NCBI GenBank assembly: GCA_946811185.2
Contig: OX328099.1
Span: 68,142,714 to 68,206,713, forward strand
Reading direction: 5' to 3'
Length of the DNA: 64,000 bases
From: Hippopus hippopus
Lineage: Eukaryota > Mollusca > Bivalvia > Cardiida > Cardiidae
Part shown: in pieces, positions 1 to 64,000 of the stretch
Layout: every line of letters starts with the position of its first letter
How positions within the stretch are numbered: the stretch's first letter is position 1
Position numbers and translations under genes: made by a program
The notes under the pieces: model-generated
Told to the model about the DNA's origin: nothing
The model's database searches: none
Seen by the model: only the letters and a program-made list of their open reading frames with translations

Positions 1-495
1 ACTATAGATACAGATCAAACTGTTTTTTTTTTTCCGAGATGATAAAATTTTAGGCTCATCCATATCAAAAGTTTTTGCATATAACAAATCAAATATGGCT
101 CATATAATTGGACCCGTCTTTGAAAAGATAGAAAACTTTGTGAGAGAAAGTTTCCCTCATTTTCTAAGGACTTCTCTTTCATTGTTTTTACACACTCCTT
201 GTTTTTCTGGGTCGTTTGATCAAGGGACTGTTTGGTGAAATTTTTAAAGGGGTTGTTAAAACATGTCAAGCTAACCGACATAGTGAAAGCTTATCTAATT
301 CTTCAAAGGAAAAAAAAGGCTTTGCTTTGCATAAGAAAGGAAAATCAGAGAAAATTTAGAGGTGGGTTAATGTACCGAAACGAAAGTCTTGCAGAGGAAG
401 GGAGACAACCGAGAGATGCACCATAGTTTATATCTCGGGTTAACCAGTTCTTAACCCTTTGGCAGCTAAGCGCGACTCATTGACCCTTTGCGGAC

Positions 496-580
496 GGTGT
501 AGATCAAGATCAGACTGCACAAAACGTGCAGTCTGATCTTGCACAAAACGTGCAGTCTGATCTTGGATCTACACTGTCAG
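496..580. repeat. Family A palindromic MITE copy, one arm duplicated
   Basis: A GTGTAGATCAAGATCAGACT arm pairs with its inverse across a short GTGCA-containing centre. The right arm is present twice in tandem before the closing GGATCTACACTGTC. The same palindrome recurs near 2973, 4037, 16702, 41241, 47081 and 58441. Confidence 0.8.
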
Positions 581-1107
581 AGAAGGATTCATTTTTCCCC
601 CAAAAATAATTTGGAAATAGCAACATTTGGGATCTACATTGTCCGATAAGGATTAATTTTCCCCCCCAAAATAATTTTGAAATAGATCTAGCAACATTTG
701 GTTTTTACAATCTATTGAGTGTTTGATGATAGTTATTTAGCAGGATAAGTTTAACAGCAGTATGCAATGTTCACACTCGATTCCTTTCCAACACTTCGAC
801 AACTTCAGTAATTCTAAATACATGCGTCAAAAAAGCGAAAACAGTGAAATTCACATGTGCATTTTTGGCAAATAAATCGCTCGATTTCATTAAAAGAAAT
901 CAAAAGCTTGTGTCTGAATGGGGTCAAAGATCGTATCCTACGATACTAGAAAACAGTTTTGACTTGGGAGCAGGTAAGATAAGGGAAGAAGTTTTCGATT
1001 TCTAAAAATAGTTGTTTTTTTGTAGGATTTTTTAGTAAACCTTTGTTGGGGATACTCATCAAAATTGTCTAATTGTTCATTGAGACTGTCTATGAGTCCC
1101 CGAACAT

Positions 1108-1972
1108 AGACAGAAGAAACAAGAAATATCTTTAAAAAAAGATAGACGGCGTAAGAGGCACTTGGATATGAATACAGTTAAATTCGTTTGTAGTTGATCT
1201 ATAATATGAAGAGAAATGATGAAAACAGTTCTGAAAGTAGCCTCTTTTAAATTGTTTTGCATATGGTTGAAAGCGTAATTATCAATAACATTCAAGAATG
1301 GGGAAGCATGTTTTTGTACTTAAATGAAGCACCTTCAAACATCGACGATTTGTCGTTATCAGAAGGAGGGGTTTTATCACCCCTCTCAATGCTTGACCAC
1401 ACCCACTTACTCTTACTAGGAGTATTTTAGTATGAACCCAGTTTCTTCGTAAACAAAGAAATAAAACCGATTGTTCCCCTAATTTGGCATAGTTTCTTGC
1501 GAATTGAATCACCAAATTCAAGCTATAACGTCTTTTTTCATTGTAACAAGAAACGTAATAAGTTGTTTTACAACCCGTTTTCGTGTAAGACAATAGAGCG
1601 GTAGCCTGCCTTCGCAGTTCGTATTCCGTTTTACGCGAGGAAAAACGGGTACCAAGCCTCTTACACTAAACAAAAAAGAAAACTTTCCAATACTCATTGC
1701 TATTAGTTTATGCATATGATATAGATTATGGATGTTTTGCTAGAATTTAACATCTGTATGGCCATAAAGTACAACTTTACATAGGTAAATGTGAGCATTA
1801 CGTGATTTTTTTAGTCATAAACACTTTTATCCAATGTCGGTAAGTTTCTACTGTGACCTTTATTTTTTTGCGTAGTTTACATATATTTGGCCAATCACAA
1901 AATGAGTAACAATTCATTTCCTTTTAGTACTCGAAGTAGGTCAAAAGTGAGATCATACAGCTACGCCGAATA
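1108..1972 (+). repeat. Family F interspersed element, long copy
   Basis: It begins with a motif close to CAAGAAATATCTTTAAAAAA followed by GATAGACGGCGTAA. It ends with CAGCTACGCCGAA preceded by a CGAAGTAGGTCAAAAGTGAGA-like stretch. The same ends define copies at 4457-4629, 43206-43653 (inverted) and 59643-59815. This copy is about twice as long as the next longest, so other DNA may be nested in it. No coding capacity is evident. Confidence 0.6.
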
Positions 1973-2131
1973 ATGGTTTTAAGATAAGATTACCCTACCT
2001 CGTAAAGCTCTGCAGAAGTATATGGTACCTTGTGTCATGTATTTATAAATACCTCTCCTTTCCAAACGTATACAACCCATGACAATATTCAGTTAAACAG
2101 ATAACAAGTATCAGGTCTGACACTAACATTT

Positions 2132-2403
2132 GAGCTATGCTTTGTGAAATGGGGGTTTAATGCATCTGCAAAAAGTATCGACCCAGGTCAGCCTGCGCAA
2201 TCTGCGCAGGCTGACTTGGGTCGAAACTTTTTGCTATCGGTTCATTTTCTGCATGTTAAAGGTCCAGTCTACGCCATGGTCTATTTGGTTGTTAGACAAA
2301 ATGGATTTTATGGATCTTGTTAGACAAAATGGATCTATATTTATGTGATGACTTGCCTTGGTATAATACATAACGGAGATGCATTTAATCCCATTTTTTT
2401 TTC
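2132..2403 (+). mobile_element. Family B MITE (GAGCCATGCTC ends)
   Basis: This is a roughly 270-bp element with a terminal motif close to GAGCCATGCTCTG. Near one end is an internal hairpin whose arms read CAGCCTGCGCA and TGCGCAGGCTG, flanked by AAAAGTATCGACC and its inverse. Eight copies of the family are visible in the window. The right terminus of this copy is decayed. Confidence 0.75.
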
Positions 2404-2972
2404 CGGAGTGCCGATCCATTGTTTATGAAAAAATTTGCCTAAATCATACAGGACTACTAATACTTGACTTCGAAACAGAAAAATTGTTTTTTTTTTTGCA
2501 TGCTCGACTCAGTTGCATGGTGCTAAGCTATATATCTCTTGAGTAATTTCTTAGCCTTTCTTTCTTTACAAAAAAGAAAACCCTGTTTAATTTAATACTA
2601 TTGTCCAATGTTCATGCTATTTTACGGAAGTATTTATAAATGTGAGATTAGAGAACCTACTGAGGTGAGCATGTTATAAAAGCATGACTCTTATATCCCA
2701 ATTATCTGCAGAATCTTTGGAAGATTAATGTATATTTTAATGATGAAGATGATCCTGATATAAAATTCCGATAAAGATTAATGAGATAACAGTTATTATG
2801 TTTGAAAGCTGGATTTTGAACTTTACGTAATACACCTGTCAGATGTAAAATATTCGTGATCATTAGTATACAAAGTTTTAATCCATTACTATGCAGGATA
2901 TTTTTGGACCTTCCAGAAGCCATAAGCTATTATCCATGAGGCTGCTTATTGCCACGTTTTTCGATTTTACGA

Positions 2973-3031
2973 ACAGTGTAGATCAAGATCGAGAGTGCAC
3001 AGAACGTGCAATCTGACCTTAGATCTACTCA
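2973..3031. repeat. Family A palindromic MITE copy
   Basis: AGTGTAGATCAAGATC and its imperfect inverse flank a GTGCACAGAACGTGCA centre. Several substitutions reduce pairing compared with the other copies. Confidence 0.7.
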
Positions 3032-3705
3032 GTCCGATTTCCTAAGTTTTTTGTTAAGGCAAAATAAGTTTGAAATGGCAAAATTTGGGTTTTGAAAATT
3101 TGCTGAAAATTTCCATTTAATTTGTACACCAGAACTGGGTTACAAAAGAAGAAACATTTTAATATATAAATAATGGACAGTAATTAGAAACATTTTTCAA
3201 AGCTATCAACTTCAAGAACATAAAGAGGCCTACTTTTATTCGTAGAGTTATTTAGTAAGAAAACAAGAACAAAAACTGTAGGTGGCTTGTATTGAATGCG
3301 TGTAAGCAAGTCATTAGATATGCTATTAGTTCCCTACTGCAGGCCCGTAGAAAGTATTTTCAGATAGTGAAAGGGACCGGAGGTGGGGTGGGGGAACGGT
3401 GCTAAAGAAAAATATGTGGCTGCAATATCAGTGTGGTACATGCTTTATAAAACCTCTCACATTTGTTTCCAGGGCTTGAAACTGTCTAAGAAAAATATTT
3501 CTAGGGTAGGTTGATTTTTTTCTTTCACTTTTTCAAACTTATTACTGAAAGGAGAAAAAGAAGGCTGGCCATTTTTGGCTACGCTTTTAAACATTTCTCA
3601 AATTATTTGGTGGACTAAGCCCCGCCTACCTATTCCTACGGCCCTGTCACACTGTATTCTAAAATAAAAAAAAAAGTTCTTTCATCTTTTATTTCAGAAG
3701 CAAGA

Positions 3706-3918
3706 ATGAACAAATTTCAAGAAGGCCTTCAGCAGCAGAGGAAGCTGGTCGAACAGCTGCGCCTTGAGGCGGCGGTTCCTCGGGCTCGAGTCTCTGAATG
3801 TATAGAAGATATAATGAAGTACTGTGAACAATATGGTTGCGACGACGTGCTCATCAATGGTTTTGTGCGGCCCGGGGATAATCCTTATAAAGAAAAAGGG
3901 GGCTGTACCATCTTATAG
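3706..3918 (+). CDS. Guanine nucleotide-binding protein gamma subunit 1
   Basis: A 70-residue heterotrimeric G-protein gamma subunit, the prenylated partner that anchors G-beta at the plasma membrane. The N-terminal helix carries EQLRLEAA, which pairs with beta in a parallel coiled coil. A central CIEDIMKYCEQY region follows, then the family signature NGFVRPGDNPYKEKGG. The protein ends in the CAAX box CTIL; its terminal leucine predicts geranylgeranylation. The start is the first ATG after a splice acceptor (TTTATTTCAG, AG at 3696-3697), so a 5'-UTR exon lies upstream and the coding region is one uninterrupted exon. An AATAAA at about 4348-4353 is a candidate polyadenylation signal. Related genes lie at 43658 and 49317 on the same strand. 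This copy is the most divergent of the three. Family assignment is firm, but the subtype is not resolved. Confidence 0.95.
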   Translation: MNKFQEGLQQQRKLVEQLRLEAAVPRARVSECIEDIMKYCEQYGCDDVLINGFVRPGDNPYKEKGGCTIL

Positions 3919-4036
3919 ACCACTTACTTCATTTTTGTTTGTAAATCTGCATTTTTTTTTCTGATTTAATGTGTATTGTTTTGTGTATTGTACTAACCCT
4001 TACACTGTCCAATCTTCGGAATTTCTGTCACAACAG

Positions 4037-4096
4037 ATAGTGTAGATCCAAGATCAGGCTGCACATTCTGTGCAGCCTGATCTTGATCTACACTTT
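4037..4096. repeat. Family A palindromic MITE copy
   Basis: A near-perfect inverted repeat: AGTGTAGATC and AGATCAGGCTGCACA face TGTGCAGCCTGATCT and GATCTACACT. It lies about 120 bp past the stop codon of G-gamma gene 1, so it would be in the 3' UTR if the 4348 polyadenylation site is used. Confidence 0.8.
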
Positions 4097-4456
4097 CCGC
4101 AAAAGTAACAGATTCACTCAATAGAGATATTGACACGCCAAAACTGTCTTGGTTTTAATTTTTTGTACGAAACCGACATTGCAAGGGTTAGAAATGTATT
4201 TCGTGTGCGAGTCATCACTTCATCAATCTGTTTACATTTACTTTGTACAGTGCATTTACAGCGATAATACGAACACTGATTGGACCAAGAAGCTTGTTCG
4301 AATTATCAGTGAATTTGGATTATCGAAAAAATCTCTGGTGTGCCTGCAATAAACAGATTTTTGCTTTTAAACAGTTGTTTCATAGGAGCATTTGCGTTTC
4401 ACAAGCATAAAGGGTCACTGTTTTACCCCAGTGACTAATACAGTCTTGGACAGTGA

Positions 4457-4629
4457 AAAACAAGAAATATTTTTAAAAAAGATAGACGGCGTAAATTTCC
4501 CAGCAAACAGGCAGGGGCCCTTAAAATAAGTATGTTTACATTTTTAACCAATCACAAATTTCTATTTATTCGTCTGTTATAAGTACCGGAAAGTAGGACA
4601 AAAGCCAACACATTCAGCTACGCCGAAAA
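4457..4629 (+). repeat. Family F interspersed element
   Basis: It starts with ACAAGAAATATTTTTAAAAA and GATAGACGGCGTAA and ends with CATTCAGCTACGCCGAAAA. The interior (CCAATCACAAATTTCTATTT) matches the copy at 59643-59815. Confidence 0.75.
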
Positions 4630-6468
4630 AAAGGGATACTCTCTCGCAGTTTTTAAGAATCTAAGGTATTGCAAGTACGAAGCTGTTTAACCGTTCACCA
4701 CACTAAGAGTGAAGACTTGTGGAAAATGTTATCGCCACCGGTACTTTCTACTTTTTCAACTTTATTCTACTTCCTTTCGTAGACAAATTTCATGAATTCA
4801 ACCAGATTTAATGTATTGTCTGCAAAAGCTTCCAGTTGGGACATTGCAATAATTTTGTCATTTGGTAAAGAGATATATTTAAATTCAATTCACCAGTAAC
4901 TTCATAATACTGCACTTCACCAGTCTTACTATGGGAATCATCTAGTTATAGGTTAATAGAGAAAATCTGCTGATACATTGATTGAACTGCTTTGTTGTCG
5001 TAAAAAATGTATATTTCAATGTGTTTGATGACATCAGTATAATCTATAAATATTGGTTCTTACTAGTCAATCGATGAATTATAGACATTTCTCAGTGAAT
5101 TACCTACAGTAAATGGCGTTATATTGGCAGTCTCAGCATTTTGAATTGTCTCCCTTCAATCTGCTCTTAAATGGCTGTGTTTCATGTTACCCGTATCGCC
5201 AAAATCAATATTCTTTATCCTGTTCTGGGTATACGTTTAAATTCTTCCATGTCGATTACGTTACTGTTACCAAGTGTGAAAATGACTTTCGATAAAACAG
5301 GGAAACAACTCTTGCATTACAAATGCTCTGTCACGTCTAGGACTCATTCGGTAAACCTCGGGTGATCAAGTCCCTCGGCTTGATATGCACCCACTCGGTA
5401 CATTTCGTCGCCGGAAGTACGCCGTTTTACCATTATTCAAATTGTAGGACGCCTCTTAAAAAAGAAAACATGAGTCATAATTTTATATCGAAATCTTTCT
5501 AAACATATTTACGTTGAAAAAAAAGTTTGCATTCAGTTTTTAAAGTTGTTTATCAATTCCATTGGAAATTTTCACCGACAGATGGATTGATGTGAATAAC
5601 TTCACCGTGGTTGTTTATGTCTTTACAAATGGATGTGCTTGGGCACCGCCATATTTAAGATCATATGATTGGCAGTTGAAAATGGAAACCTTCTTGGCAC
5701 AGACGAAGTTAGATACAGTTATGGAATCGGCCGAGTTGTTACGAGTGGTCTAGGAGTGTATCCATATGTATTTAGGATACCTTACCTAAAGTACAGTGAT
5801 CTTATCATTTCATGGCGATTGGTCTAGTTTCAAAGTAACACTATGAGGGTGCAGATTCTGTATTTTTTTTTTCGGTTTTGTATTTGTTTACAATGAGAAA
5901 ATATTTTTATACCGGTACTCTTTTTTTCGTGGCTTTAAACTTTTGACGGCATGAACGTGACGTAATTCTGTGCAGTCACATCACCGAGGGAATAAACGTA
6001 AAGATATTTCAACATCCAAATGAAAAGTCTTTTTTTCGTATTATTAAAATAAATAAAAAAATTTCAGAACGGGGAAAATGGTTTGCTTCAACGGAAAATG
6101 GAGATTTTGTGAATACCAACATTTTAAATTATTGGTGGCGAAGTTACTCATGAAAGTATCGATTTTTCATGTTCACTTTGGAACATGAATATTTATTTTG
6201 AGTCAAAACCGCATTAAAAAAAGTATATCTGAAATGAAAAAATCGGCCAAAACAAACAATTTATCTTCACGTCTTGGTATTATGAGATTCATCTATCGAA
6301 CTAACATTGTGAACAACTTGTTAACGAGTACCAGTCACAGTTACTTCCCTTAGTATACATGTATATCAATTCTGAATTCAAAACATCAAACTGGTTTGAT
6401 GCTTTTGAAGAGTTCACAACCATCTACCAAAGAATTTGTATTCTAAGGATCCTAAGGAGGAGGCACAT

Positions 6469-6536
6469 GAAAACATTGTGGGAAAAGGAGAAAATGCTGG
6501 TAACCAGCATTTTCTCCTTTTCCCACAATATTTTCA
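6469..6536. repeat. Family C hairpin MITE core
   Basis: The arms GGAAAAGGAGAAAATGCTGG and CCAGCATTTTCTCCTTTTCC are almost perfectly complementary around a TAA centre, flanked by ACATTGTGG and its near inverse. The wider element (about 300 bp) carries family-typical flanks such as GTCGTCTGCAAATGC on its right. Confidence 0.85.
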
Positions 6537-6886
6537 CCTTTTCACAGACAACTTCAATATGAGACGCATTAACTTTGTCGTCTGCAAATGCTTTGAATTT
6601 GGACTAGTCTATAATTTTGTCGTTTGGTAATGAGTTAAGTGCACCCGGCACCTGGCAATACTAGTCACTTTTTGTAACATGACTGTTTGAAATACTGGTC
6701 CATTAATCATTGTGTGAGTGTAACGTGTATTTGTGTTTATGATTTTATGAAAAGTGCAATTTCAAACTTCTACATTCTGTCGTTCTTTATTTCTTATGTA
6801 AGAGATACCCATTTTCTTACTTCATTACGTGTCCTTTTGCACATTCTTTACCTTTCTACAGAAAAAAATAAATAGATAAATAATTT

Positions 6887-7151
6887 GAGCCATGCTCTTG
6901 TTAAAAAAAGGTGTTTAATGCATATCCGTGATGCATGTTGTCAAGCACGTCGTCATATAATTATGGATCCTAAAAAAAACATTTTCTCTAACAACTGACT
7001 TAATCATGAGGTAGTATGGTTCTTCGACATGCAGAAAATTGACCAATAACAAAAAGTTTCGACCCATGTCAGCCTGCGCGATCTGCGCAGGCTGAAATGG
7101 GTCGATACTTTTTGCAGATGCATTAAGCCACCTTTTCATCGAGCATGGCTC
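6887..7151 (-). mobile_element. Family B MITE, inverted, both ends intact
   Basis: A 265-bp element with terminal inverted repeats GAGCCATGCTC and GAGCATGGCTC. The internal CAGCCTGCGC / GCGCAGGCTG hairpin lies near its right end. It is non-coding. Confidence 0.85.
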
Positions 7152-7652
7152 AATGAGGTTAGTAAAAACTACAATTCTTTATTCTTTTTTGCTAAAATTC
7201 ACTCAGTAAAACTCATAGTCTTGAATTTTTTTTTAAAGACTTTAAAGGTTTCTGGTGACAAATACAACTAAATATGTGCGCTGTATATAATCTTTTGCTG
7301 AATGCAGTTTGAACAACAAACTTATACGTAGATTCTGACCATACACACACACTATGTGATAAAATGGATGACTTGAAACGTTCTTGTAAAGAAAATAAAA
7401 ATCCTAGCATTCGTTTTATGTAAAGGTAATAGTAACATCCCCATACCTCAGAATTTCGTGTAGCATATTCTCCTTTTCATACAATGTTTTCTACCCTTTC
7501 CTAGACACTTCTCAACATTTGAGTCACATTTAATTTGTCGTCAAATGCTTTCAATTTGGAAAAGACTAAAATTTTGCTGTTTGGTAGAGGGGTTTCAAGA
7601 TGGTCATGATTAGATTTTTCTTCTCGATAGGCAGATAGATAGGTATAAAAAT

Positions 7653-7905
7653 GAGTCGCGCTCTTGCGACATGGGGTTTGAATTCATCTTCGTGATGCTT
7701 TATACCAACCAAGTCGTCACTTTCTTTTGGATCCATGAAATCCATTTTATCTAACAACCGACTGAATCATGAGGCAGACTGGTCCTTTGATATTCAGAAA
7801 AATGATCCAACAGCAAAACATTTCGATCCAGGTCTGCCTGCGCAGGCTGACCTGGGTCGATACTTTTTGCAGATGCATTAAACCCCCTTTTCACAAAGCA
7901 TGACT
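7653..7905 (-). mobile_element. Family B MITE, inverted
   Basis: It has the same internal order as the copy at 6887-7151, with a shortened hairpin (CTGCCTGCGCAGGCTG). The left terminus is diverged (GAGTCGCGCTC) and the right terminus reads AAGCATGACTTA. Confidence 0.75.
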
Positions 7906-8844
7906 TAAATAATATTTTGACGATGATGCGTTCATCTCTATACTGTGACGTTCTTCTGCTATCGTTGGAGTGATATTCATTCTTTTTTATGTTGTAAAGT
8001 GCGTGTATATGATATGTTCCTTGTATGCTTCGATACACTGTACCACACTTACGGAAATAAACTTAACAGTATACGTAACGTCTTCGCTTACCTCCCTTTG
8101 TCACAGTCAATTTGATGCGTTCCCAATAACCTTCGTACCACAGGACTTAGCTGCTGTAATATAGTGACTTGCGGCTGAAAGCGAACCGTCCAGAAGGTTT
8201 AAGATATGTATAAGTCTTTACCAGACGACAAAATGGATAGACTCTTCCAAATCGAAAGCTTAAGCAGACGACAAATTAAACGCAGTTACAACGATTAGAT
8301 TTGCTCTTCAAAGGTGAGAAAACATTTTTCTCAGACAAATGAGTTTACATTATCTCCCGCTAGATGTCATTCTATAAATACACATCTATATAATTTGAGC
8401 ATTCTGGGTACAGAACCGGAATACTTTTCATAAACAACAACCGTTACTTTGAATTTCAAAATGGAATAAACGTTTACTCAATAAAACGCTACCTGGTGCG
8501 ATTCATTCAGCTATGATCGGCTAGCATGTAAACTATGCATCGGCCATTTATTAAAACAGCCCCTACATGCTTGGGTAATAGGTTAATAGCTTCGGTATAA
8601 GCTCTACTTTTCCCAGGTATACGTGGATGGGTGATGCGTCATAGCAGACAGGTCGAATCTTCGAAGAATATGACATGCGCAGACAACGATGAGTTTTTCG
8701 ATAGGACTCAGATATGTAATTTGAAATGACGTGTTAAAAATAACTGTATTGGGCCATCGATCGTGGAAATACTTCTTTTTGATTGAATATAGCTTCACCC
8801 TCTCATAGCCTTCTATTGGCGCAAAATTTGTCTACTGACCGCTT

Positions 8845-9498
8845 GGCTGCAGAACACAGTTTCGGTGTAAAATGTTGTAGGTACTTGGGACGTCACACCA
8901 AACTTTTCAGATTATTGTCAAAATAATCAACCTGAAATTATAAAAAGCACTGAAATGCAACAGCACAATCCTATTTCTTTAGATTTTATCAATAAATCAT
9001 GTTCAACTTGTGAAATAGTAAAATTACTGATCAATACAGGCAAGTGGGATGGTCGGAAAAAAACTGACAAAATATGCCATTTTAGCCTATATTCCAAAAT
9101 TCACAAAATGCAAACCCAGGAAGCTAGCCTGAAAATGCCAAGCTAAATTGAAACTCAAACCAACACATAATCTGGGGATAAAATCCAAAATAGCACGTTT
9201 CCATGCCGTTTTTTCGCAATCTTTCATGCCCTTACCCCACCCTTATATTTGCCGCTAAAAATGGCTGCTAGCTCCGTGACCCCTCAGATTCGCATTTGGG
9301 GTCAAACCTATAGAACAAAGAAGGAAAGGTCATGACCTCCTGTTTCGTAGAAAAATTAAATGCTTCTTTTCCTTAATCTAACACAATTCATGGGTGTAAT
9401 AACTCTTCTTCTTATCAAAATTGCACTGAAAACCTACCTTTCTCAATTATTTCTAATTTTGACCATGGCCAATTCGAAACAAACTGTTTACAGATGCC
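8845..9498 (+). repeat. Left 654-bp direct repeat
   Basis: It begins GGCTGCAGAACACAGTTTCG and ends CAAACTGTTTACAGATGCC. The two ends are imperfect inverses of each other (GGC...ACAGTTT), so the repeat could itself be a MITE. I saw no difference from 13052-13705 at a constant offset of 4207. Confidence 0.9.
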
Positions 9499-10315
9499 TT
9501 AAGGCAAAAATGAAATTTTTCAAATATGCCAAAAAACACTTTAAACACTTTAAACAAGTACCTTGTCCTGTTACTGACTGATCTTAACCAGCAGAATGAG
9601 GCTCAGTTGCACAGAACTCATTTCACATGGATTCTTAACCCTTATGCAAATAAGCATATTTTACCCCATTTTCCTGGCAATTTGAGCTCAAAGACAAGTC
9701 TAGGGAGAATCACTTGAACTTCACTTTTACAACCTCAGGCTAGTTTCTTTTCTCTTTCTGGACATAAATTTTACCTCAGGTACTTGTTCAGTTGCAAAAG
9801 CACTGGTTTTTCCCTGTCTTTGGTTCCGTTTCTGTTAAAATTGTCACCTTTTTTTAACATACAATGCCAAATTGCCTGTCGGTTCCATAGAAAATTCTAA
9901 TAATTAGAATTTTTAGAAACTGCTTCAACAAGTTTAAGATATAAGCAACTTGCAAAACATATAAGAAACAAATAGAACACAAAAACTGAACCCTTTCCAA
10001 AAAATTTACCTTAGAAATTAAATTCTATCCAATTAAAGGGAGGTAATCCAAATGGTCAGAGTCAGAATTGAAGGCTCTTAATATAATGAGGCATCTGCTA
10101 ATACTCCAATAGTGTGTAGAAGTAAATGTGTTTGTGAAATCTGATATTATTTCTGATAAATCCACATTTTTGAGAGCCTAATTGGTCAGTTTATCTCTTG
10201 TCCTATCAAGAAGACCAAGAAATATGCACAATCTCCCACTTTCTGAGTTGACTTTGTCAAGAAAGGAAGGTTTTTTTTCACAAGTTAGAGTGAAATCTCA
10301 GTGTTAAACAAGAAA

Positions 10316-12181
10316 ATGCCTAGAAATTACAGGAAATGTTGGATTAGTTGCAACAAATCTACCAAAAAGAGAGCTACCCAGTTTAAAAAGGGTCATCGGG
10401 CAACTTGTAATGGAACGGTGAAAACTACATCAGATGTCATACCGACGACACATGGCAGACCAATGGTACGCGTTTCCAGTCAGGAGGCTCAAGATCTTGA
10501 GTTAATGTCTTCTTCTTCTTCTTTTCTTCCTTTCACACTTAGACCGCAGCATGACAAAGAACCAAATGAAAATGAAAATGTGGATTTAACAGAGAATGTG
10601 ATTATGAATATGGGAAAACTAAGAGAGTTGATGAACCTTGTGCACGGGAATTCCTGCGAAAACCCTAGGGTTAATGTTAATATTGTTGACCGCACAGGCC
10701 TCTGTGTATCTGTGTCCATGAAGTGCAGTGTGTGCCATTTCAGTTTACAGCCACTGCAGCTATCAGACACTGTGAAAAAGGCCTACGGACCACCGGCTGG
10801 TGAACTCAATGAATTGGCAGTATTGCCTGCAGTCAAGACAAAAATGGGCCTGGCAGACATTACCACAGTTCTGACATGTCTAAATATCAAAGCTCCTAGC
10901 AGAACAGTGCTTCAGAGAAAATTCAGCACATTGTGTGATAAGATGGTTGACCTGAATGAGCAACAAATGGAAAAAAATCAAAAATATTTGCGACACGTGA
11001 CTTCGCTGATACCGAATGAACCACGGGTCGATGCACAATACGACGTGTCATACTCAAGCAGGCCTCAAGGTGGCAGCGAAAAGGCCCAACAGAGTTTTGC
11101 CGCAATTATAGAACATACGACCACCAGAAAATTACCAATTGCAGCAGCTGTGGCCAATAAACATTGCGGAATTAGAGGCTGTGACCACAGAGAGGCAAAG
11201 TGTAAGAAGACATATAGTTCCAATAAGTCAATTGCAGCGAGTGAGCGCTCACTTCTGCATGGTATGTTAAACAATGTGGAAAGAGCAGGACTTGTAACAC
11301 TTCGTTCAATCACGACTGATGCCAGCACACAGCTTGCTAAAGCGATGACAGATTATAATTCTAAAAGTGGTTCAAGACTTTCCCACTACAAATGTTTTGT
11401 GCACAGACTAAGGACACTCGAACGACATGTCAGAGCACTTCCTCTGTACAGCATTCCAAAAGCGTACAACAAAAAAGGGTATATTCAGAAGCTGGCCAGC
11501 TGTATAAGAACTCGCGTAAGAATGGAGCTGAAAAATGCACGGACACTGAAAAAATATGACCAATCATTTATCGAAAGTGGCACGGCAGCAGTTCTTAACA
11601 TTACGAATTGTTTATCAGGTGACCATCGACAGTGCCGACAGAAGTCATCAGTATGTAAAAGCCACCTTTCCTCATACAGTACAAGCATGCTGCCTTATGG
11701 AGTTCACTTAGAACTTAGTCAAAGAGATCTGCATTTAATCCAAAATGAAATCAACAAAATGTTTGATGAAGATGGCCTGAAGAGTATGGGCAAACTTTAT
11801 AATACAAACATGTGTGAGAGCCTGCACTCCACAGTATATCGACTTGCTCCGAAGTCCATTTGTTGGAGCCGGAATTTTCCAGCCCTTTGCCATTCAGCTG
11901 TGCATTCGACTTCGCTCGGACCAAGTCAGTCTACGATACAATTGGCGCAAGCTGCTGGCATCAGTGTGCGGAGGAATTCTCAATTCTACAGGCAACTTAA
12001 ACTTAAAGACCGTTGCAGGAGGTATGACTCTAAACGAAGAGCTTCACCTGAGCACAAACAGAAGAGATACTTTTTGCGGAAAAAAAAATCAAATCAATCC
12101 CTATTTGGCGATTCCCTGTACAGTGTTGAAAATGCAGCCTCTACATCAGCTCAAGATCATAACTATGGCCTCTCTTCATGA
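10316..12181 (+). CDS. Kolobok/Mutator-like DDE transposase
   Basis: A 621-residue protein read as the transposase of the surrounding element, cutting and joining its ends in the nucleus. Start: the open frame begins at a GTG (10301), and the first ATG is 10316. The N-terminus is basic and Cys/His-containing, followed by a serine-rich linker. Around residues 135-145 there is a CSVCHF pair. The catalytic core shows candidate acidic residues D239 and D243 (VDAQYDVSYSS), D335 (ITTDASTQL) and E501 (NMCESLH), followed by a APKSICWSR stretch. This matches the D...D...CES-H pattern of Mutator-like/Kolobok transposases as I know them. A HYKCFVHRL motif follows D335. The frame is intact over its whole length and the flanks look young, so the gene may be recently active. 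The superfamily is uncertain, but the TTAA sites favour Kolobok. Confidence 0.75.
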   Translation: MPRNYRKCWISCNKSTKKRATQFKKGHRATCNGTVKTTSDVIPTTHGRPMVRVSSQEAQDLELMSSSSSFLPFTLRPQHDKEPNENENVDLTENVIMNMGKLRELMNLVHGNSCENPRVNVNIVDRTGLCVSVSMKCSVCHFSLQPLQLSDTVKKAYGPPAGELNELAVLPAVKTKMGLADITTVLTCLNIKAPSRTVLQRKFSTLCDKMVDLNEQQMEKNQKYLRHVTSLIPNEPRVDAQYDVSYSSRPQGGSEKAQQSFAAIIEHTTTRKLPIAAAVANKHCGIRGCDHREAKCKKTYSSNKSIAASERSLLHGMLNNVERAGLVTLRSITTDASTQLAKAMTDYNSKSGSRLSHYKCFVHRLRTLERHVRALPLYSIPKAYNKKGYIQKLASCIRTRVRMELKNARTLKKYDQSFIESGTAAVLNITNCLSGDHRQCRQKSSVCKSHLSSYSTSMLPYGVHLELSQRDLHLIQNEINKMFDEDGLKSMGKLYNTNMCESLHSTVYRLAPKSICWSRNFPALCHSAVHSTSLGPSQSTIQLAQAAGISVRRNSQFYRQLKLKDRCRRYDSKRRASPEHKQKRYFLRKKKSNQSLFGDSLYSVENAASTSAQDHNYGLSS

Positions 12182-12189
12182 TAAAAAAA

Positions 12190-12726
12190 TTAACTATCTA
12201 CATGATAGCCTTTAACCCCCCCTCCCCCCCCCCCCAACTTTGAACCCCCCTCCCCCCCCCACACAAACTTTGAACCATGAACTTTCATCAAAATACAACA
12301 ATAACTAAACCAACCAGCAACATGGTTTGAAGCCAAATAATATTTACCAAAGATGCAGTTCTGGAAACCTCTGTGGCCAGTACATTCTCCATTATTGTGA
12401 CAAATTTTACGTGCATTGTTAATGGATATGTTTTCATATGACAAGTGATCAACATTGATACATAATTTGTTGTGACACAAATGTGACACATGCTTGTCAC
12501 TACAAAGCTGAATTGGACTTTTCTCGATAAAGTATGCAAGTCGATGAACCAGCAGTTTCAACCTTTTACCATCAACCGAGACTCGGTATACACCATAGCC
12601 ATATATATCGGTTGGGCCGGTCCAAACTACACATTCATCAAGGGCCAGAGACTTGTCGGATAAAGCATTTCGGAACATGACGACTCTTTCCGGACACAAT
12701 GGAGTCTTGAAGAATGCACTGGCCAT
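12190..12726 (-). CDS. His-Me finger (HNH-like) endonuclease with zinc-binding loops
   Basis: The ORF resembles the zinc-binding His-Me endonuclease family known from homing nucleases. Visible pieces, in order: CVVWTGPTDIYGYGVYRV (C32), VHRLAYFI (H61), HVSHLCHNKLCINVDHL (H82, C84, H85, C89, H94), an N-rich ARKIC (C109), GECTGHRG (C115, H118) and C124. The start is the ATG at 12726. After residue 126 the reading enters low-complexity sequence, including glycines from the poly-C tract at 12214-12260. A good splice donor (TTTG|GTAAATATT, boundary at 12348) sits exactly there, so exon 1 probably ends at 12348 and the rest is intron read-through. I found no second exon. It converges on the transposase within the same element; whether it assists mobility or is a passenger is unknown. 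Confidence 0.65.
   Translation of the reverse strand: MASAFFKTPLCPERVVMFRNALSDKSLALDECVVWTGPTDIYGYGVYRVSVDGKRLKLLVHRLAYFIEKSPIQLCSDKHVSHLCHNKLCINVDHLSYENISINNARKICHNNGECTGHRGFQNCIFGKYYLASNHVAGWFSYCCILMKVHGSKFVWGGEGGSKLGGGGGGVKGYHVDS
12214..12260. repeat. Poly-C low-complexity tract
   Basis: C-rich runs interrupted by T, TTTGAA and CA separate the convergent transposase and endonuclease ORFs. It would form a G-rich tract on the other strand. Confidence 0.9.
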
Positions 12727-13051
12727 AATAGGTATGTGGGTTTGTTGCTGTAATATCAGAAATGGTCTATATTTACCAGAATTGCCTAAATCAAACTGCT
12801 TTCAAGGAAAACGTCGCCGGAAAAGTCCAAAAATAGCAAAATAAGGCGACATGACGTCGAGCGCCAAATTCGCCAAATTTGCCTTTTTCCGCATTTTGAG
12901 TTACCTCTCTTTTTTAAATCAATATCAGCCAAAATTTACAGTCTTAGAATCATCTTAAGTACTATTTCCAGATTAGAAATTGATAGAATTACTAGAATAA
13001 ATGCAATCTGCGATCAAAATACAAACTTCATAAAATTCAAAATTACCTTAA

Positions 13052-13705
13052 GGCTGCAGAACACAGTTTCGGTGTAAAATGTTGTAGGTACTTGGGACGT
13101 CACACCAAACTTTTCAGATTATTGTCAAAATAATCAACCTGAAATTATAAAAAGCACTGAAATGCAACAGCACAATCCTATTTCTTTAGATTTTATCAAT
13201 AAATCATGTTCAACTTGTGAAATAGTAAAATTACTGATCAATACAGGCAAGTGGGATGGTCGGAAAAAAACTGACAAAATATGCCATTTTAGCCTATATT
13301 CCAAAATTCACAAAATGCAAACCCAGGAAGCTAGCCTGAAAATGCCAAGCTAAATTGAAACTCAAACCAACACATAATCTGGGGATAAAATCCAAAATAG
13401 CACGTTTCCATGCCGTTTTTTCGCAATCTTTCATGCCCTTACCCCACCCTTATATTTGCCGCTAAAAATGGCTGCTAGCTCCGTGACCCCTCAGATTCGC
13501 ATTTGGGGTCAAACCTATAGAACAAAGAAGGAAAGGTCATGACCTCCTGTTTCGTAGAAAAATTAAATGCTTCTTTTCCTTAATCTAACACAATTCATGG
13601 GTGTAATAACTCTTCTTCTTATCAAAATTGCACTGAAAACCTACCTTTCTCAATTATTTCTAATTTTGACCATGGCCAATTCGAAACAAACTGTTTACAG
13701 ATGCC
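13052..13705 (+). repeat. Right 654-bp direct repeat
   Basis: Second copy of the 8845-9498 repeat, the same length and apparently identical. It is preceded directly by TTAA and followed by CTTGTTTC. Confidence 0.9.
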
Positions 13706-14545
13706 CTTGTTTCTGGGCTTGTTCGTTCCAAAACTAGTTCGTCCAAGGGCTTGTTCGTCCTATGATTGCACGCTACACCATTTGACTGTGCATGAATATT
13801 TAAAAATCGAAATACATGTAATTGATTGTAATGTTGGGAATTAGAATTTTGCGGCCAAAGATATCTAAAAATCATAGTTTTCGGGTACAAACTTAATCTT
13901 ATTCGATATATTTACATGGTTTCTCTCTTTACCCATCATGCATCCTACCGTCAAGGGACATTACTCCTGATGCCTCCCAAATGATCAAAGGGAGGCCACC
14001 AATACACAAATAAAGTAGCCTTTGGCATGAATACGCTCCCTTTAACAAAAAAGGATCAATTTGCTTGGTATGTTGACTTTCAAGCTAATATCTGAATAAT
14101 ATTTCTCTTTTTTTTTCAAATTATTAATTCCACACAATGGCTTCCTTGACAAATGCCACACCAGTGTTTTGATTATTCTTTGCTGTCAGTGTTTTCAAAA
14201 GCCTTTTTCCTCTGGACTGTTTAAACATGGGGTTGTTTTGTAAATGACTAAATGTGTTTTGTTTATTTAACACTACCTAACGACACTATTTCACCGGCGT
14301 GTCCAAACCGAAAGTATTTAAAGACGAAATGTTAAGTGTGGCTCGTTTGATGCTATTTGTCGTCAAAAGAGTAGGAAACGTAGAAGATACAGGAATAAAT
14401 GCTGAACAAATTTTTTAGGCTTTTGTCACGAAATTTTCTAAATCATTTTTCCTCATTGTCGTAAAAGCATGTAATCATTTGGTAAATGAGTTAACATTTT
14501 ACCACACCATCCCTTAATTTTAACGACCCTGATCAAAAAGGCATT

Positions 14546-14613
14546 TGAAAACATTGTGTGAAAAGGAGAAAATGCTGGTAACCAGCATTTTTTCCTTTTC
14601 CCACTCTGTTTTG
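14546..14613. repeat. Family C hairpin MITE core
   Basis: GAAAACATTGTGTGAAAAGG and AGAAAATGCTGGT pair with ACCAGCATTTTTTCC and TTTTCCCAC. It is flanked by further family C sequence on both sides. Confidence 0.8.
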
Positions 14614-15467
14614 TACCGTTTTTAGGGCAAATGCCATCTTTTGATCCTTATTCCTTATCTACTCTGTCGTTTTCAGATGCTTTTGTTTAATGTAGACAAG
14701 TCTAAAATTATGTGGTTTAGGAAAGAGTTAGCAGAAAGAAGGTTTAAAACATGCTGCTTCCGGTTTCCACTACCGTTTGACATTTATCCGAAGAAGTGTT
14801 GTTTTATACAACCATTTACTTCACAATCCCGTGTTTTAATGATCATGAGAAAAAGCTTTTGAAAACATTGTTGAAAAATTAGAAATGCGTTTTCTCCTTT
14901 TCCTAGAGTGTTTCCCACCATTTCAAAGACATTCAATAATTAGAGTAACATTTAATTTGTCGTCTGCGATACTTTCTATTAGGACAATTCTAACATCTTT
15001 TCGTTTAGAAAAGAGTTTACAGGATGTAGTTTTGAAGCATGCTACTTCCGTTGACCTTGAAAAATATGTCTTACCTTCTGGGTAAATCCAGCTGTACTGG
15101 CTCGAACAGGAACCAATCTCCGGACCTCCAGGATACAGAGCCATTCACTATAAGGATAGGAAGAACAACTGAGGGTCAACAAAACATCGTTTTAAGTAGG
15201 AATAAATTGTATAGATAGTAAAAATATGATTGTAAAATTTGGATACCTAGCAACAGTTGAGAAAACAATACTAGTATATTCCTCGAGTTAAGATAATTAT
15301 ATTCCTCGAACATAATGAAAACATTTGGGCAAAAAGAGAATTTTCTCACGCATAATTTCTCCTTTTGCACAAAAGCTGTTCCACTTAAAAAAAAAAGTTG
15401 CTAGATCTTGAGATGATTTTTTAGAATCTGATGGGGTAGGCCTAATAACATTTCAAAGACTGAACAA

Positions 15468-15600
15468 AGAAAAGCAAGGAAGGAAAGAGAGAAAAAAAAC
15501 AAGGAAGGAGAGAGAAAAAGAAAAGAAGGAAGGAGAGAGAGAAAGAAAAGCAAGGAAAGAAAGAAAGAAAGAAAGAAAGTGAAAGGAAGGAAGGGTACAC
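15468..15600. repeat. Purine-rich microsatellite (GAAA/GGAA/GA)
   Basis: An irregular run of AAGAAAGGAAGGAGAGAG-type units on the + strand. Open frames over it are low-complexity artefacts. Confidence 0.9.
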
Positions 15601-16011
15601 AGGAACAAACATAGAAAAAAAAAAGACAGAAATAATGATAATAATAAACTTACATTGGGCTTCCTTGGCGTTGACGCTTCCAGCGACGTGCTATGCAGAG
15701 GATGAAGAGCAAGATCAGACTGCACTGCTATCACTTCTTAGATCCGGACTTTCTGTGTAGCTTTGAGATATTCCAATTTAAAGGCCATGGAATCGCGATT
15801 CCTTTTTCTTTTTAAATCACGAACTAGATTTAAGCATTTCACCTATTTGGCGCCCAAAGGGACATCCATCCTCTTCAGACGAAGCATTCATTACGAATCA
15901 GAATGAAAAGCACTTCTTAACCTTTTACCAAACGACAAAACGACAAAAAAGCATGTGCAGACGACAAAATATATGTTTTTCAAATAATGAAACTTGTTTT
16001 TGGAAGGGTAG

Positions 16012-16072
16012 AAAACATTGTGGAAAAAGGAGAAAATGCTGGTTACCAGCATTTTCTCCTTTTTCCACGATT
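16012..16072. repeat. Family C hairpin MITE core
   Basis: AAACATTGTGGAAAAAGGAG and AAAATGCTGG face CCAGCATTTT and CTCCTTTTTCCACG. This is a near-perfect stem around TTA. Confidence 0.85.
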
Positions 16073-16407
16073 TTTTTTTTTAAAGTCATTTCGTTTTGGG
16101 TCGTTCAAACTCGAGATCGTTTGGTAATAATGTGAAAAAAAACCATCAAATCTTCCCCGACAAAACTTGGATATAAACCAAGCTTGAAAACAAACAAAAA
16201 AAAAACCAAAACATTTTGGCAGGTGGAAAGACCGCTCATTGTTAATATTTTTTCTATCAACATATTTTCCAAAGATCTTGAAATACGAAGTTTGTGTTAA
16301 TCCTTATTTCATCTGTTTAACTATTTCTTTTATCACGTGGATTGTTATAGTATAAACCCTTTACCAAATAATCACAAGTTTTAACAACACTGAGGGAATA
16401 TAAAAAA

Positions 16408-16478
16408 CCTTTGAAAACATTGTGGGAAAAGGAGAAATAATGGTTACCAGCATTTTCTCTCTTTTTCCCACAGTGTTT
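16408..16478. repeat. Family C hairpin MITE core
   Basis: The usual ACATTGTGGGAAAAGGAG arm has lost several bases before the GGTTACCAGCATTTTCTC arm, making the stem asymmetric. Confidence 0.8.
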
Positions 16479-16701
16479 TCTGCCATGCTCTAGAAAAATC
16501 ACATTATTCGGGCTAAATTAAGATCGTCTTCTGCAAATGCTTTCAATATGGACGATTCTGAAAATTTTCTCGGATGGTCAAGGGTTATGCCAAAGATGCC
16601 AACACGCACATTCTGGAAGTGAAATCTAATTAGTTAATACCACCTAATTAAATTAATTTATCCTTTTCTTCAACACACTAGACTTACTATATATTTTTGC
16701 A

Positions 16702-16762
16702 GAGATTGCAGATCAGGTTCAGCCTTCAAAACCCTTGCAGTCTGATCTTGGTCTTTATCAAC
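16702..16762. repeat. Decayed family A palindrome
   Basis: GCAGATCAGGTTCAGCCT and TTGCAGTCTGATCTTGGTCT are the remains of the two arms. Confidence 0.6.
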
Positions 16763-16809
16763 GGCTCATCCACTGTTCATAAAAAAAGTGCTGAACAAAT
16801 AAAATATAA

Positions 16810-16924
16810 TGAAAATTTCAGCAATCGGCAAATGCTCAAATGAAAATTTCAGCAATCAGTAAATGCTCAAATGAACATGAGCAATCAGTAAATGCTCAAA
16901 TGAAAATTTCAGCAATCAGTAAAA
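16810..16924 (+). repeat. 31-bp minisatellite
   Basis: About 3.7 copies of a 31-bp unit built on GAAAATTTCAGCAATCAGT and AAATGCTCAAAT. The third copy is shortened to 29 bp. It ends some 25 bp before the target duplication of the giant foldback element. Confidence 0.85.
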
Positions 16925-16948
16925 TCTAGAAGAATTTACATTTCATAC

Positions 16949-16957
16949 TTATATTTA
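16949..16957 (+). repeat. Left 9-bp target-site duplication of the foldback element
   Basis: TTATATTTA lies immediately before the element's first base. It matches 8 of 9 bases of TTATTTTTA at 41207-41215. Nine bases is the typical duplication length of Mutator and FB elements. Confidence 0.75.
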
Positions 16958-19900
16958 GGGTGTGTGAAGTTGGCAGTAAGTTCGACATTCGGAGTTCGAT
17001 ATTAAATGTCGAAATGAATATGCTGATGAGCAGTAAATTGGTTATTTTTTCAAACTCAAGGGAAAGTTACGAAAATTAATGAATCCTGATTTTAATATCG
17101 AAATGAATTTCATGCTAAGGGCAGATTCCCGTGTTTTTATGTATGGGCATTTTGGATGGTGTATGAAATCGAATGTAGATTTGAATATAGAAATGAATTT
17201 CATGCTAGCAGCACATTCGAGAAATTTCTGTACGGGCATGAACATGGTGTGTGTAATTGAATGTAGATTTGAATATCGAAATGAATTTCATGCTTGCAGC
17301 ATGATTCGAAAAATTGCTGTACGGGTATTAGATTGTTTATGAATCGAATGTACATTTGAATATCGAACTGAAATTCATGCTAGCAGCAAATTCGCAAAAT
17401 TTCTATAGGAGCATGATGATGATGTATGAAATGGAATGTAGATATGAATATCGAACTGAATTTCATGCTAGCAGCAGATTAGCTAAAATTTTCTACGGGC
17501 GTGAAGATGATGCATGAAATCGAATGTAGATTTGAATGTCGGACTGAATTTCTTGCTAGCAGCAGATATGTAAAAACTTCTCTACGGGCATGTAGATGGC
17601 TTATTTAATCGAATTTAGATTTGGAAATCGAACTGAATTTCATGCTAGCAGCAGATTAGCGAAATTTCTGTAGGGGCATGAAGATGATGTATGAAATCGA
17701 ATGTAGATATGAATATCGAACTGAATTTCAAGCTAGCAGCAGGTTTGCTAAAGGTTCTGTACGGGCATAAAGACTGTGTATAAAATCGAATGTAGATTCG
17801 AATTTCATGCTACCAGTAGAATCGCTAAGTTTTTTTTTTACTAGCAATAGATGATGCGTGAAATCGAATGTAGATATGAATATCGACTTGAATTTCATGC
17901 TAGCAGCAGATTTGCTAAAATTTCTGTACAGGCATAAAGACTGTGTATGAAATCGAATGAAGCTTTGAATGTCGAACTAAATTTCATGCTAGCAGCAAAA
18001 GCACTAAAAGTTCTGTCGGGGCATAAAGACGATATATGAAATCGAATGTAGATATGAATATCGAACTGAATTTCATGTTAGAAGCAGAGTCTCTAAAATT
18101 TCTTTACGGGCATAACGACTATGTATGCCATCGAATGTAGACCTGAATTTCATGCTAGCAGCAATTCGTAAAAACTTCTGTACGGGCATGTAGATGGTTT
18201 ATAAAATCGAATGTAGATTTGAAAATCGAACAGAATTTCATGCTAGCAACAGATTCAGTAAAATTTCTATTTGGGCATGTTGATGGATTTTTGAATCGAA
18301 TTTGGATTTTAATTTCAAACTGATTTTTATGCTAGCAGTAGATTCTCAAAAATTTCTGTATGGTTATATAGATAGAGTGTGAAATTCTAGGTAGATTTTA
18401 ATATCGAACTAAATTTCATGCTAGCAGCAGATTCGCTAAAGGTTCTGTACGGGCATAAAGACTGCGTATAAAATCGAATGTAGATTTGAATATTGAACTT
18501 AATTTCATGTTAGCAGCAGATTCACTAAAATTTCTAGCATCAGATTCGCTAAAATCTATTTTTTTTTACTAGCAATAGATGATTCATGAAATCAAATGTA
18601 GATATGAATATCAAACTGAAATTCATGCTAGCAGCAGATTCGCTAAAATTTCTGTACGGGCATAAAGGCTGTGTATGAAATCGAATGTAGCTTTGAATGT
18701 CGAACTGAATTTCATGCTAGCAGCAGAATCGCTAAAAGTTCTGTAGGGGCATAAAGACGATGTATGAAATTGAATGTAGATATGAATATCGAAAAGAATT
18801 TCATGCTAGCTGCAAATTTGCCAAATTTCTATAGGGGCATAAAGATGATTATTAAATCGAGTGTAGATATGAATATTGAACTGAATTTCATGCTAGCAGC
18901 AGATTCGCTAAAATTTCTGTACGGGCATGAAGATGATGCATAAAATCGAATGTAGATTTGAACATCGGACTGAATTTCATGCAAGCAGCAGATATGTAAA
19001 AACTTCTCTACGGGCATGTAGATGAACTATTTAATCGAATGTAGATTTGAAAATCGAACTGAATTTCATGGTAGCAGCAGATTAGCAAAATTTCGGTAGG
19101 GGCATGAAGATGATGTATGAAATCGAATGTAGATATGAATATCGAACAGAATTTCATGTTAGCAGCAGATTCACTAAAATTTCTTGACTAGCAATAGATG
19201 ATGCATAAAATCGAATGTAGATTTCAATGTCGAACTGAATTTCTTGCCAGCAGCAGAGTCACTAAAATTGTTTTACTAGCAATAGATGATGCATGAAATC
19301 GAAGGTAGATATGAATATCAAACTGAAATTGATGCTAGCAGCTGATACGCTAAAATTTCTGTGCTGGCATAAAGACTGTGTATGAAATCGAATGTAGCTT
19401 TGAATGTCGAACTGAATTTCATGCTAGCAGCAGAATCGCTAAAAGTTCTGTAGTGGCATAAAGACGATGTATGAAATCCAATGTAGATATAAATATCGAG
19501 CTGAATTTCATGCTAGCAGCAAACTTGCAAAATTTCTATAGGGGCATAAAGATGATTATTGAATCGAGTGTAGATATGAATATTGAACTGAATTTCATGC
19601 TAGCAGCAGATTCGCTAAAATTTCTGTACGGGCATGAAGATGATGCATAAAATCGAATGTAGATTTGAACTTCGGACTGAATTTCATGCAGGCAGCAGAT
19701 ATGTAAAAACTTCTCTACGGGCATGTAGATGAATTATTTAATCGAATGTAGATTTGAAAATCGAACTGAATTTCATGGTAGCAGCAGATTAGCAAAATTT
19801 CGGTAGGGGCATGAAGATGATGTATGAAATCGAATGTAGATATGAATATCGAACAGAATTCCATGTTAGCAGCAGATTCACTAAAATTTCTTGACAAGCA

Positions 19901-22900
19901 ATAGATGATGCATGAAATCGAATGTAGATTTGAATGTCGAACTGAATTTCTTGCTAGCAGCAGATTCGTAAAAATTTCTGTACAGCCTAAAGTCTGTGTT
20001 TGCAATCGAATGTAGATTTGAATATCGACCTGAATTTTATGCTAGCAGCAATTCGTAAAAACTTCTGTACGGGCATGTAGATGGTTTATTAAATCGAATG
20101 TAGATTTGAAAATCGAACAGAATTTCATGCTAGCAGCAGATTCGGTAAAATTTCTATTTGGGCATGTTGATGGATTTTTTATTCGAATTTAGATTTTTTA
20201 ATTTCAAACTGATTTTCATGCTAGCAGCAGATTCTCAAAAATTTCTGTATGGTTATATAGATAGAGTGTGAAATTCAAGGTAGATTTTAACATCGAACTA
20301 AATTTCATGCTAGCAGCAGATTTGCTAAAGGTTCTGTACTTGCATAAAGACTGTGTATAAAAGTGAATGTAGATTTGAATATCGAACTGAATTTCATGCT
20401 AGCAGCAGATTCGCTAAAATCTTTTTACTAGCAACAGATGATGCATGAAAACGAATGTAGATATGAATATCGATCTGAAATGCATGCAAGCAGCAGATTC
20501 GCTAAAATTTCTGTGCTGGCATAAAGACTGTGTATGAAATCGAATGTAGCTTTAAATGTCGAACTGATATTCATGCTAGCAGCAGAATCGCTAAAAGTTC
20601 TGTAGGGGCATATAGACGATGTATGAAATCGAATGTAGATATAAATATTGAGCTGAATTTCATGCTAGCAAGAGAATTTGCCAAATTTCTATAGGGGCAT
20701 AAAGATGATGTATGAAATCGAGTGTAGATATGAATATTGAACTGAATTTCATGCTAGCAGCAGATTCGCTAAAATTTCTGTACGGGCATGAAGTTGATGC
20801 ATAAAATCGAATGTAGATTTGAACTTCGGACTGAATTTCATGCAGGCAGCAGATATGTAAAAACTTCTCTATGGGCAAGTAGATGATTTATTTAATCGAA
20901 TGTAGATTTGAAAATCGCACTGAATTTCATGGTAGCAGCAGATTAGCAAAATTTCGGTATGGGCATGAAGATGATGTATGAAATCGAATGTAGATAAGAA
21001 TATCGAACAGAATTTCATGTTAGCAGCAGATTCACTAAAATTTCTTGACTAGCAATAGATGATGCATGAAATCGAATGTAGATTTGAATGTCGAACTGAA
21101 TTTCTTGCTAGCAGCAGATTCGCAAAAATTTCAGTACGGCCTTAAAACTGTGTTTGCAATCGAATGTAGATTTGAATATCGACCTGAATTTTATGCTAGC
21201 AGGAATTCGTAAAAACTTCTGTACGGGCATGTAGATGGTTAATTAAATCGAATGTAGATTTGAAAATCGAACAGAATTTCATGCTAGCAGCAGATTCGCT
21301 AAAATTTCTGTACGGACATGAAGATGATGCATAAAATCGAATGTAGATTTGAACTTCGGACTGAATTTCATGCAGGCAGCAGATATGTAAAAACTTCTCT
21401 ACGGGCATGTAGATGAATTATTTAATCGAATGTAGATTTGAAAATCGAACTGAATTTCATGGTAGCAGCAGATTAGCAAAATTTCGGTAGGGGCATGAAG
21501 ATGATGTATGAAATCGAATGTAGATATGAATATCGAACAGAATTCCATGTTAGCAGCAGATTCACTAAAATTTCTTGACAAGCAATAGATGATGCATGAA
21601 ATCGAATGTAGATTTGAATGTCGAACTGAATTTCTTGCTAGCAGCAGATTCGTAAAAATTTCTGTACAGCCTAAAGTCTGTGTTTGCAATCGAATGTAGA
21701 TTTGAATATCGACCTGAATTTTATGCTAGCAGCAATTCGTAAAAACTTCTGTACGGGCATGTAGATGGTTTATTAAATCGAATGTAGATTTGAAAATCGA
21801 ACAGAATTTCATGCTAGCAGCAGATTCGGTAAAATTTCTATTTGGGCATGTTGATGGATTTTTTATTCGAATTTAGATTTTTTAATTTCAAACTGATTTT
21901 CATGCTAGCAGCAGATTCTCAAAAATTTCTGTATGGTTATATAGAAAGAGTGTGAAATTCAATGTAGATTTTAACATCGAACTAAATTTCATGCTAGCAG
22001 CAGATTTGCTAAAGGTTCTGTACTTGCATAAAGACTGTGTATAAAAGTGAATGTAGATTTGAATATCAAACTGAATTTCATGCTAGCAGCAGATTCGCTA
22101 AAATCTTTTTACTAGCAATAGATAATGCATGAAAACGAATGTAGATATGAATATCGATCTGAAATGCATGCAAGCAGCAGATTCGCTAAAATTTCTGTGC
22201 TGGCATAAAGACTGTGTATGAAATCGAATGTAGCTTTAAATGTCGAACTGATATTCATGCTAGCAGCAGAATCGCTAAAAGTTCTGTAGGGGCATATAGA
22301 CGATGTATGAAATCGAATGTAGATATAAATATTGAGCTGAATTTCATGCTAGCAAGAGAATTTGCCAAATTTCTATAGGGGCATAAAGATGATGTATGAA
22401 ATCGAGTGTAGATATGAATATTGAACTGAATTTCATGCTAGCAGCAGATTCGCTAAAATTTCTGTACGGGCATGAAGTTGATGCATAAAATCGAATGTAG
22501 ATTTGAACTTCGGACTGAATTTCATGCAGGCAGCAGATATGTAAAACTTCTCTATGGGCAAGTAGATGATTTATTTAATCGAATGTAGATTTGAAAATCG
22601 CACTGAATTTCATGGTAGCAGCAGATTAGCAAAATTTCGGTATGGGCATGAAGATGATGTATGAAATCGAATGTAGATAAGAATATCGAACAGAATTTCA
22701 TGTTAGCAGCAGATTCACTAAAATTTCTTGACTAGCAATAGATGATGCATGAAATCGAATGTAGATTTGAATGTCGAACTGAATTTCTTGCTAGCAGCAG
22801 ATTCGCAAAAATTTCTGTACGGCCTTAAAACTGTGTTTGCAATCGAATGTAGATTTGAATATCGACCTGAATTTTATGCTAGCAGGAATTCATAAAAACT

Positions 22901-24611
22901 TCTGTACGGGCATGTAGATGGTTAATTAAATCGAATGTAGTTTTGAAAATCGAACAGAATTTCATGCTAGCAGCAGATTCGGTAAAATTTCTATTTGGGC
23001 ATGTTGATGGATTTTTTATTCGAATTTAGATCTTTTAATTTCAAACTGATTTTCATGCTAGCAGCAGAATCTCAAAAATTTCTGTATGGTTATATAGATA
23101 GAGTTTGAAATCCAAGGTAGACTTTAATATCGAACTAAATTTCATGGTAGCAGCAGGTTTGCTAAAGGTTCTGTTCTTGCACAAAGACTGTGTATAAAAC
23201 TGAATGTAGATTTGAATATCGAACTAAATTTCATGCTAGCAGCAGGTTTGCTAAAATTGTTTTACTAGCAATAGATGACGCATGAAATCGAATGAAGATA
23301 TGAATGTCGAACTGAATTTCATGCTAGCAGCAGATTCGCTAAAATTTCTGTACGGGCATAAAGGCTGTGTATGAAATCGAATGTAGCTTTGAATGTCGAA
23401 CTGAATTTCATGCTAGCAGCAGAATCGCTAAAAGTTCTGTAGGGGCATATAGACGATGTATGAAATCGAATGTAGATATAAATATTGAGCTGAATTTCAT
23501 GCTAGCAAGAAAATTTGCCAAATTTCTATAGGGGCATAAAGATGATGTATGAAATCGAGTGTAGATATGAATATTGAACTTAATTTCATGCTAGCAGCAG
23601 ATTCGCTAAAATTTCTGTACGGGCATGAAGATGATGCATAAAATCGAATGTAGATTTGAACTTCGGACTGAATTTCATGCAGGCAGCAGATATGTAAAAA
23701 CTTCTCTATGGGCAAGCAGACGATTTCTTTAATCGAATGTAGATTTGAAAATCGAACTGAATTTCATGCTAGCAGCAGATTCGGTAAAATTTCTATTTGG
23801 GGCATGTTGATGGATTTCTGATTCGAATTTAGATTTTTTAATTTCAAACTGATTTTCATGCTAGCAGCAGAATCTCAAAAATTTCTGTATGGTTATATAG
23901 ATAGAGTGTGAAATTCAAGATAGACTTTAATATCGAACTAAATTTCATGCTAGCAGCAGATTTGCTAAAGGTTCTGTTCTTGCATAAAGACTGTGTATAA
24001 AACTGAATGTAGATTTGAATATCGAACTAAATTTCATGCTGCAGCAGGTTTGCTAAAATTGTTTTACTAGCAATAGATGATGCATGAAATCGAATGAAGA
24101 TATGAATGTCGAACTGAATTTCATGCTAACAGCAGATTCACTAAAATTTCTGTATGGGCATAAAAGCTGTGTATGAAATCGAATGTAGCTTTGAATGTCG
24201 AACTGAATTTCATGCTAGCAGCAGAATCGCTAAAAGTTCTGCAGGGGCATAAAGACGATGTATGAAATTGAATGTAGATATGAATATCGAAAAGAATTTC
24301 ATGCTAGCAGCAAATTTGCAAAATTTCTATAGGGGCATAAAGATGATTTATGAAATCGAGTGTAGATATGAATATTGCTAGGAGCAGATTCGCTAAAATT
24401 TCTGTACAGGCGTGAAGTTGATGCATAAAATCGAATGTAGATTTGAATTTCCAACTGAATTTCATGCTAGCAGCAGATATGTAAAAACTTCTGTACGGGC
24501 ATGTAGATGATTTATTTAATCGAATATAGATTTGAAAATCGAACTGAATTTCATGCCGGCAGCAGTTTAGCAAAATTTCTGTAGGGGCATGAAGATGATG
24601 TATGAAATCGA
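16958..24611 (+). repeat. Left arm: tandem array of an about 89-bp repeat
   Basis: Roughly 85 units. A typical unit reads ATGAAATCGAATGTAGATAT, GAATATCGAACTGAATTTCA, TGCTAGCAGCAGATTCGCTA, AAATTTCTGTACGGGCATAA and about nine further bases. Unit variants differ mainly in the last third (ACGGGCATGAAGATGATG, TACTAGCAATAGATGATG, TATTTGGGCATGTTGATGG). The array starts with unique terminal sequence shared with the far end of the right arm. It stops abruptly in ATGAAATCGATCCAG, inside a family B MITE remnant. Confidence 0.95.
19595..22964 (+). repeat. Higher-order duplication within the left arm (two 1.68-kb units)
   Basis: The segment 19595-21279 recurs at 21280-22964 with an offset of about 1684-1685 bp, which is 19 basic units. 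Diagnostic variants, such as the TATTTGGGCATGTTGATGG unit and the GCAAGAGAATTTGCC unit, recur in the same order. A partial third round continues to about 23.75 kb. Confidence 0.85.
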
Positions 24612-24735
24612 TCCAGATCCAGTCAGTTGTTAGACAAGATTGATTTTTATAGGTCCATAATTATATGATAACTTGCTTGGTATTATGCATCACAGAAATG
24701 CATCAAGCCTCCTTGTGCCAGAACTCAGCTGCATT
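24612..24735 (+). mobile_element. Truncated family B MITE at the arm-loop junction
   Basis: Only the hairpin-distal part remains: CAGTCAGTTGTTAGACAAGA, the ATAATTATATGATAACTTGC stretch, and a decayed terminus after AAATGCATCAAGCC. The missing half coincides with the end of the left array. Confidence 0.7.
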
Positions 24736-24970
24736 ATATTGATTCTATGTCGCGAGGAAGAAGCATGATATCATATCCTTCAGTGTTTTATCCATTTATA
24801 CAGTACATACTTTTACTTTTGGTTGAATGGAGTTTGATAAAAAGATTTAATCAATTAAAATACTTCATATACATGTATGGTCCGAAAAAAGTAATTTTTC
24901 GGGCTAATTGTTTTGTACTTGCAGGAAGATCTTCAAATATTGGTCCGGAACCAATACCGTTACTATAATT

Positions 24971-25193
24971 GGCCTGCAACACGCGAAAAGAGGCACTCGG
25001 ACATTTGCATAGTGTTGTTTCGGATCAGCCTGCGCACTCCGCTTTTATGTGATTTTCTGTTTTGCGTAAGTCTACTGTTGGACAAAATCTAGTTTAGTCG
25101 TAAAGTGCCGTCTCGGATTAGCCTGCGGGGACTGGTGATCCGAGACGACACTTTACGCAAATGTCCGAATGCCCCTTTTCGCGTGTTGCAGCC
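24971..25193. mobile_element. Family D MITE
   Basis: A 223-bp element with terminal inverted repeats CTGCAACACGCGAAAAG and CTTTTCGCGTGTTGCAG. Inner blocks CGGACATTTGC, TCGGATCAGCCTGCGC and TTTACGCAAATGTCCG also pair. The second copy is at 58697-58953. Confidence 0.85.
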
Positions 25194-25609
25194 ATATTGT
25201 TCTCTAAATAACAGAGATGTTGCTTAACCCTTATCCTGTTAAATAAGTGAAATGAAAACTACCAATTTACACGTGTGTTTGTGTGTTAGTGTGACAAACT
25301 TTGCATTTGTACTTAACTGACTAGCTGTCTGTAATGCCTTTCTTACATTTTTTTGCAATAATAAGTCTGCCACGACATTCCACACCCATTTATGTTTTCA
25401 TTGCAAGTTTTAAATAAATCTTTGATTACCTTGTGGTTATTTATAAATGACCCTTGACTCTTTCAATCGTTCTGTACACGTTTCACTGGAGCACGTAATT
25501 ATTATCCATTTCTGCCACATGCCTTCAATATATTTTATGAAAAAGTCAAATTCATCCCCAAATAGATCGATTCTGGTCGACATGCTTACATTCGTAGTCG
25601 ACAACCATT

Positions 25610-28186
25610 TCATTTTAGCCTCCGAAAACTGTGTTGGAATACACGCAGAAGTGCATTACATACTGGTGTACTGGTGTATTCTCGTAGTAGTTTTCCGAAT
25701 GTTTCGTTTTCAGGGTATTTCAAATGCAATACTGTGAGGCAGTTGTTGATAGTACAAGTATTGGACATATTACAGTCCTTCATTACACCTCCCCATTTCA
25801 TAACGGCTGGAAAATTCAATTCTGTGTTCACTGATGGTATACCCTTTAGTCTGGCTGGTCCTTTGTGGTACTTTTTTGCCTTTTAGGTTTCCAACAAACC
25901 TCTTCTTTAGTTTCTATTTTCAAGGATTCATCTTTCTCGACTTTGCTCCTTCTTTTAGTACCTTTTCTTGCTAAGGGATAATCATGCTCTAGTAGCCTGC
26001 AAGTTGCTGCTTTTCTCAGAGCAATAACAAATTTTGATGGTCTTTCATGTAAACTTAGTCCTATGTCATTTTTTATTATTCTAAACCAGTCTTCAACCGG
26101 TGAGTTGGTGTCCTGGGTAAATATCTCATTTCTTTCATTGATTTAAACATCAATCCGGTCCACAAGGGCAATAGGTACATAAACTTGTTCAAACAAGTGA
26201 TAACTTCAGGACAATGATAGTCATTCGCTTGCTGTTTATCCGAGCTATTGGTGTTTACATGGCTTGTGCATTCGGCCGAAATTCGTTAAAAAAATCTGTG
26301 TTAAAGGTGAGTAGACATTTATGGTTTTATTTTACTTTATCAGTTTTAAGATCTACAGAATATGTGTTGACTGGTGTATTGTTTTCGATTTCTGTTCTTC
26401 TTAAACGTTCCTGAAGTATTTCCAAAGCACAATTTACTTCATCGTTCGTTCTCCTACTCATAAATATGATGCAGAGATCTCTGAATACATCTTCTGCCTC
26501 ACTCGACGTCATGGTGTTTTGAAGAGCAGCAAATGCACTGTAGGTCGAACTTCTTAGTGATTTTATACTTTTGGAAATTTTTGATAAACTTTGTGAGCAT
26601 ATGAGCTACACAGATTTGATGAACATTGAAATGATCAGTTTTACTGCACTCGGTTAGAATCTCATAACACTTTGTCAAATACGTCTTGACAGAAAGGCCG
26701 TTGAACTCTTTTAGGGAAGCCTGAATAATAGCATAGCTAAAATCAGTTTCTACCTTAGAAACCTGAACCGAGCTACCAATCTTACTCAAAGCCCAAATAA
26801 TTTTAGAAAGAAACAGCTGAATCCGTGGTCTTGTGTGTTCTGTCGTGATCATGTCCTCTCCTGATACTGGTGGCAAATTCTGGTCTGGCTTTATCACCAC
26901 AGAATATAGATAGGGTCTCTTCTGGCCTAGAATATTTGAAATGACGGAAGCTGTTGCGTTTGCATACAACTGTCGATTTCCTGATAACGATAGAAATTTG
27001 ACTTTTTTGATCTGCTTATCAGAAAACATTATGATCGTGAATGGATTCAGTCCTAAATTGCGTATGTAACGATTATTATCTGACTCATAGCTTTCCTTCA
27101 GCAATAATTATTGCAGTTCTGCCATCACATTACTGTGTATTTGCTCTTTTTTCATTTGCTCGGAAATTATCTTTCTCAGTGTCGAGGGGGTTGGTACTTT
27201 GGTATAATTTCCTAAATTCAGCTTGCCTTGATTTGCTTCTGAGAGTTTATTGTAATACGTAAAGGGTCCTGATGTAGACGATATTTCAGATGCAATATCT
27301 TGCCTTCTTCTGTCGGTAATGTGCCTTCTGTTTAATTCGTCTGCAGAATGCTTTATTGTGCCAGTTACTGTTATGTTGACCGATATTTCCTGTTGATCGG
27401 CGTTTGGCTCTGTTGTGATTGTATGTATATATGTGCAACGGCACTCCTCTCCCTTACCGACTGCCTTAGCAAATAAGAAAGGTGCCTTAACTTTTCCACT
27501 TTCTGCTGCTTTATGTGATGATATTTGTAAACTAAGACACACCCTGGTGAGACAGCAAAATAATGTCCAGTTTTGACGTAACCTTCGAACTTTGGATTTT
27601 TTGGAACCGTATATCTCGTTTCTGGTTTGATTTCTTCCCATTCCTTTTTAGTGATGACAAATGAAAAATTGCTAGGAATTTCAATGATTTGCTTTGGATT
27701 CTGCCTCGTTTCTTTTCCAAGATCCATTTTCTTATTGTCATTTAGACTATTGCATGTCGCAATGAGCGTTTCGGTTCTCAATTCATCCTGATTTTTCCTT
27801 ACTGTACTGGTCGATTAAACACTAGATTCCCTATCCTCGTTTGAACCATAACGCTCGAAAGAATGTCTTTCGCCATTTTGGACAATCTCTTGTTCCATAT
27901 TTTGGTCTGTTTCACAAAAGTAAATTAAGTCCTGCCCTAGGTCAGGTTGATCTCTCATATTACGTACCCCTCTAAGTTCAAGCTCACAAGGTAAAGTAGA
28001 CAGTTGTCCTTGATTAATCCTAGTGTTAGAATTCTGCGCGACTTCAGATGTACTTTCATAGTTGAAATTGACTGTTTGAACTATAGTCTTTTCCTCTTTT
28101 GACGCTTTTCGTTTCATTAGAACCATTTTTCGTAGCGTTTCAAGCTCTGTCTTGTGATGTTTCAGATTTTTCCCTTTGATCCTCAA
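25610..28186 (-). pseudogene. Decayed Mutator/NOF-like transposase in the foldback loop
   Basis: Reading the minus strand from 28186, coding-like blocks continue through several frames. These are a polar N-terminal block (28186-27815), a block with KPETRYTVPKNPKFEGYVK (27781-27545), and one with KGEECRCTYIHTI and FTYYNKLSEANQGKLNLGNY (27560-27108). Then come a core with NPFTIIMFSDKQIK, TDFSYAIIQASLKEFN and HQICVAHML (27104-26499) and a helical block (26512-26327). The last blocks hold NSPVEDWFRIIKND (about 26115) and finally 25831-25610. Order and motifs resemble metazoan MULE-type transposases as I remember them. The place where an LFLDATG-type motif is expected reads LYANATAS, so a probable catalytic Asp is lost. 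Frame changes occur near 27550, 27106, 26505 and 26150. It is a relic, and some breaks could be introns or assembly errors. Confidence 0.6.
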
Positions 28187-29239
28187 AACCGTTTTCTACA
28201 ACAAAATGGGAACAATACTGTGTCTTTCTATCACTGAAAATATTTTCTTGAAAAATCATGTACTGAAAATTAATGAAAACATGAAATAGAATATTAAATA
28301 GACAACGATGGTCCTAAAACATCAGCTTGGTTAGCCCTTTAATTGTCTGTTACATGCATTGAAAACTTCCAAATATGGAGTTCCAAAAAATTTTTAGTTG
28401 TTTTGCAATCGGTAATTCGTAAATTTTCCGACACGCGTATATATCTGCGTGTACAGTATATAAACGCTCACTGCTATCACAATTATTGTTAGTTTTAGAA
28501 TTTGTGTGGATAATAATTGTCATACTTTTTAATAAAAAGAAAAAAATACTGTGTAACATAGTCAAGGCTGATTGAACTAAAGTAAGATCATTCAGCTACG
28601 TCGAAAAAAAAAAAAAAAAACTTATTACTTAAAACCCAGAGACTAAATAAGGGTAAGTAAATGTTCTTTTTCACAACCATTGGACGTCATGCAAAAAATT
28701 ACAGCATATTTTTGTTATTCTTCATATGCTGAGTGTGTCATGTGAACATACATTACCTTTACTCTTGTAGACTAATTAAGTACAAGTAGTAGTAGTAGTA
28801 GTCGAATTCTGTAGTCATCCATCGGTAATACATTCACCCGTTTCCATTTCTAAAAAACTTTATACTATTTGCATAAGGTTGCCTGCTTAAAAATAGCTGC
28901 AAAGACAAAGGCTTAAAGCAGATAAGTATTTCTTAACTAACTTTCACTTTACATGAGAAGTATATACATGAAATTGGATTTGATTTGGCCGTGCGGTTTC
29001 TTATGAAAAATCCAAACTGGGTCTTAATTTCTACTCATGTGAGCTAAAAAACTCTATCTGTCATAAATCTATACTTATATTCGACTCAGGTTTGCTTTTA
29101 GAGGTTAGAATCTTTCTGACAGTAATAACAGATAAGAACTTACCATCACGATGACACTTTTCTATACAAATTGACTCGTCTTCTAGAATTTAGAAGCCAT
29201 GAATTACAGGGCACTGTTTTCACAACTTGCTGCTTGTTT
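28187..29239. other. Non-coding right part of the foldback loop
   Basis: No gene was seen. The sequence is AT-rich, with the end of a family F copy (ATTCAGCTACGTCGAAAA, about 28590) running into poly-A and a short AGT microsatellite (28786-28803). Degenerate arm repeats begin near 29240. Confidence 0.5.
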
Positions 29240-31557
29240 TTGCCGATCTGCTACTGACATGAGATTTAAATCGACGATGAAATCTTCATTCGACTTCATA
29301 AACAATTTACATGCTCAAATCGAAAGTTTCACGAATCAGTTGCCGACATGAAACGAGTAGAATATAGAATAATCTATATTCGATTGCATACACCATCTGT
29401 ATGCCCGCGTTGAAATTTTTGTGTATCATATTGCAGCATGAAATTCATTTTGAAATTCAAATCGTTATTCGATTTTATACGTCATTTACATGTATATATG
29501 CAAAGACAATGTTGTTCTGCTCGCATGAAACTCGTGTCAATATTAGATTTTACACACTTTATACATGTACATTCATTTATTGATCTCCATTATTATCATT
29601 TTTATTGTTTTTCCGCCAAATTGGTGAACATTTATTTTAACAACAAAAATAGAATATATATAACAGAAGAGAAGGAAAAAGAAATCAAGAATAAGAAGTA
29701 TACAGCAAAAATGGTAAGAAAGAGAGCCATTGTACAACTAAATTACAACCTGAAAAAGGCACTTGCAAAAAATATGAAAATCAAGTTTTGGAACTTTGCA
29801 ACGAAAACGAAATGCAAGGTCAAAAATGGACCAAACAAAAATAAGGAACAAAAGAATAAGGAAATGAGTGGACAAAAGAAACAGACGTCTAGAATATATT
29901 CATTAAGTGAGCAAGTGAATATATATCTATAAAATAAATAATCACTCAATCACTCGATCAATCATTACCAAAAGAAGTGCTCTAGTTAGCGTCCCCTTAA
30001 AAGATAATATATATACTGCGAAATTCCATATAAGACAGGCTAATATGTTCATAAATTAATGTTGGTTTTTGCCGATGTGCTGCTGACATTAGATTCAAAT
30101 CGATAGTGAAATCTTTATTCGATTTCATAAACTGTTTACATGCTCAAATTGAAAGTTTCACTGATCAGTTGCCGACATAAAACTCGTATCAGTTATTAAT
30201 TCTATATTTGATTTCATAGACCATTTATATATATGTCCGCAGAGAAATTATTCCGAACCATATATAAGTATGACATTCAAATCATTATTCGGTGTCATAC
30301 ACCATCTATATACACCTTGCCTATACCCATATGGAAATTTCGCGAATCCGTTGTTGGCATGAAATTAATATCGATATTCAATATTCAAATAGATGTGGAA
30401 TTTCTTATAAGAATTATATGTACAGATATTTTTTCTGTAATGAATGTACTGCCGTCATGAAATCATACCAATATTTAAATACCAATGTTGGTATTTTTGC
30501 GAATCGGCTGCAAGCATGAAATTCAGCTCGATATTCCAAATGATGTTTAATTCCAAGTACCATTGATATATCCATATGGAAATTTTTGCAAATCTGCTGC
30601 AAGCATGAAATTCAGTTCGATATCTAAACCTACTCTTCATTTAAAACGCCATTTTCATGCCCAAATCAACATTCGATTTAATTCATCATCTACATGCCCA
30701 TATTGATTTTTATTTTTGCGATTCTGCTGCAAACAGGAAATTCAGTATTCAAACCTAAATTTGATTGTATAAACCATCAATATGTCCATATAGATTTTTT
30801 TTCCGAATCTGCTGCTAGCATAAACTTCACTTCGACATTCAAATCTACATTCGATTTCACACATCGTCTAAATGCCTGAAAAACGACCAAAGAGCGAATC
30901 TGCTGCTAAAACGAAATTTATGCTAGAGTGAAATGACATGCTCATGTAGATATTTTAGTGAATTTGCTGCTTGCATGAAAAACATTTCAAAATTCAAATC
31001 TGCATTCGATTTGATACACCATATTATATACCAATATAAAAGTTTTAATAAATGTGCTGCTTGCATGAAATTCATTTCGATATTCAAATTTGAATTCGAT
31101 TTCATACACAATGTACATACCCATGGAGAAATTTCGATGAATCTGCTGCTAGCATGAAATTCAGTCTGAATTTTGTTTATACATTCCATTTCATATACCA
31201 TCTTCTTGTCAATTGAAAAACCTTGGTAAACTGCTGAAAGCATGACATTCAGTTTGATTTGGTGTCAAACACAATCGATTTGTCTTTACAGATTTTTTTC
31301 TGATCTGCTGATAATTCAGCTTGATGTGAAATCCACATTCTTTATCAAATAACATATGTACATGCCCGTAGAGAACTTTTTGCAAATCTGCTGCTAGCAT
31401 GAAATTCATTTTGATAGTAAAAATGATTTTGATCCCATGCATTATTGATATTTCTGTATAGATTTTTTTTGAGAAACTGCTACTAGCATGAAATTTGGTT
31501 CAATATGCAAATCTACATTCCATTTCAAACACAATCTTCATGCCCATATTTATCGAG
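29240..31557 (-). repeat. Right arm, inner part: degenerate inverted 89-bp array
   Basis: Units read in inverse orientation to the left arm (GCTGCTAGCATGAAATTCA, ATCTACATTCGATTTCATAC). They are much more diverged and partly spaced out by unrelated AT-rich DNA (29560-30050). The array stops at ATGCCCATA (31540s), where the pogo-like element enters. Confidence 0.85.
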
Positions 31558-34500
31558 GATTGACGTCTTTTCGATACCATAACCGCTAAACGCAGACAGG
31601 AAAGTACTGTTACTCTTGATAAACTTCAAATTATTCATTAATTTTCCTTTCATTCTGCTCTAAATCTATCGTCTAATCAACAAAAATTTCTTTCATACGG
31701 ATGAAAACATTCATAAACAACATGGAAAAGAACTATATGTACAGCGACAAGAATTTCCCGACCTTGACCTGTTTTCGAGACTTTTTCGTATCTTCTTGTT
31801 GGAGAGTTCTTATACAGTCTTGACCAAAAGTATTGGCACCAAATGAGTTGTGAAGGTGTAAACAAAGGACAGGACATATGTTCACAGTAAGTGATTAAGT
31901 TTAACACTCAGAATTTTAGACTTGCCCATATTAACAGTATATTTTTAAAACCACATCATTTATGTAAACCAAATTGAAAACTATGTCCAATAAAAGATAG
32001 AAAACATTAATGGAAAAGGGTCATGTTTTTCAATGTTTACTCTTCTGTGCACATGCTTTTTTCACTGTCAACGTGACATGGGCACACAAACTCAGAATGG
32101 CGTCGTACAACGGTTTGATTGCAACAAAACTTCAAGTGAGTCCAATGATTGCAGCCGGGATAGTCACACTTAGCCCATTTGGTTATAACAAGTGACACAC
32201 AGTTTTTTAATTCCTCTGGTTCCCAACGTTTACAAAAGCAGCATTTTTCCTCTTCGTTTATTTCCTCATCGGATGAATCTGATGATTGGACAGACGCTAC
32301 AGTGACACCAGAGATCCCAGGCTGTTCACTATCCATGTGCTGTTTCTTTGAGCTTACTTTTGATGTATTTGTTGAACCATTTCTCTTTTTGGCAGATTTT
32401 CCCTTTGTTTCAGAAGCTTTCTTCATGGATTGACCAACGTGTTCTCGAATTTCTTTTTCTTTTTCAGACGAAGTAATTAAAGTTCCGGATACAATTTTGC
32501 TTATGTTGTTTTTCTGTGTTTTCTGTTCAAATGTCTGTTTATCTCTGATAACCTTTTCAACTGTTATGAAGTAATTTTCTTTATCAACACCTGATGCTCT
32601 GTGCTGACATTCGTCTAATGCTTCACAAGATGTTTCATTTTCTGTTTCAGAGGGGGATTCTGGTGGAATATATGCCTTTGATGGTGCCAACTGAGAATCT
32701 AGGATCTGTTCTGGCTTGTACGGGTATATTCCAGTCCTTTTGAAGGAATACCTCAGGTTAGATGAAGACAATGCAGCTGTGTAAGCTGTGCAGGCCAGAG
32801 AACATACATTATACCTGGTTATCTTTGATGAAGGGTTTGCCCTCAAAAATTTGTGACACTCAGAATTGTATATCCTCTGCAAAAGCCCAAAACAACCAAC
32901 ATCAAGGGGCTGTAACACATGACTCGTGTGAGCTGGTAACACAAAAAGGCGAATGTTATGTTCTCTGGCCCAATCATGTACTGGTAATGTTACGTGGGAT
33001 TTATGGCCATCAAAAATCAGTATCACAGGCTGCCTTTCATTTTCTCTTTGTATGTACTTAATAAAGTGCGAGTCAAGATACTCTAGGAATACTGATGAAA
33101 TGGACCACCCGGAGTCTGAAACTGTCCCCTGAACACCAGGGCTTGCTCCATCTAGTAGTTCAGAGCGCATACGTTGGCCTTTAAAGACAAAGAAAGGGGG
33201 TATTTGTGTCCCAATGGCATTTCCACATCCTATAATTGTTGTGGTGCAAGATCTATCAGATGTAATAGCGGGTACTGATTTATTGCCCATACAATGTAAG
33301 GTGGATTGTGCTCTGTCTGAATTCCCTTTTCATCGACATTGTAGATACATTCTGGCTTTTGCATCAAATCATCAGTTTGAAGAGCAGTTTTTAGATTGGC
33401 AAAGTACTGAGTAATGTTTTTACTTGATGTGGCTTGTGCCCTGTATTTACTTAAAGCTCTAGGTTTCAATACTTTCATTTCAGGCCATCTGCATAGAAAG
33501 CCGCGGAACCAGCAGTCACTTAATTGGTGATCCATGTCACGTTTACACCAAGGGATACAGCATAGTTGGAAGCTTGGTCCACCACTTCAACACGAGAGTA
33601 ACCGTAACCCAGTTCTGCCATGGCTTTTAAATGGTTGACAAACAGGGCCTCTTCCTCCTGACTAAATAATGCCTGGGGCCCTGACGACATCGTCTCTGGA
33701 TCGACCCTTCCAGCCACTCTGTCCCGAAGTGTTGTCTGTGGTACACCATACTGTCGAGCTGCTCGCTTCACTGGCATATTCCTTTCACGTACAGCTTGGA
33801 AGGCATTAAACATGGCTGTTGGTGAATAGATTCTGTACCTTGACACAGATGGCAATAGATTTATCTGAAATTAAAGATTAATCTAATAATTAAAAAAGAA
33901 TCTTAGAAGCTGCTTTTGTTATTTTTTTCTGAGTATATTGGGAGGGGAATCGGGCGGGATACATACACTCTCTCTCAATAAACTATAATAACTAAATATT
34001 GTCTCCCCTTTGAAATAGTGGTCTGTTAAAACAGGTACATTAAAAATGATAGAGTGATAAAAAATTGTGTATGAACTTTTCACACACCCTGTACTACTAA
34101 AGTCAATATTACGTTTGGGACATTATTTTTTGTCACAAACATGATTTCAGAATAGTAAATCTTTTATCTATATTGCGGAAGAGTGATGAACTTTTGAAAC
34201 ACCCTGTACATCCCGGAAGTTTATAGTCATGTGACAGTCATGTGACTTCGTGATAGCAGACGAACGGGAACACCTCTGTACGTATTCTGATTGTCAAATT
34301 TTGTTTCAGCATGAATATTATCGAAGTTGCTATGCAACCCCCAAAAAATAATAGCAAAAATCGTCATTTTATGAAATAGTTACTAAAATTAACATTTACT
34401 CACTTGTTTTTGTCGCATTTTATTGGTTTTTCTGGATCAGCGATAAAAGTTGCTTTCCGTTGCTTCGAGTAAACAAACTGTGACGTCATTGTACATCCGG

Positions 34501-34565
34501 GTGTCGCAATAAAGGGAAAGAACTGTAGGTCTCGAAAATAGGTCAGTATCGAAAACGCGTCAATC
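31558..34565 (-). mobile_element. Pogo/Tigger-like DNA transposon nested in the right arm
   Basis: About 3.0 kb that interrupts the array. Its ends carry inverted repeats: GATTGACG then TTTTCGATAC on the left, and GTATCGAAAACGCGTCAATC on the right. Pogo elements duplicate TA. The right end is followed by TA, but on the left the expected TA is not obvious. Array sequence resumes beyond 34580 (AATCTGCTGCTAGCATG). The minus strand carries the transposase. Non-coding sequence at 33870-34545 has short inverted blocks such as CACACCCTGTAC and ACACCCTGTAC. Confidence 0.75.
32037..33855 (-). pseudogene. Pogo/Tigger-like transposase with C-terminal PHD-like zinc finger
   Basis: Three minus-strand blocks in order. 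Block 33855-33520: a psq-type helix-turn-helix (NMPVKRAARQYGVPQTTLRD) and the start of a CENP-B-type binding domain (FSQEEEALFVNHLKAM). Block 33535-33230: the rest of that domain (SDCWFRGFLCRWPEM) and the first catalytic Asp (CIYNVDEKG). Block 33290-32037: the remaining DDE core with D94 (LIFDGHKSHV) and D130 (HVLQPLDVG), a DD35D spacing typical of pogo. A charged linker follows, then a Cys/His-rich PHD-like finger (CCFCKRWEP...CDYPGCNHWTH...CPCH). The blocks are joined by single-base frame changes near 33525 and 33262, so the gene as read is broken. The catalytic triad itself is preserved. Confidence 0.8.
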
Positions 34566-34869
34566 TACAATATATAAATATTTTTCTTTTTATAAATCTG
34601 CTGCTAGCATGAGAATGTGTTCGATATTTAAATCTACATTCGATTTCATACACCATTTCCAAACCCATATGAAACTTTTGACAAATCTGCTGCTACAATG
34701 AATTTCATTCCAAAATTCAAATTTGCATTTGATTTCATACACCCTGTATATAACCATATGGAATTTTTGACGAATCTGCTGCTAGCATAGCACCCAGTTC
34801 GATATTCCAAACTGCATTCGGTTTCATACACCATTTGCATCCCTGCATAAATGTTTCGACGAATTTTAC

Positions 34870-35079
34870 GGTGAAGAGTGTGGGACTCGTGAACTGGAAG
34901 CTCGAGCCTTGCTGGATCCACTTTGCTTTTCGTACAAGTATCCTTGGACAAGACATTTTAGAGGCTTAGCATAGTACTGGTGAAACCCAGGACATACATG
35001 CTTATGTTAGCTGTCGCCCTGAGATGACTGAAATATTGTTGAGAGCGGCGAAAAACAACATAAAAATCAATCAATCAAA
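34870..35079 (+). mobile_element. SINE copy, mollusc type, in the right arm
   Basis: A degraded tRNA-like head (GAAGCTCGAGCCTTGCTGG) is followed by the recurrent body GTATCCTTGGACAAGACA and AGCTGTCGCCCTGAGATGAC, and a (TCAA)n tail. The same body occurs at 45563, 49008 and 56713. Confidence 0.8.
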
Positions 35080-38000
35080 TCTACATTCGATTTCAAACAC
35101 CATCTACATGCCAATTTAAATCTTTTATGCGAATTTGTTACACTAATGATATTCATTTCGATATTCAAATCTGCATTCATTATCATATCATAAACCATCT
35201 ACATGTACATGGCAGTAAAGAATTTTTTTTGTAAATCTGCTGCTAGCATAAAAGTCGATTCGACATACAAATCTACATTCGATTTCATACACCATCTACA
35301 TGTCCGTACAGAAATTTTGGCGAATCTTCTACAAGCATGAAAATCAGTTCGATGTTCCAATCTAGTTTCGATTTCATACTTCATCTACATTTCCATGTAG
35401 AAATTTTGGCGAATCTGTTGCCAGCATGAAATTCAGTTCGATACTCTAAATTTGATTCGATTTCATGACGCTTCTTCATTTTTGAATAGAAATTTCAACA
35501 AATCTCCTGCGAGCATGAAATTCGGTTTGATATAGAAATCTCCATCCGATTTTAAAGACCATCTACATGCCCATGTAATTTTTTTTTTGCGAATCTGTTG
35601 CCAGCATGAAATTCAGTACGACAATCAAATCTACATTCGATTTTATACACCATCTTCATCCCTGTAGATAAAATTTGACAAATCCGCTGCTTGCATGAAA
35701 TTCTATTCGACAGTCATGCATCATGCATTTCATGCATCATCTACAGGCCCTTATAGAATTTTTTGCGAATCTGCTGCTCGCATAAAATTAAGTTTGATAT
35801 TCAAATCTATATTCGATTTGATACACCATCTTCAAGCCTGTACAGAATCTTTACAAATCTGTTTCTAGCATGAAATTCAGTTCAAAATTCAGATCTACAT
35901 TCGATTTCATACACCATCTACAGGCCCGTTCAGAAATTTTGCAAATCAACTGCGAGCATGGAATTTAGTTTGATATTCAAATCTACATTCGATTTGTTAC
36001 ACCATCTTCATGCCCGTTCAGAAATTTTGGCGAATTTGCTGCTAGCATGAAATTCAGTTCAATATTCAAATCTACATTCCATTTCATACACCATCTAGAG
36101 GCCCCTTAAGAAATTTTGCGAATCTGCTGCTAGCATGAAATTCAGTTCTATTTTCAAATCTACATTCGATTTCATACACCTTCTTCATGCCCGTACAGAA
36201 TCCTTACGAATCTGCTAGCATGGAATTCAGTTCGATATTCATATCTACATTCGATTTCATACATCATCTTCATGCCCTTACAGAAATTTTGCGAATCTGC
36301 TGCTAGCATGAAATTCAGTTCGATATTTAAATTTACATTCGATTTCATACACAGTCTTTTTGTCTGTACATAAATTTTAGCGAATCTGCTGCTAGCGTGA
36401 AATTCAGTTCGAAATTCATATCTACCTTCGATTTCATGCATCATCTATGGCTAGTAAAGAAATTTTAGTGATTCTGCTGCTAGCATGAAATTCAGTTCGA
36501 TTTTTAAATCTACATTCGATTAAATAAACCATCTACATGCAAGTACAGAAGTTTTGGCAAATCTGCTTCTAGCAAGAAATTCAGTTAAAAATTCAAATCT
36601 ACATTCGATTTCATGCATCATCTTCACGCCCGTATAGAAATTTTAGCGAATCTGCTGCTAGCATGAAATTCAGTTCGATTTTCATATCTTCATTTGTTTT
36701 CATACATCATCTTCGTGTCCTTACAGAAATTTTTCGAATCTGCTGCTAGCATGAAATTCAGTTCGATATTCATATCTACATTCGATTACATACAAAGTCT
36801 TTATGCTCGTACAGAAATTTCAGCGAATCTGCTGCTAGCAGAAAATTAGTTTGACATTCAAAACTGTATAAGATTTCATGCATCATCTTCACGCTTCTAT
36901 AGAAATTTTAGGGAATTGGCTGCTAGCTTGAAATTCAGATCGATTTTCTTATCTACATTTGATTTCATACATAATCGTTATGCCCCTACAGACATTTTGC
37001 GAATCTGCTGCTAGCATGAAATTTATTGCGATATTCAAATCTACATTCGATTACATACACAGTCTTTATGCCCGTACAGAAATTTTAGCGAATCTGCTGC
37101 TAGGATGGAATTCAGTTCATATCTACATTCCATTTCATGCATCTTGTATCGCTAGTAAAGACAGTTTAGCGATTCTGCTGCTAGCATGAAATTCAGTTTG
37201 ATTTTCAAATCTACAATCGATTTCATACAAAGTCTTTTTGCCCGTCCAGAAATTTTAGCGAATTTGCTGCTAGCAAGATAATTAGTTTCACTTTCAAATC
37301 TATGTTCGATTTCATGCATCATCTTCACGCACGTACAGAAATTTTAGCAAATCTGCTGCTAGCATGATATTCAGCTCTGTGTTCATAACCACATTCGATT
37401 TGATACACACTCTTCATGACATTACAGAAATTGTGCAAATCTGCTGTTAGCATGAAATTCAGTTCGATATTCATATCTGTATTCTATTTCATACATACTC
37501 TTCATGCCTCGACAGACATTTTGCGAATCTGCTGCTAGCATGAAATTCAGTTCGATATTCAAATCTATATCGATTTCTTGCAACATCTATATGCCATTTA
37601 AGACATTAAGGCGAATATGCTGCTTTCAAAAAATTCAGTTTGATATACAAATCTACAATTAATTTAATACACAATCTACATGCTTTTGAAGATATTTTGT
37701 CGAATCTGCTGCATGCATGATATTCATTTCGATACTGGAATCTACTTTCGATTTGAAACACAATCTACATGCCCGTACAGAAATATTACGAATCGGCTGC
37801 TATCATGAAATTCAGTTCGAAATAAAAATCTATATTCGATCTAAACACCATCTACAAGCACGTACAGAAGATTGTACAAATCTGCTGCTAGTATGAACTC
37901 AGTTGCACATTCAAGTTTACATTCGATTTCAAACACAATCTTCATGCCCGTATAGAAATTTTGCGAACCTGTTGTTAGCTTGAATTGCAGTTTGATATTC

Positions 38001-38501
38001 ATATATACAATCGATTGCATACACCATCTTCAAGCCCAAACATAATTTTAAGCGAATCTGCTGCTAAGATGAAATTCAGTTCGACATTCAACTTTACGTT
38101 CGATTTCAAACACCATCTTGATGCCCGTATAGAAATTTTGCGGATATGTTACTAGCATAAAATTCAGTTCGATTTTTAAATCTACATTCGATTTCATATA
38201 TCATCTACAGGGCCGTACAGAAAGTTTTGCGAATCTCCTGCTGAAATGAAATTCAGATCGACATGCAAATCTACAATCGATTTTAAACACCATCATGATG
38301 CCCGTATAGAAATTTTGCAAATATGCTGCTAGCCATGATGAAATTCAGTTCGATATTCTAGTCTATATTCGATTTGATACATCATGTACATGCCCGTACA
38401 GAAAGTTTTGCTAATCTGTTGCTAGCATGAAATTCAGTTCGATATTTAAATCTACATTCGATTTCATACATAATCTACAGGCCTGTTGAGAAATTTTTGC
38501 G

Positions 38502-38721
38502 GTGTCCGTGGTTGTGAGGTAGAGCGTCTGCCTCGTAACCATAGGGTCCTGAGTTCGATACCCGGGAGCGGGTGTCAACTTTGGGATTTCCATTGGCCCA
38601 CACATTCGGCGCAAGTACTGGTGTAGTTCCCAGGATGCAGAATCGAGAGAGAGATTAGTATAAGTTGTAAGAACTTGTTTCTCAATCAATGTAAAATAAA
38701 TATGTTTAAACTAACTGAACT
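38502..38721 (+). mobile_element. tRNA-derived SINE with 11-bp target duplication
   Basis: A 220-bp insertion flanked by AAATTTTTGCG on both sides (38491-38501 and 38722-38732). The head has an A-box-like GTTGTGAGGTAGAGCG and a B-box-like GAGTTCGATACCC. The 3' end is a CTAACTGAACT-type tail. Its body differs from the other SINEs here, so it is a second family. Confidence 0.9.
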
Positions 38722-41206
38722 AAATTTTTGCGAATCTGCTGCTAACATAAAATTCAGTTCTGTGTCCAAATCTACATTCGATTTGATACACCATCTTCAA
38801 GCCTGTACAGAATCTTTACGAATCTGCTGCTAGCATGAAATTCATTTCGAAATTCAAATCGACATTCGTTTTTCATACACCATCTACAGGCCCGTTCAGA
38901 AATTTTGCAAATCTACTGGGAGCATGAAATTCATATTGACATTTAAATCTACATTCGATTTCTTTCACCATCTTCATGCCCGTTCAGAAATTTTTGCGAA
39001 TCTGCTGCTAGCATGAAATTCAGTTCGGTATTAAAATCTACATTCGATTTCATACACCAATAACAGGCCCGTTAAGAATATGCTGCTAGCATGATATTCA
39101 GTTCGACATTCAAATCAACATTCGATTTCATACACCATCTTCATGCCCGTACAGAATTTTTACGAATCAGCTACTAGTATGAAATTCAGTCCGACATTCA
39201 AATCTATATTCGTTTCAATACACCATCTTTAGGCTCGTTCAGAAATTTTGACAAATCTGCTGCTAGCATGAAATTCAGTTCGATATTCAAATCTACATTC
39301 GATTGAATACACCATTTTCAGACCCGTACAGAAATTTTGCGAATCTGCAGCTAGCATGAATTTAAGATCGATATTCATATCTACATTCGATTTCATACAT
39401 CATCTTCATGCCCCTATTGAAAATTTTCGAATCTGCTACTAGCATGAAATTCATTTTGATATTCAAATCTGCATTCGATTTCATACACAGTCTTTATGCC
39501 CGTACAGATATTTTAGCGAACCTACTGCTAGCATGAAATTCAGTTCGACATTCATATCTTCATTCGCTGTCATACATAGTCTTTATGCCTGTACAGATGT
39601 TTTGGCGAATCTGCTGCTAGCAAGAAATTCACTTTGATTTTCAAATATACATTTTATTAAATACAATGTCTTTATGCCCGTACAGGAATTTTAGCGAATT
39701 TGCTGCTACCAATAAGATTAGTTTGACACTCAAATCTTTATTTCATTTCACGCATCATCTTCACGTACATACAGAAATTTTAGCGAATCTGCTGCTAGCA
39801 TGAAATTCAGTTCAATATACATATCTACATTCGATTTTATGCATCATCTTCATGACCCAACAGAAATTGTGCGAATCTGCTGCTAGCATGAAATTCAGTT
39901 CGATATCCATATTTAAATTCGATTACATACAAAGTCTTTATGCCCATACAGAAATTTTAGCCAATCTGCTGCTAGCAAGAATATTAGTTCGACATTCAAA
40001 TCTACATTCGATTTCAGGCATCATCTTCACGCACGTACAGAAATTTTAGCGAATCTGCTGCTAGCATGATATTCAGCTCGATAACCATATCTACATTCGA
40101 TTTCATACAGACTCTTCATGCCCCTACGGACATTTTGCGAATTTGCTGCTAACATGAAATTCAGTTCGATATTCAGATCTACATTCGATTTCATACACAG
40201 TCTTTATGCCTGTACAGAAATTTTGCGAATCTGCTGTTAGCATAATATTCAGTTCGATATTCATATCTACATTTGATTTCATACCCAGTCTTTATGCCTG
40301 TACAGAAGTTTTGAGAATCTGCTGCTTGCAAGAAAATTAGTTTAACATTCAAATCTATGTTCGATTTCATGCATCATCATCACGCACGTACAGAAATTTT
40401 AGCGAATGTGCAGCTAGCATGAAATTCAGTTCGATTTTCATATCTACGTTCGATTTTATACATCATCTTCATGCCCGTACAGAAATTTTGCGAATCTGCT
40501 GCTAGCATGAAATTCAGTTCGATATTCAAATCTACGTTCGATTTCATACACAGTCTTTATGCCCGTACAGAAATTTTAGCAAAACTGCTGCTAGCATGGA
40601 ATTCAGTTCGATATTCATATCTACAATCGATTTCATGCATCATCAATTGCTAGTAAGGATATTTTAGCGATTCTGCTGCTAGCATGAAATTTAGTTCGAT
40701 TTTCAAATCTACATTCGATTAAATACACCATCTACATGCCAGTACAGAAGTTTTGGCGAATTTACTGCTAGCATGAAATTCAGTTCTATATTCAGATCTA
40801 CATTCGATTTCATAAACAATCTAATACCAGTACAGAAATTTTTCGAATCTGCTGCTAGCATGAAATTCAGTTCGATATTCAAATCTACATTTGATTGCAT
40901 ACACCATCTTCATGCCCGTCCAGAAATTTTGCGAATCTGCTGCTAGCATGAAATTCATTTCGATATTCAAATCTTCATTCGATTTCATACACCATCCATC
41001 TGGCCATACATAAAAACACGCGAATCTGCTGCTAGCATGAAATTTTTTTTATAATAAAATCAGGATTTATTAATTTTCGTAACTATCCCTTTAGTTTGAA
41101 AAAATAACGAATCTACTGCTGCATGAAATTCAAATCATCAGCATATTCATTTCGACATTGAATATCGAACTCCGATTGTCGAACTTACTTCCAACTTCAC
41201 ACATCC

Positions 41207-41215
41207 TTATTTTTA
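41207..41215 (+). repeat. Right 9-bp target-site duplication of the foldback element
   Basis: TTATTTTTA follows the terminal CACACATCC directly. It pairs with TTATATTTA at 16949-16957. Confidence 0.75.
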
Positions 41216-41240
41216 TCGGAATAAAGTGTTACTTAATCCA

Positions 41241-41289
41241 AATTCAGACTGCATGTACTGTGCAGTCTGATCTTGATCTACATTGTCCG
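41241..41289. repeat. Family A palindromic MITE copy
   Basis: TCAGACTGCA and TGCAGTCTGATCTTGATCTA remain. The left outer arm is decayed. Confidence 0.7.
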
Positions 41290-42613
41290 TAAAAGTGCCT
41301 TGTATCGCGCTTAGCAGCCTACAGGTTTCTGGGTCGGTTATGCAATAAATACCGACACTACCCGACTAAGTTTGTCTCTGAAATAGTCAACTACATGTAC
41401 ATAAATGCAACTGTACAAGTACATGTACATGGGTTAAATCTTGTTATCACCATAGAAACTATTCTTATTTTAGCGAATGGAAAATACAATTATTTCAGGA
41501 ATGATATAATCTATAACAAGCAACCTGCAAATAATGGTCTTTCGACAAACTGGAAGTGATTATAAAAGTTTATTTTTGTAAAAACAAAAAATTAGTCTGA
41601 AACAGCAACGTTCTAAAATCCTGAGTTGACACAAACTGTCAGATTAAACTTAACAGAATAAACAGACTTAATTAAATTAACAGACATAAGTCCATCATTC
41701 TGCTGAGTGGAGTCTAAGATTTTTTTGTCAACTTAAGTCTGTTAATGTTATTGAAATGCATCTCAAATAATGAACTCAAGACAGAAAACGAATCTATTCG
41801 CGGATTTGACCAAAATGAAAGACTTAGTTTTTTCGTGAAACTGGGCCCAGAATATAACGTACCATTGGATTGATATGATTGGTTGTTATGTGGCTTTGGA
41901 GGTGTGGCAATGAGCCATCCAGGAAAATGGATGAAAGCAGCAAGAATTTGCTTGATGCTCATGTTGTCTTCCACTGGTACCAATTTAGGAGATTAAAAGT
42001 GACAGTGGCAGAATATTGGTTTCAAATTAATTAACATTGATCTACAAACAGCGGAGAAAACTCGACCAAAGAGAAACCACAATTCAAGGCGGTAACTGTT
42101 TGTTCACACACAAGAAAGAATGGACAGAGGTGAGACAATTGCTGTATATTTCTGTTATTTTATATATCTTATAGTACAGTTTGACCTTAGGACATACCAT
42201 TCCAAGGGTAACTTCCAATGTGTTTTTTGCACTGAATCGAAGAAATGCATTTTTTTTCTTCGCATGCAATTGTTATATGTTATATGTTCAAACTATTTTA
42301 CCATGTACAAAACAGCTTTTTCCTTGACTCGAAAGCGCTGCAACAAATAAGCCATGGAATACTTTGAAACTATTCTTTGTAAATGAGCCATGCTTTGTCA
42401 AAGAGGAGTTAAACTCTGTCGCTGCCAACCAAATGGACTCAACTTTTCTCGGGGTTTAAAGGTATGTACGTTGCGGATGACCGACTCTGGTCAAAGATCA
42501 ACCTCAGGTAGCGAACGGTGTAGATAAAAGATCAGAATGCAGATCAGTTTTTCTTTAGTCTTATCTTAATATACGCAAAAGCTATCCAAAGTGAAAATAG
42601 CAGTGAAAGAGTT

Positions 42614-42832
42614 AGGCATCTCCATGACCCCATAATACCAAGCAATTCGTCGCATAATTATGGATCTATGAAATCCATTTTGTTTAACAACTGACTCAAT
42701 CCTGGGGTAGAATGGTCCTTAGACATACAGAAAATTTACCAAAAACAAAAGGTTTTGACACAGGTCAGCCTGCGCGGATTGCGATACTTTTTGCAGATGT
42801 ATTAAGCCCCCTTTTCACAAAACATGGCTCAA
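42614..42832 (-). mobile_element. Family B MITE, inverted, hairpin partly deleted
   Basis: It carries the ATAATTATGGATCTATGAAA and AACAACTGACTCAATCCTGG blocks. Of the hairpin only CAGCCTGCGC is left, followed directly by GATACTTTTTGCAGATG. It ends AAAACATGGCTC. Confidence 0.75.
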
Positions 42833-43205
42833 ATATTTTTGTTGTCGTCAGGGACTGGATGAAACGCTTTGACAAACTGATTTTCATAGTATTTTCTTTT
42901 GTTTTCATTTCGGAATGATCGATTATATTTGTGTGTTCGAGTGTACTGAAAAGCATAACATACCGGTATATACTCATTCTTATTTTCAAATTGGGCCTTC
43001 TAAGTGGCTGAGAAAAATTATCTAGCCAATAAGAGGAGTAGTATATGACATATGAATGGGTTTTGGAATGGTACGTGATAAGACTAGAAAATAGCACTTG
43101 CTATGCATTGTTGTGAGTAGGAAAACTATTATAAATAATCTGTCACGAGGTGTCGCTGTAGAAAACCCATAATTTCGGATAAATCATTTTTCATTTTTAT
43201 ATTTG

Positions 43206-43653
43206 TACGTTATTTTTCGGCGTAGCTGAATGCGCTGGCTTTGACCTACTTCTTGGTACTAGTAGAGAATTAGTAGATGGTAACTTGCGACTGGTAAAAA
43301 ATATGGGCATGTAAATTCGGTGCTCTCCTGCAGGCATATTTGCTCGCACATCTATGAAAGCACTGCTACCTCTAATCGATACCCCTGGGCCTTGATTCAT
43401 ATGATAGCAAAGTTATGTAATAAAGAATGGTCTTTTTTTGCTCTTTTTGGAAATTTAATATTTCATAAGCGTTTCCCAATAGCCCAATACTACTTTTCAA
43501 TAAAATGAAAAACGATGAGGAAAAAGAAACAATTTCTCAAGAGATTAAATTTCATTATTTACTTCATATTGAACCACGAAAGAGTTTCAATATTCATACT
43601 ACAGTATCTCTTACGACGTCTATCTGTTTTTAAAGATATTTCTTGTTTGTTCT
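43206..43653 (-). repeat. Family F element abutting a splice acceptor
   Basis: Inverted copy: it starts TTTTTCGGCGTAGCTGAATG and ends GACGTCTATCTGTTTTTAAA and GATATTTCTTG. The end lies only a few bases before the acceptor of G-gamma gene 2, so the element supplies part of the polypyrimidine tract. Confidence 0.7.
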
Positions 43654-43657
43654 TTAG

Positions 43658-43878
43658 GTCGCAGACTATCACGATACGAAATAGAGCTGGAAGAACTGAG
43701 AGCGCTCAACGACCAACTGAACGTAGAAATTCACATAAAACCCATGATGGTATCCGAGGCCGTGGCGGAGTTAAAGAAATACTTGGAACTAAATCAGGAC
43801 GAAGACAGACTAGTATCTGGATTTCCTAACAAGAAAGAAAACCCCTTCGAAGAAAAAGCCGGTTGTGTTATTTTGTGA
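43658..43878 (+). CDS. G-protein gamma subunit 2, last coding exon
   Basis: The exon starts at the acceptor TTGTTTGTTCTTTAG| (AG at 43656-43657) with two bases of a split codon, then encodes 72 residues. Features: IELEELRALNDQLNVE (beta-binding helix), HIKPMMVSEAVAELKKYLE, then GFPNKKENPFEEKAGC and the CAAX box CVIL, predicting geranylgeranylation. There is no in-frame ATG at the position where gamma genes 1 and 3 start. The first methionines are internal (HIKPMM), so the initiator must lie in an upstream exon that I could not locate. An AATAAA occurs only 17 bases past the stop (43895-43900). It is closest to gamma gene 3, 5.6 kb downstream, and looks like its tandem duplicate. Family assignment is secure; the 5' end is missing. 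Confidence 0.9.
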
Positions 43879-44340
43879 AGAAGTTGTGGTTGAAAATAAA
43901 AGACTTGGATCAAACTATTCTATACTGTCTACGAATACATATTGCTCTTTACCAAACGAGAAAAAAATGGAATTGTCTAAATCCAAAGCATATGCATATG
44001 ACAAATTTTATGTGGCTTAAATGGAGCAAATCCTTTCGAAGAAAAAGCTGGCTGAGTAATATTGTGAAGAGGTTGCGGATGAAAATAAAAGAGTTGGATC
44101 AACCTATTTTATACTTTCTACGAATACATACAGGTTTTAAAATAATAGACTTGTCCAAATTTAAAGCATATGCATATAACAAATCTTATGTGGCTTAAAT
44201 GGAGAAAATTCCTTCGAAGAAAAAGCTAGTTGTGTTATTTTGTTAGGAGTTGCGGTTGAAAATACAATGTAAAAGAGTTGGATCAAACTATTCTATACTT
44301 TCCTCAAATACAAGTAGCTCTTTACCACGCGAAAAAAAAA
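43846..44340 (+). repeat. Triplicated 3' end of G-gamma gene 2 (178-189-bp tandem units)
   Basis: The segment from the codons for FEEKAGC through the stop, 3' UTR and an adjoining family C stretch (AAAGCATATGCATATGACAA) is repeated. Unit starts are at 43846, 44035 and 44213. The second copy reads the CAAX cysteine as TGA (FEEKAG*VIL*). The third retains CVIL after FEEKAS but has lost the stop. The tandem copies are therefore non-coding remnants. Confidence 0.85.
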
Positions 44341-44420
44341 AAGACTTGTTCAAATCTAAAGCATATGCTGATGACAAAATTTACGTGGCTCACACGGAGA
44401 AATTGTCCAAGAAAAGGACT

Positions 44421-44487
44421 GAAAACATAGTGGGAAAAGGAGAAAATGCTGGTTACCAGCATTTTCTCCTTTGCTCACAATGTTTTC
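44421..44487. repeat. Family C hairpin MITE core
   Basis: GTGGGAAAAGGAGAAAATGC and GCATTTTCTCCTTTGCTCAC surround TGGTTACCA. Confidence 0.85.
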
Positions 44488-44954
44488 AAAATCTTTCTTC
44501 TTTACGGTCATTAAAACTCGGGATTGTTTGGTGTATATATAAATGGTTAAACAGAAGAACGTAATTTTAACATCTCAGCTGTACATATCAGTCACCTGTA
44601 ACGGTAACATTGCGGCAAAAGAACCGTAAAGGTTCATTCGTTTTTCAGTCTGATCTTTGATCTATACCATCCCAATACAATAACAAATAATTCTTGTATT
44701 CAGTAGATTGTATTTTCAACCGGAATGTCTGATCTTTGATCTATACTGTCTTCATGTTTATTCAAATATACAACGCTGGTTACCAGCATTTTCTCCCTTT
44801 CCCAAAATGATTTCAAAAGCAATTTTTCTCAATGTCATAAAATCGAAAGATCGTTAAATAACTAGTAAACACAGACTTTTCGCGGCAGACGACTTTGAAA
44901 AAAAAAACATCGATGTGAACTACGGGTAATCAAACCGACATAGTTGAAAACATT

Positions 44955-44956
<2 letters not shown>

Positions 44957-44993
<37 letters not shown>

Positions 44994-45086
44994 GAGAGAG
45001 AGAGAGAAGAAAAGATAGAGTGTTTGAGAGAGAGAGAGAGAGAGAGAGTGAGTGAGAGAGAGAGAGAGAGAAGAAAAGATAGAGTG

Positions 45087-45122
<36 letters not shown>
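44957..45122. repeat. Compound GA microsatellite
   Basis: (GA)n interrupted twice by the same AAGAAAAGATAGAGTGTTTG block, about 66 bp apart, which shows that a whole segment was duplicated. Confidence 0.95.
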
Positions 45123-45126
<4 letters not shown>

Positions 45127-45378
45127 AAGCCTGGAACTTTAAAGCGCACTGCCTAAGGATACATTAATATTACTAGCACTGCCAGAGGGATGCCAACCAG
45201 GGTTTCTTGATTATAGATAAGTACTGCACAGTAACAACGAATCCAAGTAACTAAAAAGTTGTCACTAATACATGAAGTGCTGGTAACTGTAAATTGCTTT
45301 TATAGAAAACTTCCTGACTGTATGAAAGTCTTTTCCACACAATCCCGAGTTTTCACGACCCTGAGGGAGAAGGCTTTT

Positions 45379-45444
45379 GAAAACATTTTGGAAAAAGGAG
45401 AAAATGCTTGTCAATAGCATTTTCTCCTTTTACCAAAATATTTC
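45379..45444. repeat. Family C hairpin MITE core
   Basis: GAAAACATTTTGGAAAAAGG and AGAAAATGCT pair with AGCATTTTCT and CCTTTTACCAAAATATTTC; the centre is altered to TGTCAAT. Confidence 0.8.
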
Positions 45445-45562
45445 CTACCCTTTCAAATACAATTTTCACTCATATTTGATTTGTCGTCTTTAAATGTGGA
45501 AAAGTCGAAACTTTTGTGCTTTGGTAAAAAAATTAAATTCGGGTAATTATCCCATTTGTATC

Positions 45563-45797
45563 GTTGATTGATTGATTGAATGGTGTTTTACGTCGCTTTA
45601 AACTTTATTTCAGTCATATCACGGTGACAGCTCACTATTCATGTATTTTCTGGGTTTCACCATTATTAGGCTAGGGCTCCAAGTTGTCTTGCCAAGGACA
45701 CTCCAACGAGGGGCCCAGTGTCTCCAGTAAGGCTCCAACCTGGAATCTCCGGATCACAGGTCCTATACTTTGCCACTGAGCGACGCAGGTTCCCCTT
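45563..45797 (-). mobile_element. tRNA-derived SINE
   Basis: On the minus strand the head has GCGTCGCTCAGTGGCAAAG (A box) and CCAGGTTGGAGCC (B box). The shared body GTGTCCTTGGCAAGACAAC and GTGATATGACTGAAATAAAG follow, and it ends in a (TCAA)n tail. Confidence 0.85.
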
Positions 45798-45948
45798 CCC
45801 CCTTTGTTTCTCACAACTACCATGACTAACATCATTAAGACATGGGAAAAACCGGCCTTATTTGTGCAATAGGCTGACAACAAAAATAACGTCCCCAACA
45901 TGCTAGGTTTATACCGGGGTTATTTTCCCAAGCTTATCGGGGCTGTGT

Positions 45949-46317
45949 TTATAAATGACCGTCGCATAGATTATATGCTGGTTGGATGAATCGTACAAGG
46001 CAGCGTTTTCGTGAGTAAACGAATATTTTATTTTGAAATTGGCTGCATTGATTTGAAAAGTAGTCCGGTTCTGTACCCAGAATGCCAAAATCAAATAAGT
46101 ATGTATTTGAAAAATGCCACTTAGCGTAAGATATTGGAGAAACCATCAAACACAATTTATATCTCTCAGTGGTTTGTAGGAACATATCACGTATTTGCTG
46201 TTTATACTTTGTGCCGTCGAGGAGAATCACAGTAAAAGGAGGTGTTTGATGGTTTCTGTAATCGCATATGGCCTTAGAGGGCTGCAGAATTAACATTAGC
46301 TGTATATCATCAAACAA
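45949..46317 (-). CDS. Unidentified 122-codon open frame
   Basis: An open frame of mixed, fairly protein-like composition (for example TPPFTVILLDGTKYKQQIRD) with several cysteines. I recognise no family, no signal peptide and no flanking splice sites that make it convincing. It could be an exon of an unknown gene or a decayed transposon fragment. Confidence 0.2.
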   Translation of the reverse strand: MFDDIQLMLILQPSKAICDYRNHQTPPFTVILLDGTKYKQQIRDMFLQTTERYKLCLMVSPISYAKWHFSNTYLFDFGILGTEPDYFSNQCSQFQNKIFVYSRKRCLVRFIQPAYNLCDGHL

Positions 46318-46888
46318 AGCCGCAAAATTAAGTTTTCTTTATACTGGACCCCGTATCGCTTAAATACGAGCCGGAAACTTTTGGTACTCTCCATAAAGGA
46401 GAACGTCGTAAAACTGCGAAAGACAATTCAAACGTAAATAATGAATAATGAACGATTTCTCACAATCTTGTTGTTTCTCATTTATGAATATTATAGAAAC
46501 GCAAAAAGATTTCATTCGCCCAACGTGTAGATGAAAAATGAATAAAAGGTAAATCTAATAACTGTGCATCTTTAGCCCAAACTCGAAATAGTCTCTTGTT
46601 AAGCAACCGGGGGCGAAAATGGCAACATTCTTAAAATAGTAACAATCCCATGAACAAAACAATCAAAGTACTGTGAGATCTGTGAAGAAGTTGAAGAAGT
46701 CTTGCGTTGATTTCATCGGTTGATTTTATTGGTGCAAAGCGCGAGTTTTAATGGTAGCAAGTTGCCATTGATGTAGATCAAAATCAGTCGGTATCATGCC
46801 CCAGATCTTGATTCAACATTTACATTATTTGTTAAGGGAATTTTACCTATTAGGGCGACGAAGATAACATTCTTTTATTTGGAAAACG

Positions 46889-46936
<48 letters not shown>
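46889..46936. repeat. (GA)n microsatellite
   Basis: An almost uninterrupted GA run ending GAGGGGAAAG. Confidence 0.95.
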
Positions 46937-46939
<3 letters not shown>

Positions 46940-47080
46940 AAAGTTTTTTTTTTATACTGTGATATAATCGGACAAAATATTTGGACGTCGGCTGCTGCCC
47001 CTGTTGTCCCTTTTATGACGCCAAATTTTGCCATTTCAAAGGTAAATTTTCTGTTGGAAAAGATGTCCTTATCGGATATA

Positions 47081-47139
47081 GTAGATCAAAGATCAGACTG
47101 CATGTTCTGTGAAGCCTGGTCTTGATCTATACTGTCTGC
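47081..47139. repeat. Family A palindromic MITE copy
   Basis: TAGTAGATCAAAGATCAGAC and TGGTCTTGATCTATACTGTC form the arms around TGCATGTTCTGTGAAGCC. Confidence 0.75.
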
Positions 47140-48120
47140 AAGAGATCAGTGAGTCGCGCTTAGCAGCCTAAGAATTTTATTCAGTAAATTCCGTCAAATT
47201 CATGTTCATTTTTCAACGAATAGTCCAATTTTAAGCGTTAAATACTTTCTGATACTTTTTTTTGCTGCTGTCTGTTTTCCAACTTAGCCAGTATTACATT
47301 TACTTTGATTTCTTCTGTTTTCTGTCCTGAAAGCTCGTGCTACATGCTCATACAAACCAAAACGACCATCTTATCTTGCTTACTTTAATTAAGACACAAC
47401 AACCAGAAAAGGGAACCTAATTAGCGGAATGGACGAGTTTCGACAAATACCCAGACTTTAGATCATTGAAACAATTTTAAATCTCGGGCTATTGTAAGCT
47501 TTTCTGCCAACAGAACAGGTCGAGTTCTCGCTTGGATTAGACAGAGAGAAAAGGTAACTTCAATTTCTATTTTAACGATTCTAAAACAATATGTCTGCTT
47601 CATTTTTGTGGAGTTTTTCGAAATCATCAAGCAAAAGGGAGCACCGTTTAAAAAAAAAAAAAAAAAAAACTCAATTAGATCTACTCTGGTATAAAGATTT
47701 GCTGATTTTAAATCAATTTTCCAGCCCAAATGTAAAAGATTATATGACCTCAAAATATTTTCTCATTCACATTTTATTAAGATTATGTGACATCAAAATA
47801 AATTCCATTAAACGTTTGTAAACGGACTGCATTAACTTTCGTATGAAGATACAATGATCTGAAGAAAAACTCATTTGATTGTTTTACAGACTAGACTAGG
47901 CTATTTAAGTAATATTTTCACGCACATTGTATAAACCCTTAACAACTTCAGTCTGAAAATTTTCAAAATTGTATAAATTTGTTTACAGAAGTATTGAATT
48001 TAACACTTAAACAAAAAAAAAAAAAAAAAAAAAAAAAAAATTAAACTCTTCCAAATCGAAGCATGTGCAGAGGACAGATTGAATGAGGCTCAACTGATGG
48101 GATTTTCCTTAGAAAGGATA

Positions 48121-48188
48121 GAAAACAATTTTGGAAAAGAAGAAATACTGTTCACCAGCATTTTTCCTCTTTTCCAACAATGTATTCA
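48121..48188. repeat. Decayed family C hairpin MITE core
   Basis: AACAATTTTGGAAAAGAAGA and AATACTG face CCAGCATTTTTCCTCTTTTC and CAACAATG. Confidence 0.75.
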
Positions 48189-48254
48189 AATGCTTTTTGC
48201 CTTAAGATCGTAACAACACATGATTGTTTGGTAAGGGGTTAAAAGGAAAAATTT

Positions 48255-48257
<3 letters not shown>

Positions 48258-48305
<48 letters not shown>
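48258..48305. repeat. (GA)n microsatellite
   Basis: A pure GA run of about 23 units. Confidence 0.95.
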
Positions 48306-48306
<1 letters not shown>

Positions 48307-48732
48307 AAATAGCAGGTCTAGCCAGAGCGGTAGTACCATCGACGACGGTCTTGTCCAATACTTGTCGGTAAAATACTAGGGTCTACAATATTGTAAACTG
48401 GTACCCGTTGTATCTCCTATTACCGTCCGATAGGCCAACAGACATCATCCGATTTATCGATGGAAGCGATTGGTTGATTGGTTTCATGTACGCCAAATCA
48501 ACCAGTCAGACAGCGCGTAACAATATACCTTCATTCCTGTTTTTAATTAACAGAGTAATTTCAATATTCAGCTACAATTTTCATGGTAGACAAAGATTGT
48601 TAAGCACTGTCTGATCGGTGCATATAACAACCAACAGGATCGGTATATCGGATGTTGCCTGTGGTCAATTGGACGGTTACGGAGGATACAACGGGTACCA
48701 GTTTACTTCTGCATGGTGTTACCTGTTTCTGA

Positions 48733-48898
48733 TACGTAAATCGATTGACTGTATGATGTTTTACGCCGTTTACAACATTATTCCAGTTATATCGCGGCGA
48801 CCAATGCACATATCCGTGCTTTTCTGGAGTTTCTTTTACAAGTACTTGGCACAACATTCTTTCCAAGCCACTAGCTGCTTTCCCACAACCATCGTCAA
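48733..48898 (-). mobile_element. 5'-truncated SINE body
   Basis: The inverse of the common SINE body: ATGTTTTACGCCGTTTACAA and AGTTATATCGCGGCGACC. No tRNA-like head is present. It is followed by poly-A. Confidence 0.65.
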
Positions 48899-48964
48899 AA
48901 AAAAAAAAAAAAAAAAAAAATGATCCCGTCACAAAGACTATGATCAATCCTCGAAAGGAAATTC

Positions 48965-49266
48965 GCCGAATTGGAGATTCAAACCAGCGACCCACTGTTC
49001 TCAAGTCGGGTCCTGCGTGGCTCAGTGGTAAAGTGTAAGCTCCGGGTTCGAGCCTCACTCCATTCTCTCGGTTTTCTGTGGGAGTGTCCTTGGGCAAGAC
49101 AATTCAGAATCCTAGCCTAGTATTGGCGAAACCATGGAAATGCATGAATGTGTGAGCTGTCGCCGTGATACGACTGAAATGTTGTTAAAAGCGGCGTAAA
49201 ACACCATTCAATCATGAAAACTATTCTCAAATCCTGTGAAGCTACCAACTGCGCTACCGGGGCTCG
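48965..49266 (-). mobile_element. tRNA-like SINE head split by another SINE
   Basis: On the minus strand, CCCCGGTAGCGCAGTTGGTA (A box, 49239-49258) and CGCTGGTTTGAATCTCC (B box, about 48973-48990) belong to one tRNA-like unit. It is cut in two by the SINE at 49008-49220. Without the insert the A and B boxes would be about 45 bp apart, roughly normal for a tRNA. I take it as a second SINE head, not a functional tRNA. Confidence 0.6.
49008..49220 (+). mobile_element. tRNA-derived SINE with 13-bp target duplication
   Basis: Head TGGCTCAGTGGTAAAG (A box) and CCGGGTTCGAGCC (canonical B box), body GTGTCCTTGGGCAAGACAAT and GAGCTGTCGCCGTGATACGA, tail CACCATTCAATCA. It is flanked by CTGTTCTCAAGTC and CTATTCTCAAATC, which differ at two positions. 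Confidence 0.85.
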
Positions 49267-49316
49267 GCATGTTGATCGGTAACAAGCTACCAGTCTAATT
49301 TTATTGCAGATAGATT

Positions 49317-49529
49317 ATGTCGGTCTTCGACCAAGAAATACAAGAGCTTCGAGCCCAAAAAGACCAGTTAAAACTGGAGGTCAACGTGAAGCCCATCCTT
49401 GTGTCAACTGCCATCCAGGACTTGATCGCTTTCATGGAGGAGAATAGGCCTGATGATAAAATTTTATCCGGTTTTACGAATAAAAAGGATAATCCCTACG
49501 AAGAAAAAGGCGGATGTATTATTATGTGA
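49317..49529 (+). CDS. Guanine nucleotide-binding protein gamma subunit 3
   Basis: A 70-residue gamma subunit. FDQEIQELRAQKDQLKLEV forms the beta-binding helix, followed by KPILVSTAIQDLIAFMEE and the signature SGFTNKKDNPYEEKGGC. The CAAX box is CIIM: a terminal methionine normally directs farnesylation, unlike the leucine-ended boxes of genes 1 and 2. The ATG lies 7 bases past an acceptor (TTTTATTGCAG, AG at 49308-49309), so a 5'-UTR exon is upstream, as for gene 1. A polyadenylation signal AATAAA is at 49614-49619. The gene is uninterrupted and looks functional. It is convergent with the C1q gene, whose stop codon lies about 500 bp beyond. Confidence 0.95.
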   Translation: MSVFDQEIQELRAQKDQLKLEVNVKPILVSTAIQDLIAFMEENRPDDKILSGFTNKKDNPYEEKGGCIIM

Positions 49530-49613
49530 AGGTCTGTCCCCAGCATCTTGTCCATTTACTGTACAGCCTGTGAGTTTGTTTTGTGGACGTATCACCTATC
49601 ATTATAAGGGACA

Positions 49614-49619
49614 AATAAA
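49614..49619 (+). terminator. Polyadenylation signal of G-gamma gene 3
   Basis: AATAAA 85 bases past the stop codon, followed by an A-rich run. Confidence 0.7.
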
Positions 49620-49692
49620 AAAAATATAACTATCTGAAGAAAACGGAAGTAGGCCTACTTTTTTCTAGGACAGGTAAAACAGAATAGGTATA

Positions 49693-49955
49693 AGCTATGC
49701 TCTGTGAAAATGGGGCTTAATGCATCTGCGAAAAGTATCGACCCATGTCAGCCTGCGCAGTACGCGCAGGCTGACATGGGCCGAAACTTTTTTGCTATCT
49801 GTAATTTTTCTGCATTTCCAAGGACAAGTCCACCTCATGACCCTGTCTGTTGCTAGATAAAGCGGATTTCATGGATATATAACTATGTGATGAGTTGCTT
49901 AGTAAAATGGATCACGGAGATGCATTAAGCCCCCTTTTTTCCAAGAGCATGGTTC
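49693..49955 (+). mobile_element. Family B MITE between convergent genes
   Basis: AGCTATGCTCTGTGAAAATG at the left and CCAAGAGCATGGTTCA at the right. The internal hairpin is nearly perfect (GTCAGCCTGCGCAGTACGCG, CGCAGGCTGAC). Confidence 0.85.
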
Positions 49956-49997
49956 AATAATAAAAGTGAAATACTTCGTGTGTCTCAAAATGAAATC

Positions 49998-50003
49998 TTT
50001 ATT
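49998..50003 (-). terminator. Polyadenylation signal of the C1q gene
   Basis: AATAAA on the minus strand, 32 bases past the stop codon. Confidence 0.75.
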
Positions 50004-50034
50004 TCTGGTCTGCTTAAAAAAAAAAAAAACACTT

Positions 50035-50468
50035 TCATATCTCAGAAACCATATAGCCCATAAAGCTGGTCAACGTATCACCCCACAAATACGTATCCGG
50101 GTGATAAAGGGAGCTTACCCAAACTTCATCACCCATGGCAAGCGGTATAAGAACTGTGATCGAACCCTGGTCATACCCGTTGGCATAAGAACCGGCTACC
50201 TTCACGCCATTTTTCATGATTTCTGCATGAATATCTTTGCCTAGGTGTAGAATACATATCGACAGAGAGAACAGGTAAATTCCCGGGGCAGGTGCCGTAA
50301 ATATTCCGCTAGAATTGTGATATCCTCCGCCAACGTTCAGAACTGTGATGTCAAAAACAAGCTTCTGTGTGATGCCGATGTGTTCAATGGCGCCCTGGTC
50401 GATTCTTGCATGGAACGCTACAAGTCCCTCTGTGGGAGCGAGTACCAGTCGTTTCTCCGATGAAACTT
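50035..50468 (-). CDS. C1q gene exon 3: gC1q domain
   Basis: The acceptor is TTTTCCTGTAG| at 50469. The exon encodes the whole gC1q jelly roll. Family landmarks are VAFHARI, VFDITVLNVGGGY, SGIFTAPAPGIYLFSLSI, MKNGVKVAGSY, GDEVWV and the closing SFMGYMVSEI. No stop or frameshift is seen. Confidence 0.9.
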
Positions 50469-53400
50469 CTACAGGAAAATAAAGTAAACTTAAGAGTGCT
50501 AGATAACTAAAATGACCTTTTCAGTTGACCTAAGGAGACCAAGGCAGGGTCCGTATTCACCAACTATTCTTAATCAAAGCACTGAAAGCACTGCTAAGTT
50601 GGAATGCGGTAAATGCAATACAAACTTGTTTCTTTCTATGTTTTTTTAACGATGTCTTTGAAACCTTTCTTTCTTATGGTATTCCTACTTATCATGAGGT
50701 CTATAGATACCTCAGTTTATTTGAAATGAAAGATTGCTTTGTTGGTGATTAGAGTAGTTTGCTTCAAAGTGAAACATTTTCATATTACATGGCTGAAAGT
50801 GAGGAATTTTGAGAAACCTGATCGGACATCTGACGAATTTTCACACGGAAAACAAAAGAAAATGTGATATTTTGGAAGAGTTTACAACCTGAACTTCAAG
50901 CACATGTCTGCTAACTTTCGACCATGATATTTTTTGCAAAACAAGACCTTTTTTTTTTGTGTGAAAAACAAATGCCTCTGTAACAGCCAATTATCTAGTG
51001 AATGGCTTTGATGTTTGACTTCGACCTTGTCAGATTACTATGACCTTGTCATCAGCAGATCTCTATCCATGACTGTTACCTTCGTACCAAATATGAACAT
51101 TTTTATTTAAATGTTAAGTTTCTGTGATAACTTTTGAAGAAAGGATCAAAATATTGACATTGACATTGGACTTGTGACCCTCATTATATGCATATTGACA
51201 GGAAGTACATTCTTACCGTGATCTGGGTTAAAAGTTGACTTTGGTCTAGGACACGTGACCCTCATAAGGTGCATATTGACGAAAGGTGTCTACATGAAAA
51301 ATATGAGCATTGTTCAATGTAACTTGAATAATTTTGGAGTAATAGGGAAATGCTAAGTTTTTACCAGATGGACGCCAAAACGACATTGTAACGCTATGTC
51401 TCACTCACCACAAGCGGGCTCGACAACAATATGCTTCCGATCTTTCGATGTGGGGCATGAAAATCATATCCGATGTAGATAAACAGTTGTGCAACACTGT
51501 TAAGATATGGTCCGATCATTCCAGAGAAAATGGACTAGCGAATATCATTCAAGTTAAGATTTTTGACAAACCTTAAATTGTGATTATTGAAGTTTTAAGC
51601 CAAGGAGCTACTGCTGCAACAAGCACAACTATAGCTGACCGCTATAACATGTATTATGCTGCCTAAAAATTGGATGTATACTAATAGAGACTCAGTCTGC
51701 AAGTTAACTGTGGACAGACAGACAGAAAGTACAGGCTTAAACAGTAACAAGAGCGCCGCATACTGGTGCCACGCTCGGCTGTGGGTGCTGGATAGTGAAA
51801 AAGATCTTAATCAAAAAAGGGACAAAATTCTTACAAAATGCATTTGGAGTTATTTCCCTTGATGGCATAGGTTGCTGTTTTGATAGTGAACATATACTCC
51901 GAGTTTCAAGAAAATACAATTAGTAATAATAAATCGCGTGAAATCAAGTAAACGCTACTGCTCTTGAAATGTGCAGTTTAGTTTTTATACAGTGACCTCT
52001 CGAGACACAATTTTCACGCCAGTCGCAAACTAAAACTTCATTCCTGCAACCTTTATACACTCGACGATTGATACATCGACTCGATATTTATTGTTCGTGA
52101 TCCAAATTAAAAAATTCATCGATATTAAAACTGTTTACTTAACCCCAAGATGATTCTGTGCATCCACCAACTATCAAATGAAGTCAATGCGCGCTGTAGA
52201 TACTTCATTTCGCGATATTAAGGGAAGTAATGAAATGCAAATAGTTTTAATCGAAAGAGTTTTTTATGTTAATAAATATTCACAAGACTTTTTTCTCCCT
52301 TCAATGACGTTTTTAACAAAATTATTGACAAAATGTATATGAACTATTTTCTTAAAGTGTGCAATAAGGCCGTTTAGAAAGTGAAACTAGGCCGTTTGGA
52401 AACTGAAACTTGTTTTCTGAGAAATAAAGATCACGTGATTACCAAATAAGCAAACACCGAAGCACAGCGACATATTCATACGATGTCTTTAATTTCTTTT
52501 TGAATCTTTTAAAAACAAGTCTACGAAGGTTTTGATGGCTGTTTATGCATATTTGTCCCGAAAGTAATACATGTCCCATATTATTATCTTCGGTTATTAC
52601 AAACGGGTCGTCCATGGAAAGTTGAGATGAAAACCAGTCCCTGGTGTATTCATATCCTTGTGTTGTGTTCTTCGGGTAACCGGAATGAATTATTCTGTTT
52701 TCATTTTCCGGTTTTGCTAAATCTAAGTTGGCATGCTTCGCATTCCAACTTAAAAACAACATGCTTAGTCTTATTCTCAAGAACTTTCTAGATTTGAAAG
52801 TAAAGCAACAACTGGGTCTGTATTCATCGGTTTTAATTTTAGTCTAATTTCCGAATATAGAAAGTAACACAACTTCTGATTGGCTACACCAAATGGTTTA
52901 GCCAATCAGAAATTGCATTTTTTTCTAAATCTAGAATGAAATTAAAGATGAAATAACAATTGTTGGTGAATACGGGCCAAGATCTACATATAAGTGTTGC
53001 TCTTTTCGAGCTTTTTGACGTTACGATGCCTCACAATGTACGTATTTATAAAGCTGAGGAGATTCAGCACCATGCTGTACTTCTTTGTGTTGTCCAGTCT
53101 TGGTAAACGATGTTTTCAAAAGAATTCGAGCCATGCTCTGAGAAAAGGGAGTTAAATGCATCAGCAAAAAGTATCGACTCAGGTCAGCCTGCGCAATTCG
53201 CGCAGGCTGACCTGTGTCGAAATTTTTTGCTCTTGGTAAATTTGTTGCATGTCAAAGGAACATTCTACCTGAGGATTCGGTCAGTTGATAAACGAAATGG
53301 ATTATATGAAACAATAGTTATATTATGAGTGGCTTGGTATGATGCATCACGAATACGTATTAAACCCCCTTTTGTCAGAGCATGGCTCATTTGCATTGCG

Positions 53401-55886
53401 ATTAGCACTCTATGAAACCAATATGCAGTTATTCACCAAACATTTATTGAATCTATGAAAGCATTCGTTTTTGTTTCTTCGCAAAGACCACTGTGTTTTT
53501 CAAAGAAAACAAGGAGGGGTGCAAGCTTTTTTGAACTGAAGTTACCTCTCATTAAAAAAAAGTCTCGGTCTATTGACAGAAGAAGCTGCATTTAATAAAC
53601 GGTATGTGGCCAGGGTTCCAGTCCGATCATTTTTTCCTTTTTTATGTTCAGGTGTTACTTTGTAAAAAATGACGTAATTGAGGAACCGATTATTAGCTCA
53701 TTGCCATAGATATGTATAGATCGTAAAAAAGGTGCTATTAGCAGTGAAGAAAAAATCTGTTACCGCTTGGACCCAGGCTAAATGGTATGAACAGTTAGGA
53801 CATTTCTTCATCTAACTTTTCCCGTCTGACTTAGTGGTAAAATGAAACAACATTCTTTGCTTCAACTAGTCTAAAGAATAGTCGTGGAGTCATTGTATGA
53901 AGCTCCATGCAAAACATCCTGTCGAAAAATGAAGAATTAACCCTATACCAAACAGTAACATGTTTTAACGGCCCTTTAGAAAGGCGTTTTTGAAAGCATT
54001 GTGGGAAAAGGAGAAAATGCTGGTAATCAAGGACAAATTTCGCTATTTGAACCATCTTAAATCTATCGCCTGCAAATGCTTTTAATTTGGACAAGTCTAA
54101 ACTTTTGTCGGTTAGACAAGAGTAAAGTTACCTTTGGCTTCTGTTGGCGTGATGACGCTAGGGTCTCTCTCTTCTTTATCTGCAATGTTTTTCAACGCAT
54201 TTTTAAGCGTTTCGATCTCTCTTTGTTGTGATTGTATGATTTCCTCCTGGGAACGTAATTTTTCCTGAAGTTTTTGAATCACTAAATCTTGATCTTGTCC
54301 TGAAATTTATACGTAGATAAAACGCTTATCTTTATTCCACAAACTTCTGTGTTTTCACGACCCTTGAAAAAGATGGCTTTTGACAACCAGCGTTTTCTTC
54401 TTTTCCCACAATATTTTCTACCGTTCCATAGACAGATGCGGCCGTTTATTCCACATTTTATTTGTCGTTTGCAAAAGCTTTCGATTTGGACTGGTCTAAG
54501 ATTATGTCGTTTGGTAAAGAGTTAACACAATATCCGTTGAAACAGTTTTTCTTTAACCTACGCTGCCCAATATCGTTTAAAGTTTTCTGACATGATAAAT
54601 AGGGAATATTATGTTGTAGTAACTTTTCTGGTGCTTGTATCTAAGGATAGGGCATACTAATGGGATTCGTGTAACATCGCCTTTCATCGTCAAAATCGTA
54701 CTGATTCAGCTAAGACTCGGGTAATCCGTAATCGATGCGGGGAAACAGCGTCTATCGGCCGATAGATTATGGATTACCCGAGTCTTAACCGAATCCATAC
54801 GTTTTTTCGGCGATGAAAGGCGATGTTACACGAATCCCAGTAGGGTGCCCTATCCTTAATTCGAGTACCGTGAGTACCGAAAACAATAAACAAAATGAGA
54901 CAATTCATAGTGTGGAAGGTAGTAACTGTTCTTAGTTTTAGTTTAGTTTAAACATATTTATTTTCTCTCAAATATACATGGAAATGGGGTTGGGTCACAA
55001 GTTATTACAACTTAGAGATCGACCCTCCCCCTACAATGTAAATATACAAATGTTCACACAACTAACGGTTTTTATGAATGGCGGATTATTTACTCGGGGG
55101 AAATATTACAGTGTAACATTTTGACCAGTCGAATTGCAAATCAATGCATGCTTAGTCCGTGAGCGAGATATGTCGTTATAACATATGTGGAACCGTATTT
55201 CAGTGTATAGATACGGATTTTCTTTTCTGTCGTGTGTGTTATGTTATCCGACATCTTCGCTAGCCAAGGTGAAGATCACTACGTAGTGATCGTCACCTTG
55301 ACTAGCGGAGATGGTTATCCGATTGCAACGCATGTATTTGAACCGGAAAATTTACTGGTATAATATAGATAGATAGACAGATAGAAAGAAAGAAAGGTAG
55401 GTAGCTTGATAGATAGTTAGATAGATAGATAGATAGATAGGTAGTCGCCTGGAAATGCTTTAAATATGGACAAGTCTAAAATTCTGTCACCTAGTACAGA
55501 GATAATTCTTTACCACACAATCCCAGGTTTTAACGACCCTGCCGAAGAAGCCCTTTGAAAGCACTGTGGAAAAAAAATGGGTGAAAAGGTCGGTGACCAG
55601 CGTTTTCTTTTTTTCCCACAATGTTTTTACAATTTTGAAAACAAATCTAATCATTTGGGCAACACTTTACATGTCGTCTGCAAAACCTTTGAATTCTGGA
55701 CAAATCTGAAATTTTGTAATGGTACACAGTTAACAAACCCCTTTTCTCCAAAGCGTCCAGGCGTCTTAGCACGTCTTCAGTGTTTTGTAAAGAACCTTTG
55801 ACCACGTGATCCTCGGCAGCATGAATGTATAAGTTTGAAGAGGCCAGCGTATATATTGTAAGTATACAGAGCTTAACGTCCGCCAT
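50035..55886 (-). CDS. Secreted C1q-domain-containing protein (three exons)
   Basis: The gene joins 55886-55739, 54299-54132 and 50468-50035 on the minus strand: 750 nt, 249 residues. The product is read as a secreted soluble pattern-recognition or adhesion protein; C1q-domain proteins are a very large bivalve family that assemble as trimers. Order: signal peptide (about 1-22, LCILTIYTLASS core), short linker, helical coiled coil (about 35-95), gC1q domain (about 121-249). No collagen repeat is present. Support: both introns have consensus-like splice sites and both are phase 1, so all three exons read through in frame. A polyadenylation signal follows the stop. Introns of about 1.4 and 3.7 kb are full of MITEs. 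The donor of exon 1 (GGG|GTTTGT) is weak but its phase is right. Confidence 0.85.
52439..52780 (-). CDS. Unidentified 113-codon frame in C1q intron 2
   Basis: The frame has protein-like composition (SGYPKNTTQGYEYTRDWFSS) but no family I recognise. It lies inside the C1q intron on the same strand. It might be a fragment of an older mobile element or an unrelated nested exon. Confidence 0.2.
   Translation of the reverse strand: MRIRLSMLFLSWNAKHANLDLAKPENENRIIHSGYPKNTTQGYEYTRDWFSSQLSMDDPFVITEDNNMGHVLLSGQICINSHQNLRRLVFKRFKKKLKTSYEYVAVLRCLLIW
53128..53388 (+). mobile_element. Family B MITE in C1q intron 2
   Basis: A 261-bp, well-preserved copy: GAGCCATGCTCTG at the left, CAGAGCATGGCTC at the right, and internal hairpin GTCAGCCTGCGCAATTCGCG / CGCAGGCTGACC. 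Confidence 0.9.
54132..54299 (-). CDS. C1q gene exon 2: coiled coil
   Basis: Acceptor ATTTCAG| (AG at 54300-54301) and donor AAAG|GTAACT. The 168-nt exon encodes a highly charged Gln/Glu/Lys-rich helix (VIQKLQEKLRSQEEIIQSQQ) with heptad-like hydrophobics and ends in a Pro/Thr linker before the gC1q domain. It probably forms the trimerisation stalk. Confidence 0.85.
54629..54870. mobile_element. Family E foldback MITE in C1q intron 1
   Basis: About 240 bp that is almost entirely palindromic. Outer arms are CTAAGGATAGGGCATACTAA and its inverse GTAGGGTGCCCTATCCTTAA. Next come GGGATTCGTGTAACATCGCC and CGATGTTACACGAATCCC, then CTAAGACTCGGGTAATCC and GGATTACCCGAGTCTTAA, with a GGCCGA-containing loop. 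This is the only copy in the window. Confidence 0.85.
55243..55322. repeat. 80-bp near-perfect palindrome without loop
   Basis: Arms of about 40 bp meet at ACTACGTAGT (centre 55282/55283). Pairs include GCTAGCCAAGGTGAAGATCA with TGATCGTCACCTTGACTAGC, and GTTATCCGA-type outer ends. Only a few mismatches are present. Confidence 0.85.
55368..55442. repeat. GATA-type microsatellite
   Basis: Imperfect (TAGA)n with GAAAGAAAG and GGTAGGTAG variants, in C1q intron 1. Confidence 0.9.
55554..55734. repeat. Family C MITE next to the C1q exon 1 donor
   Basis: The hairpin core is decayed (GAAAGCACTGTGG and CACAATGTTTTTAC). Family flanks ACATGTCGTCTGCAAAACCT and CTGAAATTTTGTAATGGT follow. The element ends within a few bases of the exon 1 splice donor. 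Confidence 0.7.
55739..55886 (-). CDS. C1q gene exon 1: signal peptide
   Basis: The start is the ATG at 55886, which gives a short N-terminus and hydrophobic core typical of secretion (residues 1-22). The frame is open 50 codons further upstream, but that part is basic and would bury the signal peptide. It ends with LDALEKRG and a split codon completed by exon 2. Confidence 0.75.
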
Positions 55887-56249
55887 CTTGAAAGATTTCA
55901 AACAAACGGGAAGAGAACCTTTCCTTATTTTTATCAGTTTTATCTCGACGTTACGTCTGCCGAAGATTCCTCCTTTACGCTTTATCGACCATCTCCGTGC
56001 TTTAACGAACCCGACGAAAAAGAAATTTGCAAACAATAAAGTAAAAGAGGAAATGCTGGTTATCAGAATTTTGAGAGTTGAACTCTCAAAAGTAATTGTC
56101 TATGGGGGTCGTTAAAACTCGAAATTGTATGGTAAAGGGTTCAACTCGTTATCAGAAGACAAAATTTTAGACGCGTTAAAATGAAAAGCATTTCTAACCA
56201 AAATATCGAGTGGCTCAGAGGATAGGATTGCCTTTGTATTTGATATGGT

Positions 56250-56320
56250 AGAAAACATTGTGGGAAAAGGAGAAAATGCTGGTTTCCAGCATTTTCTCTT
56301 TTTCCCACAGTGTTTTCAAA
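56250..56320. repeat. Family C hairpin MITE core
   Basis: GAAAACATTGTGGGAAAAGG and AGAAAATGCTGG face CCAGCATTTTCTCT and TTTTCCCACAGTGTTTTC. Confidence 0.9.
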
Positions 56321-56444
56321 CCTTTTTCTTCCGTAAGCGTCGTTAAGTCTTTCCCAAACGACAAAATTATAGACCGGTCCAAATTGAAAGAATTTGCAGA
56401 CAACAAAATAAATGTGACTGAAAAATTGAAATTTGTTTTGGGAA

Positions 56445-56520
56445 GAGTAGAAAACATTGTGGGAAAAGGAGAAAATGCTGGTTACCAGCATTTTCTCCTT
56501 TTCCCACAATGTTTTCAAAA
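56445..56520. repeat. Family C hairpin MITE core, essentially perfect
   Basis: About 33-bp arms, from GAAAACATTGTGGGAAAAGG to GGTTACC at the centre and back, with no mismatch seen. Together with the copy at 56250, two elements lie 195 bp apart in the same orientation. Confidence 0.95.
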
Positions 56521-56712
56521 GACTTCTTTCTCAGGGTCGTTAAAAGTAGGGATTATGTGGTAAAGGGTTAAAGCCTAAATTAATTGGTGAGGGGTTAAGA
56601 CCACATTTTGAAACACGATATGTCACAAAATTCGTGCTTTAAAAGAGTTATAGATATTTTCAAAAGAAAGTTACATGTATTTATCTTTCTCTTTCGAATA
56701 GGCTGGGAGCAC

Positions 56713-56908
56713 TAGGTTTTTCGTTGGAGTGTACTTGGGCAAGATACTTTTAAGTCCTAGCATAGTTCTGGTGAAGCCCAGGACATACACGAATATGTTG
56801 ACTGTAACCGTGATATGACTGAAATAATGTTTTAAAAGCGGCTTAAGGTACCACTCACTTAATCCATCCATCCATCAATCCATCCATCCATCCATCCATC
56901 CATCAATC
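56713..56908 (+). mobile_element. 5'-truncated SINE with (ATCC)n tail
   Basis: The body GTGTACTTGGGCAAGATACT and GTGATATGACTGAAATAATG is present and the tRNA-like head is lost. The tail is a CCATCCATCCATC run. Confidence 0.8.
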
Positions 56909-57352
56909 AATCAGATATTTTGGAAAGTCAAGCAGCTTAACACATTGCCACTAGCCTTAGGCAAGGCGGTAATAATTTTTTAACACTTAGACTGCTAAGC
57001 ACAACTCAAAGACCTTTTTTGGACAGTGTAGATTGAGATCAGACTACACAGAACGTGAAAAAAAACAAAAAAAAAAAAAAACACTGAAATAGCGACATTC
57101 GTGTTTTTACTATCGACTTGAAAGTTTCATTTCAGTTATTTAGCAAGTTAAGGACTCCTTGTCTCAGTCTTCGTTCACGGCCTGAATAGGTCGGTGGCAA
57201 AATGGTTTTCGGTTCCGTTAAAGATACATCCGTTCAGCCAGAGGGAGAAAACGCTGTTAAAATTTGGTAGATTGTAGAATGGTTTAGAATTTAGTCAGCT
57301 GTATAACTATAGATAACTTACTGATAGTACATGGTGCGAGAGAGAAATAAAT

Positions 57353-57618
57353 GAGCCATGCTCTGGCAAAAGGGGACTTAATGCAATCACCTTATTGCAT
57401 TCATTGTACCAAGCAAGTCATCATATAATTATGGATCTATAAAATCCATCCTGTTCAACAACTATGGGAAATATGAGGTAGACCTGTCCTTTACCACGCA
57501 TAAAATTGACCGATAGCAAAAAATTTCGGCCCAGGTCAGCCTGCGCAGTTCGCGCAGGCTGACCTGGGTCGATACGTTTTACAGATTAATGAAGCCTCCT
57601 TTTCACAGAGTATGGCTC
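57353..57618 (-). mobile_element. Family B MITE, inverted
   Basis: GAGCCATGCTCTGGCAAAAG on the left and CTTTTCACAGAGTATGGCTC on the right. The internal hairpin CAGGTCAGCCTGCGCAGTTC / GCGCAGGCTGACCTG is intact. Confidence 0.9.
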
Positions 57619-57910
57619 AAATTTATAGGAAATCTTCGATTTAAAACAGAAACATCCCAACCGTGATTTCTTTAATTATAGGTTGATAAAATGAAAATGA
57701 CATGGGTTAAAAACTGGCTAAAAACGAGTATTGATGTATCTGTAAGATTTGACATAGTAACGTAAGAATAGATAAACGATAAAAATGATCAGAATTAAAC
57801 CAGGGCTACATCGCAACCAATAAACGACATTTTCACAGTGACAAAAATAAGCCTCAAACCGTTTACCAAACAATCTTTTTTTTTTTTCAACGCCACTAAG
57901 GAAGAAAGCT

Positions 57911-57970
57911 TCTGAAAACATTGTGGGAAAAGGACAAAATAGTGACACCTTTTCCTCTTTTTCTTACAGT
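57911..57970. repeat. Decayed family C hairpin MITE core
   Basis: GAAAACATTGTGGGAAAAGG is retained. The opposite arm (CCTTTTCCTCTTTTTCTTAC) is shortened. Confidence 0.65.
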
Positions 57971-58013
57971 GCTCTGTACAATTCTAAGACAAACGACATG
58001 TCATTTGGTTTAA

Positions 58014-58250
58014 AAAAGTCACTCGTGACCTGGTGGTTAAAGATTCGATACCCAGTTTAAGCAAACTTCTTTCCGGCGATTTTAGCCCCCTCACCTCTGA
58101 TGCAATTGAGAAAGTAGTCAGTGACTTGGAAAGAAAGTTGTGTCAATGCTGGCATGAGAAAGCCAGGAAACAGATGCCTAGATACACTGACCGCTGTGAT
58201 ATGACCTAAACTATTGAAACGGTGTTAAACTCCAATACAAACAAGTAAAA
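58014..58250 (+). mobile_element. SINE fragment, distinct body
   Basis: GTGACCTGGTGGTTAAAG and ATTCGATACCCAG resemble A and B boxes. The body includes GCATGAGAAAGCCAGGAAAC and GTGATATGACC. The tail is A-rich. Confidence 0.55.
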
Positions 58251-58440
58251 AAAAGTAACTGATTTAGTTATGAAATATGTCATTTTGCCACGTTTTTCCA
58301 GGCCGGTCGACCAGAGCGAAATAACAACTGTTTATCATATAGCGCGTGAAGAATGTGTGCATAAATCGCATCAAATCCTGAAATCCGGCATTTCATACAC
58401 TATTAAACCCTAAGGCTACCAAGCGCGACCTTTTGCGGAC

Positions 58441-58500
58441 AGTGCAGATCAAGATCAGACTGCACAGAAAGTGCAGTCTGATCTTGGATCTACACTGTCC
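58441..58500. repeat. Family A palindromic MITE copy, well preserved
   Basis: AGTGCAGATCAAGATCAGAC and TGCAC pair with GTGCAGTCTGATCTTGGATC and TACACTGTCC. Confidence 0.85.
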
Positions 58501-58696
58501 GATTAGGAAGCATTAAACCCCCCCCCCTCCAAAATAACTTTGAAATAGCAATACTTGGGTCTTTACTATCGATTTGATCATTTTATTTTAGTTATTTAGC
58601 AGAGTAACAGTTAAACATATAAATTTTTCTCATATCGAATCCAATTCAAATTCAGTCAACCCGAAGAAGTGTAAATAGTGTTAATTTTCAATATGG

Positions 58697-58953
58697 GTTG
58701 CAACACGCTAAAAGGGGCATTCGGACATTTGCGTAAAGTGTCGTCTCGGATTAGCCTGTGCAGTCCGCGCAGGCTAATCCGAGACGCCACTTTAAGACGA
58801 CATTAGGTTTTTTCCTACAGTAGACCTGAGTGAAACAGAAAATTGCAAAAAACCGCAAAGTATCGTTTCGGATTAGCACGCGCGTAGTGCGCAGGCTGAT
58901 CCGAGACGACACTTTACGCAAATGTCCGAAAACCCCTTTTCTCGTGTTGCAGG
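58697..58953. mobile_element. Family D MITE
   Basis: TTGCAACACGCTAAAAGGGG and ACCCCTTTTCTCGTGTTGCA form the ends. Inner palindromes are CGTCTCGGATTAGCCTGTGC / GCGCAGGCTAATCCGAGACG, and a second CGTTTCGGATTAGC / GCTGATCCGAGACG pair. Confidence 0.9.
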
Positions 58954-59344
58954 CCATATATTCAATAGTTATTTCATCAGGTAAAAGATTTTATCCATTA
59001 CGATATTTTCGGCACATTTCAGAATCGTTAAAAGGAAAGGAACTTGTATAAAAAAAAAAAAAAAATGAAATGAGATATTGTACACCAGCTTTGTGGCTTT
59101 TGTCGACGGTATAGTTGAGATCAGACTACAAAAAAACTCCACTTACCGTTCGATCTTCGATTTACATCATCCGGTATAGAAATTACAACGCTTGGGCTTT
59201 AACTCTGTACCAAAGGACAATTTTTCTTGACTCTAACTCTTTCCCAAACAACAAAAGTGTAAACTGGCCCTAAGTGAAAAAACTCTTCAGACGCAAAACT
59301 AAATGTGACTCAAATGAAAAAAAAAAAAAGTGTTTCTGAAAGGG

Positions 59345-59415
59345 TAGAAAACATTGTGGAAAATGGAGAAAATGCTGGTTACTAGCATTTTCTTCTTTTC
59401 TCACAATGTTTTCAA
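59345..59415. repeat. Family C hairpin MITE core
   Basis: GAAAACATTGTGGAAAATGG and AGAAAATGCTGG face CTAGCATTTTCTTC and TTTTCTCACAATGTTTTC. Confidence 0.85.
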
Positions 59416-59519
59416 ATGCTTTCTTCCTCAGGGATTATTTGGTAAAGGGTTAAAGCATTAAAAGTATTTGCAGACCACGTCAAATAAAATGAGGTCCAGA
59501 TGATGATTTATATCTTTGA

Positions 59520-59600
59520 AAGGGTAGAACACATTGTGGAAAAAGGAGAAAATGTTGGCACACAGCATTTTTTTCTTTTTCCCACAATGCTTTTAAAGCC
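59520..59600. repeat. Family C hairpin MITE core
   Basis: ACACATTGTGGAAAAAGGAG and AAAATGTTGG against CAGCATTTTTTTC and TTTTTCCCACAATGC. Confidence 0.8.
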
Positions 59601-59642
59601 TTCTTCCTCTGGGGAACATTAAGTAAAGGGTTACGTCCTAAT

Positions 59643-59815
59643 GAGAAACAAGGAATATCTTTAAAGAAGAGAGACAGTGTCAATTTGCAAAAAACAGGGA
59701 CCCTTTGAATAAACATGTCCACATTTTTGACCAATCACAAATTTTTATTTATTTATTTGTTATTAGTACCAAAAAGTAGATCGAAAGCCAGAACATTCAG
59801 CTACGCTGAAAAAGG
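59643..59815 (+). repeat. Family F interspersed element
   Basis: GAAACAAGGAATATCTTTAA at one end and CATTCAGCTACGCTGAAAA at the other, with the interior CCAATCACAAATTTTTATTT. It is the last host-type repeat before Polinton genes begin. Confidence 0.8.
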
Positions 59816-60066
59816 TAAGATATAAAATAGTAAGTGCATGTAACCAAGGAAAGTAAATTTAGTAAATAAACGGCATACAGGTGTAGTCAGAACCATTCTT
59901 GGTTAACTTAGGTCTATATGTGGTCTAGTTTGCGATGGTTTTCATAACAAAATACTGGATTTATATCTCATCATTCGAAAGTAGATGTAAAAGGAGAGAT
60001 CCAGTTCAAGTACCTTTGACCACAAAAACTTTAACCATCTAACCACAAACTTTTTTAACCATTTTT

Positions 60067-60102
60067 ATGCTTAAATATTTATCATCAACCATATTTAAGC
60101 AT
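60067..60102. repeat. 12-bp inverted repeat (hairpin) near the Polinton edge
   Basis: ATGCTTAAATAT and ATATTTAAGCAT are separated by 12 bases. The function is unknown. Confidence 0.75.
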
Positions 60103-60118
60103 CTTCCTTTAAATTACC

Positions 60119-60142
60119 CCGTGCGTCTGTGCGTCTGTGCGA
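60119..60142 (+). repeat. Short TGCGTCTG tandem repeat
   Basis: Two full copies and one partial copy of TGCGTCTG. Short tandem repeats are common in Polinton termini, but the terminus itself could not be placed. Confidence 0.7.
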
Positions 60143-60303
60143 TTTTTTTAATCATCTCCCTTAAAATGTCCTAACGCTAATGTATACACACCATCTTCTA
60201 ATATGTGTCTTTTATTATCATCAGAACCCAACACCACCTTCAAAAAAGGTTAAGTCATGTTTTTAAACAGAAAAAAAAAAAAAATATTATTCTTAGTAAA
60301 AAT

Positions 60304-61100
60304 ATGGAACCCGCAATTAATTTCGTAAAACCAGAAGGCTTTGATATAAAAAAGATAATTCTTTGTAAAGCAGAAACAAACCAACAGTATAAATTTCAAA
60401 CAATGAAGGTCAAATACGATTATCCCAATGGAACAATAGATAACCTATGGATTCGTACTCCTTCCTTGTTTTCTTATGGTGTTAAAGGTTATAACGATAA
60501 CAATATAACAGAGTACTTTATGAGTTTGTTATGCTTTTACGACCAAGAAAACCCAACCCAAAAAGAAACCAAGTTTAAAGAAACAATAGAAAATATTACA
60601 AAATTTTTACAAAAAGAAGCTCCAAAAAAACTAGAAAAAAAGAAGAAGCAAACTAACTTTAGCGATTTAGAAATTTTTATAGATGGTGATGAAAGTTCTA
60701 TTTTTTTCCCAAAACTACAACATACTAAAAAATATAATGAAAATAATAAGCTTGAAAAGGTTATTATACGCACTAATTTTTACAGAAAACATAATCCTAG
60801 CGACAAACAAGAAAATAGAGATGAAATGGTCTAGTAAAAATAGATCCTCTTTCTTTCGTTAAAAAACCGTGTAAAGTGGTTGCTTGTTTAGACATAGGGG
60901 ATATTTTTATTGGTTCATCCAAAGTTAAAGTACGAACGAGTCTTTTTGAGGTTATTATAAATAAAAAAGATGTACAACCTATTAAAAAAAAGGTTGTAGA
61001 AACCCAGTCTACTGTTTCTATGGGAGGGTTAGGTTCTGACGATGAAAGCGACACGGCAAATGAAGAGGAAAATTTCTCAGACATTTCAGAAGACAACTAA
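60304..61100 (+). CDS. DUF5871-like protein, putative ssDNA-binding, with frameshift
   Basis: Block 1 (60304-60834) includes YPNGTIDNLWIRTPSLFSYG and NITEYFMSLLCFYD. Block 2, in another frame and ending at 61100, has VKKPCKVVACLDIGDIFIG and a strongly acidic tail (GSDDESDTANEEENFSDISE). The order resembles DUF5871 proteins of large DNA viruses, virophages and Polinton-like elements, as I recall them. Acidic tails are common in single-strand DNA-binding proteins, hence the inferred role in replication. The frame changes by one base between about 60820 and 60840, just at the block 1 stop. It could be a mutation, programmed frameshifting or an assembly error. ATG 60304 was chosen: the open frame upstream to 60205 is largely poly-lysine from an A-run. 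Confidence 0.55.
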
Positions 61101-62016
61101 ATTATAAGTCTAGGGAATATCGGGGGACGTATTTATCCGAGGACAAATTCTGTGAATCCCAAACACAGAGTCTTAAATTTTTGATATTTTTAACCTAGCT
61201 AAATAATGTTGAAAAACTTTAAACTAGCTTAAAAATCACCTTTAACTCCGTTTTCTATACCTTAACATAAGAGAAAGTATAGATGAAGTATGTTGAGTCA
61301 TGACACTACCATGATATAAACCATTTTTTCATACCTCCTCATCGAAAACGAAAGAGGAAGTATTATTTAGTACACAACCCTATGGCTTTCACTTAGCACC
61401 ACAAAAACCGAGAATGGTAGTATATTATAATATCAACAAACATTTTTACCCTGTTTTTTAAAAAAATGTTTAACGTGTACAATAATTGTATAAAATACTT
61501 ATTTTGTTTTTAAACAGCAGCCTTACAACATCGTGTTTTTTAATGTGTAAGAAATGTATTGATACGGTATTAACTTACGGGCTGTTAGGCCTCGCCAGAG
61601 GTTACCATTTTATGTTAGTGTTTAGTATTAACTTACAGGCTGTTCGGCCTCGCAAGAGGTTGTCATTTTTTTTTCGGTATTAACTTACGGGCTGTTAGGC
61701 CTCGCCAGAGGTTACCATTTTTGTTAGTAATAACATTCTTACAAAATTAAAATACAACAAGGAAGTAAGACCGCTTTATTATCATAAATAAAAATCATAT
61801 TTTATACAATTACCATATACATTTCAATTTTTAGAAAAAAACAAAGCAAAAAAATTAATAATATCATAATATACTACCATCATCCTCAAAAGTCTAGTCT
61901 AAAGTGATATTATATGAGTATACATTGCAAAATATTAGACAAAGTTGTGAAATACTATGTCACGTGGTGAAAACTGATCCTTTTTCAATATTTAACACTT
62001 TACGTGTTAAATGTTT
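61101..62016. other. Convergent intergenic region of the Polinton
   Basis: No gene. It separates the 3' ends of the + strand DUF5871-like gene and the minus-strand fibre gene. It contains the tandem hairpin repeats at 61566-61722 and AT-rich flanks with the words ATACTACCAT and ACTACCATGATAT. Confidence 0.7.
61566..61722. repeat. Three tandem 47-bp repeats with GC-rich hairpin
   Basis: Copies start at 61566, 61624 and 61676. Each reads GGTATTAACTTACGGGCTGT, TAGGCCTCGCCAGAGG and TTACCATTTT. CCTC and GAGG can pair, and GGTA...TACC at the ends gives an outer stem. Copies 1 and 3 are almost identical. Copy 2 has compensating-type changes (TCGGCCTCGCAAGAGGTTGT). The position between convergent 3' ends suggests transcript ends. 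Confidence 0.8.
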
Positions 62017-63213
62017 TTACAAGTCTAACTCTATCAAAATAGATATGTAAGCGTGACGCACGGTAGGGTTGTCTGATTTTAAAATAAAGTTTATGATGTC
62101 GCATTGCTTTATTTCGAGTGGTTTAGGAAAAACTACACAGCTGCAAGTCCCATCTTTCTTTTTAATAATAGAGTAATCAACCTGCTCTATTCCGTTTACC
62201 ACAATATTAACTTTTACCTCTTCTGGTACATTAGGGTCTTCTTTAACAACCGTTAAACTACCTCTTATAATTCCACCCGGCGCACTCATACAGTAACCGC
62301 CTAAACCATGGTCAGTGCCTGAATTACCATTACCAAATGAAAACTCGTAATTGTCGTTTCCTATTGGGCCATTTTTTTCAGCCTTCACGGTTATAATAGG
62401 TTTAGGACCAATAAGTCTCGGCGCTATTACTTTATTAGCGTCTACGTAAGCCTTAGTTGCCACGTCTTGTGGATCCCTCGGGTCTGCGATATTTTTTAAA
62501 AAGTTGCCATTCATGTCGATATCGCTAACGACAGAAAAGGTTCCTTCTGGGTTTTTTAATATTGCACCGCTCCCCGAATAACTTTTAACGTTTTCTATAT
62601 TAACGTCTACGTAAAACTTATTTGCAGCTTGTTGGTTTTCTAAAGGTGTTCCGACGTTGTAAATTTTCCGCCCACCCATAGAAAGGTCAGCAACTGCTAT
62701 GTACCCTCCAGATCCGTAAACAAAGGCTGGATTAGCACCATCTACGTATTTTTTAGTTGCAACGTCTTGCGGGTTTGCGGGATCTATAAGATTCGTTAAA
62801 GTATACCCCCGCATATTTATATCTGCAACAGCGGAAAAAGTGCCGTCTTGTTGCTGCACTATTGCTTTGCCACTCCTATCCACATAACTTTTAGTAGCAG
62901 CTTCACTCGGTTCTGTTGGTGAAGCAAGATTTGTTATTTTATTAAAACCCATATTTAGAAATCCAAGAGCATGATACCCTCCATTTTCTCTTAAAAATCC
63001 CCCGGAATTATCATCAACATAATTTTTAGTCCCAACGTCTTGAGGATTTACTGGATTACCAACCCTCGTTAATGTATTACAAGCCATATTTATAGAACCG
63101 GTAACGGTGGTTGTTCCATCTTTACGTAAAAAAATATTATTTATGTAAGCGAGTGACACACCATCACCGTTTGTTTTAACATCATCCATTCTTCCAAATT
63201 TATCAACGGGCAT
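62017..63213 (-). CDS. Fibre-like protein with phage-tail-type repeats
   Basis: 398 residues, intact. Five repeats of 45-55 residues each end in a [A/G]TK.YVD-type motif (YVD at 65-67, 110-112, 156-158, 201-203, 256-258), preceded by an N-hydrophobic-P-PQD stretch, as in NIADPRDPQDVATKAYVD. This is the collar and shaft repeat familiar from bacteriophage tail fibres and some large DNA viruses. A separate C-terminal region (262-398) is rich in beta-type sequence and looks like a globular head. No transmembrane segment was seen. I infer a trimeric surface fibre. Its place among the virion-related genes fits, but no homolog search was possible. The start is the first ATG (63213), about 10 bp after the protease stop. 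Confidence 0.75.
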   Translation of the reverse strand: MPVDKFGRMDDVKTNGDGVSLAYINNIFLRKDGTTTVTGSINMACNTLTRVGNPVNPQDVGTKNYVDDNSGGFLRENGGYHALGFLNMGFNKITNLASPTEPSEAATKSYVDRSGKAIVQQQDGTFSAVADINMRGYTLTNLIDPANPQDVATKKYVDGANPAFVYGSGGYIAVADLSMGGRKIYNVGTPLENQQAANKFYVDVNIENVKSYSGSGAILKNPEGTFSVVSDIDMNGNFLKNIADPRDPQDVATKAYVDANKVIAPRLIGPKPIITVKAEKNGPIGNDNYEFSFGNGNSGTDHGLGGYCMSAPGGIIRGSLTVVKEDPNVPEEVKVNIVVNGIEQVDYSIIKKKDGTCSCVVFPKPLEIKQCDIINFILKSDNPTVRHAYISILIELDL

Positions 63214-63222
63214 TTTTTATTG

Positions 63223-63629
63223 CTAAAAAAGTTTATTTAGAACTTTTTGAAATTTATTACCCAAACCCAGCTCTTTAAGAGTATACAAACATAAATGACC
63301 ACAAAATACTTGCCCAGCTTGTTGTAATTGATCACTATTGTAATGTATAGGTACTCTTGAATTTCAATAGGTGGTTGTATACCATAACTGTCAAAGAAAT
63401 TTTTAGTTTTACCGTTTTTATACCAAGCAACCCAATGTGTACCAGACCCGCTCGTGTCATCAAGGTTTAGTAAACCACATTCCTTTTTTCTACACTTTTT
63501 GGGTAGAGTGTTTCGTAAAAATACTCCCCTAAAAGAAGGAATCTTTAATCTTTTTGCTGCATCTTCCAGTTCTAAATTGTTTAACGGTCTATTTGGTAAA
63601 ATTATGTTTTCAATTGTAATATCTAACAT
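63223..63629 (-). CDS. Adenovirus-type (adenain-like) cysteine protease, frameshifted
   Basis: Processing protease typical of adenoviruses, Polintons and virophages. Block 1, from ATG 63629, contains GVFLRNTLP, ECGLLNLDD and the active-site region GTHWVAWYKNG (His) followed by FFDSYG. The catalytic Cys motif CGHLCLYTL is encoded at about 63275-63303 in a different frame and runs to a stop at 63223-63225. The frame change lies between about 63345 and 63362. In the block 1 frame the tail (to 63237) is meaningless. All three active-site elements are therefore present but not in one frame. Confidence 0.8.
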
Positions 63630-63634
63630 TTTTT

Positions 63635-64000
63635 TTATACTAAAATATTTACAATATCTTTATTATCAACCCATGAATTAAACTCATCAGAATAACCTTT
63701 CCACTTTACTAGAGATTTCTTTTTTCCTTTTTTAATAACCTTTTCTATCCTATACAACTCCTGACTAGTTTTTTGTAGCTCAGGTTCATAAAAGGTACCT
63801 TGTATTTCTTCTCCATTAAGATCTACAATTTTATATGTTATAGGCAATGTATGTTTTACCTCAGAAACTGTAAAAACCTCTTCAGTCCATCTTGTGGTAT
63901 ATCCTTTTTCAAAGGTCTTTTTCTTCTTCGCTATCCTTACTTTGTCTCCAACAGAAAACTTAGGTTTTATATCTTATATTTCAAGATGATCGGGGTAAAC
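63635..64000 (-). pseudogene. Polinton integrase, C-terminal chromodomain (partial, in-frame stop)
   Basis: The end of a retroviral-type integrase. On the minus strand from 64000 the reading is PDHLEI, a stop (63976-63974), then KFSVGDKVRIAKKKKTF and WTEEVFTV (SH3-like part), TFYEPELQKT, and a chromodomain: ELYRIEKVIKKG, SLVKWKGYSDEFNSWVD. Polinton integrases normally end this way. The catalytic core lies outside the window. The stop codon interrupts the otherwise continuous frame, so this copy is broken or contains an error there. Confidence 0.85.

Follow-up and report, generated by a model that had tools for sequence, protein, structure and literature searches.

Two inverted arrays of a satellite-like repeat face each other in a 64,000-bp stretch of the genome of the bivalve Hippopus hippopus (hereafter, the window), and the question is whether they are the arms of a single mobile element or merely satellite DNA. 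The initial annotation had proposed a foldback transposon with satellite-array arms and a decayed Mutator-type transposase, and the analysis supports that proposal. With a probability of roughly 0.87, we take the element to be a dead cut-and-paste foldback DNA transposon that formerly carried its own transposase.

Ends, arms and inserts of the window copy

The element occupies positions 16958–41206 (24,249 bp), the coordinates first assigned to it being correct. Its left end begins GGGTGTGTGAAG and its right end, read as the reverse complement, begins GGATGTGTGAAG. Over the first 200 bases the inverted ends are identical at 168 of 185 ungapped positions, with one 15-base gap, in agreement with the inverse termini proposed initially, and a non-repetitive subterminal segment common to both ends was likewise seen. 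The 9-bp flanking duplication was also verified: TTATATTTA on the left and TTATTTTTA on the right match at eight of nine positions, a score reached by only 84 of 200,000 random 9-mer pairs and by 66 of 200,000 pairs drawn from the flanks. The features of the window copy are as follows (window coordinates; strand where assigned).

16949–16957, plus: left target-site duplication TTATATTTA, 8/9 against the right copy
16958–17104, plus: left terminal domain, beginning GGGTGTGTGAAG (end alignment, family ends)
17105–24611, plus: left arm array, 86 units of the 88-bp repeat (repeat profile)
19558–20857, plus: duplicated block, second copy 1684 bp downstream, 96–100% identical in 200-bp windows
24612–29270: true loop, about 4.7 kb (array limits)
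24974–25191: small nested palindromic element, 218 bp, ends CTGCAACACGCGAAAAG
25446–27632, minus: decayed DDE transposase with stops and frameshifts (tblastn of relatives, frames)
27815–28195, minus: open frame upstream of the transposase match, no Pfam match
28563–29270: inner domain common to C1:5596438-5606508 and L027, 84.5–86.9% (comparison with fetched copies)
29271–31549, minus: inner degraded right arm, units 16–33% from consensus (repeat profile)
29534–30099: spacer inside the right arm (counterpart in C1:5596438-5606508)
31550–34588: nested pogo-like transposon splitting one repeat unit (DDE_1 and HTH_psq in minus-strand frames)
34589–41044, minus: main right arm array (repeat profile)
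34865–35073: short insert with an ATCA tail
38502–38721: insert, presumably a tRNA-like SINE, with 11-bp duplication AAATTTTTGCG
41045–41206, minus: right terminal domain (end alignment)
41207–41215, plus: right target-site duplication TTATTTTTA, 8/9 against the left copy

A repeat-profile search of the 64 kb found 86 plus-strand units at 17105–24611, 90 minus-strand units between 29271 and 41044, and none elsewhere at E 0.01. The arrays are therefore inverted as described at the outset, with a unit of 88 bp (88–89) in place of the 89 first given. The left arm measures 7,654 bp. The right arm spans 11,936 bp, from 41206 down to 29271; subtracting 3,468 bp for three inserts leaves about 8.5 kb. 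Near its base 75, the family terminus carries one degenerate copy of a repeat box, which is partly absent from the window’s left end. The box at bases 75–99 of the terminus clearly matches the repeat unit; for the outermost 70-odd bp we claim no such homology, as 65 of 2,000 shuffles reached the observed score.

Because right-arm units reach down to 29271, the loop is confined to 24612–29270, and the extent given to it earlier was more than twice too large. Its supposed part at 31550–34588 is the nested pogo-like element, which has inverted ends near 31558 and 34565 and around which we found no clear target duplication. The spacer at 29534–30099 was regarded as an insert until a counterpart was found, a 431-column match (87.5%) at the corresponding place of C1:5596438-5606508; from this likeness it is probably part of the family plan. 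The insert at 34865–35073 is SINE-like at a guess, judged by its ATCA tail, and that at 38502–38721 we take from its box-like motifs to be a tRNA-like SINE; Rfam at gathering level gave no match in the window, and no tRNA was found there. In L027 (positions 2438–9028), six head-to-tail copies of a 1.1-kb unit containing the inner domain, about 99% identical, represent a further satellite, of larger unit, that is arising within an element.

The arms differ in their recent history. The duplicated block of the left arm reflects either recent growth inside the arm or an assembly duplication; further near-identical blocks lie at 1,153- and 2,837-bp spacing, and the right arm has no such block above 0.9 identity. 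The first three units agree across the arms (0.10–0.14 different, against 0.21–0.22 for the average unit pair), and divergence is greatest in the inner part of the right arm (0.33 within). The nearest relative of a unit lies in the same arm for 129 of 162 units and in the other arm for 33, one of them at a distance of 0.034. This pattern fits unequal exchange mostly inside one arm, with false duplication in the assembly as the alternative; the cross-arm relatives imply that exchange was not confined to one arm. We considered equal net arm length as a design feature and rejected it, given the apparently recent growth of the left arm.

Other elements lie in the window outside the foldback copy. 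At 8845–13705, two 654-bp direct repeats (8845–9498 and 13052–13705, 100% identical) flank an intact 630-aa frame matching the Pfam Mutator family (PF20700, E 9e-36) and, on the opposite strand, one carrying a homing-endonuclease zinc loop (PF05551); a Mutator-type transposase between terminal direct repeats is an unusual arrangement. At 60202–64000, DUF2738 and a chromo domain are encoded in frames that presumably mark a Maverick-like element, and similar DNA occurs at L025:5166–8960, inside or beside a foldback copy. A C1q-domain frame of 161 aa (PF00386, E 4e-17) lies at 50035–50520 on the minus strand.

A family with fixed ends

The terminal segment was searched for in the host genome, as the initial annotation had advised. 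The terminal 201 bp gave 609 first-look candidates in the 1.07-Gb genome of the window, 40 of which were scored, and the family as read here comprises 33 ends at 23 loci, window included, from among those 40. At all 33 ends an array lies immediately inside the terminus; the first unit begins 162 or 163 bp inside in 27 ends, 75 bp in four, 147 bp in one and 161 bp in one. The query contains part of the first unit, so the presence of a first unit at each end is in part a product of selection; further units were not so selected, and between 5 and 86 units stand within 8 kb of an end, the window’s left arm being the longest. Outside the ends, no units were found within 1 kb in the flank covered (mostly 200 bp), nor at nine ends in eight overlapping loci, eight of these ends having about 1.5 kb of flank. 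Termini joined to unrelated sequence and arrays without fixed ends, two of the outcomes named beforehand as contrary to a transposon, were thus seen at none of the ends read.

Both ends were found for ten copies, window included. Six have a perfect 9-bp duplication (copies of 6,873, 8,843, 9,893, 10,071, 11,155 and 37,306 bp, hence a range of about 6.9 to 37 kb), two match at eight of nine positions (the 7,841-bp copy and the window), and two, on C8 (32 kb) and C5 (1.6 kb), have none. Among 90 mismatched pairings of flanks none reached eight, and the best three reached seven. The repeat consensus of the window and one built from 370 units at 13 further loci disagree at one of 87 positions. Fixed inverted ends, 9-bp duplications and common 88-bp arms are direct observations in these copies, and they are what characterizes a foldback transposon: long inverted arms of tandem repeats, with fixed ends and duplications at independent places. 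Against the transposon reading stand the two pairs lacking a duplication, and the C5 copy sits in a palindrome with inverted flanks. This 1.6-kb foldback copy (L009, C5:33037211-33039221) lies at the palindrome’s centre, its 200-bp flanks being inverted copies of one another.

That a general satellite happens to lie in two inverted blocks, with ends by chance, is scarcely credible given fixed ends at 33 of 33, no units in the covered flank and duplications in 8 of 10 pairs, even though the unit, at 88–89 bp and repeated dozens of times, resembles a satellite, and the oyster genome has short satellite arrays dispersed through it (in the accessible text of PMC8268682). A Helitron- or Helentron-type element with satellite repeats, as in oysters, is just as hard to reconcile with inverted ends, 9-bp duplications and the relic of a DDE transposase. 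Helitrons are not known to make a target duplication. The resemblance that suggests this origin is the satellite-like repeats carried by oyster Helentrons (PMC7492417 and PMC8268682, accessible text). We therefore retain the foldback DNA transposon.

The two largest copies raise a separate question, namely whether elements of 30 kb or more ever moved as such. The C1 copy (C1:34460071-34497376) is 37,306 bp long with a 9/9 duplication; the C8 copy (C8:49812072-49844127) is 32,056 bp long. They share 22.4 kb of C1 positions 2037–29050 in long, mostly collinear blocks, with 22,995 aligned bases 94.7% identical and a further 1.4-kb block out of order. The shared loop adjoins the array at one end in both giants and in L021, and the giants’ 200-bp flanks are unrelated. 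These facts, together with the perfect duplication of the 37-kb copy, weigh against the possibility that both are small elements swollen by insertions, recombinants or segmental duplicates that never moved as giants. That possibility is nonetheless a serious one, if short of probable: the 32-kb copy has no duplication, the loop is full of repeats found at other loci, and a LINE lies inside the 37-kb copy, outside the part aligned with the 32-kb copy, which has none there. The ends of the giants differ as well. Over its final 6 kb, the 37-kb loop corresponds to L020 and L025 and not to the 32-kb copy. The latter matches, at its own end, L023, a locus carrying another part of the giant loop; going by these matches, at least one giant may be chimeric. 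DNA related to the 218-bp palindromic element of the window occurs in both giants, in L023 and at window positions 58689–58843. The longest frames in the giant loop belong to the LINE-like insert, outside the aligned part; the shared frames reach 126 aa, a few of them with an excess of third-position changes such as 4, 2, 9, and genes with introns could still lie in the shared loop. Large gene-less units were probably copied, which one duplication among two complete giants leaves unproven.

A broken transposase in the loop

The decayed Mutator-like transposase proposed for the loop was recovered as a broken DDE transposase at 25446–27632 on the minus strand, and the frame at 27815–28195 may be its 5′ part. 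DDE motifs with a CxxH between the second D and the E are present in 14 aligned relatives; in the window copy, N replaces the first D. The layout of Muta1 is D214, D283, H307 in CxxH and E419 (PMC5225508, accessible text), and CxxH is not exclusive to MULEs, since hAT transposases have it too. In a structure model of a relative, built from 14 sequences, the predicted fold resembles IS256/Mutator transposases, being most like ISCth4 and then P and hAT transposases. A model from three sequences was discarded (pLDDT 42.8), and the sole row of a solved-structure profile search, a designed protein at E 0.77, was taken as chance. On the DDE motifs and the model, we read the loop transposase as Mutator-like; the 9-bp duplications fall within the 8–11 bp, usually 9, of MULEs.

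Pfam found no MULE domain in the window pieces or in six close relatives (P0001, P0002, P0003, P0006, P0007, P0008), and the lineage may lie outside the curated MULE profiles. In a scan that left out P0004, P0005, P0009 and P0013, PHD fingers were found by Pfam in the remote relatives P0011 and P0014, with P0015 at the cut-off, and in none of the six close ones; no FLYWCH finger was found by Pfam in the window pieces or the scanned relatives. No relatives were confirmed in viral_contigs or genome_contigs, and the 23-base repeat core had no exact match in viral_contigs. Two transposase relatives were found in a bacterial bin named Sedimenticola, a genus that includes bivalve symbionts; together with the C1q-domain frame of the window, this fits a molluscan host.

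The transposase was found in the window and at none of 22 other loci, of which nine are complete copies and 12–13 were read from one end over 8–11.5 kb; the broken gene and the complete copies without it are both directly observed. A gene seen at one of 23 loci counts against the best explanation, and would suit a family moved by another transposase, with the loop gene as passenger or nested transposon. We consider this improbable: the gene lies between the arms, beside the inner domain at 28563–29270 that gene-less copies share, no second pair of ends was seen around it, and duplications of 9 bp are in keeping with an enzyme of Mutator type.

Known relatives in plan and a possible mechanism

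As a class, foldback transposons are familiar; the unusual features here are the length of the arms and the size of the relatives, up to 37 kb. FB/NOF elements have tandem repeats in their arms and, in some copies, a coding loop; the window element resembles them in plan. The net arms here, 7.7 kb (7,654 bp) and about 8.5 kb with an 88-bp unit, are, as initially expected, far larger than those named for the systems below, and no element with arms of this size is described in the accessible portions of the openly licensed PMC literature. The same portions supply the comparisons that follow. FB4 of Drosophila has long inverted arms, with TIRs of about 700 bp, and FB duplications are 9–10 bp (PMC8277862). 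Tm1 of root-knot nematodes, a Mutator/Phantom foldback, shares with our family the 9-bp duplication, composite ends, tandem units in the arms and mostly transposase-less copies; it differs in having 1–9 consecutive units of about 14 bp, against 5–86 units of 88 bp, and a 496-aa transposase with FLYWCH and MULE Pfam domains, which Pfam did not find here (PMC3169594). Some Phantom members also have no FLYWCH finger (PMC6446971). Tetris of Drosophila virilis likewise builds foldback arms from satellite units, of about 220 bp, which also form long arrays; its duplications are 8–10 bp, but its arms are shorter (TIRs up to 1735 bp) and no transposase is known for it in that account (PMC4079207).

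Rehavkus, a Repbase group placed beside the MULEs, has a 9-bp duplication, an end minisatellite, a PHD finger, TIRs of 26–400 bp and a repeat before the 3′ TIR (PMC6446971). Compared by description only, it resembles our family in duplication length and in the PHD fingers of remote transposase relatives, and differs in that the six close relatives have no PHD finger and that arrays occupy both arms here. Galileo, a P-superfamily foldback, has long arms with internal repeats (PMC3688188, PMC3573991), and its transposase domain was shown to bind these repeats as extra sites; the authors propose that a large number of sites could compensate for the cost that length imposes (PMC3688188). Its arms reach about 1.26 kb (PMC3573991) and its superfamily is different. 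Arthropod MULEs have G/C-conserved first three bases, like the GGG ends of our family, and TIRs with possible multiple binding sites; the longest TIR is 1193 bp in the text and 1527 in a table row, and the longest element 9972 bp (PMC13359780). Muta1 has nine subterminal 12-bp repeats in a TIR of 145 bp (PMC5225508). Tandem-repeat ends with 8–10-bp duplications are thus already known from Tm1, Tetris and Muta1, and the arm length here is far greater.

The box GAATTTCATGCTAGCAGCAGATT is found both in the repeat units, as one of their best-conserved parts, and in the family terminus, near its base 75. The transposase would have recognized the terminal domain together with this box, a putative binding site that, repeated from unit to unit, would give each arm many such sites. 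Cutting would have occurred at the GGG ends, with insertion by a 9-bp stagger, and the same enzyme may also have moved gene-less copies, perhaps very large ones. Changes in arm length would come mostly from exchange inside a single arm, which would account for the unequal arm lengths and the near-identical blocks of the left arm.

More tentatively, and on balance unlikely in our estimate, the satellite arms may have served as loading platforms for a transposase that moved 30 kb or more in trans, making the family a source of new arrays and of giant mobile segments. If so, over 20 kb of loop without a long conserved frame would have been moved in trans, and the family would move far larger DNA than ordinary Mutator-like elements. 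The dispersed family spans arm lengths of 5–86 units and, at places with a perfect target duplication, element sizes of about 6.9–37 kb. With this range, two long-standing questions can be put to the test in a single genome, namely whether a transposase is helped by repetitive arms in moving large DNA, and whether foldback transposons are the birthplace of satellite arrays.
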